From positions 76,484,643-76,548,642 of the forward strand of contig CM049307.1 of the NCBI GenBank assembly GCA_026874595.1: 64,000 nucleotides of DNA, in the 5' to 3' direction. Positions 1 to 64,000 of the stretch are shown here, piece by piece. Every line of letters starts with the position of its first letter. Within the stretch, counting starts at the first letter, position 1. This DNA is from Sipunculus nudus (lineage: Eukaryota > Annelida > Sipuncula > Golfingiida > Sipunculidae). A model generated the notes under the pieces. It did no database searches. It had not been told where the DNA came from and was given only the letters and a program-made list of their open reading frames with translations. A program made the translations under genes and the position numbers.

Positions 1-625
1 CACTTAAGTTGACAGTGTCAATTAAAATCGTGCTTCATTTTTTTTATAAATAAATTATAAGGTTCAATCGTGTTGACCTCAATGAGTAGGTTTTCAGTTC
101 CCCCGTGTGGATATCACCAATCCTACATACCTCACACCTCCAAGATGCACTTGGATTCCTGTATTCTTAATTCTTGTTCACATTTCTTTTGCTTTCCTCC
201 ATATATAATGCATTTTCAACGTCAAAGTCACTGGTATGAGAACTATTCATGCAAATAATCATTAACCCTTTTGTGTTTCTCCCCAGCCTATGTCTTTTTA
301 TTGTTTTAAATAGTTTTGTACACCGAAGCCTCCGCTCACATGTTGCATTCCGAAGTGAAAAAACCAAAGTCAGTTTGACTAGTTTCAGGAAATCTGGAAA
401 CAGATCTTTCCCCTCTTCTCCGGAGGTGCCCTCACGTCTTAGTTTCTCATGTGCGCGTATATGCGTGGAATATCGCTAATATGATGTGTCCGTTAGCGTG
501 TGTGCGTATATGCGTGAACTCGGGGGGAATCGAGGACGTCACTTCCGCATCCTGGAAGGCCTACTCGATACACTGTACAAATATATACGTCTGACACATG
601 GTGTCACCACATTTTCCCACTATAA
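1..625. other. AT-rich sequence, no gene recognised
   Basis: Short open frames exist on both strands, but none has a recognisable motif, a convincing start context or splice sites. I see nothing that can be annotated with confidence. Confidence 0.5.
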
Positions 626-639
626 ATAAATAATATTAA

Positions 640-755
640 ATATATATAATACAAACTTATATGGCTGGTCAAATAAAATTAGTCATACCTTATTTTTATT
701 CCTATTGATATTTATTGATAAGTAGTCCTGCCTGCGTTCTGTGTAGGATGAAAAT
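640..755. repeat. Half copy of a foldback MITE
   Basis: The segment beginning GGCTGGTCAAATAAAATTAG, with an ACCTTATTTTT core and ending near GTCCTGCC, resembles the right arm of the palindromic element at 17379-17536. Only one arm is present here, so this is a truncated copy of that interspersed repeat. Similarity was judged by eye. Confidence 0.5.
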
Positions 756-964
756 ATGACAAATCAAACAGCTCTTAACAAAAAATTAAAATAACTTCAT
801 GAACATTAATAGGATAAAGCGTCAACAGTGGTCGCGTGTTTGAAACAAACAGCTATTAATACAAATGCAAATGACAGTTCTAAGAAATTCTGTATTGATA
901 ATCTTTGTCTTTTCATGAGTGCTAAAACCACAGTAGCTGTGAACACATAACTGACATGTACATT

Positions 965-1200
965 ATGGATATATAAGACCTTTTGCAACTTCTGTGTACG
1001 ACGCAACAGGCAATACTCCTCTGTCAAGAAAAGGTCTATCGCCAACAGAAAAGACATGCGAATCCTGCAAGAGAAAGTGCCATTTGACAGTTCTAGCATC
1101 GACGATCTGTCCTTCATGCAGGAAAAAGATAGGTTTGAGAGATAGATCTTTCTTCAAAGGCATAAATCTGTCATTAAAAGTGATCATATGCTTGATTCAA
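965..1200 (+). other. Ambiguous coding-like fragment
   Basis: Two overlapping plus-strand frames look coding-like over about 200 bp. One has a Cys pattern, CESCKRKC followed later by ICPSCRKK, which could be a zinc-ribbon-like arrangement. The other is charged and hydrophobic, ending FMQEKDRFER and a stop. Both cannot be real. No splice sites or family assignment could be fixed, so this is recorded only as a possible relic exon. Confidence 0.2.
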
Positions 1201-1814
1201 ATGTGAACATCAGGGGTTTATATATCTGGAGAGAGCAAACTACTTGGAGACCACATATGTTCCAGTCACACCTACATTGATTTGTTTGCATATTTTAGGG
1301 ACATTTGATTCCTGTTAAATTAGGATTTCGACTTACGACAGCTGGGCTATAAGCACAAATTGGTTAACCATTCGGAACAATTTGTTAATGAAGACGGGAG
1401 TAACACGCAGAGAATAGAGAATGTGTGGAGCAACTTAAAGTCAAACTTAAGAAAATGACAGGGACAAATGAGGACCTTCATTATTATTTATCATTAAATT
1501 AATATAATAAATTAATATATGTTTATATATCATAATAAGAAAGATAATGGGGCCTATTTCTAGTAGTATATCGGCCTCCAATATTATTTAAAATAGGAAT
1601 TGTTAATTAATGGGAAATTTGTTCAAATAGACACATTTGATTATTGTATAAACGAGCACAACATCCACACGCAGACGTGGGATCTGCAAGTCGAAAGAGG
1701 CTCGGAACCACGTGTCTCTTGAGACAGCTGAGGGAAGCGGTGCAAGTGGATGGCATCAGCGTTTCCAGGACATCCCTGCACCGCTTCCTTAAGAATAGTG
1801 GTTTTGTGTTAAAA

Positions 1815-2174
1815 GTACTTTGTTATATAAAAATAAATAAATTCAATATTGGATTATTGTTGTGCCATTCAAAGGGTTTTAATAATGTTCCCTTTTGTAA
1901 ATAACCCAACCAGGAAAAAATAAATAACACTCTGTTGGTGAAATACAATGCATGTTATTTGCTTAAGATTGAAAAATAATATCTGGATTGGAAGAGTTGC
2001 AATGAGCTGTGTATTAAACACATGCAGGCCCGCGTGGTATAATGTAATGCATAAAAAATAAATGATGTAGGTTTTCAAAAGACTGAATATAAACATTCTG
2101 TTCTCCATGGTCGACTGGTGTATTACATTAAAATACTAAAATGGGGATGTGAATGCTGGGAAATGGGTTTTCAG
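1815..2174 (+). other. Spliceosomal intron inside the Tc1-type transposase
   Basis: The intron begins GTACTT directly after the Lys codon of ..GFVLK and ends in GGGTTTTCAG directly before AAGAAGGG. The reading frame is uninterrupted and in phase 0 across the junction. The joined sequence matches the expected spacing of the family (Leu-Gly-Phe-x-Tyr-Lys-Lys-type linker). Length is 360 bp. Confidence 0.65.
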
Positions 2175-2711
2175 AAGAAGGGATTTGATCTCGCCGTTAT
2201 GAAGATGGAGAAGGTTGCCTTTTGTCGGGCCAGCTACCTCCGTGATGTGAGGAGATACAGGAGGGAGAGTAGGCCGGTAGTGTACATGGACGAAACCTTG
2301 CTGAACACCGGCCACTGCCCTGGGAGAGAATGGATAGATAGGCGAGTTACGTTAACAGCGAGTTACGTTGTTAACATAAGCCATTTAATTAGTTTCCCGA
2401 ACAAATATATATCGTATAATTATATATGATTTTGTCATGACACGTGTCATGAATATAGTGAAATATATGTAAATTTGATTATTAGAATATGAAAATTTCA
2501 AATGTGAGTATATTTCAATCATGCAATTACAGCATGAGAAACACTGTAAGGTTAATATTGGGACAATCACAGTACAGGAAGAGGGAGGAAGTTCGAGGGA
2601 CGAGCTGGCAGAGGAGAGGGGATTATAATAGTCGATGCTGGGACGAAGGATGGTTTTGTTCAAGGGTCAGGGCTTGTTTTCAGTGACTTCCCGACTACCA
2701 TGAGGACACAA

Positions 2712-2950
2712 GTTCAACGAGTGGTTTAAAGAATACACATTATTTACCAAAAAAATATAAAATCGGCGGGCGACTGTTTAAATTTTTTTTTTTACGTTCT
2801 TAACATATACTCAAGTCTTTGAGTATAAATAAGTTAACGAGTGGTTTAAACTGTGAACGTTTTCTATAAAAAATATTAAATTGGCGTGCGACTGTTTAAA
2901 GTTAAGTTTTATGTTCTTAAAAATACTCAAGTATTTGATTATATAAAATT
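2712..2950 (+). repeat. 120-bp tandem duplication in the transposase relic
   Basis: Two imperfect units start at about 2712 and 2832. Each begins with AACGAGTGGTTTAAA, then has CGGGCGACTGTTTAAA or CGTGCGACTGTTTAAA and ends with ACTCAAG..TTTGA. The first unit overlaps the coding block KFNEWFKEY, so the duplication copied a transposase motif together with following non-coding sequence. Confidence 0.7.
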
Positions 2951-3279
2951 TGCTAGTATGCATATTTTATGTCCTTTAAAAATGTCCCGTTTATTTACAT
3001 GCATGACAACATAAAAATAACGCGAAAATGAGCGGCGCATTCATATAAGGAATTACATTAAACATACAAACTTTAAACATTAAGTATCTGATGAATATAG
3101 TAAATGAAGTGTAAACTTTGAAGGTTCAACTTCTGCCTTATATGCCGTCAAACAGTGTCATCGCCTAGACGACACATCTTACCACTCAATGAAAGAAGAT
3201 AAACCTTCGACCAGTAAGAGCAATCTCCAAGAGTGGCTGCGTGAACGAAGCATGTTATATCATTGCATAAATAAAGTAT

Positions 3280-3920
3280 ACTGCGAAATATTAATCGAGA
3301 ATATAAAGGGTAACATTATACACTCCCAGCAAATAAAAATTAATCACTTTTCTGCTTTTCTCGTTCTCCATCCATAAAAACAAGCAGGCTGTGTGCGGTA
3401 ATATCCACATTTTCTGGCCTATTTATAGAAAAGCTCCAAGGGATAACTTTAGTTTATAAAGGACAGATTGGTGATGAGGCTCCTTTCATGGTTTCCTGTT
3501 ATAATATTTATTTTTGAAATTGGAATTATATATATTTTAATGTTTTATCAAAATAACATGTTAAAAAAACTACTTCCGGTACGCTGATGGTAATGGACGT
3601 TAATTTGACGACAGCTCGCTTCGTCAAAGACAAGTAGTGACCCAAATTTGTTAAAACGCGAAATTCTCACTCAACCAACGGAAAAACTACCAACCGAGTA
3701 AAGATCATCAACATCCAGGACCATTTATTACATAAATCAACCAAAAAGGCAATAAATCCATGCCTAGTAACGTCCCCAACAATCAGATGAGTCGCTGTCT
3801 TGCTGACCCCAACTATCGTAGACTTGTATTCTTTTCATAGTTTCACCATGAACCTCAATCTTTGAACATAATATTGTGGAACTATAAAGAAAAGTCTCCA
3901 CCACAGAGGGGAAACTGTCA
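3280..3920. other. No feature recognised
   Basis: AT-rich sequence between the transposase relic and the LINE ORF1-like relic. Nothing supportable was seen. Confidence 0.4.
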
Positions 3921-3924
3921 AGAA

Positions 3925-4445
3925 TGGAAGGCAATTATGAAGAACTAGAAAAAGGATACCGCAACTTGGAGCTTTGATGCGATAGAAAGACAATCCAAAA
4001 TGAAAAATATCATAATCGATGGACTATTTTAATCTTCGGATGATAAATCCCAAAGAACAGGTGAAGAAACTATTTGAAAAAAAATGGATATGGACATAAA
4101 AAATTAAAAATTGACGAAGTACCAAGAATAAGGGGGGAAAAAAGAACTGGGAAAAACAAGAAAAGTCTGGGTGAAATTGACAAACCATCAGACCAAAGCT
4201 AAAATTTATAAAGTAGGAGCTCAGAAGAGCCAAATAAAGCAGAAACTCAGAAGAGCCAAACCGGAAAACTAGTCAATTTACATCAACAAAGATCTGACTA
4301 AAGAACAACAGGATATGTTTTTTAAAACACTAAAGCGAAAGAACATAATATCTAATCAGTATGGACATTTAATGGGCAAGTATATGCCAAAGAAGACGTA
4401 TTGGGTACTCCCATATTAATCAAAAGCGAATCTATACTTGAAAAT
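3925..4445 (+). pseudogene. LINE ORF1-like relic (RNA-binding protein)
   Basis: Frameshifted plus-strand sequence has the order expected of an L1-type ORF1 product: a charged coiled-coil-like start (EELEKGYRNLELDAIERQSK), an RRM-like strand (KNIIIDGLF), a Lys/Arg-rich middle, and a C-terminal domain with SIYINKDLTKEQQDMFF followed in another frame by VWTFNGQVYAKEDVLGTPIL. The last two match the classical endings of ORF1 proteins (IN-EDLTKER.. and WT-DG-I-VK..GTPI). The product would bind element RNA as a chaperone. Several stops and frameshifts show it is dead. It lies immediately left of the terminal repeat at 4471 and on the same strand as the ORF2 relic at 12109-15185, so both may be one element split by an insertion. 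Confidence 0.6.
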
Positions 4446-4735
4446 AGTATATTAAATTCTTGGACCTAACGACCCAGGGCCTGTATCTCGAAGCTATCGG
4501 AAGCGTAACGAGAGCTTAACGAACTCGGATTCTATTCGTTAATCTTAACTAAGGTATCTCGAAGCTTTCGTTAGTTAATTACCTTCGCTATTGGTCCTTT
4601 TTTCCTCTCGTTAATAACGGACGGTCTGAGGCATCCGTTAGGGCTTCGGTTACTTACACTTTACATTTCCTAGGTAAATTGGGAGCAATTATACATGCCT
4701 GATACAAGCAAGATCTCTCTCTTTCTCTTCTTCTT

Positions 4736-4738
4736 CCC

Positions 4739-4770
<32 letters not shown>

Positions 4771-4781
4771 TCCTCACCCTC

Positions 4782-4812
<31 letters not shown>
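4736..4812. repeat. Compound microsatellite (C)n(CT)n(TA)n
   Basis: A C homopolymer, then a CT run, then after a short spacer a TA run. Confidence 0.95.
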
Positions 4813-4818
<6 letters not shown>

Positions 4819-5111
4819 TTTGTTGAGGGTATATGGGATAGGTTGACAGCTTCAAACATCATTTTGAAAGACAATTCACTGTGGAATTTTAAAGTAGAAC
4901 CTTTCTCAGGGTTTCTTCAGTTTTGTTTAAAAAGAATATAACAGTTCAGCCTTTAAAAAATAAACTTCAAATTTAGTTCCTTAAACGTTTATCTTTTTTT
5001 CGTGTCATAAGTAAAATGATTTTATATTTATTTTTGCTCCGCTGACCATATTATGCAAAATATACGTGTTTTACGTAGTTTGCACCAACATTATAGTATT
5101 ACAGACTGTTC

Positions 5112-5150
5112 AAGTCACCTGAGCGTCATGGCCGATGGATCACTTTTGTT
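5112..5150 (+). repeat. Isolated 3' end of a HINE-like element
   Basis: The stretch CACCTGAGCGTCATGGCCGA followed by TGGATCACTT matches the conserved 3' terminus (..GCTGAGCGTCATGACCCATG..TCACTTGTT) of the tandem-repeat elements at 30-52 kb. No monomers lie next to it, so it is a fragment. Confidence 0.55.
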
Positions 5151-5299
5151 AAATCGAAAATTTTAAATTTCAGATTGACTTAGAAACATTTTATTTGATA
5201 AACCCACTTTCAAAGGATACTTTCTTATATGGTTAAAAAATACCAAACCTATTTCATGATAAAGGTTTCATATTCAAAATTTGTAAACTGTAATCTTAA

Positions 5300-5542
5300 A
5301 TATGGTGTGTGATACCTGGAAGCCTCTGTGTGTGAATGGTCCCTGTCCTGGGGTAGCCCACAACCCAAATTTTCATTCACGTGTTCCGCCAGTTCTTTAA
5401 TGCAAAAGTACCCGTACACTTGATTGTATTCACGTATTTTGTCCATATTTCTCAGGTTCATTCGTGCATAAGTTAATATACGTCTGCGAATATTCTCGGG
5501 AAAAAAGCCTTTGTGGATGCTCATGATAAGGCAGAACCACAC
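5300..5542 (-). CDS. Candidate exon, function unknown
   Basis: A minus-strand frame of about 80 codons has protein-like composition (contains RRRILTYARMNLRNMDKIRE and KELAEHVNENLGCGLP). It runs into a possible splice donor, CCAG|GTATCA, near 5315. I do not recognise the family and no partner exon was found. It sits inside the 7.25-kb TIR-bounded block, so it could belong to that transposon. The frame could also be open by chance. Confidence 0.25.
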
Positions 5543-6078
5543 AAAAAACTAACATTCTAAACATTACCGAGGTGCACTTAAACATTCATGATTGTGTCAT
5601 ATATTATAACAAGGCCTACAGGCATAATGCGAACATATGCAATGGGATATACATTAGTTATAATGGTTTCCTGATTACATGCTTGACCAATAAATGAAAT
5701 GTTCTTGATTGTTTTTAAGATTAATCACGTATACATATAAAAAGTACTAAAACATTGCTGTATACAGATGCAAAATTTCAGGCTGATATGTCAAATACCT
5801 GCTGAAAAGTAAGCAGGCATATACGCTGCGCAAATCTGGCGCCACAGGTCTTGTGTCAGACTGATATGTCAAATCTCTCAACTAAGGAATCATTCATAGT
5901 AGGTTGAAATTTTTTTTATACAGATCTAGGGGTTCCGACCATGGAAACAGCCCAAAAATAAAATAAACAGTAATTTTTTTAAAACACAAACAAAATAAAA
6001 CTTAAAAATTATGAAGAAGAATAGCACGTATTATTTTCTCAGATGATTAAATTTATACAGTAGTGTATAAACCTATAC

Positions 6079-6130
6079 GTATGCTGCATATGCAGCTTGT
6101 TTCGATCGCTCAGGGTAGCGAGTGAAAACG

Positions 6131-6184
<54 letters not shown>

Positions 6185-6329
6185 CAAGTTATAGTCTGGT
6201 CATTTTACTTGATTTTTAAGCCAAACCTGAAACATATTGCAACAGAAAGAATTTTTGCTGTATTATGAACAGGAAATACATATGCTGCATATGCAGCTTG
6301 TTTCGATCGCTCAGGGTAGCGAGTAAAAA

Positions 6330-6393
<64 letters not shown>

Positions 6394-6487
6394 CAAGTTA
6401 TAGTCTGGTCCTTTTACTTGATTTTTAAGCCAAGCCTGAAACATATTGCAACAGAAAGAATTTTTGCTGTATTATGAACAGGAAATT
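6079..6487 (+). repeat. 201-bp tandem duplication with internal (TA)n
   Basis: Two units start at about 6079 and 6280. Each has ATGCTGCATATGCAGCTTGT, then GATCGCTCAGGGTAGCGAGT, a long TA run, then AAGCAAGTTATAGTCTGGTC and ending near TATGAACAGGAAAT. The units differ at only a few bases outside the TA run, so the duplication is recent. Open frames over the TA runs are artefacts of the dinucleotide repeat. Confidence 0.9.
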
Positions 6488-6799
6488 CTGGAGAATAACG
6501 TATCACAGTCCCCAAAATTCCTATTTGGGAGAGTCATTTAATTTGATGATTTTAATTGGCTAATTAACTATAAGGTTTTACTTTACTTATCTGTATATTG
6601 TCATATTAAGCTTTGTCTTTACCCCTATGAGGGACCACTTATTTGAAAAATCTCTTCATTACCTATTTCTGAATCTGACTAAGAAGTAAATTTACCAATA
6701 GTAATAATTTCAAGCATATTTTTTAGGGCAGGGCTCAACAATAACATTTGCCCACTCGCCGAAGGGGTTTGAAATGTAGTGAGAACAACTTGCCCCAAA

Positions 6800-7045
6800 G
6801 TCGAAGAGTTGCCAGCTAGGCTTGCGATATATCAGACAATGCCCTTTAATCAGTCCAAGGGCATATCACAAACAGGATAAATCATATAGAAAAAGGAAGA
6901 GGGTTTTTTTTTATATCACGATATGGATCATAAGGGATAGAGGATTATCGACCTCAGGGAATCTTTTTGCATTTAAATGGTGTTCGACCCAAAGTCTATG
7001 AAATGCTAAATAATATATACGGGACCTTTCTAATTCTCCCCTTAT
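6800..7045 (+). repeat. Interspersed repeat, arm A (inverted partner at 9680-9955)
   Basis: Shares with the reverse complement of 9680-9955 a series of blocks: CAGCTAGGC/CAGCTGGGC, GCGATA-ATCAGA, CAGGATAAAT, TATATCACGATATG, TCAGGGAAT and CATTTAA-TGGTGTTC, in the same order. The copies are diverged. The identity of the element is unknown. Confidence 0.6.
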
Positions 7046-7893
7046 AGGAAAGCTTTTTTTATTATGCTAACTTAAATAACCTTGTTAAAACATATGAAAA
7101 TTTCAGTTATATTAAAAGTATAACATATTTACGTAATCCTCACATATCACGACTTAATGATGGACTTCTTTAATGGTTTACTGTCATCATCTTCAGTCTT
7201 TGTCAAACATAATTGTTCGACTGCAAAAAGCTGACTTAATTCATGTTAATAATTTAAGGGCATCTGTGTGCCATCGTGGTAACCAATATGACGTCACACC
7301 TTTAACAATTTGATTAAGGTCTGTTAGTGGGCTTAAGTCTCATGTAAGATTTTTGTAAAAAAGACGGTTGGTCTATGTGTTCAAAACTGTGCATCATTAG
7401 CAAGACATACATTAGAATGCCCAAGAATCAAAGGAAAGTTCAAATGAATGCTAGGATTTTCTAACCGTCACAACCATCGAGCACAATATCGGGTACGGCA
7501 AACGGGTTTGATACAGTAACCAAAGACTTTAATATTTAACTTACAGAATATTATTAAAAATCATTCAAGTACACATTATTTTTGACTGTTACCAACAGGA
7601 ACCGGCATTAACAGAAAGGAAGCACACACCCAGAAGACTTGTTCAGAAAAATCGAAGTACCGGTCGTCTACAAAATGTTAATATTTATTCAGTTATTAAT
7701 TGAATATATGAAGCTAAGCTTAATTAATACACCTGTCCTGTTGCATAGACTGATGAAATTAATGTTATGGGTATAATCTGACATTTTAACATTTTGTTGT
7801 TTAATCTGACATTTGTTATATTCAGTTACTGAGTCTATGTGAAGAGTAAATCTGAAAAAAAAAAGATTTATCTATTTAGTCTTGACTGTTCAT

Positions 7894-8379
7894 CAGGGTT
7901 GGAGTCAAATACAGTGTGCCAAATACAAATATAAATACGATAGCTAGTCTCCCCAAATACAAATACAAAAACAAGTGACTGAAGATAAATACAAATACAG
8001 AACATCAAATACAAATACAATTACAAATACGCAATTGTAGGTTATACAGAATGTTTATTTATTTCCAGCACCATAAATATTCATAATGTCTAAGGGAGAA
8101 GTGAAATGCTTGATTTGATGCTGTCTTTAGGGTTGTTCAGAAGTTAGGTAGTAGTTAATTTTTTTTAAATTATGGCAGATATAAATATGTATTTATACAT
8201 ATGTATTTGTACAGTATTTGATCGAATACACCAAATACCTCGAATATTGAGATCAAATACAAATACAAATATTATCATTTTGCACAACACAAATTCAAAT
8301 ACAATATAAATACAAATACTTACTTTGACTGTATTTAAATAAAAATACAAATACTAATACGTATTTGACCCCAACCCTG
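7894..8379. mobile_element. hAT-type MITE with TIRs and 8-bp TSD
   Basis: The left end CAGGGTTGGAGTCAAATAC and the reverse complement of the right end, CAGGGTTGGGGTCAAATAC, differ at one base. Flanking the ends are CTGTTCAT (7886-7893) and TTGTTCAT (8380-8387), an 8-bp direct repeat with 7 matches, the length expected for hAT transposases. The interior is packed with the hexamer AAATAC on one strand near the left end and its complement near the right end, typical of subterminal transposase-binding repeats. It is 486 bp with no coding capacity, so it depended on a partner element. Confidence 0.85.
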
Positions 8380-8559
8380 TTGTTCATCTGTCTCATGTGT
8401 ACAATTCACATGCGATGTAATATTTCAAATCAGATACTCATACCCAGTTCCCATTTACATGGCAGGTTGGTTTTATCACTTGATCATATTTATGTTGTAC
8501 TTTCTTATATTTCTGACGATTTTTGGTTAATTTTGACTAAATCTTTCTTCACTGCTCAG

Positions 8560-8640
8560 GATTACCTGTGGGACTCTCTCGATCAACCTTCATTTCATGA
8601 TACACCAAGTCCTAGACTGATTTCAGCTTTGAGTTCTCAG
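8560..8640 (+). CDS. Candidate 81-bp phase-0 exon
   Basis: A pyrimidine-rich tract and acceptor (TTCTTCACTGCTCAG) precede an open 27-codon block containing YLWDSLDQPSFHDTPSPRL, which ends TCTCAG directly before GTTATG, a possible donor. Both boundaries are phase 0. The peptide has host-protein-like composition, but I do not recognise it and found no neighbouring exon. It lies just right of the hAT MITE. Confidence 0.3.
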
Positions 8641-8644
8641 GTTA

Positions 8645-9675
8645 TGTCTTCCTGTTTAATTTATCCCTTTCAACAAGGATGCCTAGATACAAAATCGAAT
8701 TATAAGGCTCCACATAAATTTTGTAAGCCATAAATTCCATTAAATTCAAAGCAAACTTTTCCACCGTCCTTCCTGACGGGGAACTGGTCCCCTTGCCAAG
8801 ATTGCCTGCTCATTTTCATTTTTTCCTTATATTATCTTGACAAGATACTCTGCAAATGTTAATTCTAAGGCTTTTGAGTAAAAAAAAGTAAATCAATGAA
8901 CGGTTTTTTTATATTTCTTCCGGAAAAATACACCCGGAATACTAGACCGTATTCACTGACTTCAGACCATGGTTTGTCACATTTAACCATGTTTAATCAT
9001 ATGTAACCTATTTCTGAGGTTTCAGCAAAGATTCTCTATCTATAATAACTTTGCTGGAATATAAAACAGGATATCTATAATTCGGTAGTAACTGATTTGT
9101 ATAAGAGAATGTGAATTCAATTATTTCTTTCCATTGGCTGTAATCAGTATTTGTTCAAGGATAATCCACATACTAGTTACGTTTAGAAAGTAAAGAAAAT
9201 GCCTCGTGAATGAATCTACTTTAGCAAAGAACTGGATATTATTAAACAACAGCTTTTTTTAAAATAATTCCAAGATGAGAATGTAATATGTAATTTTCTG
9301 AACTTTGCTTTGTTTCTAATTGCTTGCTACCAAATACTCTTGGAGCGGTCTGCCTCAAGACAAATATCACAATAAATTGCTAGGACCAGATTATATTTGA
9401 AATATTTCGTGACCTCTTAGTATTGTTTAAAGCATTCAGTTATGAAAAGAGTATATGAATATATATGATTTTAATTTCAGGAAAATATAATTATATAATA
9501 AGATCTACAACAAATAAAGATATATATTTATACATCTATTATTAAGCCCCTCTCCTTTTTTTATTAATGCTTTAATTTGTTTAAATTTACCTAAAAATAG
9601 GAGCACTGACTAAGAGTTGAAGGTAAAAATAAGTAGTGTTATTCTTTAGTCCTGTCTAACTGTTTAGTGTTGCAT
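8645..9675. other. No feature recognised
   Basis: AT-rich with frequent stops in all frames. Possible intronic or relic sequence. Confidence 0.4.
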
Positions 9676-9679
9676 CCTG

Positions 9680-9955
9680 TCTCGAAGGTTACTTTTTTGC
9701 GTACAACAAAACCCTTCAAAGGGAAGAATTAGCAATAAATTGAATTTCAATTGATTGAAATAGGGTTGAACACCACTTAAATGCTATAAATTCCCTGATG
9801 TTGAAAACCCTATATCCCTCATGATAGGCCTACATATCGTGATATAAAACATCCCCTGCTCCCATATTTCTATAAAATTTATCCTGTATGTGATACTTTC
9901 TTGTACTCTCATAGGGGCATAATCTGATTTATCGCAGGCCCAGCTGGGAGGCCTA
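9680..9955 (-). repeat. Interspersed repeat, arm B (inverted partner at 6800-7045)
   Basis: Reverse-complement relative of the segment at 6800-7045, extending over at least 190 bp. The pair either marks long inverted arms around 7045-9680 or two independent insertions in opposite orientation. Confidence 0.6.
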
Positions 9956-9959
9956 AAGG

Positions 9960-10075
9960 CGGTTTCACACCGGATGGGTCCGAACGAATGTTACGTCCGA
10001 ACAAAATTTGCTATCCGAACGAAAAAAAATAGAACGTTATTTTTTGTCGTTCGTATCGGAAAAGAATGGCGCTTT
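9960..10075. repeat. TCCGAACG-rich segment, possible transposon end
   Basis: Starts GGCGGTTTCACACCGGATGG and carries the motif TCCGAACG/TCCGAACA/TCCGAACGA three times, then a GTTCG inverted piece. The first bases resemble cut-and-paste terminal repeats of the TTTCACAC kind, also seen at 36818, but no partner end was found. Confidence 0.3.
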
Positions 10076-10079
10076 TCAC

Positions 10080-11600
10080 CTTCAACACAAAAGAGCTGGA
10101 ACATTTATAATCAGACTTGTTCATTAGTACGTTACCTATTTAATATATAATACTGTACAACAAAGAAATGTTGTTTTCTTGTCCACTGTTCTTAAATTAT
10201 GTGATAAAAGAAAAATATAAAAAAAGGGATTATATTTATTGCAATCAAATTTATTTGATTTAAACAGATATTTATAGATTTTTTTAGCTCCAATCATTTT
10301 TTCCCCCATTAAAATCAGACTTCTTTTTATATAATATGTATATTTCCTTGGAGTCCACTTATTTTAATTTACAATCGAAAACAAACATTTACACTTTTAA
10401 ACCAGGTTAAGATATAATATTTCCTGGTAAATTCTAATTCTTTGCAATTTATTACAGTTATTCTCTGAAAGGGGGGAGGGATGATTACATTGATCATCCC
10501 CCTAGCCCCTCTCCCCTTATATTGACGTCCCTGAATATAAGTCAGCTGTATAAGCGATATGTACACAAATAAGCAACATTATCCAGGACTTGGTGTACAT
10601 TACCTAACCCCTCCCACGAAAATAAAATGCTCAGCGATAAATTAAGAAAGAAAAAATCATGAAACAATAATATTTTTATTATTACAAATATATTATTTTT
10701 AGTTAAACATTTTGCATATAAACAGAGGGTTTCAAATCTTTGGACAGACTGTTCTAAATCATATTAGCAGATTTGAAAATCAAATACAAATCAAACTAAA
10801 CTAGTGATTCAAACTTTAATTTAACTTGAAATGCATGAGTTTCAATGGAATATGTTCTGTGGAAACAACATATTGCACTAATATTTTTAAAGGCATGTTC
10901 AAGTGGGAGTCTGGGTCCAGTCAGTGGTATAAATATATGTCACCTGTGAACTCATGACTATAGACTCGGGTACCAAGCAAGGCCCAATAACTTTCAATTA
11001 TACAGTCAGTACACCCAGAGGTAAACTTTTTAAAATTATCAAATTAAATAACTTTTTCCCGTTATATATATAAAATATTATTCTTAAGTATTTTCTGAAT
11101 AAAATGCAGTTGGTTTTTTTTTGTTACTATTTGTTCCGAGTTCAACCCCATTTTTACTATACGAGTAACCGATGGGGGAATTCCAAAGTTTGAGTCAGTG
11201 ATAGGGTATTCCTCTGGCAGATGACTTCTCAACTCCTACGTACAGCTCTATACTATAGGTCCGATTTTGCTGCATGAGCACTGCATACGCATACGTAATT
11301 AATGGAATCACAGGCGTTTTCTAGATGCATTACGCTTACCTACGCATACGTACCGCACACGCACATATGGACTGCTAGCTTCATAAGGGAAAGCCGTAGG
11401 GCCAACATGCTTTATAGTGAATACAGGCATTGCATTGCGTGCTGAACTTAATACTATTTTTAGTAACACTGGGACACTTTTTAGGGATGAGCCGTGGAAA
11501 AACCGCTTAGCGAACCGTTTAAATAAAGTTCGGAAGCACATCAAACGGAAAGGTTATGGTGAGTTTACGAGTGAATTCCGACTGCTTTACTAACCCTTTA
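10080..11600. other. No gene recognised
   Basis: AT-rich, with an imperfect palindrome near 10470-10515 (GGGGGGAGGGATGAT .. ATCATCCCCCTAGCCCC). No other supportable feature. Confidence 0.4.
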
Positions 11601-12108
11601 CGAGAGCTTCGAGATACTCTAGTTAACCGCTCGTTTTGTCAATCGCTTTGCAATAGTTAGGCTCTCGTAAATGAATATAACGAACAAATAAGCGAACGCT
11701 TCGAGATACTGGCCCCAGGTCAATAACAGGCATGGCAACAAGTCTACAATGGCATGACCTTTGACCCAGAGAATTACCCGGAACCGGATGTGCCCAAGAC
11801 ACAATCGTGAACGTCTAACTTCAACGAACTTTATCACACACCGTGTTTTCCGTGGACCTTCTCACTATACCTTAACTTTATCTTTACAACCAACAACCCT
11901 TTTAATATCCACCCAACTTCACAGAGCTGTCACCGAACTCTAAGGAGAATACATCAATTTTATTTTACAAAATATCTAAAATACTCTTTACTGTTAAAGC
12001 AACTTTTCAGACTTCACTGAACGAACTTGCTACCACCCATGACAAAATAACTAAACACAAATGGGTACACATAATATTTATTATACTCAAGCTTTCCTAT
12101 CACTGTAA

Positions 12109-15100
12109 TTGCTTAGGAACATAAGTAATTCTGTGGATTATTCTATCCGGAGATATATAAACAAACCTGGTCCGAACAGAATACAAAAACCATTTAGTAT
12201 TTACCACCCCAACGTACGTAGTTTAGTTAATAAAACTGACCAATTAATAGCAGAAACAGAAGACTTGGATGGAATAGGTTTCACTGAAACACATCTAGAT
12301 GACACTATCAGTAATGAACAAATTACAGTGTACCCATAAGGAAAGATAGGAATAGACATGGTGGAGGCATCGTAGTGTACATTAAGAATGGTATATACTT
12401 AAAAAGACGTCCAGACCTTGAATCATATGAATTTGAAACAATCTGGTATGAAATATTGAAATTAAAGTCTCTTTATTGTGTTAAATAAACTACAAATCCC
12501 CAAACCATACAGTCGATAAATGGATAATGATAAAGGAATACTTGACAGAATTAACATCAACTCCTCTCCTCACACATATGATTACTGGCGACCTCGACAA
12601 TCATCATCTAATTGACAAACCGCAACCAAATCTATAATTAATAATCTTAACCTTACCCAATATATTACTCAACCTTCCAGGAGAACTAACAACAGCAAAT
12701 CTTCATTGGATGTTATTATTAGCAATGTTGGCGATAACATATTTCAAACAGGCATTTTCCCCCAGACATTATAGTGACCACTGTAGCATATTTGCAAAAG
12801 TTGACAGGTTTTTAAATATGATTCCAACCTCAAGATTTAAATTATGAAATACTCTCAAGGCAATTACGATGAAATGAATAGACTTCTTGCACAAACCAAC
12901 TGGAATAATTTAATATCAAAAGATATTGAAAATTCATATAACAATTTAATCTAAATAATTAATTTCATAGCCCACAAATGCATACCACACAAATGGGTGA
13001 CCACTCAACCAAAATACAAGCCTTACTTGGTTTACTTATGATTTATAAATACTCCAAAGAAAATTTCTACGATTAAGAAACAAAGCAATGAGAACAAATA
13101 CAGAAGATCACTGGAATAATTACAAAAACTTAAGAAATATATTCAATCATTAAGTGTGGAAAACAAAAATTAATTATCCACTCGAACTAGCTTATAAACT
13201 GAAAGAAAATCTACACAACAAACTAAATGGTGGAAAACCGTAAACTCCCTATAAAAAGGGAACCAGTCTCAATCTTCACCTCCCTTAGTAAACAAAGATG
13301 GAACACTAGCAAACCAGTTGCCAAAGTAGAAACCCTCAATCAGCAATTTATCAAATAATCTGTCATCAATGAATCAGCTATACCAATCCCCCCTCTTGAA
13401 ACGTATAAATAAAAGCACGCTTAAAGATATTGTTTTTGAAATTACAGAATTCCGGAATTTATTCAACTTATTTGACTTAAACAAAGCACCAGTCCAGACA
13501 AAATCCACCCATATATTTTAAATAAATGTGCTAACAAATTAGCATATCCTATCACCCTAATTCTTAATATTTCATTTCATCACTCTTCACTTCCTTCAAT
13601 ATTGAAAAAGGCAATTATCAAACAAATATACAAAAACAGGAATTAAATCTAAACCGACAACTACAAGCAAATCTCTCTAACCTGTTGCATATGCAAAATC
13701 ATGAAAAAACAATATTCAAACATTTTTCAAAAGTAATAATATAATAACTCCTCACCAGTCTGGCTTCATCCCATTCGACTACTGCGAACCAACAACTGTA
13801 AAAAACTAAAACAGATCTGTATCACTCCTTAATCCTTGAACTCGAACTTAATAAAGAAGTCAGAGCTGTCTACCTTGACATGGGCAAGGCTTTCGACAAA
13901 GTAAGGCATAGAGGCTTACTCAACAAGCTAGAGTCCCAAGTCATTCGGGGGCCTAGAACTCGAACTTGATTAAGAAATCAGGGCTGTCTACCTTAACATG
14001 AGCAAGGATTTCGACAAAGAATGGCATAAAGGCTTACTCAGCAAGCTACAGTCCCGAGACATTCGAGGAAAGTTACTCCCTTTACTCTCATAGATATAAA
14101 GAGTAATCATTGACAACTCAGCATCCGAGAGGGGTGCACTTATGCCGGAGTACCCCAAGAATCAATCTTCGGGCCACTCTTATTATAATATTTATTAAGG
14201 AATGACTTGACCTGCCATGTCAGGTTCTTTGCAGACGATACCATGATTTTCCTACCTGATGACAATCCAACAATTGCAGCCAAAATAAATATTGATGATT
14301 TGAAAAGGATATATATATAACCGGTCAAAAACATGGTTAGCTACCTTCAGGGCTAACAAAACTGAATCCATAATATTCTCTAGAAAAAAATAAATCAGTT
14401 TTATAATTTAGAGCTAGTTTTAAATAATGTAAAGACAAAAACCTCTTCTTGTCACAAACATCTGGGATAACATTCCAATACAATGGTAAATGGGATGAAC
14501 ATATTCATCATATAACTACTAAAGCCAACCAAAGAATGATCATACTAAGAAAATGTAAATTCCTACTAGATCGTCAGACTCTGCAGATCATTTTTTTCAG
14601 CTACATAAGACCTATTCTTGAATACGCCAACACTGTTAGGTCTTATTTGTCTAACAGTCTTTCAGCTAGAGGCAGCTAGGATAGTAACAGGAGGCGTGAA
14701 AGGCACAAGCCACGATATACTTTATATGGAAACAAAATGGGCAACACTCAGACAAAGGAGAGAATCAAACCAATTTTGATTTCTTCGCAAAATGATAAAT
14801 AGAGAGGTGCCCTAATATCAATATCATCTTCTTCCCCCAAACTCACTTCACTCGCTCTGACACATTGACGATTTCACCTGTCCTGGCAAGAACTGAATTG
14901 TACTATGATTTCTTCATCCCAAAAACCATCAGGCTTTGGAATGCAGTTTATACCAAAAAAAAAAGATATTTATTATCTTCCAGCTCACTCAAAAGGAAGA
15001 TGCTTGAAAGTATCAGGCACCAAAATTAATAAAACAGCCTCAAGAACACATGCAAGACTCAGGATGAGATGCAGTAACCCTATTTCCCATTAATTCCTCC

Positions 15101-15185
15101 ACCTTGTATCTGAAACCAAGTCCTGTCAGTGTGGACATCCAGTGGAGGACGAAAATCACTTCTTCCTACAGTGTCCATAATATTT
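12109..15185 (+). pseudogene. Non-LTR retrotransposon ORF2 (endonuclease + reverse transcriptase), Jockey/CR1-like
   Basis: Degenerate plus-strand ORF2. Blocks in order are: the apurinic-type endonuclease start (SIYHPNVRSLVNKTDQLI, then GIGFTETHLDD) at about 12200-12310; further endonuclease pieces (HGGGIVVYIKNG, near 12360); the RT fingers; motif A (VYLDMGKAFDKVRHRGLL, 13869-13930); motif B/C with RFFADDTMIFLPDD (14220-14260); the thumb and post-RT region (YNGKWDEHIHHITTKANQRM then YIRPILEYANTV, 14470-14640); and a C-terminal Cys/His motif (CQCGHPVEDENHFFLQCP, 15128-15180). Order and motifs fit LINEs of invertebrates that prime reverse transcription at a nicked target. Many stops and frameshifts make it inactive. 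Clade call is tentative. Confidence 0.85.
13834..14070 (+). repeat. 118-bp tandem duplication inside the RT domain
   Basis: Two units (13834-13951 and 13952-about 14070) both run from CCT-GAACTCGAACTT through GCTGTCTACCTT-ACATG and AAGGCTTACTCA-CAAGCTA to CATTCG. Each includes the RT motif A codons (second unit NMSKDFDKEWHKGLL in place of DMGKAFDKVRHRGLL). The roughly 15% divergence by eye indicates an old event after or near inactivation. Confidence 0.8.
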
Positions 15186-15189
15186 CACC

Positions 15190-15950
15190 CATAGGGATAA
15201 GTAACTGTCGAACTTATCTGTTAAAACTTTGTTGTTTGGTGATACCGAAATGAATTAAAAAAAATATAATATCAAATGTCATTATTCATAAGTAAGACAA
15301 ATTGATCCAAAATACAATTAAGTAGACCCATAAACAAACAGGAAAAAATCAGTCAAACTCTGCAGTAAGACACCACAAATACCAAAACATAATCTCCACT
15401 ATATCACATCCAACAACTCAACATCACAGTAAACACACACGATATTAATATAATTAACACTTCTACATTTACAATCTGCAAACAACTCATTATATGCTCC
15501 TCTAAATTTGTCTTCTCTGTGAATTAAAATTTGTCTGTATTGTATGGGATCAGGCAAACCTAAGCCCTCCAGCTTGCGCCCAAATCCCTTTTATACACTT
15601 CTTGTATACCTATATTATCACTGTATGTTTATTGCGTTCTTTAGAATCAATCAAATCTTTCAAACAACATGTTAATTAATGGTAATTGAATATAAAATAT
15701 ATATATAAATTCAATACACTTTGTAAAAGACATTATTTAATTTATTATTAATTATTAACGAATAGTATTATAGTCATAATGATCTTGATTTTTACTTCAT
15801 ACTCTTAATTTAATAATATCAACAATAATGTCATAAAGTAATATAATATATTAGGAATTACGTATTGTAATATGTGTATATCCAAACCTAAACTTATGAA
15901 CTGCATATGGAATGTATATATATATACATATATATCGTGTTATAACTCCG
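15190..15950. other. LINE 3' region and AT-rich sequence
   Basis: Follows the ORF2 relic. Contains translated-looking but stopped LINE tail sequence to about 15640, then AT-rich DNA without a recognised feature. Confidence 0.4.
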
Positions 15951-16001
15951 AGTTTCACGCCGTTGCCGGTATCGGCACCCGGGCGATCATCAGATAACTG
16001 A

Positions 16002-16094
16002 CGCTTGTTAGGAACCCAGCTATAACTGTTCCTTTCTGTAACTTTATAACTGTAGAGAAAGTAACAGTCATAGCTGGGTCCCAAACTTGTTAAA
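16002..16094. repeat. Small foldback (inverted repeat about 40-bp arms)
   Basis: The left arm TTGTTAGGAACCCAGCTATA.. and the reverse complement of the right arm AACAAGTTTGGGACCCAGCT.. pair over about 40 bases. They share CCCAGCTAT-ACTGTT-CTTTCT and are separated by about 10 bases, so the transcript would form a hairpin. Confidence 0.7.
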
Positions 16095-16177
16095 ACTGCT
16101 TTTAGTCAACATACATTTATAAAAATTATTAGGTTACACATATTTAATAAATTTTTAAACCTGAATGTGAAATGACT

Positions 16178-16567
16178 TTAAGCATACGCTTTTTTTTTTT
16201 TATTGTTATTATATACAGACGTATTTTTCCTTATTTGGCGTCTTCCAACTGTTCCTCTGTATCTTTTGTTCAACAATAAGTAGGATTTCATATCATCTTT
16301 GTTTTGCAATTCATTTACGTATACATCTTTGTGGTTTTCCATCCTTTCATCATTAAAACTTTCTGGATAACCACAGGAAAAACAAGTGGAATTCAAATCT
16401 ATAAATAATGGATACAATGTTGCTTCCATCCTTCTCTTAGCCAGTTCATTGAGGTTTCTGATACATGAATCTTCAGTACAAAATTTTGTGAAATAATGCC
16501 TTGTTGGCAAAAGTGTAGCATAAAAATCCTGCCTTTTCGGTCCATGTTTACTTATAGTTCTACGTTA
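16178..16567 (-). CDS. Candidate coding exon, function unknown
   Basis: A minus-strand frame of about 128 codons is open from a stop near 16567 to a stop at 16178. It contains FYATLLPTRHYFTKFC, RNLNELAKRRMEATLYPLF, a short CFSCGYPE motif and a basic end (GTVGRRQIRKN). It is charged with mixed hydrophobics, and is longer than most chance frames here. There is no recognised domain and no clear initiator or splice site; the Asn/Lys-rich C-terminus (NNNKKKKAYA) may be read-through into poly-A-like sequence. Confidence 0.3.
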
Positions 16568-16867
16568 ACGGCAGCATTATTATTTTAATAGATAACATCA
16601 CGTGTAAGAAAAAAGTGACATCATAATCACAGCAACATTAAATTATATTTCATGTATGTTGAACTAATGAAAAATATATATACTTATGCCATTTGTTTAT
16701 CCATTCATCCGTTCGTTCCTTCCCATGGAGACATTGACAGCGTACACTGTGAAACGATCCGGATTGCTCTCGAAACTGTTAATCAAATTCCCCATATGAT
16801 TGATCCTGTTGAGATTCCCATCCACTCAATATATAAAATAGGTGCTAAACCGTTCACTTAAAAAAAG

Positions 16868-16896
16868 GTAAAGAAAAAAAAAAAAAAAAGAAAGAA
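16868..16896 (+). repeat. A-rich microsatellite
   Basis: A homopolymer followed by GAAAGAAAGAT units, possibly the poly-A tail of a retroposed sequence. Confidence 0.6.
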
Positions 16897-17378
16897 AGAT
16901 AGCTGCCCGCATTATCCGGTCCCAATGATCAGAATTTTGTGATCATTTTGCGGATTTTTCCAGGCCATGATGTTTCTTTGCTTGTATTGTCTTGTATAGT
17001 TTCCCATAAAACATACCGTTTATAGTTAGTTGATCCGTCTGAAAATTGACTACGAGTGTGACATGTATACATACACATGAAACTCTTTCATATTAATGAA
17101 ATGAAATGAATACAAAGTAATACTTACCATCAAATCATATTAGAGAAAATGACTGAACAGTGGTCAGTAGTACTCACTGTTTATGTTTAATTCAGAACGA
17201 GATTCATTTCAACACTTCCCATTTTCCCATTTTTTTTCACTTTAATCACATCATGTGACCACTTTTAAATATTTACTTACAACTTAAATATCCCTTATTT
17301 TTTCTAGCTTGAATCCTAATTTTTTTAAACCCAAGTGACCATATTTTTTAATATATTATAAAATGTAGTCACTTATGG

Positions 17379-17536
17379 TGTGACCAAAATTTTACCAATA
17401 ATATTGATAAAAATAAGGTGTGACTACATTTCTTTGACCAGCCAAATAATTTTGTACTATATATATAGTCAAATAAAATGTGGTTCACCTTATTTTTGTC
17501 AATATCTCTTGGTTAAAAATGTGGTCCTGCCATTTG
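17379..17536. mobile_element. Palindromic (foldback) MITE
   Basis: The left arm (TGTGACCAAAATTTTACCAA .. ATAAGGTGTGACTACATTT .. TGACCAGCC) pairs with the right arm, whose reverse complement reads GGACCACATTTTTAACCAAG .. ATAAGGTGAACCACATTTTA. Arms are about 70 bp with a short AT-rich loop. A half copy lies at 640-755, so the family is interspersed. Confidence 0.65.
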
Positions 17537-17807
17537 ATAATATTATATATATATTATATTTTATAATATTATATATATATATTTTATATGTGGTTCTCTG
17601 GCTACCTCAACCTCTCTCACCACGATCTTCATCTTCAGCATCTTCTATTTTCGCCTTGAATATCGAAGTGTATTCCGACTCAACCTATCAAACTTTGTCG
17701 TTGCTGAGGGAGCTGGGCCGGATTTCCGGAGACCTGTGTTGGCTGTAGCGCCGACTTCACTCTCCGTCAAAAAGACAGCCACGATGATGCCGAACCCACA
17801 GCACCTG

Positions 17808-17812
<5 letters not shown>

Positions 17813-17859
<47 letters not shown>

Positions 17860-17861
17860 AA
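17813..17861. repeat. (TA)n(GT)n microsatellite
   Basis: TA run directly followed by a TG/GT run. Confidence 0.95.
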
Positions 17862-18235
17862 TAGTAAGTTATGTATGTATGACTCCATTATTGTGAACAT
17901 TTATATATGTAAATACTAAATTAATATATAAATATATAAATACATGTTTATGTGTAAATACAATGTATATACACATAAACATGTATTTATATATTTATTT
18001 GTTTATGGATCAGTTAATTCGAGGCATTTTTTTTTTGTTCAGCCGATTTTAATCCAAGATGACACCCTGGTTAGTTTCCTTACTGGCACAGTTTACAGGC
18101 AATCATTACGGACGATGGACAAAATAAATTTTTTTTAAAAAGACAGCCAGGATGACAGACAGTCCGGACGTTATAAAGTTATAGAGATATTTCAAGTTCC
18201 AGTATATTTCTTAATAATGCGTTTGCTGCTACTGT

Positions 18236-18263
18236 GCTCTCTCTCTTTCTCTCTCTCTCTCTA
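18236..18263. repeat. (CT)n microsatellite
   Basis: Pure CT dinucleotides interrupted once by TTT. Confidence 0.9.
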
Positions 18264-18539
18264 TAAATATATGTATATAAAGTTTAATGCAGCTCAATTT
18301 AATAAAAATATTCAATTTGCACTCAGATGAAAAAAATGCACCAGTCAACATTTTCCACCGATCACAAGCATGAGCCAGCTCCCAGCCAGTTTTGACATAC
18401 AATGTATCAGCTCTGCATGTATCAATTTGCCAGGCTCAATACCCGGGGCTCAGAAGTATTACTTTTAAATAATGGAATTTGTTACACATGTCACACCTTT
18501 ATCTGTTTTTTTATAATGTAGTCAGAAATTCAGAATAAG

Positions 18540-18750
18540 ACAGCACTTCTGCACACGCCGTGCAGTTGACAGGGTCATCTCCCGTGGTGAGCTCCTTCCC
18601 CTTTCCAATTATATGAATTTGACTATTCCTAGCCCATTAAAACACTACAAGAAAAATGAAAATATATTTACAATTAAAATATACAAGGAAGTCTCTGACT
18701 GCCACTGCAGACCCCCTGGGATTTACAGTGTATCCTCGCCATATTAGTGC
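18540..18750 (+). repeat. Conserved block X, copy 1
   Basis: Shares with 24410-24650 the order CCGTGCAGTT-ACA, GCCTAGCCCATT/CTAGCCCATT, TACA-TTAAAATA-ACA-GGAAG, and GACTGCCACTGCAGACCCC-TGGGATTT. In one plus frame the last part reads DCHCRPPGIYSV here and DCHCRPLGICNV in the second copy. Conservation of Cys/His spacing hints at a coding origin, but no full frame is open. Both copies lie downstream (minus-strand sense) of an orphan-family pseudogene. Confidence 0.55.
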
Positions 18751-18759
18751 AGCGTTTCC

Positions 18760-20390
18760 ATGGTCAAATGCTCTATGGTAATACATAGAGATGTGACTAG
18801 GGGGGAATCACTAAAATTTCAAATCCATCAATCTCTTATTTTTACATTTCCCAGATGCAGCTCTGACAATAAAATAATCTGTTTGAATTTTGTTTCTGTC
18901 TTTGTTGGTAACAAAGTTATGGCAAAATTTAAGGTTTTCAGGTAAATGGGTACCGGGAGCATATCTGTCCTGTAAATGGCCGAGTTGGCTCTGGCCAGGT
19001 TTGTGGTCGCCATATTTTGAAATGAATGAGCACAATTTATCTTTTATTCCATGTTACTTTCATCACATTTCATTATATTGTAAAGTTAACATGTTCATCT
19101 TAATTTTTTGTATGGTCATATTAGAAATGTTAAAAAAAATTCAGGCCCCCAAATCAGGCATTTTCCGCAAATTTCAGATATCTCTAATTTTTTTTTGCAT
19201 TTGAGGAAAGGTGAAAAATTCTTCCAAATCCTGTAACAAATATAAATGTTCATCAAGAAAATATATATCGTGACTTATTATTGTCCGTGTTATAGTGATA
19301 TAAGTAAAATTTATTTGGTGTCTAAATGGGACAAGCTTTTAATTTTATCAAAGCTTAAGTTTGCAGATGGGGAGAGCGGTCATCAAAAGACAGCTCTGGC
19401 AAACGCAAAAACCACAAACCATTAAAAACTGAAGGAAATCAATCTCATGTTTCAATAAGCTGTTTATTTAATTAAAAAAGTGAAATGGCATGCATGGTTA
19501 AAAAAATGCAATGGAATAATGTAGCAGTAAAAAGCAAAGAGTCTTTTTTATGTAGAATAAGAAAATTATAAAAAGAGTTCAGCCTCCCCAACACCCCTTA
19601 TAGCTGATCCAACCCCAACTAAAGTAAATGGAGAGTAAACATGCACCAATGACCACATGGAATAGAAAGGTGCAAATCATTTTAATGAAAATACAATTGA
19701 TAAAAGAAGAAGAAGAAAATAAAAGGTTGGCTGAAATCTGATAAATATAAAACAGGAAATTACAAAAAATAACTGTGACAACAAAACTGAAAACAAATCA
19801 TGAGGTTTAACAATAACTAAAATGGCACTGAATGTGTTAAAACAAAAGTTCCTGCTGACTTTCGGCTTGGCCTCCAGAAAAAGAAAAGAAAAACGTATTT
19901 TAGTTTCTTTTCAACTGAATTCATTGAGCATCATAAGTACAGCATTATTCTATACAGCTTGGGGAAGTTTCAAACAAACAAAATATTATATTATCATGTT
20001 AAGCACATATATCAATTACCAAAGATAACTAATGAAACAGTATTAATACATTAAAATGTAATATTGCAATATAAAACAATCACATGCATCAGTTACCAAT
20101 GATAACTAGTGAAAAAAGTATAAATAAGCTGAAGAAGTAATATTATATTATAAAAAAAACATGTATCACTTGGATCCAAGTAAAGAACCTGTCATAGCTT
20201 ATCTGAATGCACCTTACAGGTCCCAAAGGTTGTCCTGGCTAGACTCCACGTAAATGATCCTCAATAAAATAGCAAATGGTTTAAGAAATCCATGAATCCT
20301 TTTGAGTTGTTCCAAGTTCTCTTTATAGTTTGTGTATGGTATATATTCACCCAGTGTCCGGTTCAGATATCAGTATATATTTGTTTGCAG
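18760..20390. other. Insertion-like segment absent from the second copy
   Basis: In the related arrangement at 24.4-24.8 kb, the flanking blocks (CACTGCAGACCCC.. and GAGTGTCAACATGTTTCAG) are almost adjacent. Here about 1.6 kb lies between them. No gene or element ends were recognised inside. Confidence 0.35.
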
Positions 20391-21650
20391 TTCCATTGTT
20401 ATTGTTATATACATATTAAAGTTTGGGATCACAAATTCCACAGACTCGAGTGTCAACATGTTTCAGTTCCAGTGTTTCATTTCCTGATGACCTTGGTATG
20501 ATTCCCGGCCTGGCTGTGGGTTGTAGTAGCCCATCCATTGGAATGCTATTCTGAAGTCCTGATGTTCATGTAGGCCTGGGCAATGGAGTATAGCTTGAAT
20601 CCCAGCATGGCTGTGGCAGTGGGTTGTAGTTGCTATAAGTGTGCAATAGTTCCAAGCATTTTATTAAAAAAAAATAATTTAAGTTATCATAACTCTAAGA
20701 TCCTGAGCTGCATAGTCTTCAAAAGGGCATACCATTCAAGATCTTGGTCTTCATACTGAAGTTTAAGTTATGGGTTGTCTGTATTCTGGTTGTCAACCTT
20801 CATCACTTTTCCAGAGCACCAGTATGTATTGTCCTCTTGGTCAACTGTCTTCCCTACTAGTCGCTGAGATTCAAGTTGAAGTAATTCCAGTTCCCCTTTC
20901 CTTAGATCACTCATCAGCGGAAAGCTATACATCCTACCATGTTCACAACCGTACTGGATCTGATGGACATAACGACGGGACCGCCCAGCTGTAGTGGTCT
21001 CCATACTAACCACCCAACCTGCGAACCACTCTTCCTTGTGCCGAACTCTGTTCCCAGTCAGATCAGATGCAAACTGGATTTGTGGAATGGGGGGACTTCC
21101 TACCAGACTAGAGCTGTTTCCTGTTCTTCTTCCCACATAATAATCTGTCTTCTCCACTTGCAGAGCAGTATCATCAGCAAGAACAGACACTAAGCCATCA
21201 ACTGTCTCTTCTTGAACACACTGATGTTCCGTCTACGCAGCCTCATCATTCTCTAGATGTTGCTCCGCAGCTTGCTAACAGACAGGCAACATCTTACAGC
21301 AGACAGGGTGAGCCTAACGTCTGGGTTGAAACAGAAGCCGGCGGTACTTGTTCTGAACTTTACGGGCAAGGCACTGCTGAAGGTCGGAATCCAACTTGGC
21401 TAAGTGCTTTGGTGCGTGAACTGTAGTCCAGAGGCCACCAACATATGTAAGCTTCACAGAGAGATCCTCCTTAATAAAGCGGGTCCGGCGTTCATGATCT
21501 TCCTTCTCCTGCAATGGAACCTTCCGTTTGTGGGAAATGAACTTAGCATGCTCTGCTGCTCTAGCCAGGTTATCACGGGACAGGGTCTCAACACATTTCC
21601 TATTCCTAAAAGGCTATGTAAGCTGTGTCAGTTTAGCTTTTTATAATACG
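20390..21650 (-). pseudogene. Orphan coiled-coil family, C-terminal fragment (copy 1)
   Basis: Minus-strand relic of the C-terminal third of the family seen in full at 25.2-28.8 kb. The upper part (21514-21314) reads RRTRFIKEDLSVKLTYVGGL and QQCLARKVQNKYRRLL. After a frame change the lower part (21190-20768) gives VGRRTGNSSSLVGSPPIP, GNRVRHKEEWFAGWVVSMET, then YSFPLMSDLRKGELELLQLE, ending in DNQNTDNP and a stop. The GxRVxHxx..WFxGxV..YSFPLMxDxxxGxL pattern resembles Tudor/chromo-like SH3-barrel tails, an inference. Homology to copy 2 stops near 21600, so the N-terminal coil and core are absent. Function unknown; frameshifts indicate a pseudogene. Confidence 0.65.
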
Positions 21651-21659
21651 GTCGAAATG

Positions 21660-22340
21660 CTCAGTTTAAATTAAACTGTTTTGAATATAAATTGAGGCCC
21701 TCAGAATTTAAATGGCACCCATCAGAGACATACTTTGGGTAATAAAGTCTGTTTTGATGAAACAGGAAGCCATTTCCTTGGTGAAGCCAAACTCTTTTAT
21801 TTAATAGTATATTCAATATGTTGGCCCTTTTATTAATGTTTTACCGTAGACCTGATTACCCCTGCTTATCAGTGTTCATTGGAGAACTGAAAAAATATAC
21901 AACACACTGGGGGAAAATATTATACTCACTTAAAAATGTCTGAAAACTTAAAGGCTTAATCTACAATAACAGAAGGGGTACCTGAAGAAGAATACAAGTA
22001 ATTTATTTCCAGATCTACAGAGTAAATATGAATCTCTGTATTTTTTAAATGAACAAGATATCTATCAGCGTCTTCAAATATTCTTTTAAAGGTCAGACCA
22101 GAGTAGCCATTAAAACACACCTTAGTGCTATGTAGAAGCCCCAGCTGATGGCTAACTGGTCCATTGACACTTTAACAATAAATGAAAGCCCTTTTAACAA
22201 AAGAATGTCCAAAATGATAACAAAGCAACTGTGACATTGTAAAATATAAAATTAACCTAGTATTCCAATGTTTCTAAATTCTAGTAATTATTCTTGTCCT
22301 TTATATTTATAATAGTTAAATATTACAAATTAGATGTAAA
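21660..22340. other. No feature recognised
   Basis: AT-rich sequence upstream of the next coding-like frame. Nothing supportable seen. Confidence 0.4.
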
Positions 22341-22346
22341 AAATAA

Positions 22347-22751
22347 ATGAATGCCCCAAGAATAGGAAAGACTATACTCGACCGCGACGAAGGGTCAAGT
22401 GAGAAATTATTGGAGCGACTACAGCTAGAATCACTCACGAAGTTTGGCTGTTTTATCCATGCATATTTCGCTGGTCAGCGAAATAGTCCCCACTGCGCTA
22501 TTCAGCGAATAGACCGTTTCCAAATAGGAAAAGGGCCCGTTTCTTCCCGACCACGACCCCTAACACATAAATCCTGTAGTTTTGACTCCGCTGAGGTCAA
22601 AAGAAGAAAAACCTCTCTAGACTGCATGATCAAAAACAGTGAAAACAACGTGTCCACTGAGCTGTTAAAACGAGTGAACCATGGAACTGGTCAGGCCATT
22701 TATGTTCAAGTGAAATACATTGGGACTAATCTCACACAGGCAAAAGGTTAA
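22347..22751 (+). CDS. Candidate coding sequence, family unknown
   Basis: A 134-codon plus-strand frame starting MNAPRIGKTILDRDEGSS, with normal protein-like composition. Residues about 75-100 (SFDSAEVKRRKTSLDCMIKN) recur in relic form at about 23890-23955. The GC content is higher than in the flanks. A CCGTACGG-rich segment begins immediately after its stop. I do not recognise a domain. It may be an exon of a host gene or of the mobile element whose GC-rich part follows. The ATG is not preceded by any visible promoter; an internal-exon reading is equally possible. Confidence 0.4.
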   Translation: MNAPRIGKTILDRDEGSSEKLLERLQLESLTKFGCFIHAYFAGQRNSPHCAIQRIDRFQIGKGPVSSRPRPLTHKSCSFDSAEVKRRKTSLDCMIKNSENNVSTELLKRVNHGTGQAIYVQVKYIGTNLTQAKG

Positions 22752-22754
22752 AGC

Positions 22755-23780
22755 CGCTATCACATATAGCCTACGGGGCCCGTACGGTGAATAAAATCAC
22801 CGTTTCTGGCTATATTCGCACGGTGCCCGCAAGGTACTAACGATTTTCACGGGCGCCGGTTCAGTTTTAACTCGCCGTACGGGCATTGTGGTGCTAAGCT
22901 GGGTGCGCTCAATTCTCCCGGCGTTTTCAACTAACCGTTAGTCCGTTGAAAGGCCATAGACAGCCCGTACGGTCGCCTTTCGGGCACAGGCCGGTATCCG
23001 TGCGGCATCCGTGTGATTTTTCGGGTAATTTTCCTGAATATATCCGTACGGGCACCGTGCGATAGCCTTACGGTATACGTAAGGGCTCGGTGAGATATGG
23101 AAAATTCGAATGGCTGCTGTGCGGGATCTGCACGGCTCCCTTGCGATGTAAATTTTGCCCGTGCGGTGTCCTCACGGTGCCCTGAATCTGAGCTGTTGGA
23201 TATATAAAATACAGCCACATTGTCATTGACATATATATTATAAACAATGAACCTCTGTGCGCTGAAGCCAACTTCTCTGAATGTGTCAAGTGTTTTATTG
23301 AACTTAGAAAATTGATTTGAATAAGTATAGTTCATAGGGTTGGCTCTACAATAAATATAATATCAATAAATGATTTCCAATAATTGTATTTTGTAGCTAA
23401 CGTTAATTATAAAAAGTCGAATCGAGTTATATAAGAAAAACCTTGATTGTTATATACTGAATAATAATATTGGTCTCTATCCTATTTAACCGTTTCCTAT
23501 TCTTTGGCTTAATGTTCAACAGCTATACATATACATATATAGCAGAAAATAACCTTACGGTGGCCGCACTGTCCAAGCGATAGCCGGCCGGGCACCGTAC
23601 GATGTACTTTTTCGTGCATAAGACCCGCACGGTTACCTTACGATATCCGGACGGCCCCCTAACCAACCAGTTTCGGGGGTCACCGTACGGTCGCCTGTGA
23701 TTAGGTGAGTGCAAACAACGTAAGATGAAACATCACACGGTGACCGTACGGTCTCGAAAACTCATGGCAAGCCGGTTGAA
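22755..23780. repeat. GC-rich CCGTACGG-motif region, probable transposon ends
   Basis: Six exact copies of the palindrome CCGTACGG (near 22780, 22875, 22965, 23044, 23683 and 23744) plus many one-base variants (CCGTGCGG, CCTTACGG, CCGTACGA) occur in two GC-rich clusters (22755-23200 and 23550-23780) separated by AT-rich DNA. Clustered short motifs at both ends of about 1 kb resemble subterminal transposase-binding arrays of a non-autonomous DNA element. Clear terminal inverted repeats and a TSD were not found. Confidence 0.5.
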
Positions 23781-23884
23781 AAAAATCATGTAAAAAAAAC
23801 CTGTGTATATGCGAGCTAGGCATAACCCAGCAACAACAGGGTTTGTCTGCGACAAACGAACGGAGAAAAATGTTAAACATGAAA

Positions 23885-24099
23885 CATGAAGCTTGGATCC
23901 GCAGAAGTCAAAAGAAGTAAAACCCTTTTCAGACTGCATGATCAAAAACAATGATTACTACCAGACACCCATGATGAAGCCGAACCCAGAGCACTTGTCA
24001 CATCATGATAATTCTACGCGGCAACAATTTGTAAAAATTGAACCTCCCCAAGAGTCAAAACTTAATGATAATACACTCGGAGATATTGAACCTGAATAA
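23885..24099 (+). pseudogene. Second copy of the 22.35-kb coding fragment, diverged C-terminus
   Basis: Reads GSAEVKRSKTLF, then after a one-base frame change SDCMIKNNDYYQTPMMKPNP and on to a stop after GDIEPE. The first part matches SAEVKRRKTSLDCMIKN of the frame at 22347-22751. The tail is acidic/Pro-rich and contains FVKIEPP, a good match to the SUMO-acceptor consensus (hydrophobic-Lys-x-Glu), so the parent protein could be a nuclear regulator; that is inference. The phrase ATGATG--GCCGAACCCA-AGCAC-TGTCA also occurs near 17783, suggesting a further relic. Confidence 0.4.
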
Positions 24100-24322
24100 T
24101 TAAATTCAAATTATAAATAAATTTAATAATTTAATAAAATAAAAATTAAATAAAACAGGCAGTCAGATGGAGACAGCATACGGACGGATCGAGAGACCTG
24201 GTGGGCGGGTTTGACCCGACTGACCTGAGGACGATGCTCTTGTGAAAGTTCAGTTACACAAGTTTAATTACTGTAGTGGGAGTGACGAGTCTCCACACAC
24301 ACACATAGCTAGCCAGCTGCCA

Positions 24323-24325
<3 letters not shown>

Positions 24326-24412
<87 letters not shown>
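24326..24412. repeat. Long (TA)n microsatellite
   Basis: Nearly pure TA dinucleotides with one phase slip. Confidence 0.95.
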
Positions 24413-24417
<5 letters not shown>

Positions 24418-24765
24418 CTACACACCGTGCAGTTAACACTAACATCTCCATTGGTTTGCTACCTCCCTCTGCTTTTTAATGATTTGGGCTATGCCTAGCC
24501 CATTTAAAAACTTACTAGATAAAAATACTGTAGAAATTACAAGCAATCTTAAGAAGAAAAATCAAAATATATATACATTTAAAATACACATGGAAGACTA
24601 TGACTGCCACTGCAGACCCCTTGGGATTTGCAATGTGCCAGTTATAATTCAGTGTTGATTGTTAATACATAGAATTGTGTGTAGCTCATTATTACAGTTC
24701 AAGATAACAAATTCCAGAGACTTGAGTGTCAACATGTTTCAGTTACTGATGATCCCATTTCCATT
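24410..24765 (+). repeat. Conserved blocks X and Y, copy 2
   Basis: Block X (24410-24650) parallels 18540-18750 and block Y (24690-24760, TTGAGTGTCAACATGTTTCA) parallels 20440-20475. Here the two blocks are close together, so copy 2 preserves the compact arrangement. Confidence 0.55.
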
Positions 24766-25239
24766 TTGGCATGTCCAGTTCCTTTTCAGATTATCAGCCC
24801 TTCAGTTCCAGGTGTAGATGCCAGCAATGCCAGAAAGATGCTCATATGAACATATGTATACTGGACAGATTACGATGGGCTGGTTTACAGTTGCTTCCAT
24901 TCTGTGTCATTCTTGAATTAATATTTCAGCTAGGAACAGTTGTACCTTGTCGTTAGCATGTAAACTGTATGCAAATGTTTTGTTACATTCTCTCATACGC
25001 CCTAATATGACACGACTCTCTGAAAACAAAGCACAAGACGAGAATAATAACTAATAGTTTTTTTTTTTTTTATTCTAAACCATTCTGCCAAGTGATTGCC
25101 ATTCTTTCAGTAGACTTATCAACTTTACCTAAGTTAACACAGAAAACTTATATAAAAGTACGTATCTTGTTTGAAATTGTCTAATGATAATAAAAAAAAG
25201 TCTAGAGATATTAAATGTTCACATCTGGTGTATAAGAGG

Positions 25240-25500
25240 TACTATGATAGTGGTAAAAAGCCCGGCTCTCTCCCCTTGTGACCTCGTTTGGGATCCCAGC
25301 ATGGCTGTGGCAGTGGGTTGTAGTGGTCAATCCATCTGAATGATATCCTCAGATCCTGATGTTCATGTGGGCCTGGACAATGGAGTGGTAAAAAACTCGG
25401 TTCTCTCCCCAGGTGACTTGCGTTTGATTCCCGACATGGCTTCTGGCAGTGTGTTGTGGTGGCTATTTGCGCAATAGTTCCCAGCATTAATTAAAAAAAA
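25240..25500 (+). repeat. Tandem pair of a SINE-like / 3'-flank repeat
   Basis: Two related units contain GCATGGCTGTGGCAGTGGGTTGTAG or ACATGGCTTCTGGCAGTGTG, with GTGACCTCGTTTGGGATCCC and GTGACTTGCGTTTGATTCCC. The latter resemble a polymerase III B box (GGTTCGAnTCC), and ACAATGGAGTGGTAAAAA resembles an A box. A related unit is at 20505-20665. They could be tRNA-derived SINE heads or simply the conserved 3' flank of the adjacent orphan gene family. Confidence 0.4.
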
Positions 25501-25739
25501 ATATTTGTCCATGTAAAAATGTTTGTGTTGGTCTAGAAGATGGCTCTGCAGTCATAACATGTATAAAATGTATGCAATGTAAATTGTAAATACAAGTGTG
25601 TACAGTAACAAAGTTTTATAAATAAATGACAATTTAAAATAACAGTAACAATGACCTGAAAAAAAAAAATCCCCAGCTGCATAGTCCTCAAACAGGGCTT
25701 ACCATTCAAGATGAAGGTCTCCATACTGAACTTAAAATT

Positions 25740-28700
25740 GTGAGCTGTCTGCATCCTGGTAAAAATTCATCATTTTTCTAGGCAACCAGTATGTATTGCC
25801 CCCTTCATCTTCAGAGCTATGGTGAAGTCCTCCCAGGTGCACCAGGTGCTGAATTTCCAGTTGAAGTACTTCAAGCTCCCCTTTTCTGAGATGACTCATC
25901 AGTGGAAACTATACCTCCTCCCTTGATCACAATCGACAAGACCGCCCAGCTGTACTTGTCTCCAAACTAACCACCCAACCTGCAAACCACACTTCCTTGC
26001 CATCTTCTTCACAGAGTTGTCTAACTCTTTTCCCAAGCAGATCAGCCGCAGACTTGATCCGTGGAATAAGGGACTTCCTACCAGGCTTGACCCATTTCCT
26101 GTTCTTCTTTCCATACAATAATTTGTTCTTTTTTACATGCAGAGCATCAGCGTCAGCAAGAGTTTTCTCTAAACCATCCACGCAATCAACTGTCTCTTCT
26201 TGAACATACTGATGTTCCGTCTGTGCAGCCTCGATCACTATCTGTAGGTTGGTTCTCAGCCTGCTAACAGACATGCGACATCTTCCAGCAGACAGGTTTA
26301 GCACATCATCTGGGTTGGGACTCTGTAACACTTGCCAGCGGTTCTTGGTCTGAACTTCTAGGGCACGGCGCTGCTGAAGGTCGGAGTCCTCTTTGGCTTG
26401 GTGCTCCTCTGGTGCTTAGACTGTAGTCCAGAGACAACCAACATCTGTTATCATCACAGAATGATCCTCTATAATAACGCGGGTCCGGCGGTCATGAACT
26501 TCTGTCTCCTACAACCGAACCTTCCGTTTCTGTGAAGTGAACTTAGCATATTCTGTTCCTCTAGCTAGGTCATCATGGGGCTGGGTCTCAACATCTTTCC
26601 CCACGGTGGCTATTAAACACCTGTCGCTCAGTCTGTTACTTCCTGTTCAACCACATACCTACATGGCTATTTTCTATACATCAGCATTCCCTCAAAGTTC
26701 ACAGTGTCGAGAGATGGTCGAACAAGGAGGCTCTGGTCCAGGGACGCAAAATAATGGGCAATGCTGTCCTTCTTCACACTGATGGTCTTCCCAGAATTTC
26801 TTGGAAAAAACGGCATGCTCACCATCATCAAGATTTGCTGCCAAGTTGTTCCTACACCCAGCCATAAACTCGTCAGCATCAGCTCGAGTATCTGCCGGGT
26901 GATGACACCAGTCCGTGGATGGTCCCTTTTCAGTGCATCTACTACCTGGTCCTTCTTGACTCCAATGTCTGACATGGTGAGCAGGGGAGATGGATCGTCC
27001 ATCCACTTCTCTATGCATGAAACCAAGCGCTAGTACCTCGCATTCATTCAGCTAAAGTGACCTGGCTCCTCAATGGCCTTCCATAATGGCTCTGTGATCA
27101 CTTTGCTGAAAACTCAAAGGGCACTTGCTCGAACAATAAACGGCCCAACCTAAAAATGCTTGTGCTCATCAAAGAAAGCTCGCAGTATCCCGGAATATGA
27201 AGTTAAATCTATTCCCGATGAACTGCTCTAGAGGCAGGCGGCGAAGTCCCAGCTCTGTCTCCATAAAACACATGAACTGTCCAGTAATCCCTGACTTCTG
27301 ACATCCTCGCTCATGCACACTTTAACAGATGGTCCTGGTTATTCGTGTAGTCCCCGACTCTGCCTTCTCAGGAAGGGATGCAGATTCTACTTTCTGTCGG
27401 ACAAAAACCAAAGTATCCCATACCTTCAGCGTTGATTCTGCTACCATATCCAGATCATAAGGATATGAAGTCCACAGAAAAAGTTGTTCATGTTCAGGAC
27501 TGCCTTCTACTCTTGAGTAGTGAGATGTGAATATACACTTGTCACCTCCTGGAATATCTCGTCTCTGTACTCCTTCAGAAGACTGTTAAATTTCTTATTG
27601 AAAATATTGCGGTCACCCATTGTGTTCTTGATATGCATAACTATCTTATGAACATCCGGATTGTCCTCTGCTGTAGAATCTCCGAAGGTCGCCACCTCAT
27701 GCACAACAGTCTTCTAGGTCTGAAAATGGCTTCACTGCCTCCATCAAACATTTCTCTCATACAAATCGTCAGAGTTCTGCCATCTGGAAGTGAAATGTTA
27801 TACGCACCATGAAAATATTTTGTGGTACCATCACAATGCAGCGTAAGGTTGTATGTCTGCTCCATCACTTCACGTAGATGCATCAGGGCAATACCCCGAC
27901 ATTCCAAAATCATGCGACGGGCAAACGCCTCACATGGAAGTCTTTTACCTGAAATTGGTGAAAGTTTTAAATACACACTACACAGTTATGCGCAGACACA
28001 CCCATGGCTCTTGGTTACATGTAACAGGACTGGACGTTATCATCATACCTATTATGCATAAAAAAACATACCTTGTATCATCCAAAAGTTCTTTCAACTT
28101 GTTTTATTAGCCCAAAATGATAATTCTACAGGAAATCTATGTTCTTCTCAGCTCAGTCTCTTGATATTGTTCGTGGCTGCGGTCTTCACTAGACTTGCGT
28201 AACAACTTGCAAATCCTCATCTGTAAATTAAGCTGCTTTCTTCTTTCCTCTTCTACATGGTCCTGAAGACACCTCTTCCTCTCATTCAGAGTAGTAACCA
28301 ATTTGGCTTGTTCCTGGCACTGTCTTGTCAAGGTGAAGAAATGCTCCTGTAACATGACGCTTCTCTCTCGTCATTACATTGAACTGGGCAAACCTCCTGC
28401 AGTCATTGCATCTCTGATTCTGATTCACTGTAGCGCTAATTCATTCGAGTAATTCCAACCTGCAATGCACGGTTCTTCGAGGAAACGTCCTTGAAACTAG
28501 CCAAGCACATATCCCGATCAGCCTCAGCCTTGTGTAGTGCATCTGTCAGTCTGCTGATTTCAATCCTCTGCTGTCTGATGGTAGACTGCAGATTCTTCAA
28601 ATTCTTATCACTATCCTTGACCAGCTTTTCAAATTTGAAACTAAACAGAGTGGTCGCAAATGCTGTCATTTGAGCTCCACGATCCCGCTTTACACTCTTG

Positions 28701-28800
28701 AAGAGGGCCCTCCTTCTGTCTACCAATTTAGTAATAAGTCTGCTCAGGTTATATGCTGTTACCTGATTGATGTCATAATTACACAGACATCAAACAGCCT
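25740..28800 (-). pseudogene. Orphan coiled-coil / core / SH3-tail gene family member (copy 2)
   Basis: Minus-strand relic of a large gene family that I know only as uncharacterised proteins repeated in mollusc and cnidarian genomes. Order: coiled coil 1 (28790-28436; NLQSTIRQQRIEISRLTDAL), coiled coil 2 (28355-28137; QDHVEEERRKQLNLQMRICK), the segment KELLDDTR before an intron, core (27950-27500; TLHCDGTTKYFHGAYN, then IVMHIKNTMGDRNIFNKKFN), mid-core (27290-27200; RRLPLEQFIGNRFNFIFRD), C-core (27026-26667; CIEKWMDDPSPLLTM, VRPSLDTVNFEGMLMY) and the tail (26331-25740; GKEVWFAGWVVSLETSTAGR, then MSHLRKGELEVLQLEIQ). At least six frameshifts and several stops make it non-functional. The GNRFN and HCDGTTK blocks make the family call firm; function is unknown. 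Confidence 0.75.
27951..28056 (-). other. Probable spliceosomal intron in the orphan-family relic
   Basis: Minus-strand sequence leaves coding after GATGATACAAG at GTATGTTTTT and re-enters after CACCAATTTCAG or, one step later, after GTAAAAG, directly before the block RLPCEAFARRMILECRG. The second acceptor keeps the frame. The intron shows that this copy was not generated by reverse transcription of a spliced mRNA. Confidence 0.5.
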
Positions 28801-28809
28801 GTTCACCCT

Positions 28810-30110
28810 TCAATAAAGCCACCTCTTGCCCTGATATATACAATTCTAAAACATTACCATCTGATAAACTAGATAAAATAATAATACCACCTTATGATCC
28901 TGCTTGGCATTCGTCCCAAATCTTCTTTGAGATCCCCAGCATCTTCGCAATATTACCCTGGTGCGTCTATGGTCATACTTCAACAAAAATATCAACAAAA
29001 CCGAAATAAGAATTAAAAAAAAGTACTTATACCAAAATTACATCGGATAAATAACCAAAACAATGTTTATATGTTTGTGTGATTTTTATATAAATATTTG
29101 GACATTTTAAATTAAAACATTATCGACCTGAATAATCTGTGTTAAGTAATGTTCATAGTATCCTTAACATTAACATAATTCTATTAATTAAGTGTTTTCA
29201 CTTGTAGTGAAAATAAAACACATATTAAACTATGACAGTTTGTCATTAAATTTGAAGAAAACTATTACAAACATATATCACTTGTGTCAAAAAGCCCTGT
29301 TTACAGAACAATAGGGGATGCAGGTATGGCTAATGATTAACAGTTGGCCGAGCACAGATATTCCATGTAAACTGTTTGGTGAGGCAAAATAGTGATACTT
29401 AACTGCATTCTTCACTTCTAAGCAGTCATGATTTATTCTTATTTGCCTCATTTGGGCTAAAAACTTAATTATCTTAAATATTTTATATATTTTTTACCAT
29501 CAGTACAACATTTTATTCAATAATTTTGAATTATGCATGGCTAGGTAAAAACTGCCACTGTCATCGATGCCAGTTGAACTTTATTTTTTAATAAAAAAAA
29601 AAATCATATAATTTAAGAAATATAAATAAAAAAGTAATATCCTGATATTTTCAAATCCTAACATTTGTAGGTAACCTGTGCTTAATAATAATGAAAAAGG
29701 GGTAAAGACCGATGTCTGGGAGTGCGTCTTACCTCAGTGTTACAGTGACAGCAGCGGATTCTCCCGCCTCTTGGGCACCAAAACATGATTCGAGAAATAT
29801 ATCCTTTGCGAGTAGAAATAGGCGCGCGTAACAAAAAAAAAAACAAAAAAAAAAAAAAAAAAAACATTGTATTCTATGGAAAAGCTGACAGTCCATCAAC
29901 AAAAATCAACTCCTCGTCTGTGACATTCGATGAATTTTGTAAATAGGATAACTGAACTACTGCAACATTTCCCCGTGTATAATGATCTGAGGGATTCAAA
30001 GAAGGAGTGGGACTTTCAAGAAACCAACACAAACATTATGGGCATTTTTGATTGTATGAATGGCTGTTGCAAGTTTCAGTAACAGATGTAACTAGTCTTA
30101 TTTATTTATT
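28810..30110. other. AT-rich sequence, A-runs, no gene
   Basis: Includes a poly-A stretch at 29831-29864 and shorter ones near 29590-29602. Possible upstream remains of the orphan-family gene exist near 28900-28970 but cannot be fixed. Confidence 0.4.
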
Positions 30111-30114
30111 TGAT

Positions 30115-31729
30115 TTTTAGCTTAGCTGACTGAAAGTCATCTGAGCTTTTGCGATCACTCTTTGTCCATCTTCCGTCCGTTAACAGGGCACAAATCGTAA
30201 CCGCTTGACCTAAAATCTTCCAACTTGACATCTATGGAGTTCCATGTGTCACTAATGCATTGATCGTCATGATTCCTTGCATGCATATTGATCATGGAGT
30301 GTTTCATTAGTTCCTGCAGACTGGTGGCGGCACCTGTATTTATCCAATTTGTACACATTTTTGTCCCCTGCGCTCCGCGGATGCGGGGGACATTGTTTTG
30401 GGTTTGTCTGTCTGTATGTCCGTCCGTCAGTTTTTTTTTTTCGTTTCCGTGCAATGACTTTCCTTATTTTATCCGATTTAATTCAAATTTAGATCATTGA
30501 TTACTCTCATGCATACCCCGGTCGGGATTGGTTTTGGAGTGCCTATCTAAAAAATATTTCTCTCGAGCTCAAAAACAAAATTCTCAAATTTTAGTCCAAT
30601 TTCTCTGTGTGTTTTAATTTATATGTTCGCCTGCAGATATCTTAACATGTCATAGTGGATTTTGGTCCAATTCTCAAGGTGTTTCAGTTTTTATCTTCGC
30701 CTGCAGATGTCTCCACATTTCATAGTGCATCTGTTTAAGTCTCCATATGTCATAATTTTGGTTGCTTATCAAGCATGAAAGCCAACAAGAGGCCGTGGCG
30801 GGGGACATGATTTCCACGAATTTGCTTGTTTCTCTATTTATGAAACCTTTAAAAAGCATACGTCCATTAACAGGGCACAAATCGTAACCGTTAGACCTTG
30901 TACCCCCCCCCCCCCCGAAGAATAATTAAAACTTTGATACAAAAGCTCCAGTAAATAATACATTAATCGCCATTATTCTTTGCATGCAAATGGGTGAGGT
31001 TATTATCAGTTCCTGTAGACTGGTGGCGCCACCTGTATTTTTTTTCAATTTTTAAACAATTTTTCTAGCTCAGTTGACTGAAAGTGATCACCCTTTGTCT
31101 GTCGTCCGTCAAGCCGGTCGTCCGTTTAAAAGGTACAAATCGTAACCATAAAGCATATAGTCATGAACTTCTCTTCATTCTGAACTATATTCTTTGAGTT
31201 ACAGAGCCTGTTCAAACCGTCCCCCCCCCCCCAAAAAAAAAAATAATAATTTAACACACTAATTGCCAGATTCCTCAGGAACGACTTGATTGATTGTCAT
31301 CAATTTGTTTTGTTTATGGGTCTCTTGGCATGAATGGTGGCGCCACCTCTATTATCATATTTTTTACCTGTATTTTGAGAACACTACGTCTGTTAAATAG
31401 GCTCACAACGTAACCCTAAAGGCTAGAGTCATTAAGCTCTTGCATCTGAGTTCCTCAAAAAATCTCAGATACCTGAAATTAGGTAACTGTGACCTATATT
31501 CTCCAAGTTACGGGGCGTGATTGAACATCCCAGAAATATTGCAACAGGTATATACAAATTACCAGATTTCTCAAGAAAGGCTGGAGTGGTGTGCTTATGG
31601 GTCTTGATGAACTTCAGCTGATATGCATGAATTATGATGCCATTTACATTTTCTGAATTAGTTACCAGTGCAAGGACATATTGTCTACATGTCAGTCGGC
31701 TGAGCCTTATGACCCATGGGTCACTTGTT
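30115..31729 (+). mobile_element. HINE-like tandem-repeat element 1
   Basis: Begins TTTTTAGCTTAGCTGACTGA and ends GAGCCTTATGACCCATGGG TCACTTGTT. Between these lie diverged monomers with the landmarks GGGCACAAATCGTAACC (30188 and 30874), GGTGGCGCCACCTGTATTTT and a C-homopolymer. A second head (TCTAGCTCAGTTGACTGAAA at about 31066) suggests two elements fused or nested. No coding capacity. Confidence 0.75.
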
Positions 31730-32640
31730 TTTACTGTATTAATGAGTAGAATATATTTTACTTTATGAAATTATATATGTTTTTTGACCAACGCAGTATG
31801 ACAAATAAATTCTTACTACATTTGTTTTTGGATTGCTGTATTTTTATGCCCACCAAGCTATTCTCGTCTACACGTCAACATACAACGAACAGAGGGTCCT
31901 ACGTTATTGCATTGCATACCTACGTAAATTTACATCCCTGAGCCCTTAGAATAATATGTTCCTGTAAAGAAATTCCTTTTTCCATGTAAAAATTACATGC
32001 AATAAAAATGTTATTTTACGTCCCAGTTACCCGTAAAATAACGTGGACTATTTACAACGGACACTTAAAATTACGGTGCATTGTCATGGTACTCGCTGTC
32101 AGGACTATGGATCGTAATTTAACGGACATCCTTCAACAGTGTAATATGTAAATTTTTTATTGTATTGTTTACTCATGTCTGTTTCATCTTTTTGAGTGTT
32201 TGTGTGAGTTTCAGCCGGTTTGGTTTACCGTTTAAAGTGACCTGGACGTCAATTCCTGACAAAAATTTACACGCAGTATAACTGTACAATGATGTCCCTA
32301 TCATATTCCTTAAGAAAACATTAGAAATTTTTATTATAATATTATTAAACTTTTTCCCTTGATAGGTTGTCGAAGTGTGGTTCCATTGTTGATGCACTTT
32401 GTCAACACACCTAACCAATGTTGAGTTATCTAAGGACACTACCCACACTAGTCATTTCTATGAACTGTAGTTATTTAAAGTATTTTTATTTTTTACAAGG
32501 TCTGTAGGTAAACTTTACTCTAAAGAGTGATAGGTCATTACTCATTGTCTTGGAGATTTAATTAGCTTGTTACAGTCATCCAGAGCTCTCACCACGATTC
32601 GCGGATTCCTAGTAACCTTGCAGCCAGCTGAGCACTGTTA
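31730..32640. other. No gene; possible MITE near 31960-32130
   Basis: The interval 31960-32130 has several TTACG/CGTAA and TTTACA/TGTAAA inverted motifs (CATGTAAAAATTACATG and others), hinting at a small palindromic repeat. Ends were not resolved. Confidence 0.3.
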
Positions 32641-32865
32641 CTGCAAGAAGGCACACGTTTAAGAGACTTAAGGAAAGTGAACTACTGAATTGCATGTCAG
32701 CACAACAATTACATTTAAAATAGCAGAAAATGTAATTCGGGGGGGGGGGGTATTGCAAGAAGGCTCACGTTTTAAAGACCTGAGGAAATTATACAACATC
32801 AATATAATACAAAAATTTATTGCAAGTCAACATATAAATAGCATTTAAAATGGAACAAATTTAAC
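32641..32865. repeat. Tandem duplication, about 110 bp
   Basis: Both units contain TGCAAGAAGGC-CACGTTT, GAC-TGAGGAAA or GACTTAAGGAAA, GCA-GTCA and CATTTAAAAT, in the same order. A G homopolymer lies at the junction (32739-32750). Confidence 0.65.
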
Positions 32866-33194
32866 CAGCAAAATGGTACAATAAGTTTACTTTTCTTACA
32901 CAAACCCAGGCTTCATGTGGCAGATTGTGTAGTCGCATTGAGGGGGTACATCTTTTTTTTTTTTGTAAACAGTAATCTGTTATCCAGAGAAACCTGGTCA
33001 TATTTTGTTTTACCCCCCCCCCCCCCTCCCCACCCCCAAATACGAGAAGCCCCGAAGCAGACAAGGTGTTCAGTGTTTCATTCAGTGTTCTTAATTCGAC
33101 CAGCCTTCAGTTAAGGTGCTTTTACATAAGTACGTAGTCCGTTTGCTTAGTCCGCAATATCGCTTTATAGACTTTTTAATTCATTAATTTCCAT

Positions 33195-33240
33195 TCATAT
33201 ATGGTCGAACGAGCGTCATGACCCATGGGTTACTTTTGCT
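33195..33240 (+). repeat. Isolated 3' end of a HINE-like element
   Basis: Has GAGCGTCATGACCCATGGG and TTACTTTTG, matching the conserved terminus of the element family without attached monomers. Confidence 0.55.
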
Positions 33241-33360
33241 TTGCTGCTTCCACTTATTTCGATGGAATAAAATCTTGCTATTCTTGTTTGCAATGAGCTC
33301 TTCAGTTACTTGTATGTTAGTCAAGTGAAGTTTAAAGGAGAAGAAGGGTTAATTTAGAAT

Positions 33361-35613
33361 TTTAGCTCAGCTGACTGTAAGTCATCTGAGCTATAGAGAT
33401 CACTCTTTGTCCGTCGTCCGTCCGGCAATCCGACCGTCCGTCCGTTAACAAGGCACAAATCGTAACCACTGGGCCTGGAATCTTCTTACTTCACATGCAG
33501 GGAGGTCCATGAAAAGTCTTCTTGGAAACCTGGAAGTAGGTCTCTGTTACCCATATTCTTCAAGCTATGGGGCTCCGAAATACCCCCCAGAATAATGAAA
33601 AATTTGATACAACAACTCAAATATCTGATCAACTAATGCATTGATCACCATGATTCTTTGCATGCATATTGATCATGGCGTGTTTCATCACTTTCTGCAG
33701 ACTGATGGCGCCACCTGTATTTTCTCGATTTTTTTTTTACTATTTCTAGCTCAGCTGAATGTAAGTCATCTGAGCTATAGCGATCACCCTTTGTCCGTAG
33801 TCCGTCTGTCCGTCCGTCTGTTAACCTGGCACAAATCGTAACTGCTGGACCTAGAAACTTGTAACTTGACATTCTGAGAGGTCCATAAAAATCTCCTTGG
33901 AAAGCAGAAATTAGGTCTCTGTTACCCATATCCTTCGAGCTATGGGGCTCCAAAGTACCCCCCAGAACAGTCAAAAATTTCATACAAAAACTTCAATATC
34001 TCTAAACACATCACTGATGATTTTTGGCATACATATTGATCATGAGATGTTCCATCGGTTCCTGCAGACTGGTGGCGCCACCTGTATTTTTCAATTTTTT
34101 ACGATTTTTTTTTTTCTAAATTTTTGAGACCTTTAAACATGTGAACATCTGTTAACAGGGCACAAATCGTAAAGACTTCACCTAGAATCTTCATTCTTGA
34201 CACTGAGAGACCTATAAAAAAGTCTCCATGGAAACCAGAAATTAGGTCTCTGTTACCCATATCCTTCGAGCTATGGGGCCCCAAAGTCCCCCCCCCCCCC
34301 GAATAGTTGAAAATTTCATACAACAGCTTCAATATCTCATTAACTACATCACTTATGATCATGATTTGTGGCATACATATTGATCATGAGATGTGTCATC
34401 AGTTTCTGTGGTGGCGCCACCTGTTTTTGTTCGATTTTTTACGATTTTTTTTCTCAATTTTTGAGACTTCTAAAGATATGAACATCTGTTAACAGGGCAC
34501 AAATCATGACAACTGGACCAAGAATCTTCATTCTTGACACACAGCGAGAACCATGAAAAGTCTCCATGGAAACCTGAAATTAGGTCTCTTTTACCCATAA
34601 CCTTTAAGCTGAATGGCTCCAAAATACCCCCAGAATAATGAAAAATTTGATACAAAATCTGCAGTATCTCAATAACTACAACACTGATGTTCATGATTTT
34701 TTGCATACATATTAATCATGAGGTGTTCCATCAGTTTCTGCAGACTAAGTGCGCCACCTATATATTTTTTATCGAATTTTTACGAATTTTTTACTCTATT
34801 TTTTTAGACCTTTAAAGACGTTATCTGTCAACAGGGTACAAATCGTAACAACTGGACCTAGATTCTTCATTCTTGTAATGCAAGGAGGCCCATGAAAAAT
34901 GTCTGTGGAAACCTGAAATTAGGTCTCTGTTTCCTATATCCTTCAAACTGTAGGACTCCAAAGTATAACTCAGAATAATGGAAATTTGATACAAAAGCTG
35001 AAGTATCTGAACAACTAATGCAGAGATGACCATGATTCTTTGCATGGATATTGATTATGGAGTGTTTCATCAGTTTCTGCACACTGGTGGTGCCACCTAT
35101 ATATTTTTCAATTTTTCGAATTTTTTTCTCTATTTTTGAGACCTTTAAGGATGCTGTCATCTGTTAATGTGGCACAAATTGTAACAACTTGATCTAGAAT
35201 CTTCATTCTTGTCATGCAAGGAAACCAATGAAAAGTGTCTGTGGAAACCTGAAATTAGGTCTCTGTTACCCATATCCTTCAACCTATAGGACTCGGAAGT
35301 ATCCCTCAGAATAATGGAAAATTTGATACACAAGCTGAAGTATCTAACAACTAATGCAGAGATCACCATGATTCTTTGCATGGATATTGAACATGTGTTT
35401 TTATTAGTTTCTGCAGACTGGTGGAGCCACCTGTATTTTTTTTTAGTTTACGCATTTTTTCTCTATTTTTGAGATATATAAATATCTTGGATTGTTGGTT
35501 AATCTGTTTGATGCTTCAGTTGAATGGGTATATACTACCATTCAGATGATAAAATTTCCTTTTGCGAATCTCTTCCTAGTCAGCTGAGCGTCATGACCCA
35601 TGGGTTACTTGTT
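33361..35613 (+). mobile_element. HINE-like tandem-repeat element 2 (best array)
   Basis: Starts TTTAGCTCAGCTGACTGTAA and ends GACCCATGGGTTACTTGTT. The landmark GGCACAAATCGTAA recurs near 33462, 33827, 34158, 34495, 34835 and 35170, giving steps of 365, 331, 337, 340 and 335 bp. Each monomer reads, in order, the landmark, TCCATG-AAAA-TCTCC, GAAATTAGGTCTCTGTTACC, a variable C-run, AATTTGATACA-AA, CATATTGATCATG, and CTG-TGGCGCCACCTGTATTTT. A second head is embedded at about 33749. The tandem array bounded by fixed termini, without coding, fits Helentron-associated elements. Confidence 0.8.
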
Positions 35614-35619
35614 ACATGT

Positions 35620-36095
35620 AGTGTTTCGTTACCAACAGGATGATATATGTACTGATATCTCTTGTAACACTGAATATTATACACTTGGCTATAGCTTTCA
35701 AGCCCATATTGAAAACAGTAAAATCATCCAAAATATTTTTGTTTCAGTGCACTGTCAAAATAAATGTAGCAGGCGTTCCACTTGTTCTCCACAAAAAGTA
35801 CATAAATCTGTTTCTTCAATGCCTAGCATATATAGGAAATCGTTCCATGAAAGACTCTTGTGTATAAGGCGAATCTGGGAGTACTGCAGTTTAGCTAAAA
35901 TTGTTGTAACCTTGATATACTAATGCTGATTGCACCATATATTACCAATATTAATTCAAAATCCGAGTTTATTTCACGTATTTCCATTAGTATCTGTTTC
36001 CATTATTATGCCAATGCACTTTTTCACTGGGTAAAGGCTGAACGAAACACTTAAATATCACATAATGTATCGTAAGACATGAATGAAACCTTTCC
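35620..36095. other. No supported gene
   Basis: Two open plus frames (35600-35923 and 35640-35867) overlap, and neither has motifs. A minus-strand LINE relic to the right may extend into this interval. Confidence 0.35.
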
Positions 36096-36099
36096 GTTT

Positions 36100-36275
36100 T
36101 TTTTTTCTTAAAGTAAACTATAAATCCTATTTCTATCCGTGCTTTATAAGCTGTTACCTTTTCATTAACCTTAATTTTGGAGTTGTTCCATATAATCAAG
36201 TGATCTAAATCTGAATCATCTTTAAAATTAAATTCACACCAATTTACTAAAGTGTCTTTCCAAAAATAACTGATA
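36100..36275 (-). pseudogene. LINE ORF2 fragment (post-RT region)
   Basis: Minus-strand reading gives FWKDTLVNWCEFN followed by IIWNNSKIKVNEKVTAYKAR and IEIGFIVYF. This resembles the region after the RT domain in RTE/L1-type LINEs, where a W..W and an LW-N--I---GK---Y--W--KGI pattern is usual. Only this fragment is recognisable. Confidence 0.5.
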
Positions 36276-36639
36276 AACTGTTACTGAGCACACTGGCCTG
36301 GCAAATGTAGACCATGGTATAGTGATATTACATTTTTTTTTACAAAATTCTTTCAACATCTTTAGAAGACTTTTCTTCTAATCCCCATACCTTTAGAAAT
36401 GTTAATCATTATCTGTTGCTTGTGCATAGACCACTTCAGTTGTAAGTAAGTCTATTTATCACTCTTTAAACCTATCACTTTTCTAAAAACCTAGAGTACA
36501 CTGTTGAAGTGTAATCATCACTCGTCTTAATACTCATATTATAATTAATATTAATTCGTCATTTGTTAAGGCTAATAAAAACAATAAATGCATATATTAG
36601 TATTCCGTGTTTATTTATCTGCATTCAGCTACTCAACAA

Positions 36640-37241
36640 ATTATCAACATTTACACGATCATTTTGCCAGTTTTTTTTAATTATTATTAATGAAAACATG
36701 AGCTAACCAACCATATCATTGGTGTATATAACAAGTACAATACTGGCCCAAGAACTTACGTCTAGTGGAACTCCACACTCTCAAAGTATCACAACTTTTG
36801 TCCCTTTTGATTTGTAATACCACTTTCACACGGCATATGCAAACCGGTTTCAAATTTCGAATGCGCATGAGAGCGTTCACACGACAGTCAAAAGCATTTT
36901 CAAACCGTTTTTGCCAAAGCGTTTTGGATCAAGTCCAGGAGGTGGTTTCAAACCGTTTTGAACTTTTTCTACCGAGTTTTCAAGCAGTAACTAAGCGACA
37001 GAGCGTATGCTTGTATTCAAAACTGACTGAAAACGGTTAGAAACCGGTTTGTATTTACCTTGTGAAAGAGGTATAATAGTATTATATGATTTACAGTATC
37101 GAAAGCTTGACTAAAATTGAGAAATTCACATGGTAATATTTCACCAATGGCCAAAGTGAAAAGAAAGATGAATACCGGGTTTCTCCCTAAAACCAAACTG
37201 ATATTTATATAAGTACTTTTGAGAATAATGGAAAAATTCAT
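36640..37241 (-). pseudogene. LINE reverse-transcriptase relic split by a MITE
   Basis: On the minus strand, FLNFSQAFDTVNHIILL (RT motif A, about 37150-37080) lies on one side of the MITE at 36818-37073. The other side has ECGVPLDV followed by SWASIVLVIYTNDM (about 36780-36705), the remains of the GVPQGS-LGP-LF--YINDM block. The order A then B is correct for the minus strand and the MITE interrupts it. The FADD motif was not found. This was an autonomous non-LTR element's polymerase and is now dead. Confidence 0.65.
36818..37073. mobile_element. PIF/Harbinger-like MITE (256 bp, TAA duplication)
   Basis: The left end TACCACTTTCACACGGCATA then TGCAAACCGGTTTC, and the reverse complement of the right end TACCTCTTTCACAAGGTAAA then TACAAACCGGTTTC, form TIRs of about 35 bp. 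TAA flanks both sides (36815-36817 and 37074-37076), the 3-bp target typical of PIF/Harbinger. The interior is GC-richer and full of AAACCG motifs; its open frames are not genes. Confidence 0.75.
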
Positions 37242-37244
37242 ACA

Positions 37245-39095
37245 GGTGTATAATTATGAATTAACATATATATTGTCACCACTTTTCAATGAAGTAATCA
37301 CTTTTAACTTGCTTCGGGAATATTCCCTTCTCGGGACAGATTAAAGATATCAGATATTTGATAGTATATACACAAATAAATGAATGCTTCTTTTAACAGC
37401 TTCAGTGGTAATATCATCCAATCTAGCACTGCTGTGTTAAAAAAAAGGATTTCCTATATTGCCAACTAGTTTGAGAATTTAAGAATTTTTCACATTCTTG
37501 GATATATAGGCCAAAGGATTAAGGATGAAATATGTTCAACAAAGTGGAACCTACATTGATGTAAACATAATAAAATCATCAGCAACTATCGTACGACTAG
37601 AGGTATTTAATATATATTAATACTGAAATATATCTAAGTACGCTGTGACTTTTCCATTATAGTATTATTTAATATACAATATAGTATTTTATACAAAAGG
37701 CTCTAAAGATAGATTTATCTTTCCCTATAACATCATTTCATATTTTTTATTAGAGAAATAAACTTAGAGTTAATTAATCACGTATTCCTCACAAATACAT
37801 ATCGAGTTAAAATATTTGCAACAAATATACACATTTTACTCATGTTCATATGGGGGATATGTGGACGAAACAAATAAAAAAAAATACGGGCACTACTGCA
37901 AAGTGGCTGTCTGAAATCGACAAGTGGTGAACAGTTCTCGTATACTAATTCAACAAGATTAAGATTTTGAGAACGGATTCTCTCTGATAGGTATCACAAA
38001 GAAAGAGAACGCCGGTAGTAGTAAAACAGTTTATTACACACACACACACACACACACATATATATGCACATTAATGGACACAAATGGCCATTACAAATAA
38101 TAAACAAAAATTAAAAATTTTATATTTTGTAATGGAGGTAAGGGGGTTTAATATTTGCTATAGGTGATTACACTTCATTCTCTACTAGACTTTTGTACTT
38201 TGCCATATCGGCAAATTATATTTTACTGCTAATATTGTTTTTATGAGAATTGTTTCTGTGTGTGTATATATATTTGTCTGCGTGGACGTGCTTACAGTGT
38301 GATTGCAAATGCTTAGACATGAATGTATGGGTGGTCCTGTAGAGGGCCGCTGAAAAGAAATGAGATTTTGGTTAGTTTACGGTCTTATTAAAAAAACATA
38401 ATATACTGGGTCATATTCAATGTGAAGGATGCACAAACTATGATCAGATTATATTTTACAATATTTATTTATATTTTAATCCAACAAGCTCAAGTGTCCC
38501 ACTAAAGGTGCGCACAAGGTGAGAGATACCCTGTCCCCTCAACACTGTAACGCAGAGACTAAGGGCAAGCCACCTTGGTTAAACAACCTTGCAGTGGTCC
38601 CAATGAAGCTATCCAACACATTTCAACATCTTAATATACAAAACATATAATTATAGTATATAGAACATTTCATATGAAGATACACGACATCTGCAAATAC
38701 CGTACAAAATACTGATTAGATTTAATTGAAATGAAAAGAACTTACCTCCGAGGGCTAGGACACGGTACTCACCTGGGGATGCACATGCCAGGTGAACAAT
38801 ACATAGGAAGGGCTTATTACTGATATCAATTAAAACCACACAACAATGAATCACCACACAGGTTAATCAGCATCATATAAAATAACCCATGTAAAAAAGT
38901 GTACAACAAAACAATCACAGTCATGTAAAACAGCACCAGATGTAAATGGAATGCATATAGAAAGCAACATCAGAACTCTGAAGGTATCATATATACAAAT
39001 ATATATAAAAATACATGTCGTAAACATACACACAAAGGTTACAATTATCATATGGTATAAACCATAAAATCTTATCAATAACCACTATTAGATTC
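37245..39095. other. No gene; (CA)n(TA)n microsatellite at 38034-38066
   Basis: AT-rich, frequent stops. The only clear feature is the CA run followed by TATATATG near 38036. The left end of the adjacent piggyBac relic should lie here but was not found. Confidence 0.45.
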
Positions 39096-39099
39096 TTAC

Positions 39100-39706
39100 A
39101 GCTTCCAGACCTTAATGCCCCACTTGGTTGACTTACTGTGAATGTAATCCTTAAAAGCAAGCCTACCCGTGAACCCTATCATATCTTTGTCAACACTCAG
39201 TTCTCAGAGAGTTCTCAGTTGAGTGATTAGAGGTCCAAGCTTGAGTAAAGGATACCTGCAATGGCAGAAACAGGCAAATGTAAATACTGATTAATTTTCA
39301 CAAAGCTTGTCTTGGTCATGACAGACGAAATCGAATGACATCTGAGGCAAAGGTCCAGGCTCCTGTAACACCACAGCTGTAACAGACACCTCACACCCAT
39401 AATGATGTTAATGGCAAAAAATGCCCTTACCTCATCCAGGGTCACTGGATGCCAAAAAGGGTCAGCCTTGCCGGGTGCAGTGATCACCAGCTCCGCGTAC
39501 CTGTTCGTATCTGTGCCATATGTTTAAAACAAAAAGTAATAACCAAGGGGGCCGTGCATCCTTCTCCAACTGGTGTCCTGCTCCAGTACGCTCGCTACCA
39601 CAAGCCGGGGTAGTAATTTCACACTCGTTTTTAGACAGCATTGCATTCCAAATCTGCAGCAGTGGTTGTCGGCGGGCGCGAGAGGGTGCCTATGGAGCGG
39701 AAAGGA
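39100..39706 (-). pseudogene. piggyBac transposase relic with one terminal repeat
   Basis: Minus strand. The end TCCTTTCCGCTCCATAGGC abuts TTAA (39707-39710), the piggyBac target. Downstream (39510-39100) the DDE_Tnp_1_7 domain reads TDTNRYAEL, FWHPVTLDEVRAFFAINIIM, SSVMTKTSFVKINQYLHL and then, after a stop, ELSVDKDMIGFTGRLAFKDY and KSTKWGIKVWKL. These are the N-terminal catalytic-core helices and the strand with an Asp corresponding to the second catalytic residue. The remaining C-terminal third and Cys-rich domain were not seen. In-frame stops show it is inactive. Confidence 0.75.
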
Positions 39707-40279
39707 TTAATGTAACTTCTACGTTGGATCTAAATATTCATAATTCTTTCAACAAGTTTTTTGCTCAAATATATTATTGAATGAATCTTGTAAATGTCTT
39801 ATTGTTAATCTCAACTTATTCGTACAAGGGACATAACAAAAAGCAGTTTTAATTCAAAGAATTTTTGGACAACTTCTGTTTTGGGACAACTTCTGTCATA
39901 GTTGTGTCCTTAGAATGCTCCCATTTCTTCTTCCTCATATATAGTAGAACGCAGTACGGTTTTTACTCGACGCACTACGGAGACCAATGTTTCAGCTTCG
40001 CAGCTAGTTACAAGGGTGACACATCCGATTTGCATCAGAGCGTAGATATTTGGAAACCGTTCTTTAGAATAGGCTTATAGCACAGAAAAAAAAGTATTTG
40101 GGCAGTCTGCTTCGTCGTCTTTATTTCCAATCCACCCCCACGACAACCTTCCAGTTCAGTCAGGATTAGTGTTTGGATTTGTGTATTGGTTTGTAGCAAT
40201 CAGACATCATATACCTTTGCGCAAATGCTCGCAATTTAGAACTATACAAATGCAAACAAATTAGGCAAAAAATAATAAT

Positions 40280-40575
40280 ATATTTCACAATCCTTTTCTC
40301 GGCAAATGATGCGGGCGGGAGTTTTTGGGGGTTTGTTAGCCGAGGAAAAGTTATCAATGACAAAGGGGCGTGACGTCATCACGTCTATCCACCCACCCTA
40401 CATATAGGATCCCAGGGACATAAACAACCCATTATTTTATGCTATGGAGATATGTTTACAAATTTTGTCTCCCGTTGGCAACTCTCCTCTCCCAGTATTA
40501 CATGCATCCGTCCTTAGGATGATGTTTATCCAACCTGGGGCGGAAAATTCGCTAGGAAGAGACGGCTGTTAAATA
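40280..40575 (+). promoter_or_regulatory. Candidate CpG-containing promoter with CRE
   Basis: A perfect cAMP-response element TGACGTCA at 40371-40378 (within GGGGCGTGACGTCATCACG) lies in a locally GC/CpG-richer patch, with TACATATAG as a weak TATA candidate near 40400. It precedes an open segment ending in a good splice donor. Transcription from here is inference. Confidence 0.4.
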
Positions 40576-40830
40576 TTGAACGTAATTTCTGACCTGCTAG
40601 CCGGACGCGGTGCTTTGCAACTTAGCCTATCGATTACGCCCGTTCCTTTATTAAGAAAACGCTACATTCGGGTATTCGAATGGCCTCGTTGGTCGTCAAC
40701 TTTTACCATGACAAATGGCACTGACTACAAAACTAGCCTAACTACACGGATATTTTCGGCTATCATCCCGGATTTCACTCAAAATCTGCCATTACCTTGC
40801 GCAATTATGGTCCCGTTGACCATACAAAGG
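40576..40830 (+). CDS. Candidate first coding exon, function unknown
   Basis: Open from about 40576, with an internal ATG at 40709 in favourable context (TTTACCATGACA) starting MTNGTDYKTSLTTRIFSAII. The segment ends ACAAAG|GTAAGATAG, a near-consensus splice donor at 40830/40831. It is GC-richer than its surroundings and follows the CRE-containing patch. No domain is recognisable in so short a stretch and the next exon was not found. A chance frame over a 5' UTR exon is also possible. Confidence 0.35.
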
Positions 40831-40834
40831 TAAG

Positions 40835-43240
40835 ATAGATTCAATAAGCCAATTGTAACCGAACGTACAAGCTTGTGAAACTCATTTAACCTCGGCAATG
40901 TGAATATCCTCCATCACCTGTAGACCTGCATAGGTCGCTTTAATTGTGTCTTTTCCTGATTTTACATAAATATAAACCAAGTAAAAGCAACCCCTATTCT
41001 GTTACTCTGTTGACCTTATGTCCAGCTGCCCTGTTGCTGCCATGACAAGTTCCAGTAATTTACAATTAACACTACAGGTGGCGTCTGTGTGCTCAATTAT
41101 AAAATTATTATGTAGTCCTTACCTTTAGTGATAGTGGCGCCCCCTGGAGAAAGAAGTAAACTGTTTACACCGCACAGAAGAAGCAAATACATGAATTAAA
41201 AATTATCACTGAACATTAATAAACGTGATAAAAAAAAAAAAAATTCCTCGACCTGTTGCAGGTCTACATCAGCTGGTTCGCATGATGTAAACAAATCACC
41301 AGTCTGTCAGCGCTCGAACGCTGAAATTGGCGACGAAATATATGTTGTTGGACAATTTATCAATGACCAGTCCTGCCATATATGCCCAAATACAGATATT
41401 AAACTATATACTAATATTAAGAATGTAAAACCCTAACGATATGAACGGTAATTTAATTATACTTTTTATTATCCATTGACAGCCCCGTCAATGAGTAACA
41501 TTTCCACGCGATATCATTTGTTCAAACACCTCTAGCTACAAACATTTTCATAGTAAAACCCGACCCATGTTTGATTAACAAACATAATTGAAAAGGATCG
41601 GTATACCTGTAATATTTGGGAAACCAGGTTCCTCCGTTCCGACCTTCTGTCTGCGAACTCACCAAGTTTTTCACAAATATTACTGATCCTTGCATACTGA
41701 TATTAATCCATATAAAATGGTGAAACTGAAAAAAATTACCCCCGACCCACATTTAATAATATATAGTAAGCTAGCTTATAAAAGGAAACAGTTTCTACCG
41801 TATAATCCCTCCTTAATTATAAAAAAATACCATTTCTTACGAAAATAATAATAACCTTTTTCAGTGGTTGCAAACATTTGTCATCAGTATATGTCTTAAT
41901 TACTTCATTGTCTGAAATACTGGTGAGATAACCAATATAAATTTTTAAAACCTGGTGGATTATATTAAAAATATCAAATGTCTTTATTGAATTTAAGGAT
42001 ATCCCCTTTGAACTGGTATAGGAAACAATTTGTGTGATCCGGATTCATCTTAGGACCTCATGCCTACACACATTTCTGTTCCGTGGCCTGTCATGTAATC
42101 AGTTTGGTTATCTGATAACTGGAGTTATTGTTTGAGTCGATCAAAATGAATAAATTCAGATAATTTAGACAGGACTATAGTTAGTGAATAAGAGTGGGAG
42201 TTATACTTTGTTTACATTCAAACAGTCGTACAATGTCCCTGTTCAGTGGATTTATCAGCGCGTCTGTTTGAACTTGGAAGCTCCAAAAACACTTAAAGTG
42301 TGTGCTAACACTCAGTTACAACACGCACGATGTTCTACGCACCTAGACGCTATGTATGGGGAGCCTGCAAACAAAACAAAGACATTAAGACATGAAACAC
42401 ACGGACAAGTACAAAACACAAATAAACAATAATAATATATGACAAATAGGTTAATATAGTGTATTATAAACTATTTCCGATGTAGTGAGTGACTTTGAAT
42501 AATGTTCCTACATACACAGGGCAGTCAAGCATGTATGCACGCGAGCATATACATGGACGCACATGTACATATGTGACGTGCCTTTATAGACATGAACACG
42601 TACACAATGATCCTGTGTGTCCATGAATGTGGATAACATATATTATAATATTATTATATATAAAGAACTGAAATTTACACACACTATGCTGGCTGAGGAC
42701 GTGCCTGTTGTCGTGCAAAAATTAGAAACTGTGTGCACATGGCACTCACGTCGAACCCATGATTTTGTTACGGTTGATTGCTCCTGAACTAATGGTGCGT
42801 GGCCTGTGTTTGTACATCGGGGCTCAATACCGTCACTAACCCTCCCGTATACCGATAATTACCGTCATTTACCTGGCGGTAACAGTGTCTTTAGCGTTAA
42901 TGCTTAAAATAATGCCAGAGGATCAAATGAACTGCCATTTTTGAGAGCGCATGTAATATTCTACCCTCAACTACGATACTTATTTTATAACAGGTATTAT
43001 TGTTAAGATTATATGAAACTGCATCTAGCTCTTCTTCATCACAGCATACACTTGCATTGAGCAAAGATGTTTATCGTACGACGCCTTCTTTAGTGATACT
43101 TTCGCATCACCTGAATTACACCAAAGGTTTTATATAGAGCATGACATCACAAGTGTGAAGGTCTCAGACTTCACATCTTTAAAAAAATTTGTTCGGTTTC
43201 TGGAGCACATGATCCTTCGAAGAGAATCTGCTTTAGTCTG
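40835..43240. other. No gene recognised; A-run at 41231-41244
   Basis: Possible intronic sequence if the exon at 40576-40830 is real. The frame at 42184-42432 is open but has no motif. Nothing else supportable. Confidence 0.35.
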
Positions 43241-43242
43241 CT

Positions 43243-43910
43243 CTTCAAAGTACAGGCACTCGTTTCCAGCACTAAAATGGCCTAGAAACGGTAAACATGT
43301 TGAGTATGGGCGATATACCCATTATGAGAGAACAAGGTAATGAACTCCACCGCTACGCGGGAAAGACAACTTTTTTTCACAAGTCCGAATTCAGGAGAAT
43401 TATCCGCTTTACAAGCATGATCACGCGCCTTTTTGTTGAAAACATCTTTATTTAACTTCCAAAAATAAAAGTTCTCTACACTAACCGCGAATTCCAGAAC
43501 GTTTATTCCAGCTGCGACACCGTCATTTGTCATGTATACATTTACTAGTTGCGGAAGTCGACGTCATCTCGGGCTTAATGTATGTTATGATTATAGAACA
43601 GACGTTAATGTATACAAAACAAGTGACATAATGGTCCTGGTTGTGTTTGCATGCAGTGCCCACTGATTTTCAACTTCATTGACCATTTGACAGTTGTTTG
43701 AATTGTGCACCTAAAAGAGATGTGGAAAACGACTGATACCATGCAGCCAATCACAGACGTCAGCTCAGGGGGATATCCATTCAGTCTTTCCCGCGTAGCG
43801 GTGGAGTTCATTACCTTGTTCTCTTATAATGGGTATATCGCCCATACTCAACAAGTTTACCGTTTCTAGGCCATTGTAGTGCTGGAAACGAGTGCCTGTG
43901 CTTCAAAGCG
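43243..43910. repeat. Foldback: 125-bp inverted repeat, 425-bp loop
   Basis: Arm 1 (43243-43367) and the reverse complement of arm 2 (43794-about 43910) are nearly identical: CAGGCACTCGTTTCCAGCAC, TGGCCTAGAAACGGTAAAC, TGTTGAGTATGGGCGATATA, GAGAACAAGGTAATGAACTC and CACCGCTACGCGGGAAAGAC recur with only a few mismatches. The loop is unrelated, with no open frame of note. Such arms are either long TIRs of a small transposon or an inverted duplication. Confidence 0.85.
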
Positions 43911-43914
43911 TCTA

Positions 43915-44789
43915 CTCTAGTTAAGGTCGTATTCAAATAATGGAACACATAGTATCATATTTGGATATGATATGATTCAGATCGCCTGTCTTGTTTTATA
44001 CATGTTCATTCCATCCTTGTCCTTTTCGTTTGTCATATATACTTTATTTCACATATGGTACTTGGATATGATACAGACGTTCTTCTATACTGCTCATTGA
44101 GTTTACAATAATTTGATAGTGGGGGGGGGGGGGGGATACTATGAATCTGTTTGAGACAAATGTACTCACTCTTTGCATTTAACATTACGACATAGCGCGA
44201 CATCTGTTGTGCAGAGTGTACATCACTAATACAATCTTCAACGTAATCGTAGTATCTATATGGCAATAGCGTTAGCCGATTTTTGTTATTTTCCGTATTT
44301 CCTCTGATACCACCGTTCGGATTGCCGTGATTTTCGACATGCATTTGCTCTGGATTTTCAAAGAGATTCCACCCAATTTTATTTGCAATATCTGCGTATT
44401 ACGTGCATTAATTATATTTAAATTTTCCCCCCGTTTTCTTTGTTTTCCAAGGGGCTCTATTTGGGGTTTTCGTGCAATATTCGGTTACTGGCCGGAAATA
44501 ATCCCCATTGGTGATCCCTTCTCAAAAGACAATATAGGGTTATATTGGGATAGGGTCTATTGTTCACAAAGCGATTTTGCATGAGGAAAATGCATAAAAG
44601 GGGATCTTTAAATGAATCATAATTACCGGATATGTTTTGCAAGGGCGGAGCCAGGATACAATGAATAAGAGGGAGGGGAGAGGGCTTTAAACACTTGCGT
44701 ATCCAGAATTTTGATAGGTGGGGGGGGGGGGGGGGGGGGGGGGGGGCTAATATTACGTTGGCGTCAGATACTAGTTTTGAAAACTCAAG

Positions 44790-44834
<45 letters not shown>

Positions 44835-45160
44835 CTACATTATGTATTTCAGTCTATGAAAACATTTTTTTAATTTCAATTATGGACCATGTTAATTGCA
44901 GGTACATGAGGGAGGGTATAAGAGGGGTTTCCCCCTTTCATATGGGGAAATGTTTGAATACACATGTTGAGGTGGACATTAGAGGGAATTTTCATTAAAA
45001 AAAATATGAGGATTTTCAGCGCGGCCGATAATTACGTGTGGATTTTCAGCGCGGTAGATAATTACGTGCATAATTAATAATTAAATTATTTGCCCTCCTC
45101 TGGCGCCACTTTTGCCTGGTAACACAATGGCCGAGTTGTTCTTTTGGAGTGCGTGATATT

Positions 45161-45220
<60 letters not shown>

Positions 45221-45895
45221 TAATTAAATGTACCACATAATATAATGCAACCACGAACTTTTGCGCAGCGGGATTGCTCGACCAAGTGAGTACTCAGTTT
45301 TTGTGCGTTATAATGGGAATGCAATTTTCAAGTACACGCCCAGCGCTACGGTACTACCATGCAAGATAACAGTACCTTACTGACGAATTGACGGGCTCGT
45401 AGGGCAACTTTAAATAGTGATGTTTAACATTAAACATTTTCATATAAAAATGATTTCTTTCATCATATCAACTACTCTGAAAACATTTCCGGTCAATCTC
45501 TTGGCTTTAATAAGATTTTTATGCATCGTATCAAATGTCTAGAGATCTTATGAGTAACATTGTACAACCAGGACAATAAACTAAGAAAGACTTGGACATC
45601 AGAACAAACTGCTCGCCCCAAACCGTAGGTAGCACGGATATTGCTAGTCTGCTTTTAATGGACTGAATCACTAGACAGGCATTGATCAGTGGTGTGTTGA
45701 CATTAAACAGTTTGGCGGGTGATCTGACGTCACAAAATCCCTCAGGATTGGGAAAAAACTCTTTTATGAACATCATGATTACTTATTCAGCGGTCCAACC
45801 ATAAAGTAGTTCCCCATGCTTCACCGACATGGAAAGCTTTTTATAGAATTATAGATGTTAACACAACACAGTCCTCACTTGATATCCTACCATAT
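43915..45895. other. No gene; homopolymer and (TA)n tracts
   Basis: Contains a G run at 44122-44135, a near-continuous G run of about 27 at 44719-44747, and (TA)n at 44791-44832 and 45160-45222. A repeated phrase TTTTCAGCGCGG--GATAATTACGTG occurs at 45013 and 45044. Confidence 0.6.
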
Positions 45896-45901
45896 GACCC
45901 C

Positions 45902-46105
45902 CAGGGGCGGATCCAGGATTTAGGAAAAGGGGGGGGGGTCTAACCCAGAAGGACTAATAAAAATCCTTAAAAAAAGGTCATCAGGTCCGGAAAAGGGGGG
46001 GGGGGTCCAAGCCGCAAAATTACGTCTAAAACCCTTTAAAAAAAGTTGCTTCGGGTGAAAAAGGGGGGGGGGGGGGGTCTGGACCCCCCTCTGGATCCGC
46101 TTGTG
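45902..46105. mobile_element. GGCGGATCCAG MITE with internal G-runs
   Basis: The left end CAGGGGCGGATCCAGGATTT and the right end CTCTGGATCCGCTTGTG are imperfect inverted repeats around GGATCC. ACCCC directly flanks both sides, so an 8-bp duplication (ATGACCCC/GTGACCCC) is possible. Three spaced G homopolymers follow A-rich leaders. This layout matches a hAT-like MITE type common in marine invertebrates. Confidence 0.6.
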
Positions 46106-46109
46106 ACCC

Positions 46110-46960
46110 CACATTTGTATTCAGTATATACTGTGCAGTTAACCAGAACAAAGACTACCTAGACAGTGTATGCGGTATTTCATACAACAAGGATTGACTG
46201 GGTGGCATCACACAGGTTGGTATGAACTTTTATCGAATTCAGAAGCTCAGGTTTATTTTAATTTATGTTTAAACAAAGAGCCACATTTTTAACTTAGCCG
46301 AATGAAATGTATTTAGCCATATTGATCATCCTTTGTCTGTCGCCCGTTGGAAAAAACACGATTTGTAAACGTGCATTGTAGAACTTTTAAGGAGATCCTG
46401 AGAAATCTCCTTTGAAACACACAATTTTTTCTTCGAGCTACTGGGTACAGCATGATTTTTAGAAGACGGAAAGTCACACCCTTCTGAATGTCTAAGAGTG
46501 CTGAGAATATATTTCTGTTGGTTTATAAATCTGAAATCGGACTATCAACATGCAGAATTTAAACGACATTGGCCCTGAAAACTGTTGGTAGTATTAACAT
46601 TCGCATTCGCGCTTGCGCTGTTACCGAGTTGCTGCTGATGTAGGTCTAAACCATTCTAAAGCGTTTGCACGACACTCTAACAAAGCGGATAAAAACAATA
46701 TGCATCCAAGAAGGTTTGAAGCCACCTCGTGAAATAAATTCAAACCGTTCTGGGCAAAGTTTTATGAGTTCCCCGAAGACTGGTAGCAACTCCAGTATTT
46801 TTCAATTTGTGATGCATTTTCCCCATATATTTTTACCTGCAAACTTACAGCATGATGTAAGTTTGTCAGCCGTGGTTTCAACTAGCGCGTCATAAAACCA
46901 AGTGTGTATACATAGAATGACTCTTTTTATCAGGTTCTAAAGACTGTTGGCGCATCCTGT
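46110..46960. other. HINE-related debris, no gene
   Basis: Near 46290-46345 a diverged head (TTAGCCGAATGAAATGTATT then CCTTTGTCTGTCGCCCGTTGG) resembles the HINE 5' end. Near 46931-46960 a partial monomer end (AGACTGTTGGCGCATCCTGT) abuts element 3. Otherwise nothing. Confidence 0.45.
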
Positions 46961-46963
46961 GTT

Positions 46964-48273
46964 TTTTAGCTCAGTTGACTGTAAGTCATCTGAGCTTTAC
47001 CAATCAGTATTTGTCACTCTTTGTCCGTCGTCCGGTCGTCCGTCCGTTAACAGGGGCGACTTGACCTAGAACCTTCTTTCTTGATCTGAAGAGAGGCCCA
47101 TGAAAAGTCTCCTTGGAAACATAAAATTAGATCTCTGTTACCCAACATCTGAGTTATAGGGCTTCGAAGTACGCCCCAGAATAATGAAAAATTTGACACA
47201 AAAGCTCAAGTATCTAAACAACTAATACGTTGATCACCATGATTCTTTGCATGAATATGGAATGTTTCATCAGTTTCTGTAGACTGGTGGCACCACCTCG
47301 ATTTTTTTTGCCCCCGCCACAAAGTGGCCACAAACTGCTGGCGCCACCTGTATTTTTTTCTAATTTTTTTCGTATTTTCCTCTATTTTTGAGACTTTCAA
47401 AGATACGGTCGTCTGTTAACAGGGCACACATTGTAATCATTGGACCTGGAATCTTTTAAGTTGACATCCAGAGGTCCGTGAAAAATATCCTTGAAAGGTT
47501 TTAATTTGGTCTCAATACCCATATTCTCTGAGCTATGTGGCTCAAAAGTACACCCCAGAATAATTAAAAATTTCATACAAAAGGTCCAGTATCTGAACAA
47601 CCAATGCATTGACCACCATGATCCTTTGCATGCATATTGATCAAAGTGTTTCGTCAGTTCCTGCAGAATGGTGGCTCAACCTGGATTTATTTCGAATTTT
47701 AACGAATTTGCCCCCTATTTTTTAAATCTTTAAAGATGCGGTCGTCCGTTAACAGGTCACAAATCGTAACCGTTGGTCCTAGAATCTTCTTACTAAACAT
47801 CAAGGGATGTCTATGAAAAGTCTCCTTTGAAAGGTGAAAATAGGTCTCTGTTACCCATAATCATTGAGCTTTGGAACTTATAAGCACCCCCCCCCCCCGG
47901 AATAAATGAAACTTTGATACAAAAGTAGGGCTCAAATCATAACCATTGGACCCAGAATCCTCAAACTTTACATCATGAGATTTCTTCAAAAGTTCTGCCC
48001 AGAATCTTGAAATGGGTCACTGTGAACTATATACTAAGAGTTTTGTCAAATGTTTGAGAACCCCAGAAATGATGAAAATTACACAGAAATAACCAGATTC
48101 CTCAGAATGCTAGTGTGATTGTCATCAAATTTGGTGTGCTTATAGGTCTTGATGAACTTAAGTTAATATGCATGAACGATGATGCCACCTACATTATCTT
48201 AATTAATGCCTGTGCAAGGACATACTGTCAACATGTCAGTCGGCTGAGCGTCATGACCCATGGGTCACTTGTT
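46964..48273 (+). mobile_element. HINE-like tandem-repeat element 3
   Basis: Head TTTTAGCTCAGTTGACTGTAA then GTCATCTGAGC and CTTTGTCCGTCGTCCGGTCG; tail GTCGGCTGAGCGTCATGACCC then ATGGGTCACTTGTT. Monomers begin near 47050, 47410, 47745 and a shortened one near 47930. A C-run at 47889-47899 sits at the same monomer position as those in elements 1, 2 and 4. No coding capacity. Confidence 0.75.
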
Positions 48274-48274
48274 T

Positions 48275-48613
48275 ATGTTTTGATGCATTTTCCCTATATT
48301 TTGACACTGCCAACTAAAATCGATGGATCGACTGTGATTTCTTAGTATCCTAATATCCTGAAAGCTTGTGTGTTTATTATGTCATGTCCAAGCACCTTTA
48401 TCCTATAAGTCAACTCTGCGGAATTAATTTTCAAAGTTTTTTTTCCCTCAAATTTGACACCCCAGTTGCTTCTGCTATGGATTTAAAAAGTGGCGACTCT
48501 GCCCTCAATCTTCAAGTTCAAATACGCGGAATTTGTTTTATTACGTATTATTATGAACCCCATAACTTTTGAGGTAACACGCACACACGCGCGCACACAC
48601 ACACACACACATA

Positions 48614-48666
<53 letters not shown>

Positions 48667-49080
48667 TTGACACACCAGTTGTGTCTGTAATATTCCCTAA
48701 GGCGCTAAAAAAGCTTGATGATCAAGATCAAATCTTCAAAAATCTTTAATAATTGTGAAGGCTTTTGAATTACTAAAGATTTCCCCCTTACTTTAGGCCA
48801 CTAGTTGTTTCCGCAATTTCCTTTTACAAGGTAAAATCTGGCGACCTTGATCTTGATCAGCAGGATGAAATCAGCCGAATAATAGTTCATCATCTTTAGG
48901 AATTCTTGTGAAAGTGATCACTTATATATCGTCCTTATTCAGTCTTCCGATATATTTTACCCATCACCTTAAGGAAGACTCCTGTCGACTTCAGTTTCGG
49001 AAGGTCAAAGGTCAAGATTACATCTGAAGGTAATCTTAATACGGTTTTTAGATGATAATATTCCTGTTGTGAATATCAAG
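48275..49080. other. No gene; (CA)n(TA)n microsatellite at 48582-48662
   Basis: ACACAC.. with GCGC interruptions is followed by a long TA run. The remainder resembles degenerate tandem-repeat sequence but was not resolved. Confidence 0.5.
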
Positions 49081-49084
49081 GCTT

Positions 49085-49412
49085 ATAAGCTGAGCGTGAA
49101 GGCCCATGAGTAACTTGTTAGTTTTACCTGTCAATGTTACATACTGCTTCGAGCTCGATATGAGATATTTGCTATGACAAAGCATGACACTACATATTAT
49201 ACATGGATTAATATTTCACAGTGTTTCGGCTGTTACCAAGGTATCCACCTTCTGTTTTGATGAGCAAATACAATAAATAATTTACGTTGTTTGAACGCTT
49301 TCAGTAATTTTTAGTAAATGTGAAACAACAATGGCAAGATATCACTTATAAGGGTTACGCTACTTGATTACTGGTGGGTATGAAATTCGGTAAAACAATG
49401 CACAAATGATTA

Positions 49413-49460
<48 letters not shown>

Positions 49461-49600
49461 CGTATACAGGTAGTTTTATTTCATGTACTACAAAACTGTT
49501 TTGTGAGGACAGCTGACCAGCCGGCTGACGCTATAGGTACAAACTGAAGTGATCAGATATGTGGGTGAAGTTATTCATAATAGGTAGGATTAATCTGGAG
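49085..49600 (+). repeat. Repeat family R, copy a (left part)
   Basis: Shares with 54145-54650 and 55785-56030 the blocks GAGTAACTTGTTAGTTTTACCT, TTCGAG-TCGATATG-GATATTTGC, ATGGATTAATATTTCACAGTG, TTACCAAGGTATCCAC and CAGCTGACCAGCCGG. It also carries a TA microsatellite at 49413-49458. The copy is interrupted at 49601 by element 4 and resumes at 52111. Confidence 0.8.
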
Positions 49601-49601
49601 T

Positions 49602-52110
49602 TTTTAGCTAAGCTGACTGAAAGTCATCTGAGCTATAGCGATCACTCTTTTTTCCGGCGTCCGTCCGTCTGTTCGTAAAACCAGCCACAAATCTTAACCG
49701 CTGGTTCTGAAGTCTTCTTACTTCACTTCTAGGGAGGTCCATGAAAAATCTCCTTGGAAACCTAAAATTAGGTCTCTGTTAACCATATCGTTTAAGCTAT
49801 GGGGCTCTGAAGTATCCCGTAGAATAATTGAAAATTTGATACAAAAGCTCAAGTATCTGAACAACTGTTGAATTGATCACCAGTATTCTTTGCATGGATA
49901 TTAATTAATGAATGTTTCTTCAGTTTCTGTAGTCTGGTGGCGCCCCCTGTATTATTTAGAATGTTTACGAATATTTTCTCTTCTTTGAGACCTTAAAAAA
50001 TACGATCATCTGTTAACAGGGCACAAATCGTAACGACTGAACCTAGAATTTTCTTTCCAAAAATGCAGGGAGGTCAATGAAATGTCTTGGTGGAAACATT
50101 AAATTAGGTCTCTGTTACCCATATCCTCTGAGCTATTGGACTCGTAAATACACCTCAGAATAATTAAAAAATTTTTACGAAAGCTCCAATATCTGAATAG
50201 CAAAGGCATTGATCCCCATGAATTATTTGCATGGATATTGATCATGGAGTGTTCCATTAGTCCTAGCAAACTGCTAGCGCCACCTGTATTTTTTTTCAAT
50301 TTTTTCGTATTTTTCCTTTATTTGTGATGTGTTGAAAGAAGCTGTCATCTTTTAACAGGACACAAATCATAACCCCTGGAGTTAGAATCTTTTAAAACAT
50401 GACATCCAGGGAGGTCCATGTAAAGTCTTCATGGAAATCTGAAATTAAGTCTGTTACCCATATCCTCTGACAAATTGGGCTCATAAGTATCCCCCAAAAT
50501 AATTAAAAATGTGATACAAGAGCTCCCGTATATGAACAACTAATGCTTTGATTACCATGATTCTTTGCACGCACATTGATCACGGGGTGTTTCATTAGTT
50601 CCTGCAGACTGGTGGCGCCACCTATATGTTTTTTGAATTTTTACTTCTTTATCTCTATTTTGGAGACTTTCAAATGAAGCTTCATCTGTTGACAGGGCAA
50701 AATTCATCACCTACAATCTTCTTACTTATCATCTAAAATGGTCCGTGAAATGTCTTCATGGAAATCTGAAATTTGGTCACTGTTACCCATAGTTATGGGG
50801 CTCGTAAGTACCCCCCCCCCCCAAATAATTAAAAATGTGATACAAAAACATCCTCGTTCGTTTCCGGAGGACTCCTTTGAGACCCTTGGACCAATCTTTC
50901 CAAAACCCGGCATACTTGTATCTTCCTCTATGTAGTTGTGCGTAAGGAAGACAGGTGGCACCACCTGCATTCCTTTCTGTGCAGTACGAATCTGGGTGTC
51001 TTTTAGATAACAGCCTCTATCTCAAGAGTGGTTCAATGTATTGAACTGAAAATTTGCATGTCTATAGATCTTGGATTTTTCCATCTCGTGTTGCTACTGT
51101 TGGCGCCACCTACAATACATTTTGCGTAGCGTCCATCTGTGCATTTGCCATCTGTTCGACTTAGTGGTTCTTTAATGTATTGGGTTGAGACACTGCATAC
51201 TCAAATATCCTCGACACCTCCAGCTCGTAAACAAGACTGGTGGCGCCATCTGCAGTCGTTTCCCCTATATTTGCTTTTGGTGAAAATTGCTCATATCTCC
51301 TGAGAGAGTAAAGGTATTGGTCTGAATTTGGTATGTTCATCCATCTTTGACATCCAGACAGGGGGTGCCACCTACCCTTTCCGTTGTTGTGGAATAAATT
51401 AATACTCTTTTACACGGCAGATACACGTTGTCGCTTGTCAACTAACTGTTTTCTTGTTAAAAATGTAATAAAAAACTCCAGTATCTGAATAACTTATGCC
51501 CTGGTGGCGATGATACTTTTCCTGCATATTGATCATGGAGTGTTTCATCAATTTCTGTTCACTGTTGGTGCCATCTATATTTTTTCCAATTTTTAGGCAT
51601 TTTCTCTCTATTTATGAGACCAAACGAAATGGTCATCTGTTAACACGGCACAAATCGTAACCGCTCAACCTAGAATCTTCTCACTTGAAATCCAAGGAGA
51701 CTTATAAGAAATCTCCTTGGAAACCTGAAATTTGGTCTCTGTTAACCATATTCGCTGAGTTATAGGGCTCGTAAGTGCACCCAAGAATAATTAAAAATTT
51801 GAGACAAAAGCTCCAGTATCTGAATAACTAATGCTTTGATAGCAATGATTGTTTGGATATATATTGATCATTGAGTGTTTCATAAATTTGTGCAGACTAG
51901 TGGCACTACCTGTATTTCAAATTTTTACACATTTTTTTCTCTATTTATGAGACCTTCAAATGAAGTGGTCATCTCTCCAAAAGCCCACTGTAACCCATTT
52001 CTAAGGACTATTAACAAAATTTTTTATTTTTTCCACTCTAGCAGGCTTTTTGCTCATGGTTCACTATTCCATGAATTCAGCTGAGCGTCATGGCCAATGG
52101 GCCACTTGTT
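49602..52110 (+). mobile_element. HINE-like tandem-repeat element 4, with empty-site paralogue
   Basis: Head TTTTAGCTAAGCTGACTGAA; tail GCTGAGCGTCATGGCCAATG then GGCCACTTGTT. Monomers begin near 49683, 50020, 50358, 50695 and, after an unusual non-monomeric stretch at about 50930-51460, near 51645. The left flank (ACTGAAGTGATCAGATATG..GGGTGAAGTT) and right flank (AGGTTTGGTGAGGTTG) are contiguous at 54600-54680, where the element is absent. That comparison defines the inserted segment as about 2.5 kb without an obvious target duplication, as expected for rolling-circle-type elements. Confidence 0.85.
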
Positions 52111-52250
52111 AGGTTTGGTGAGGTTGTTGTTGGGGCCAAGGTGGCTATTGTGTTGAGCAGGTTCACAGGGGATTTGCGCGTTTACTTAACGTTACAAAGC
52201 AGTTGCCTGGCCTTGTGTTTATATGTGGAGGTCAGTTCTTTCAATTGCAT
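52111..52250 (+). repeat. Repeat family R, copy a (right part)
   Basis: Resumes after the insertion: AGGTTTGGTGAGGTTG, GGTTCACAGGGGATTTG and AACGTTACAAAGCAG match 54652-54760. Confidence 0.75.
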
Positions 52251-52287
52251 CCTAAAGATCTAAATAATGTGCAATATTACGTTTAAT

Positions 52288-53340
52288 ATCCAAAGTACAA
52301 TTATATCCCCAGACAAAGTCGGGGGATACTATGGTTTAGGCATGGTCGCGCCGCCGCCGTCTCCGCCGCCGCAGAGATTTCTTTCAGACGAGATAACTAA
52401 AAAAATATTTCACGGATCTTTACCAAACTTGATATGTTTATAGATGTGGGAGAGAGGACGAAGCTCAATTAAAATGAGGTCATGAATTTAATTAGGCGAG
52501 TGACCTTGAACCTGAATTTGTCCATTTTTGGTGAAATATCTCAAGAAATCTTGCATGCATTGATCCAAAATTCTAGTTGACCGAAGATCTTGGGAAGTGT
52601 TGTCATGTACCGGAAACTGGTGGCTCCTCCTAGTATACTTTTTTGTTTTCCTGCCGTTTAATCCCCCCCCCCCCCCCCCCATCATTGCCACTTGACAATA
52701 CTGTGAGCATTATAATTAAAATACCAATGGACTCATTTCTTTCATATCAGGCATATACATAGATATGGGTTTTGGGATGATCTAAATTTAAATTGGGGTA
52801 TGACCTTTCCTATGAGAGTGGCCTGGACCTTGAATATCATCATATATGGTGAAAGTCACAAAAAATCCTTAAATATGTCAATAAGGGATGCAAGGATTGG
52901 AAATCAAATCAAAGGGAACGAAGATCTTGGATAGTGTTGTCATGTACCGGAAACTGGTGGCTCCACATATTATCCTTTTCTTTTTCGCGCCATCAAATAC
53001 CCCAATCACTGCCACTTGACAGTACTTTGAGCATTATAAGTCAAAAACTAATGGACAAATTTCTTTCATATTATGTATATACATAGAAGTAGGTTATGTG
53101 ATGAGGTATATTTAAGTTGGGGTCATGACCTGTCCTATCAGAATGGCCTTGACCTTGAATATTCCCATATTTGTGAGAAAAAAAAATCTTTCTCAAGTTA
53201 ATAGATGGAAGAAACCATGGTGGCCTGTCAAGTGTCAGTATATGTTTTTGCAGATGGGGGTCTATTCTTGAAGGGGAGGAGGGAATTAATTGTCTAGGGA
53301 TATTATGGCACTTAGTGTGCCAAAAAATCTAGTTTGTTTA
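52288..53340 (+). repeat. Second 337-bp tandem-repeat family (copy 1)
   Basis: Starts with the hairpin-like CCCCAGACAAAGTCGGGGGAT, then ATACTATGGTTTAGGCATGG and a CCGCCGCC patch. Monomer landmarks GTTGTCATGTACCGGAAACT at 52600 and 52937 give a 337-bp step. TGCCACTTGACA, GAGCATTATAA and TTTCTTTCATAT recur likewise. A C homopolymer lies at 52663-52680. It is distinct in sequence from the HINE elements above but has the same period, and shares the short phrase CTGGTGGC-CCACCT. Confidence 0.75.
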
Positions 53341-53344
53341 CGAG

Positions 53345-53900
53345 AGAAAAGGTACCTGGAAAAAAAGATGGACGAATATTAAGAAGAGAGTATTGATTGA
53401 ATGATGCACAAACGTTTAACTTAATATAACTGTTACCTTTAACTAATTCCTAATTTTGAATAAATGACAAATTTTCCACGTATCGGGCCAAGAACAACAG
53501 TCACGGCAGATTTACCTTTAATTCCATTACTTAACCCAGATATTAAAAATACACTGCTTTCTGAATTTCATTTCAGCCATTATTAGGGGATTTAGACAAT
53601 TTAACACAAACTACACCAGAGAGATGGGCTAGTCGTAAGAAGACAGCTACAGATCTTGTTCTTTTTTAAACATATCATTGTTGTAATATATAACAGTAAT
53701 TTCAGAGGAGAGAATTACATCGATGTCCTATTTGATTATTTTGAATGTTATGTTTTGTAATGCAGTGACCATATTATTAAGTCAATTGCCTTTCATTATA
53801 ATGTTCATCAAAAACCAACCTTTGAATATATACTTATTTCACTCAAATATACTCTGGTTGGTTTCATATTCGCGAGGTCAAAAGTTCGCGTTTTGCACAT
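53345..53900. other. No feature recognised
   Basis: AT-rich spacer between two repeat blocks. The frame at 53723-53923 is hydrophobic by composition only. Confidence 0.4.
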
Positions 53901-53904
53901 TTCC

Positions 53905-54765
53905 TCTGTTACACAGAATATAACTTTTATTATATTATATAATTATATCATATATTATGTGAATAAAATCTAATGTACACAAATACTGTTCGTCAATGGT
54001 AGACAATTGGAAGGATCTGCAATTTTTTAAAATATTTATAAGGTCAATCTCCTTTATTTTCAACTTTGCTTTTAACGACGGGAGCTCTTACTCACGATGG
54101 TTTATTCTAATGGTAATTCCCCTTCCGCAGATATGGTGAAAAGACTAGTTAGTGGGCTGTGCGTCTACGCCCATGAGTCACTTGTTAGTTTTACCTTTCA
54201 ATGTTACATACGGCTTCGAGATCGATATGGGATATTTGCATTGACAACGTATCATCACTCTACAACTTGCACATGGATTAATATTTCACAGTGTGTAGGC
54301 TGTTACCAAGGTATCCACTTTCTGTTTTGATGAGCAAGTACAATAAATAATATACACTGTTTGGTCGGTTTCAATCATAATTAGTAAATATGAAACAACA
54401 ATGGCCAGATATCACTTATAAATGTTACGTTACTAGATTACTGGTGGGTATAAAATTTCGATAGCATAATGCACAAATTAATATATATATATAAATAAAT
54501 ATATATGTATGTATGTATCGTATACAATTAGTTTTACTTCATGTACAACAGAACTGTTTCGTGAGTACAGCTGACCAGCCGGTTGACTCTTCAGGTGCAA
54601 ACTGAAGTGATCAGATATGCGGGTGAAGTTTGTCATTATTATTGGGTTTAGTAGGTTTGCTGAGGTTGTGTTGGGCTGGTTCACATGGGATTTGTGTGAT
54701 TAATTAACGTTACAAAGCAGGTTCTTGGCCTTGTGTTAACATGTGGAGGCCGGATAGTTCGCTTC
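53905..54765 (+). repeat. Repeat family R, copy b (empty site of element 4)
   Basis: Its left portion (TACACAAATA-TGTTCGTCAATGG, CGACGGGA-CTCT, GTGAAAAGACTAGTTAGTGG) matches 55540-55800. The remainder matches copy a, and the join near 54650 (GTTTAGT|AGGTTTGCTGAGG) is the uninterrupted counterpart of the insertion site at 49601/52111. Confidence 0.8.
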
Positions 54766-54904
54766 TATTGTACGGAACTGACTTTCACATATATAATAGG
54801 ACTATATAAATATATAAATAAACTTTGTGGCCCAGGGAATAAGCTCACCAAAGTGTGACCCCTTGGATAATTAGTCTTGTTCTTATTGCAGAACGCTCTT
54901 AAGT

Positions 54905-55015
54905 GTTACGGGGTGACATAGGAGCGGTTCTAGCGAAGCGGTTGGTACGCCAGACTTGTGTGCCACCGATATGGGTTTGAATCCCGGATCGGCCCAGATC
55001 TCTTGTCTTCGTAAC
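54905..55015 (+). repeat. tRNA-derived SINE head
   Basis: Contains a polymerase III A-box-like TAGCGAAGCGGTTGG at 54931 and a B box GGGTTTGAATCCC (54973-54985), spaced as in tRNA genes. The flanking stem halves do not form a full acceptor stem, so this is a retroposed tRNA-like sequence, not a tRNA gene. It ends close to the start of the second 337-bp repeat family copy. Confidence 0.65.
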
Positions 55016-55530
55016 AATATCCAAAGTATAATTTTATCTTCAGACAAATTCGGAGGATACTATGGTTAAGGCATGGTCGCTCCGCCGCCGCCGAGTTTTC
55101 TCTCAGAGGAAATAACAAAAAAAATTATTTCATGTATCTTTACCAAACGTGACATGTGTATACATGTGTATGAGGACGAAGCTCAATTAAAACTGGGTCA
55201 TGATTTTTATAAGGTGAATGATCTTGACCTTGAATATGTCCATATTTGGTGTAAATCACAATTCCTAAATATCTCAAGAATTCTTGATTGGATTGATCCA
55301 ATAATCAAGTTTACCGAAGATCTTGGACAGTCTTGTCATATGTACCGGAAACTGGTGATGTCACCTAATATCCTTTTCTTGATTTCGCGCGGTTTTATAC
55401 CCCCACCATTGCCACTTGACTGGCAGCATTATAAGTCTAAACCTAATGGACAAATTTCTTTGATATTATGCATATACATAGATATAGGTTAGGGGATGAG
55501 GTATGTTAAAATTGGGGTCAAAAACTCTCC
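55015..55530 (+). repeat. Second 337-bp tandem-repeat family (copy 2, shortened)
   Basis: Parallels 52288-53200: CAGACAAATTCGGAGGATAC, TATGGTTAAGGCATGGTCGC, GAGGACGAAGCTCAATTAAA, CTTGACCTTGAATATGTCCAT and GTACCGGAAACTGGTG recur in order, but there are fewer monomers. Confidence 0.75.
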
Positions 55531-55534
55531 TATA

Positions 55535-56110
55535 CACAGAGTATAACCATATATTATGTGCATAAAATCAAATGTACACAAATATTGTTCGTCAATGGTA
55601 GAAAATTCGAAGGATCTGCAATCTTTTAAAATAATAATCTGTCAACACACACGATCTATTTTTATTTATGATATCAGTCCTTTAATTTTCAACTTTTCTT
55701 TCAACGACGGGACCTCTCATTCACCATGGCTTTATTCTCGTGGTAATTCCCCTTTCGCGAATATCGCGAAAAGACTAGTTAGTGGGCTGAGCGTCAAGAC
55801 CTGTGAGTCACTTGTTAGTTTACCTGTCAATGTCACATACGGCTTCGAGATCGATATGGGATATTTGCAATGACAAAATAACAAATTACACTACATATTG
55901 TGCATGGATTAATATTTCAAAATATTTTATTACCAAGGTATTCACATCCGATATGGATCAGCAAATGCCAAACAATGAATAATTTACTCTGTTGGACCGG
56001 ATTCACTCATTATCAGTAAAGGTGCAACATGGCTTTCAACGACGGGACCTCGAAGGTTTATTCTCGCGGTAATTACCCTTTCGCGAATATCGCGAAAAGA
56101 CAACCACGCT
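55535..56110 (+). repeat. Repeat family R, copy c, with a terminal fragment repeat
   Basis: Matches copy b from TATATTATGTG-ATAAAATC to TTACCAAGGTAT-CAC. After 56030 the phrase TTTCAACGACGGGACCTC .. TATTCTCG-GGTAATT-CCC .. TTTCGCGAATATCGCGAAAA is repeated from 55700-55775, so an internal piece is duplicated downstream. Confidence 0.7.
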
Positions 56111-56327
56111 ATAACTTTTTTTGGTTCGCTCTTTGTAATACCGGTTTACGGTTGGAAAAGAGCGCGACGGTATTTTGGCAAATTTTCTTTGTAATGCGCA
56201 TATCTTTAAAGATTACTTTTAACTGTTTCTATATTCTTTTTAATTTTTAGAAGCTGACATGTACACCAGAGGAATTAGAACGATGGTTGTCGTCAGTGTG
56301 CTTGTTTTGCAGAGTTGTACCGGTAGG

Positions 56328-56501
56328 TCAAATTGGAAACCTCAAAATATCTTCATTGTTAAAATGGTTTCCACTCTTGCTTCTCAGCGGCATCTTGTGT
56401 TTATTAAGTGAATCTTGACAATTTGACATCTCTGACACCTCTGGCATAACAACAGCAGCGTCCTCCTCTTGCACCACCTCTGAGGCTGTCTGTGTGATCA
56501 T
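56328..56501 (-). CDS. Candidate coding exon with Kozak start, locus G
   Basis: A minus-strand 57-codon frame begins at GCCGCCATGA, an excellent vertebrate/invertebrate initiation context, reading MITQTASEVVQEEDAAVVMP and ending DILRFPI then a stop. It is acidic at the start. It follows a possible acceptor (TATACTTGCAG at about 56525). It lies directly downstream of the candidate exon at 56557-56930 on the same strand. Whether it is a 3' exon or a separate short product cannot be settled. Function unknown. Confidence 0.35.
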   Translation of the reverse strand: MITQTASEVVQEEDAAVVMPEVSEMSNCQDSLNKHKMPLRSKSGNHFNNEDILRFPI

Positions 56502-56556
56502 GGCGGCACAAACTTACTCCCTGAGCTGCAAGTATAGCAAAATATTATTATTATTA

Positions 56557-56935
56557 TTATAAGAGGATAAATAAGGAAGACACATAAAGTAAAATTATAC
56601 TCACACTAACAACAGTCCTGGGCCTGACCTCGAGGATGTAGGGTGCAAGAAACTCCAGCGACGACAAAATCCAGCGGTTACTCTCTGTCAGCTCTGGATC
56701 TTCTTGCCTTGACTTGGCTTTTAATGAGACGCTCAAATCTGGTTCGATGGCTCTTGTACAAGATTTTATGAGTCTCAAACTCCTTGCCAAGCTCCTAAGC
56801 ATTCTGACGCCCGAGAGCCTTCTTCCGTGTAGTTTCCTTGTATGACTCGAGTCCCCCTCAGCCTCAGACAGCAGGGCATGGTGTTTCTTCTTCTTCTAGT
56901 CAGGGAGCCAGGTAGGCCAAATTTAAGATGAATTT
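56557..56935 (-). CDS. Candidate exon, locus G, basic protein segment
   Basis: Minus-strand frame with KKKKHHALLSEAEGDSSHTR, GRRLSGVRMLRSLARSLRLI, DPELTESNRWILSSLEFLAP and EVRPRTVVS, meeting a good donor AGT|GTGAGTATAA near 56610. Composition is distinctly coding-like and GC-richer than the repeats on either side; one stop interrupts the extreme N-terminal part. Together with the ATG at 57289 and the TATA at 57414 it could be a middle exon of a small gene. Family not recognised; a transposon-borne accessory gene is the main alternative. Confidence 0.4.
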
Positions 56936-57060
56936 CAAGTTTATTTTTGGAAACTATAGGAATTAAGCTGTTTATTTATTGAGGTCTGCTCGGGATCTGC
57001 TCCTGCAAAAGGTTTCATATCCAGCGTCAAAGTAAGTCTTTTGGGATAAAAATGAGAATT

Positions 57061-57289
57061 TTAGTTGAACAGACTTAGGAACACCTTTAAATTATTTATC
57101 TTGAGGGCGTCCAGTCTTACTGTTACCACCAGTCTCAGCAGGGACTTGCTCCTGGAAGCTTCAGCTGCAGATGGGGTGTCTTGGATACACTGGTCAAGCT
57201 GGCCAGGCTCTGCACATTCAGGGGGTAAGAGTGACCTCCTGGCCGCTAGGAGCAGTTTTTCTCTTTGCGTTCTTCTTCCTACGAGACAT
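57061..57289 (-). pseudogene. Candidate first exon, locus G, frame broken
   Basis: An ATG at 57289 (TTAGTATGTCT, A at -3) opens MSRRKKNAKRKTAPSGQEVT, a very basic N-terminus, but this frame stops at 57218. A second frame continues with PECAEPGQLDQCIQDTPSAA and SRSKSLLRLVV, which looks coding, before a possible donor (GTAACA). A single-base loss near 57222 would explain the change, so the exon may be damaged, or an unseen short splice joins them. The basic start suggests a nuclear protein; unproven. Confidence 0.35.
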
Positions 57290-57413
57290 ACTAAGCAAAC
57301 TGAGTGAAGGTTCTTCAAAACTTGTGCAATTGTTGGACAGCTTGCAAACACATTAACAGCTCAGTTTTATGCCTGCCTTATTTCGCTTTGCTGGCTGTAC
57401 GGGCGCAGCGAGG

Positions 57414-57421
57414 TATTTATA
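57414..57421 (-). promoter_or_regulatory. TATA box upstream of locus G
   Basis: TATAAATA on the minus strand, within GGTCTATAAATACCTCGCTG, lies about 125 bp upstream of the ATG at 57289 in a GC-rich stretch with repeated GCGCAGC(A/G)GCAGC motifs (57400-57520) and TGACGTCATAAGCGC at 57487. Together these look like a polymerase II core promoter. Confidence 0.5.
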
Positions 57422-57424
57422 GAC

Positions 57425-57740
57425 CTTCGTCAGAGCGCAGCAGCAGCGCCCTGTGACCTCACTGGGCGCAGCAAAAGCGCAGCTCTGACGTCATAAGCGC
57501 AGCGGCAGCACATTGAAAGCGTGTAAAGAGCTGATTATGGTCGCCGAGGTCTCGGTAGCAGCGTGATGAAGGTGCGCCAGGTCGGCGCCGTGGATTGGAA
57601 GGACGACGTGGAACGGGAAAGCCGATGCTACTCCGTTCACTGGCGCTCGGTCTGTGCTGTAAGGAAGCTTGCACTGCGCTGTAAGGACGCTGATGGCGAT
57701 CGCTTTTCAATCTTACTGCGCTCTTAAATCCAAGGCGACC
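57425..57740. other. GC-rich GCGCAGC-repeat upstream region
   Basis: Recurrent GCGCAGCAGCAGCGC, GCGCAGCAAAAGCGCAGC and GCGCAGCGGCAGC on the plus strand, plus CTGCGCTGTAAGGACGCTG. It contains a TGACGTCA site (57487-57494). It is either an upstream promoter region of locus G or part of an unrecognised GC-rich repeat. Confidence 0.4.
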
Positions 57741-57769
57741 CCGCGGTGTAAATTTTGTACGTGTTTTTT

Positions 57770-58150
57770 ATGTTATGGAACCTAATATCAACAGATCACG
57801 TATGCGTGAAGAACATAAATTTTGTCATGGAGATAAAAAAATTAGATTCTGTAACACTAGGCAGCGTGACATGTCAAGGGGAATGAATAAAGAAGTCAGT
57901 AGTTTTTTTTTGTTAACAAGTAACTATAATTTATTAAAAAACAACCTTAACATTAAAATACACTAAATTAATACAATTACACAGTACAACAACAGTATAA
58001 CAGCAAATCAGTATAATCACACAGCATAATAAACGAAGTGCACAGTAGCTGGATACCACCACTGTCACAGCGACAAGTCCTTTAAAATATTTAAACTGGA
58101 TGAACAGTTCACACAAATCTCCTCAGAGAATAACAGTCCATTGTAATCAC
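57770..58150 (-). repeat. Partial LTR (R-U5 part), tandem to the 3' LTR
   Basis: Shares with 58244-58610 GGAACCTAATATCAACAGAT, AGGCAGCGTGA-ATGTC, AACTATAATTTATT, CTGGATACC-CCACTG-CACA and GAGAATAACAGTCCA. Only the half corresponding to the R-U5 end is present, so this is a fragment adjoining the complete LTR. Confidence 0.75.
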
Positions 58151-58243
58151 AAAATCAAGCTAATCCAAAGTGATATCCTGGCAGTGATCCGAAGGGCAAA
58201 CTGAAGACTATATAAGATCCGTCACGAATTTAGAAGAAAATCT

Positions 58244-59043
58244 TGTCACGGAACCTAATATCAACAGATCACGTATGTGTGATGGACATTAATTCTGTTA
58301 AGGAGATATAAAAAATCCGATTCTGCAACACCAGGCAGCGTGAAATGTCTAGGGGAACAAACAAAAGAGTCAGCGGTCCTTTGCAACAAATAACTATAAT
58401 TTATTCCTAAAACAACCCTAACACCTCAATATACCAAAGCAATACACTGACACAGTAAAGCAGCAAATCAATACAATCACACAGTAAAATACAAAATACA
58501 CAGCACCTGGATACCGCCACTGCCACAACGATAAGTCCTTTTAAATGTATAAGCCGGCGAACAGTTCACACGAATTCTCTCGGAGAATAACAGTCCAATG
58601 TAAAGCTCTTTAAACAATTCAGAAAGTAAACTTGAGACAGACAGCACTAAATTGTAAAGTGTTAGTTATAGTAGAATAATCGGACAGGTTCCGCACGTCT
58701 GTGTCCGCTGGAATATTCCCTCACCTCTTTTTGGCTCTTAAACACAGCCCCCTATATATAACTTCTCGCCCCAAGCCGAGAATTTTCCACTTCTCGAACA
58801 GTCTAAAGAATCTAACACAGCACAAACGTTCAAAGAACATACCAGAACAACGAATGCCGTGTCTCAACATTTTAGGGTTCACATATGAGCTCGCCCCGGC
58901 TCGGCCAGACGAGAAAGCCCCAAGCTAGCATGACAACGAGAGTTCAACAAGTACGGATTAAACTGAGAGTGCAACACGCGGCCAGTCACCGGCGCTAGCA
59001 CTAGTTACGCCCGCGTCACACAATAAAAGAGACATCTGTAACA
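58244..59043 (-). mobile_element. 3' LTR of a Ty3/gypsy retrotransposon (800 bp)
   Basis: On the minus strand it begins TGTTACAGATGTCTC and ends GGTTCCGTGACA, with short inverted ends. A promoter-like TTATATATAGGGG (about 58753-58765) and an AATAAA polyadenylation signal (in GGAATAAATTATAG, about 58394-58407) are correctly ordered for U3 and R. It is preceded, in element sense, by a purine tract. The segment 58690-58920 matches the partial 5' LTR at 63790-64000. Confidence 0.75.
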
Positions 59044-59059
59044 CTCCCCCTCCTGTAAG
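59044..59059 (-). promoter_or_regulatory. Polypurine tract
   Basis: Minus-strand ACAGGAGGGGGAG directly abuts the LTR start, the standard primer site for plus-strand DNA synthesis in LTR elements. Confidence 0.7.
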
Positions 59060-59174
59060 AAAAAAGAAAGTTTTCTCAAAAGCTTTCTTTTTGCGATCAC
59101 AATCACTAAATATTTACAACATCTCAAAAATCATCTTATTTACAACCTCACATAAACATCCTGTCCACAACATT

Positions 59175-60475
59175 TCATAAACATCTCGTTAGGCAATCAA
59201 CAAGTACATTGTCTTTCCCTTTAATGTTTGATTTCAAGGTTGTAATCTGTAAGAACAAACTCCATCTCAACAATCTTTGATTTTTACACTTCAACTTGTT
59301 CATGAACGTGAGGGGATTGTGATCACTGAAGACAATGATAGGCTTGACTGATAAAGTAACATAAGCTCTAAAATGTTGCAATGCAAAAAAGCAAAGCTAA
59401 ACATTATTTTTCAGTAGTGGAGTAGTTTTTCTGGTTTGCATTAAACTTTCTGGAGAAATAACAAATTGGGTGATCTATGCCATCATTGCCTTCTTGTAAC
59501 AACGCAGCACCAGCAGCAGTATCACTAGCACCTACAGCTAACTTAAAAGGTACAGATAAGTCTGGAGCTGCTAAAACTGGTGAACTTTGCAGAATTGCTT
59601 TCAAATTCTTAAATGCATTTTCACACTGAACATTCCATACAAAGTTTCGTTTCTTTTTTAACAAATTAGTCAAAGGTTCAGCTACAGCAGAAAAATTTGG
59701 ACAGAACTTCCTGTAGTATCCAGCCATACCAAGAAAACGCATTATTTGCTTTTTGTTTTCTGGTCTCGGAAATGCAGAAATAGCACTTATCTTTGCATCA
59801 ACAGGTTTTACCGGACTCTGCCCTACAGTACGACCCAAAAATGTTACCTGTGCATGACAAAATTCAGATTTAACTAAGTTGACGTGCTTCACTGAGTCTT
59901 TCGAAGAGGTCGCGAAGGATTTGCAGGTGTCGCTGTACATAATGAGGTCATCAATATATGCGTCGAAGCCTTGAATGTCCTTGACAACCATATGGATGAG
60001 GAGCTGAAACGTGGCTGGCGAGTTCTTCATGCCAAACGGCATAACTTTATACTGGTACAGTCCTTGCGACGTCACAAATGCTGATACTTCTTTGCTCTGT
60101 CAGCGGAACTTGCCAGAATCCTTTTAGCAAGTCATACCTGGAAACATATCTGGAGCTACCGACTCTATCAATACAATCATCGATTCCTCGGAATCGGGAA
60201 CGTGTCAGTTTTAGTGACAGAAATCAGTTTTCGATAATCTGTGCACATACGATAACTTCCATCAGGTTTTGGCACAAGAATACATGGTGAACTCCAGTTA
60301 CTGTTACTAGGTTCAATAAAATCATTTTCCAGCAAATACTGAATCTCATCCTGTAGATAATTTTACTTTTCTGGATTCAGTCTATAAGGATGCTGCCTGA
60401 TTGTGTTTGCCTCGCCAACATCGACGTCGTGGCACGATATGTTAGTTCGCGTTGGAATGTCACTAAACAAATATT
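59175..60475 (-). pseudogene. pol: Ty3/gypsy reverse transcriptase and RNase H (relic)
   Basis: Minus strand. The linker and RT fingers (60475-60190; QQQQDLKNLLLNYEYLFSDI and NSNWSSPCILVPKPDGSYRM) are followed by the palm with KVMPFGMKNSPATFQ and the catalytic YIDD (59947-59958). Then come the connection (AISAFPRPENKKQIMRFLGM, GYYRKFCPNFSAVAEPLTN) and RNase H (YFSRKFNANQKNYSTTEK, PIIVFSDHNPLTFMNKL), ending about 59175. Stops and frameshifts (for example in the fingers, between palm segments and at about 59404) make it inactive. The motifs are gypsy-type, not copia-type. The RT lies downstream of integrase in element sense. Confidence 0.9.
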
Positions 60476-61760
60476 CATAATTCAGCAGCAGGTTCTTGAG
60501 GTCTTGTTGTTGTTGTGTGGTAAGGTGTGCAAGTTTGGCATCCAGGTTTTATAAGCACGTCTGAGTTTTTTAATGGTACTGTACCACACTGAATGTCTAC
60601 ATCACCCTTACAATCAGTGTCTATTTTAACTGGGTCAGGGTAAGTGTTTACACAATTTACAGCAATAACATTATGTACAGCATGTGATGTGCTATTTCTG
60701 TCATAATATGGTTTCAACATGTTAACTTGGCACAGTTGTTTCTTCTTACGCCTATCTGGTGCAAACAGTATGTAATTTAAATCACTGACTTTCTTGTCAA
60801 CAATGTAAGGACCAAAATGCCTAGCTTGCAGAGGTCTGCCAGGGATGGGAAGTAAGGCAAGGACCTTTTCACCAGGCTGAAACGTCCTATTTACAGTGTG
60901 TTTGTCATACTTTGTTTTCATTTTACTTTGTGCAGATTTTAGATTTGACTTTGCAATCTCACAAGCATTGTGCAGTTTAGTGCGAAAGTCTTAGACATAC
61001 TGCAGTGAACTAAGAGAATCAGGATTTCCACACAAGAGCTTTTCTTTAAGCAGTTTCAATGGAAGTTCAGTTCGCGGTCTATGTCCGAAAACTAGTTCAA
61101 AGGGACTGAAACCAAAGGACTCTTGAAAGGATTATCTGACAGCAAACAGCAATAGGTGGATTCCTTTATCCTAGTATATCCGTGTGTCATAGCAATAGGT
61201 CCTAATCATGTTTTTTTAATGTCTGGTGAAAACGCTCGAGGGCGACCTGACTTTCAGGGTGGTATGGCGAAGAGCTGTACTGTTTTATACCTAGCTCAAG
61301 CATAACTTGCTGGACCAAGCCAGACATAACATTAGACCCTTGGTCAAACTGGACGGATTTTGGTAATCCAAAAGTTGTAAAAACCTTGGTTAGAGCTTTG
61401 ACAACACTTTTGGCATTAATTTTGCGCAATGGTATTGCCTCAGGGAACCTGGTAGATGCGCACATAAGTATCAGCAAGTATTGGGCAATGGTCCAACACA
61501 ATCAACAATAATCCTACTAAATGGTTCTTCGAAAGCAGGAACAGGCCTAAGTGGGGCCTTAGGAGGATTCTGATTGGGCTTACCTACCATCTGGCATGTG
61601 TGGCTTGATTTAATATATTGTACAACATCCTTCCTGAGGTTAGGCCAATAGAAGTGTGTACTAACTTCTGATAAGTTTTTATTTATCACTAAATGGCCAG
61701 ACAAAGGAGCCTCATGTGCCATGCTTTGAATTTTATTGCGAAAGCTTTTGGGCACTAACT
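60476..61760 (-). pseudogene. pol: Ty3/gypsy integrase (relic), located upstream of RT
   Basis: Minus strand. The zinc-binding N-terminus reads HEAPLSGHLVINKN and then SSHTCQMVGKPN; the first Cys of the usual CHTC is Ser here. The core has IIVDCVGPLP (first Asp), a frameshift at about 61480, then VQFDQGSNVMSGLV (second Asp) and YHPESQVALERFHQTLKK (Glu). After a degraded stretch the C-terminal GPY/F-like module reads RTFQPGEKVLALLPIP and RHFGPYIVDKKVSDLNYIL (60870-60760), continuing directly into the RT linker. It would join element DNA to the host chromosome. The gene order IN then RT is atypical for Ty3/gypsy. Confidence 0.85.
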
Positions 61761-61841
61761 GAACAGCAGCAACTGAATTCCTTTAAAGGGTAAAGTAGTT
61801 CTTATGCCCAGCGTAATATTCCCAGAAATCAAATCTGACTT

Positions 61842-62135
61842 TTAATGGATACTGTGAAGCGGAACTGAAGTGTGCTTGTCTGAAAACACACCTTTGACAA
61901 GTGCATAGGCACCAGTAAAGGACCTATTAGAAAATAGCAAATTTTTTGCTAACATGAGAGTCTGGCCTGAACCAGTGTTCCTCAAAATTCTAATAGGGGT
62001 AGAATCTGAAAAATCACTTGAAAGTGATAAAAAACCATCATATATGAATGGCTCAAATAACTCCATTTCAGAGTCAGGAGAGGAATCTACTACCTCATCA
62101 AACAAAGAACTGACACTGAAAGTGTCAGTCATATC
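61842..62135 (-). pseudogene. Retroelement aspartic protease (relic, active site altered)
   Basis: A minus-strand frame with an acidic lead (VVDSSPDSEMELFEPF), then PIRILRNTGSGQTLMLAKNL and a Ser/Gly-rich flap region ending at VPLHSIH. The family active site is D-T/S-G; here it reads N-T-G (codon AAC at 61977-61979), so the catalytic Asp is lost. It lies between gag and integrase as expected for the polyprotein-processing enzyme. Confidence 0.7.
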
Positions 62136-62139
62136 AGAG

Positions 62140-62470
62140 TCATTTAAAGAATCTACATCCTTTTTTTATCATCAAACCCCTCATGGGAGTCAACAGAGGA
62201 ATTTTGCTCAGCAGAAACAAACTTATGTTTGTCATAAGAGGACCTGGCCACATTTGAAATACTCTCGCAAGAGTCATAAAAGGACTTAGCCTTACTTAGG
62301 GAATACTCCTCGCAGGAGTCTTAAAAGGACCTGCTCTTATTAAATTCCTCGCAGGAATCAACTGAGGTCTTTACCCCGCAAGCTAGGGATTCTTCTTTGG
62401 ATTCAGACGGCACTTGGGCCTCCGTAGCATCAAACTCTTTATTCGAGTCAAAAAAGGAGTTATACCCCTT
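62140..62470 (-). pseudogene. Acidic gag-protease linker with repeated DSCE motif
   Basis: Minus-strand translation has several copies of a short DSCEE/DSCES motif followed by Ser/Lys-rich sequence (for example DSCEEYSLSKAKSFYDSCES). These correspond to the repeated CTCGCAGGAGTC-AAAAGGAC DNA units. It is a low-complexity linker, broken by stops. Confidence 0.5.
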
Positions 62471-63690
62471 ATTTACATGAAAAGAGCCTGGCTTTGTACT
62501 ATGCTATGCATAGATTTTGAAACAAAACCAGAAGGTTTGCTATTTGGTTTATTCTCAAGTTTCCAGCAGTCAGATATAAGACGACCTTCCTTCTTGCAGT
62601 TATTAAAGATTTTATTTGAAAATGACTGGCCTTGGTTAGACACAGTGGACGTGGACTGAAATGTTGCAATGGACATTGCTCAACTATCAGGACTATTAGT
62701 ACTGGGTGATTGCGCTTTAAACTTCTTCTGACCATACTTATTTACATTCTTGTTTGTGAATGACTGGTTTGATTTGCTATTTTTGCATTTTGTGTGTTAA
62801 TGAATAATCATCAGCTAATTGAGCAGCAATGTCAAGTGTTTCAGGACTTTTCTCATCAGAAAAGTTTTAACATCTGCGTTAATGCAGCGCTTAAATTCTT
62901 CAAGCAAAATCAACTGGCGCAATTTGTCATAATCTTTCATTACATTTTTAAAACTACACCAGCGATCAAACAACTGCTCTTTTGTCCAAGCAAATTCGAC
63001 GTAGGTCTGTTTGCCTCCTGAACTAACTCATAACCTTTTAGGATTATCCGTTTTATCAGGTCATAGTCAGCAGCAGCTTCTACTGAAAGCTCTGTATAAA
63101 TTTCTCTGGCCTTGCCCGTCAATACACTTTGTAACAGCATAGTCCAATTTTCCTTAGGCCATTTTAAATTTTCACCTGTAAGAAATGTTTATCAACCTCT
63201 TTTAATTGAAAAGGTGGGACAAGTCTAATGTGCCTAGTAACATCAAAACTGTGAGTTGGGGCAGCACTTAGACTATGTTCTAGTTTAAGTCTTTCTAACT
63301 CCAGTCGTTTTAACTCAATTTTTTTTCTGTTTCAAGTCTTTCTCTTTCTAACCTTTCATGTTCTTCCCTCCTCTCTCTTGGTTTGTCTAATTCCCTCTTT
63401 TCTCATTGTTTTTCAATTCCAACTGTTTTAATGATAGCTCATGTTGCATTTCTATTTTAATTCTAATTGCATAGGAAGGCTGTCATATTTTGATGTTTCA
63501 ACTGCACTCTTTTCAGTTAAACCTTTGCTGACTAGATCTTGTATGATTTTAGCAATGATATCAGGCTTTCTCAAAGCTTTTTTTTCACACCTAGCACTAA
63601 GTGTTGTCCCAAATGAAACAACTGTTCCTTTGTCAACTGTTCAAGTTGAACAGGGTCGGGATCGTTAACAAATGTCTCCAACACGGCGCC
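62470..63690 (-). pseudogene. gag: Gag polyprotein relic with SCAN-like capsid segment
   Basis: Minus strand. The N-terminal part reads DPVQLEQLTKEQLFHLGQHL, then KPDIIAKIIQDLVSKGLTEK and a Glu/Lys/Arg-rich coiled coil (about 63420-63290). Next is HIRLVPPFQLKEVDKHF, then the capsid C-terminal block LLQSVLTGKAREIYTELSVE and IILKGYELVQEA (63130-63020), which resembles the SCAN fold. Near 62600 a zinc knuckle is damaged: FNNCKKEGRLISDCWK has Phe for the first Cys and Arg for His. Gag would form the particle and bind genomic RNA. Frameshifts and stops are frequent. Confidence 0.75.
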
Positions 63691-63691
63691 A
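63678..63691 (-). promoter_or_regulatory. Candidate primer-binding site
   Basis: Minus-strand TGGCGCCGTGTTGG begins with TGG and the GCGCC common to several tRNA 3' ends. It precedes gag and follows the LTR side, as a primer-binding site should. The tRNA was not identified. Confidence 0.4.
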
Positions 63692-63697
63692 CAACAC

Positions 63698-64000
63698 GAG
63701 ATTACGCCAGCGTACACACTATAAAAAGGGCACCTGTAACAATCTATAATTGCCGCACTTATCGGAAAAGGTTCACAACTGACTTACACGCTTCTGTGTC
63801 CGCTGGAATATTTCTCTCCTCTCCCCGGACTCTAAAACACAGCCCCTTATTCATAACTTTCACCTCATGCCGAGAACCCTTTCTCGAACAATCCAAAGAA
63901 CCTAACACGATACACAGTACACACGCGTTACAGGAAACATCTAAACAACATCGCTGTGTTTCTACATATCAGGGTTTACACGTGGGCTTGCCCGGCTCGG
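63698..64000 (-). mobile_element. 5' LTR, partial and rearranged, runs off the window
   Basis: 63790-64000 matches 58690-58920 of the 3' LTR (GTGTCCGCTGGAATATT, ACACAGCCCC, TCGAACA-TC-AAAGAA-CTAACAC). The R-U5 half expected next to the primer-binding site is missing. In its place 63701-63741 resembles the other end of the LTR (TACGCC-GCGT-ACACA--ATAAAA-G-CA-CTGTAACA). The remainder is beyond position 64000. Confidence 0.6.

Follow-up and report, generated by a model that had tools for sequence, protein, structure and literature searches.

The window analysed here, a stretch of 64,000 nucleotides from the 1.43-Gb genome of Sipunculus nudus (C2:76484643-76548642), carries broken and mutually related coding sequences on its minus strand, which raises the question of whether they were left by an element that moves by itself or by recurrent duplication of the locus. 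The initial annotation had allowed both options for two relics placed at 25240-28800 and had grouped them with a family of uncharacterised proteins of molluscs and cnidarians. According to the present analysis, the window relics are very probably two decayed copies of an autonomous DNA transposon of the cut-and-paste type, which measures about 9.1 kb in its nearest intact copies.

Two decayed copies in the window

Two related minus-strand relics, copies A and B, were found by BLAST with an intact element (E2); the range 25240-28800 covers part of copy A, while copy B lies wholly outside it. Copy A, a relic without both ends, extends over 24726..29843 on the minus strand in blastn and is made up of two pieces (element 517-726 at window 29843-29635, and element 2367-7161 at window 28964-24726). 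Its broken transposase gene (25666..28957, minus strand) was recognised through tblastn pieces in several frames that correspond to residues 7-1155 of the E2 frame (1160 aa from stop to stop). A coiled coil, the HCDGTTKY block, a block with the second aspartate and CxxH, the GNRFN block and the tail can be read in copy A, in separate frames only. Both motifs of the core described earlier were located in this copy: HCDGTTKY, with the putative first catalytic aspartate, is present in a 114-aa frame (27641..27985, minus strand) supported by the open reading frame list and genome-wide matches, and GNRFN is readable near position 27220 inside one of the tblastn pieces. The N-terminal coiled coil fits sub-threshold profile matches of coil type. 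As had been noticed, homology continues past the coding part; these 3' blocks belong to the element itself, as its non-coding 3' part. Among them is a remnant (25249..25467, minus strand) of a 135-bp tandem unit that, in the intact copies, lies behind the gene.

Copy B is a 5'-truncated relic (18798..21601, minus strand) that covers element positions from 4863 onward, including the 3' end and its terminal CCTA; BLAST reaches 21601-18801, and the terminal TA was followed out to 18798 by reading. Of its transposase gene, a broken C-terminal portion is left (20717..21601, minus strand), with 67% identity to E2 residues 837-1148 in tblastn. The seven bases adjoining its 3' end, GTCACAT (18791..18797, minus strand), have no second occurrence on the minus strand between window positions 18001 and 33000. 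A target site duplication (TSD) is unobtainable for the window copies, because the 3' end of copy B is the only element end that survives.

The frameshifts reported earlier were borne out by automatic pairwise alignment, which counted 19 frame-changing indels, of lengths other than a multiple of 3, in copy A, and five in the surviving coding part of copy B. The introns assigned to the gene were not: the longest insertion in copy A relative to the intact frame is at most 11 bp in pairwise alignment and the intact copies have one unbroken frame, therefore no introns are present. BLAST identity to the intact copy, taken over the longest pieces, is 79% for copy A and 83% for copy B (82% and 85% by gapped pairwise alignment); between A and B it is 73% in their overlap (BLAST). 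Since each is closer to the intact copy than to the other, they resemble a pair of old insertions more than the products of a single recent duplication, and a recent local duplication of A and B from one another was rejected. No RNA family reached its gathering score in the window.

Intact copies, their ends and empty sites

A genome search with the 114-aa core returned 14 matched stretches, three of which fall within open frames of 1,160 aa, with 74% identity along the matched portion. These three intact copies (9,096, 9,138 and 9,143 bp) are 98.7-99.7% identical, have unrelated flanks and each contain an intronless open frame of about 1,160 aa. The stretch they share starts with TAGGCGGCGTCAGC (TAGG) and ends with GATTCCCCCTA (CCTA), and it is bordered by TSDs that all differ (CTGTAAG, CTCCCAG and GCAAGAC). 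Codon differences between the young copies are mostly non-synonymous (non-synonymous to synonymous 5:2, 5:2, 4:0, 6:0 and 5:1), as expected without selection since insertion, with no sign of recent selection on the frame.

The first intact copy lies inside an open frame and splits it; once joined, its flanks form one frame through the junction. Another copy sits after an exon-like stretch. When the joined flanks of the first copy, with one TSD kept and the element removed (300 bases), were used as a query, ten genome matches were obtained, eight of them elsewhere and over all 300 bases at 96-99% identity. The other two are the copy's own split flanks, with a nine-base overlap that includes the seven bases of the TSD. 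These eight paralogous empty sites are direct evidence that, for this copy, the element was inserted into pre-existing sequence with a 7-bp duplication.

The family is multi-copy with flank boundaries within the S. nudus genome. The 251-base 5' end has at least 16 genome matches, at least 14 of which reach its first two bases, and the 199-base 3' end has at least 22. Shorter copies are recognisable as pairs of ends separated by 3.4-6.4 kb, with no core protein among the matches listed there. Both junctions were read for eight of these pairs, of which six have an exact 7-bp TSD, one has a 6/7 match and one (C9:7213490) has both ends but no TSD.

Divergent relatives

A search with the core of E4, a related protein of 1,182 aa, gave at least 92 matched genome stretches, several per locus, with long frames 27-33% identical; in this search, 81 of 136 candidates were scored, part of the 92 stretches was fetched and five members were aligned. 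Subfamily G is represented by two copies, 99.6% identical over 6.6 kb, with a perfect 12-bp terminal inverted repeat (TIR), TAGGTACCAGCA, and the TSDs GTACAAG and ATAATAT. The copy of subfamily F (5.7 kb) has the ends TAGGTATCTCA and the TSD CTTAAAA; the 5' end of its near-identical partner, F2, is not recognisable. For E4, the ends TAGGGACCTTGCTA were predicted from the rule of TAGG/CCTA plus 7 bp alone, with no second copy aligned, giving an element of 9,453 bp with the TSD TTAATAA; 0.012 such pairs are expected by chance at even base composition.

When the same rule was applied to ten loci, exactly one pair was found in each of the five intact loci, and an exact TSD pair was absent from all five decayed ones. 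Matching bases within the terminal 14 number 9 in E1, 11 in E4 and F1, and 12 in G1 and G2. As a control, all 256 four-base ends were combined with TSD lengths 4-10 over seven intact loci at a TIR score of at least 9; TAGG-CCTA was recovered at length 7 in 5/7 loci, the filter against two-letter TSDs having removed the duplications of E4 and G2, and at lengths 4, 5, 6, 8, 9 and 10 in 0/7, while any other four-mer was found in at most 2/7 at length 7. Counted over 15 two-ended copies, the TSD is exactly 7 bp in 13, 6/7 in one and missing in one; outside this count are F2, the window copies, the five decayed loci and three 3' junctions without a 5' partner (L057-L059).

Within the E, F and G groups, seven loci have stop-free frames, and across the subfamilies read, the elements are 5.7-9.5 kb long with frames of about 1,130-1,210 aa from stop to stop. 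Complete elements thus start with TAGG, end with CCTA, and have short TIRs and, as a rule, a 7-bp target duplication; in the intact ones there is a single large open frame without introns, and the element has spread recently in this genome.

The encoded protein

The alignment comprises five members. Identity to the first is 21-36% for the other four, and the C17 member is truncated N-terminally. Conserved acids, which the initial annotation had suggested looking for, were found: D390 (DGT), D465 (MSDR), C511 and H514 (CxxH) and E782 (ExxF..LD) are invariant in 5/5 members, numbered from the ATG of E2, and so is NRFN (residues 602-605). Judged from these motifs, the protein would be a DDE transposase with its first D in DGT, its second in MSDR, a CxxH and its E in ExxF..LD. 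Because further acids are invariant in the five members (E41, D423, E553, D641 and D789), the triad D390/D465/E782 is an assignment by motif and spacing. The distances in the five members are 73-76 (D-D), 31-46 (D-C) and 306-317 (D-E) residues, and the corresponding values for a hAT transposase encoded in this genome are 67, 19 and 350; the glutamate stands in SERLFS in that hAT and in CERDFG in E4.

Among the Pfam matches of the five members (E up to 10 or 5), there is no transposase family; in particular, neither THAP and P-element transposase domains nor Dimer_Tnp_hAT (3.3e-22 for the same-genome hAT control) were found, and zf-BED is likewise absent (C17 being cut at the N end; 2.4e-9 for the control). 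The same library did detect the hAT control as well as one relic each of piggyBac and Gypsy. No transposase was matched among PDB sequences, where Hermes is absent from the 17 matches of a four-member profile up to E 10; the same-genome hAT matches Hermes at 4e-24. Throughout Pfam, PHROGs, NCBIfam and PDB sequences, no profile ties the protein to a transposase, and the matches are weak or sub-threshold and mostly in the coiled coil. The putative transposase is without a match to any catalogued family searched. A viral or phage origin was also considered and rejected, no relative being found in viral contigs or prokaryote genome contigs; PHROGs gave one weak coiled-coil match for 2/4 proteins.

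The SH3-like tail proposed earlier was recovered weakly. In the window's subfamily, Agenet, Tudor and MORC2-chromo matches are present, all below the Pfam cut-offs; the predicted fold of the copy B tail alone (mean pLDDT 33) contains nothing recognisable and is uninformative. The tail is not clear in F and is absent from the aligned G frame.

Proposed mechanism

The putative transposase would bind the element ends, cut the element out and insert it with a 7-bp stagger. Its catalytic part may be an RNase H-like core with a DDE site, split by a large insertion between the second D and the E as in hAT, and the coiled coil probably serves multimerisation, holding the subunits together. Chromatin binding may be the role of the Tudor/Agenet-like tail in the window's subfamily. 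Copies that are shorter, with both ends and no detected core gene, were probably moved in trans.

Alternative explanations and relationship to known superfamilies

The local copies might have been made by recurrent segmental duplication or unequal exchange, with no self-mobility, and the setting gives this some grounds: copies A and B point the same way and are separated by 3 kb, more stretches of the family are found on the same contig at 76.46, 76.90, 79.62 and 79.92 Mb, and the loci L025 and L026 share 99.3% identity across 9.1 kb, which is almost all of the sequence retrieved. It is contradicted by the sharp ends with 7-bp TSDs on several contigs, by the empty sites of one copy and by the divergence between A and B, so that it is refuted as the main cause and we consider it very improbable; the L025/L026 pair itself is possibly a duplication. 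The same ends, TSDs and empty sites show the self-mobilising option of the initial annotation to be the right one. Still harder to credit is a domesticated host gene family, which the single long frame and the many paralogous stretches could suggest; near-identical copies stand at unrelated sites with TSDs, with empty sites for one of them, and many copies are decayed. This reading is refuted for the TSD-bearing copies; single domesticated members may exist elsewhere.

If the window relics come from a DNA transposon, its superfamily has to be decided. A very divergent member of hAT, rather than a lineage of its own, is quite conceivable, although we would not call it probable. The order D, D, CxxH and ERxF-like E agrees with hAT elements (Hermes, Ac and fungal hAT7), as do the approximate spacing given above, the large insertion before the E, the short TIRs with G-rich ends and the multi-base TSD; the ends of maize Ac, moreover, resemble TAGG(G). 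Unlike in hAT, no match to the BED finger or the Dimer_Tnp_hAT profile and no detectable sequence similarity were found (profile comparison with the same-genome hAT gave a probability of 0.8%, from thin profiles of low power), whereas that hAT matches both domains as well as Hermes. Other differences are the long N-terminal coiled coil, the length of the frames, and the 7-bp TSD and TAGG ends, which are kept across members so far apart in sequence. The TSD is 7 bp here and typically 8 bp in hAT. Subgroups hAT5, hAT6 and fungal hAT7 with 5-, 6- and 7-bp TSDs are described in one report, in which fungal hAT7 groups among other hATs (PMC12730594). Hence, hAT membership is not supported, and the element is most likely a DNA transposon that works like hAT, in a lineage that Pfam lacks.

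Membership in a Dada-, P-, Kolobok- or MuDR-like superfamily seems improbable, with no Pfam transposase profile among the matches. Members of the P superfamily, including Galileo, whose TSD is reportedly 7 bp, are similar in TSD length; the ends of P superfamily elements differ from the TAGG/CCTA ends here, and THAP and the P-element profile are absent from the Pfam matches of the five members. The Dada description makes the C/DxxH motif common to hAT, Kolobok, P and MuDR, and gives Dada a DDE transposase with this motif, 6-7 bp TSDs and large elements (4.7-11 kb), features in which Dada is like the present family (PMC3706591). The same description also lists features of Dada's own, namely small-RNA gene targets of the clear-ended copies, DxxH, zinc fingers, introns (except in Perkinsus) and U6 and U1 families without TIRs (PMC3706591); here TIRs are present, CxxH is found in 5/5 members and there are no introns. 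One copy here lies in a repeated, protein-coding-like open frame, with no small-RNA gene target seen there, and another after the exon-like stretch.

Implications

No account of TAGG ends, a 7-bp TSD and such a transposase together was found in the literature covered, namely open-licence papers; a coral MITE paper deals with TTAA elements (PMC2872659). According to the Repbase rules, separate superfamilies in principle should not converge in iterated searches (PMC4455052). We regard it as an evenly balanced judgement that the family constitutes an undescribed superfamily of eukaryotic DNA transposons, with TAGG...CCTA ends, a constant 7-bp TSD and a coiled-coil DDE transposase of about 1,100-1,200 aa that has neither BED finger nor the dimerisation region of hAT. 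Such a superfamily would have been active here in recent times, and its members probably stand in databases as uncharacterised invertebrate proteins.

A group of proteins regarded as uncharacterised would in this way become a mobile-element lineage with a testable mechanism, and the reading as a mobile element would account for false gene models. The recent intact copies are material for a biochemical test. If the superfamily is indeed a separate one, it would add a new branch to the DDE transposases with a C/DxxH motif.

Host sequence around the insertions

The young copy at C4:73638749 (near-identical, intact element; C4, a contig of the Sipunculus nudus genome G000) possibly lies within intron 1 of a host gene, as an exon-like stretch, MIKAILVFNNHGKPRLSKFYQHY, followed by a GTAAGT donor, is located a few bases before the element (near position 1249 of the fetched locus L020). 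This stretch is presumably the start of AP-3 sigma adaptin. At C3:7570690, the insertion splits a multi-copy frame (L029 366-944), which is also present at the eight empty sites (G000:C3:5394746 and others) and carries a zinc-finger-like motif, DHACKYHAFCWWCRKSF...SHMKSEKH; its match to zf-C2H2_2 is weak. The interrupted frame probably represents another repeat family.

Two decayed relatives, L025 (G000:C2:76900500) and L026 (G000:C2:79614500), share 99.3% identity over 9.1 kb, which is nearly the entire fetched stretch, and the element ends of both were not found. The pair may be a segmental or assembly duplicate, or may consist of two element copies.

Tandem and direct repeats

The transposase gene is followed by tandem repeats (L019 7216-7836; L022 7420-8500) in two divergent subfamilies. 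Their unit is 135 bp long in the E family, which includes the young copies, and roughly 80 bp long in E4. Tandem arrays are also present in the window at 33360-35482, 46963-47925, and 49601-51977, with a unit of about 340 bp as judged from match offsets; these are akin to an array located about 3.5 kb past the 3' end of the C4:73638749 copy. Between the two minus-strand relics, CGTACGG-like motifs were seen by eye to recur at 22600-23700, and a pair of 43-bp direct repeats (22607 and 23919) is 81% alike.

Other mobile elements

A Gypsy-type relic occupies 59404-61782 on the minus strand of the window, including reverse transcriptase/RNase H, integrase zinc-binding, and integrase core pieces; an integrase C-terminal piece was observed within this span at 60475-60990. 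A piggyBac-type transposase relic at 39227-39523, also on the minus strand, matches DDE_Tnp_1_7 (1.7e-6). Across the genome as a whole, hAT elements are plentiful, with at least 150 PF05699 matches above the family cut-off (150 of the 667 candidates were scored).
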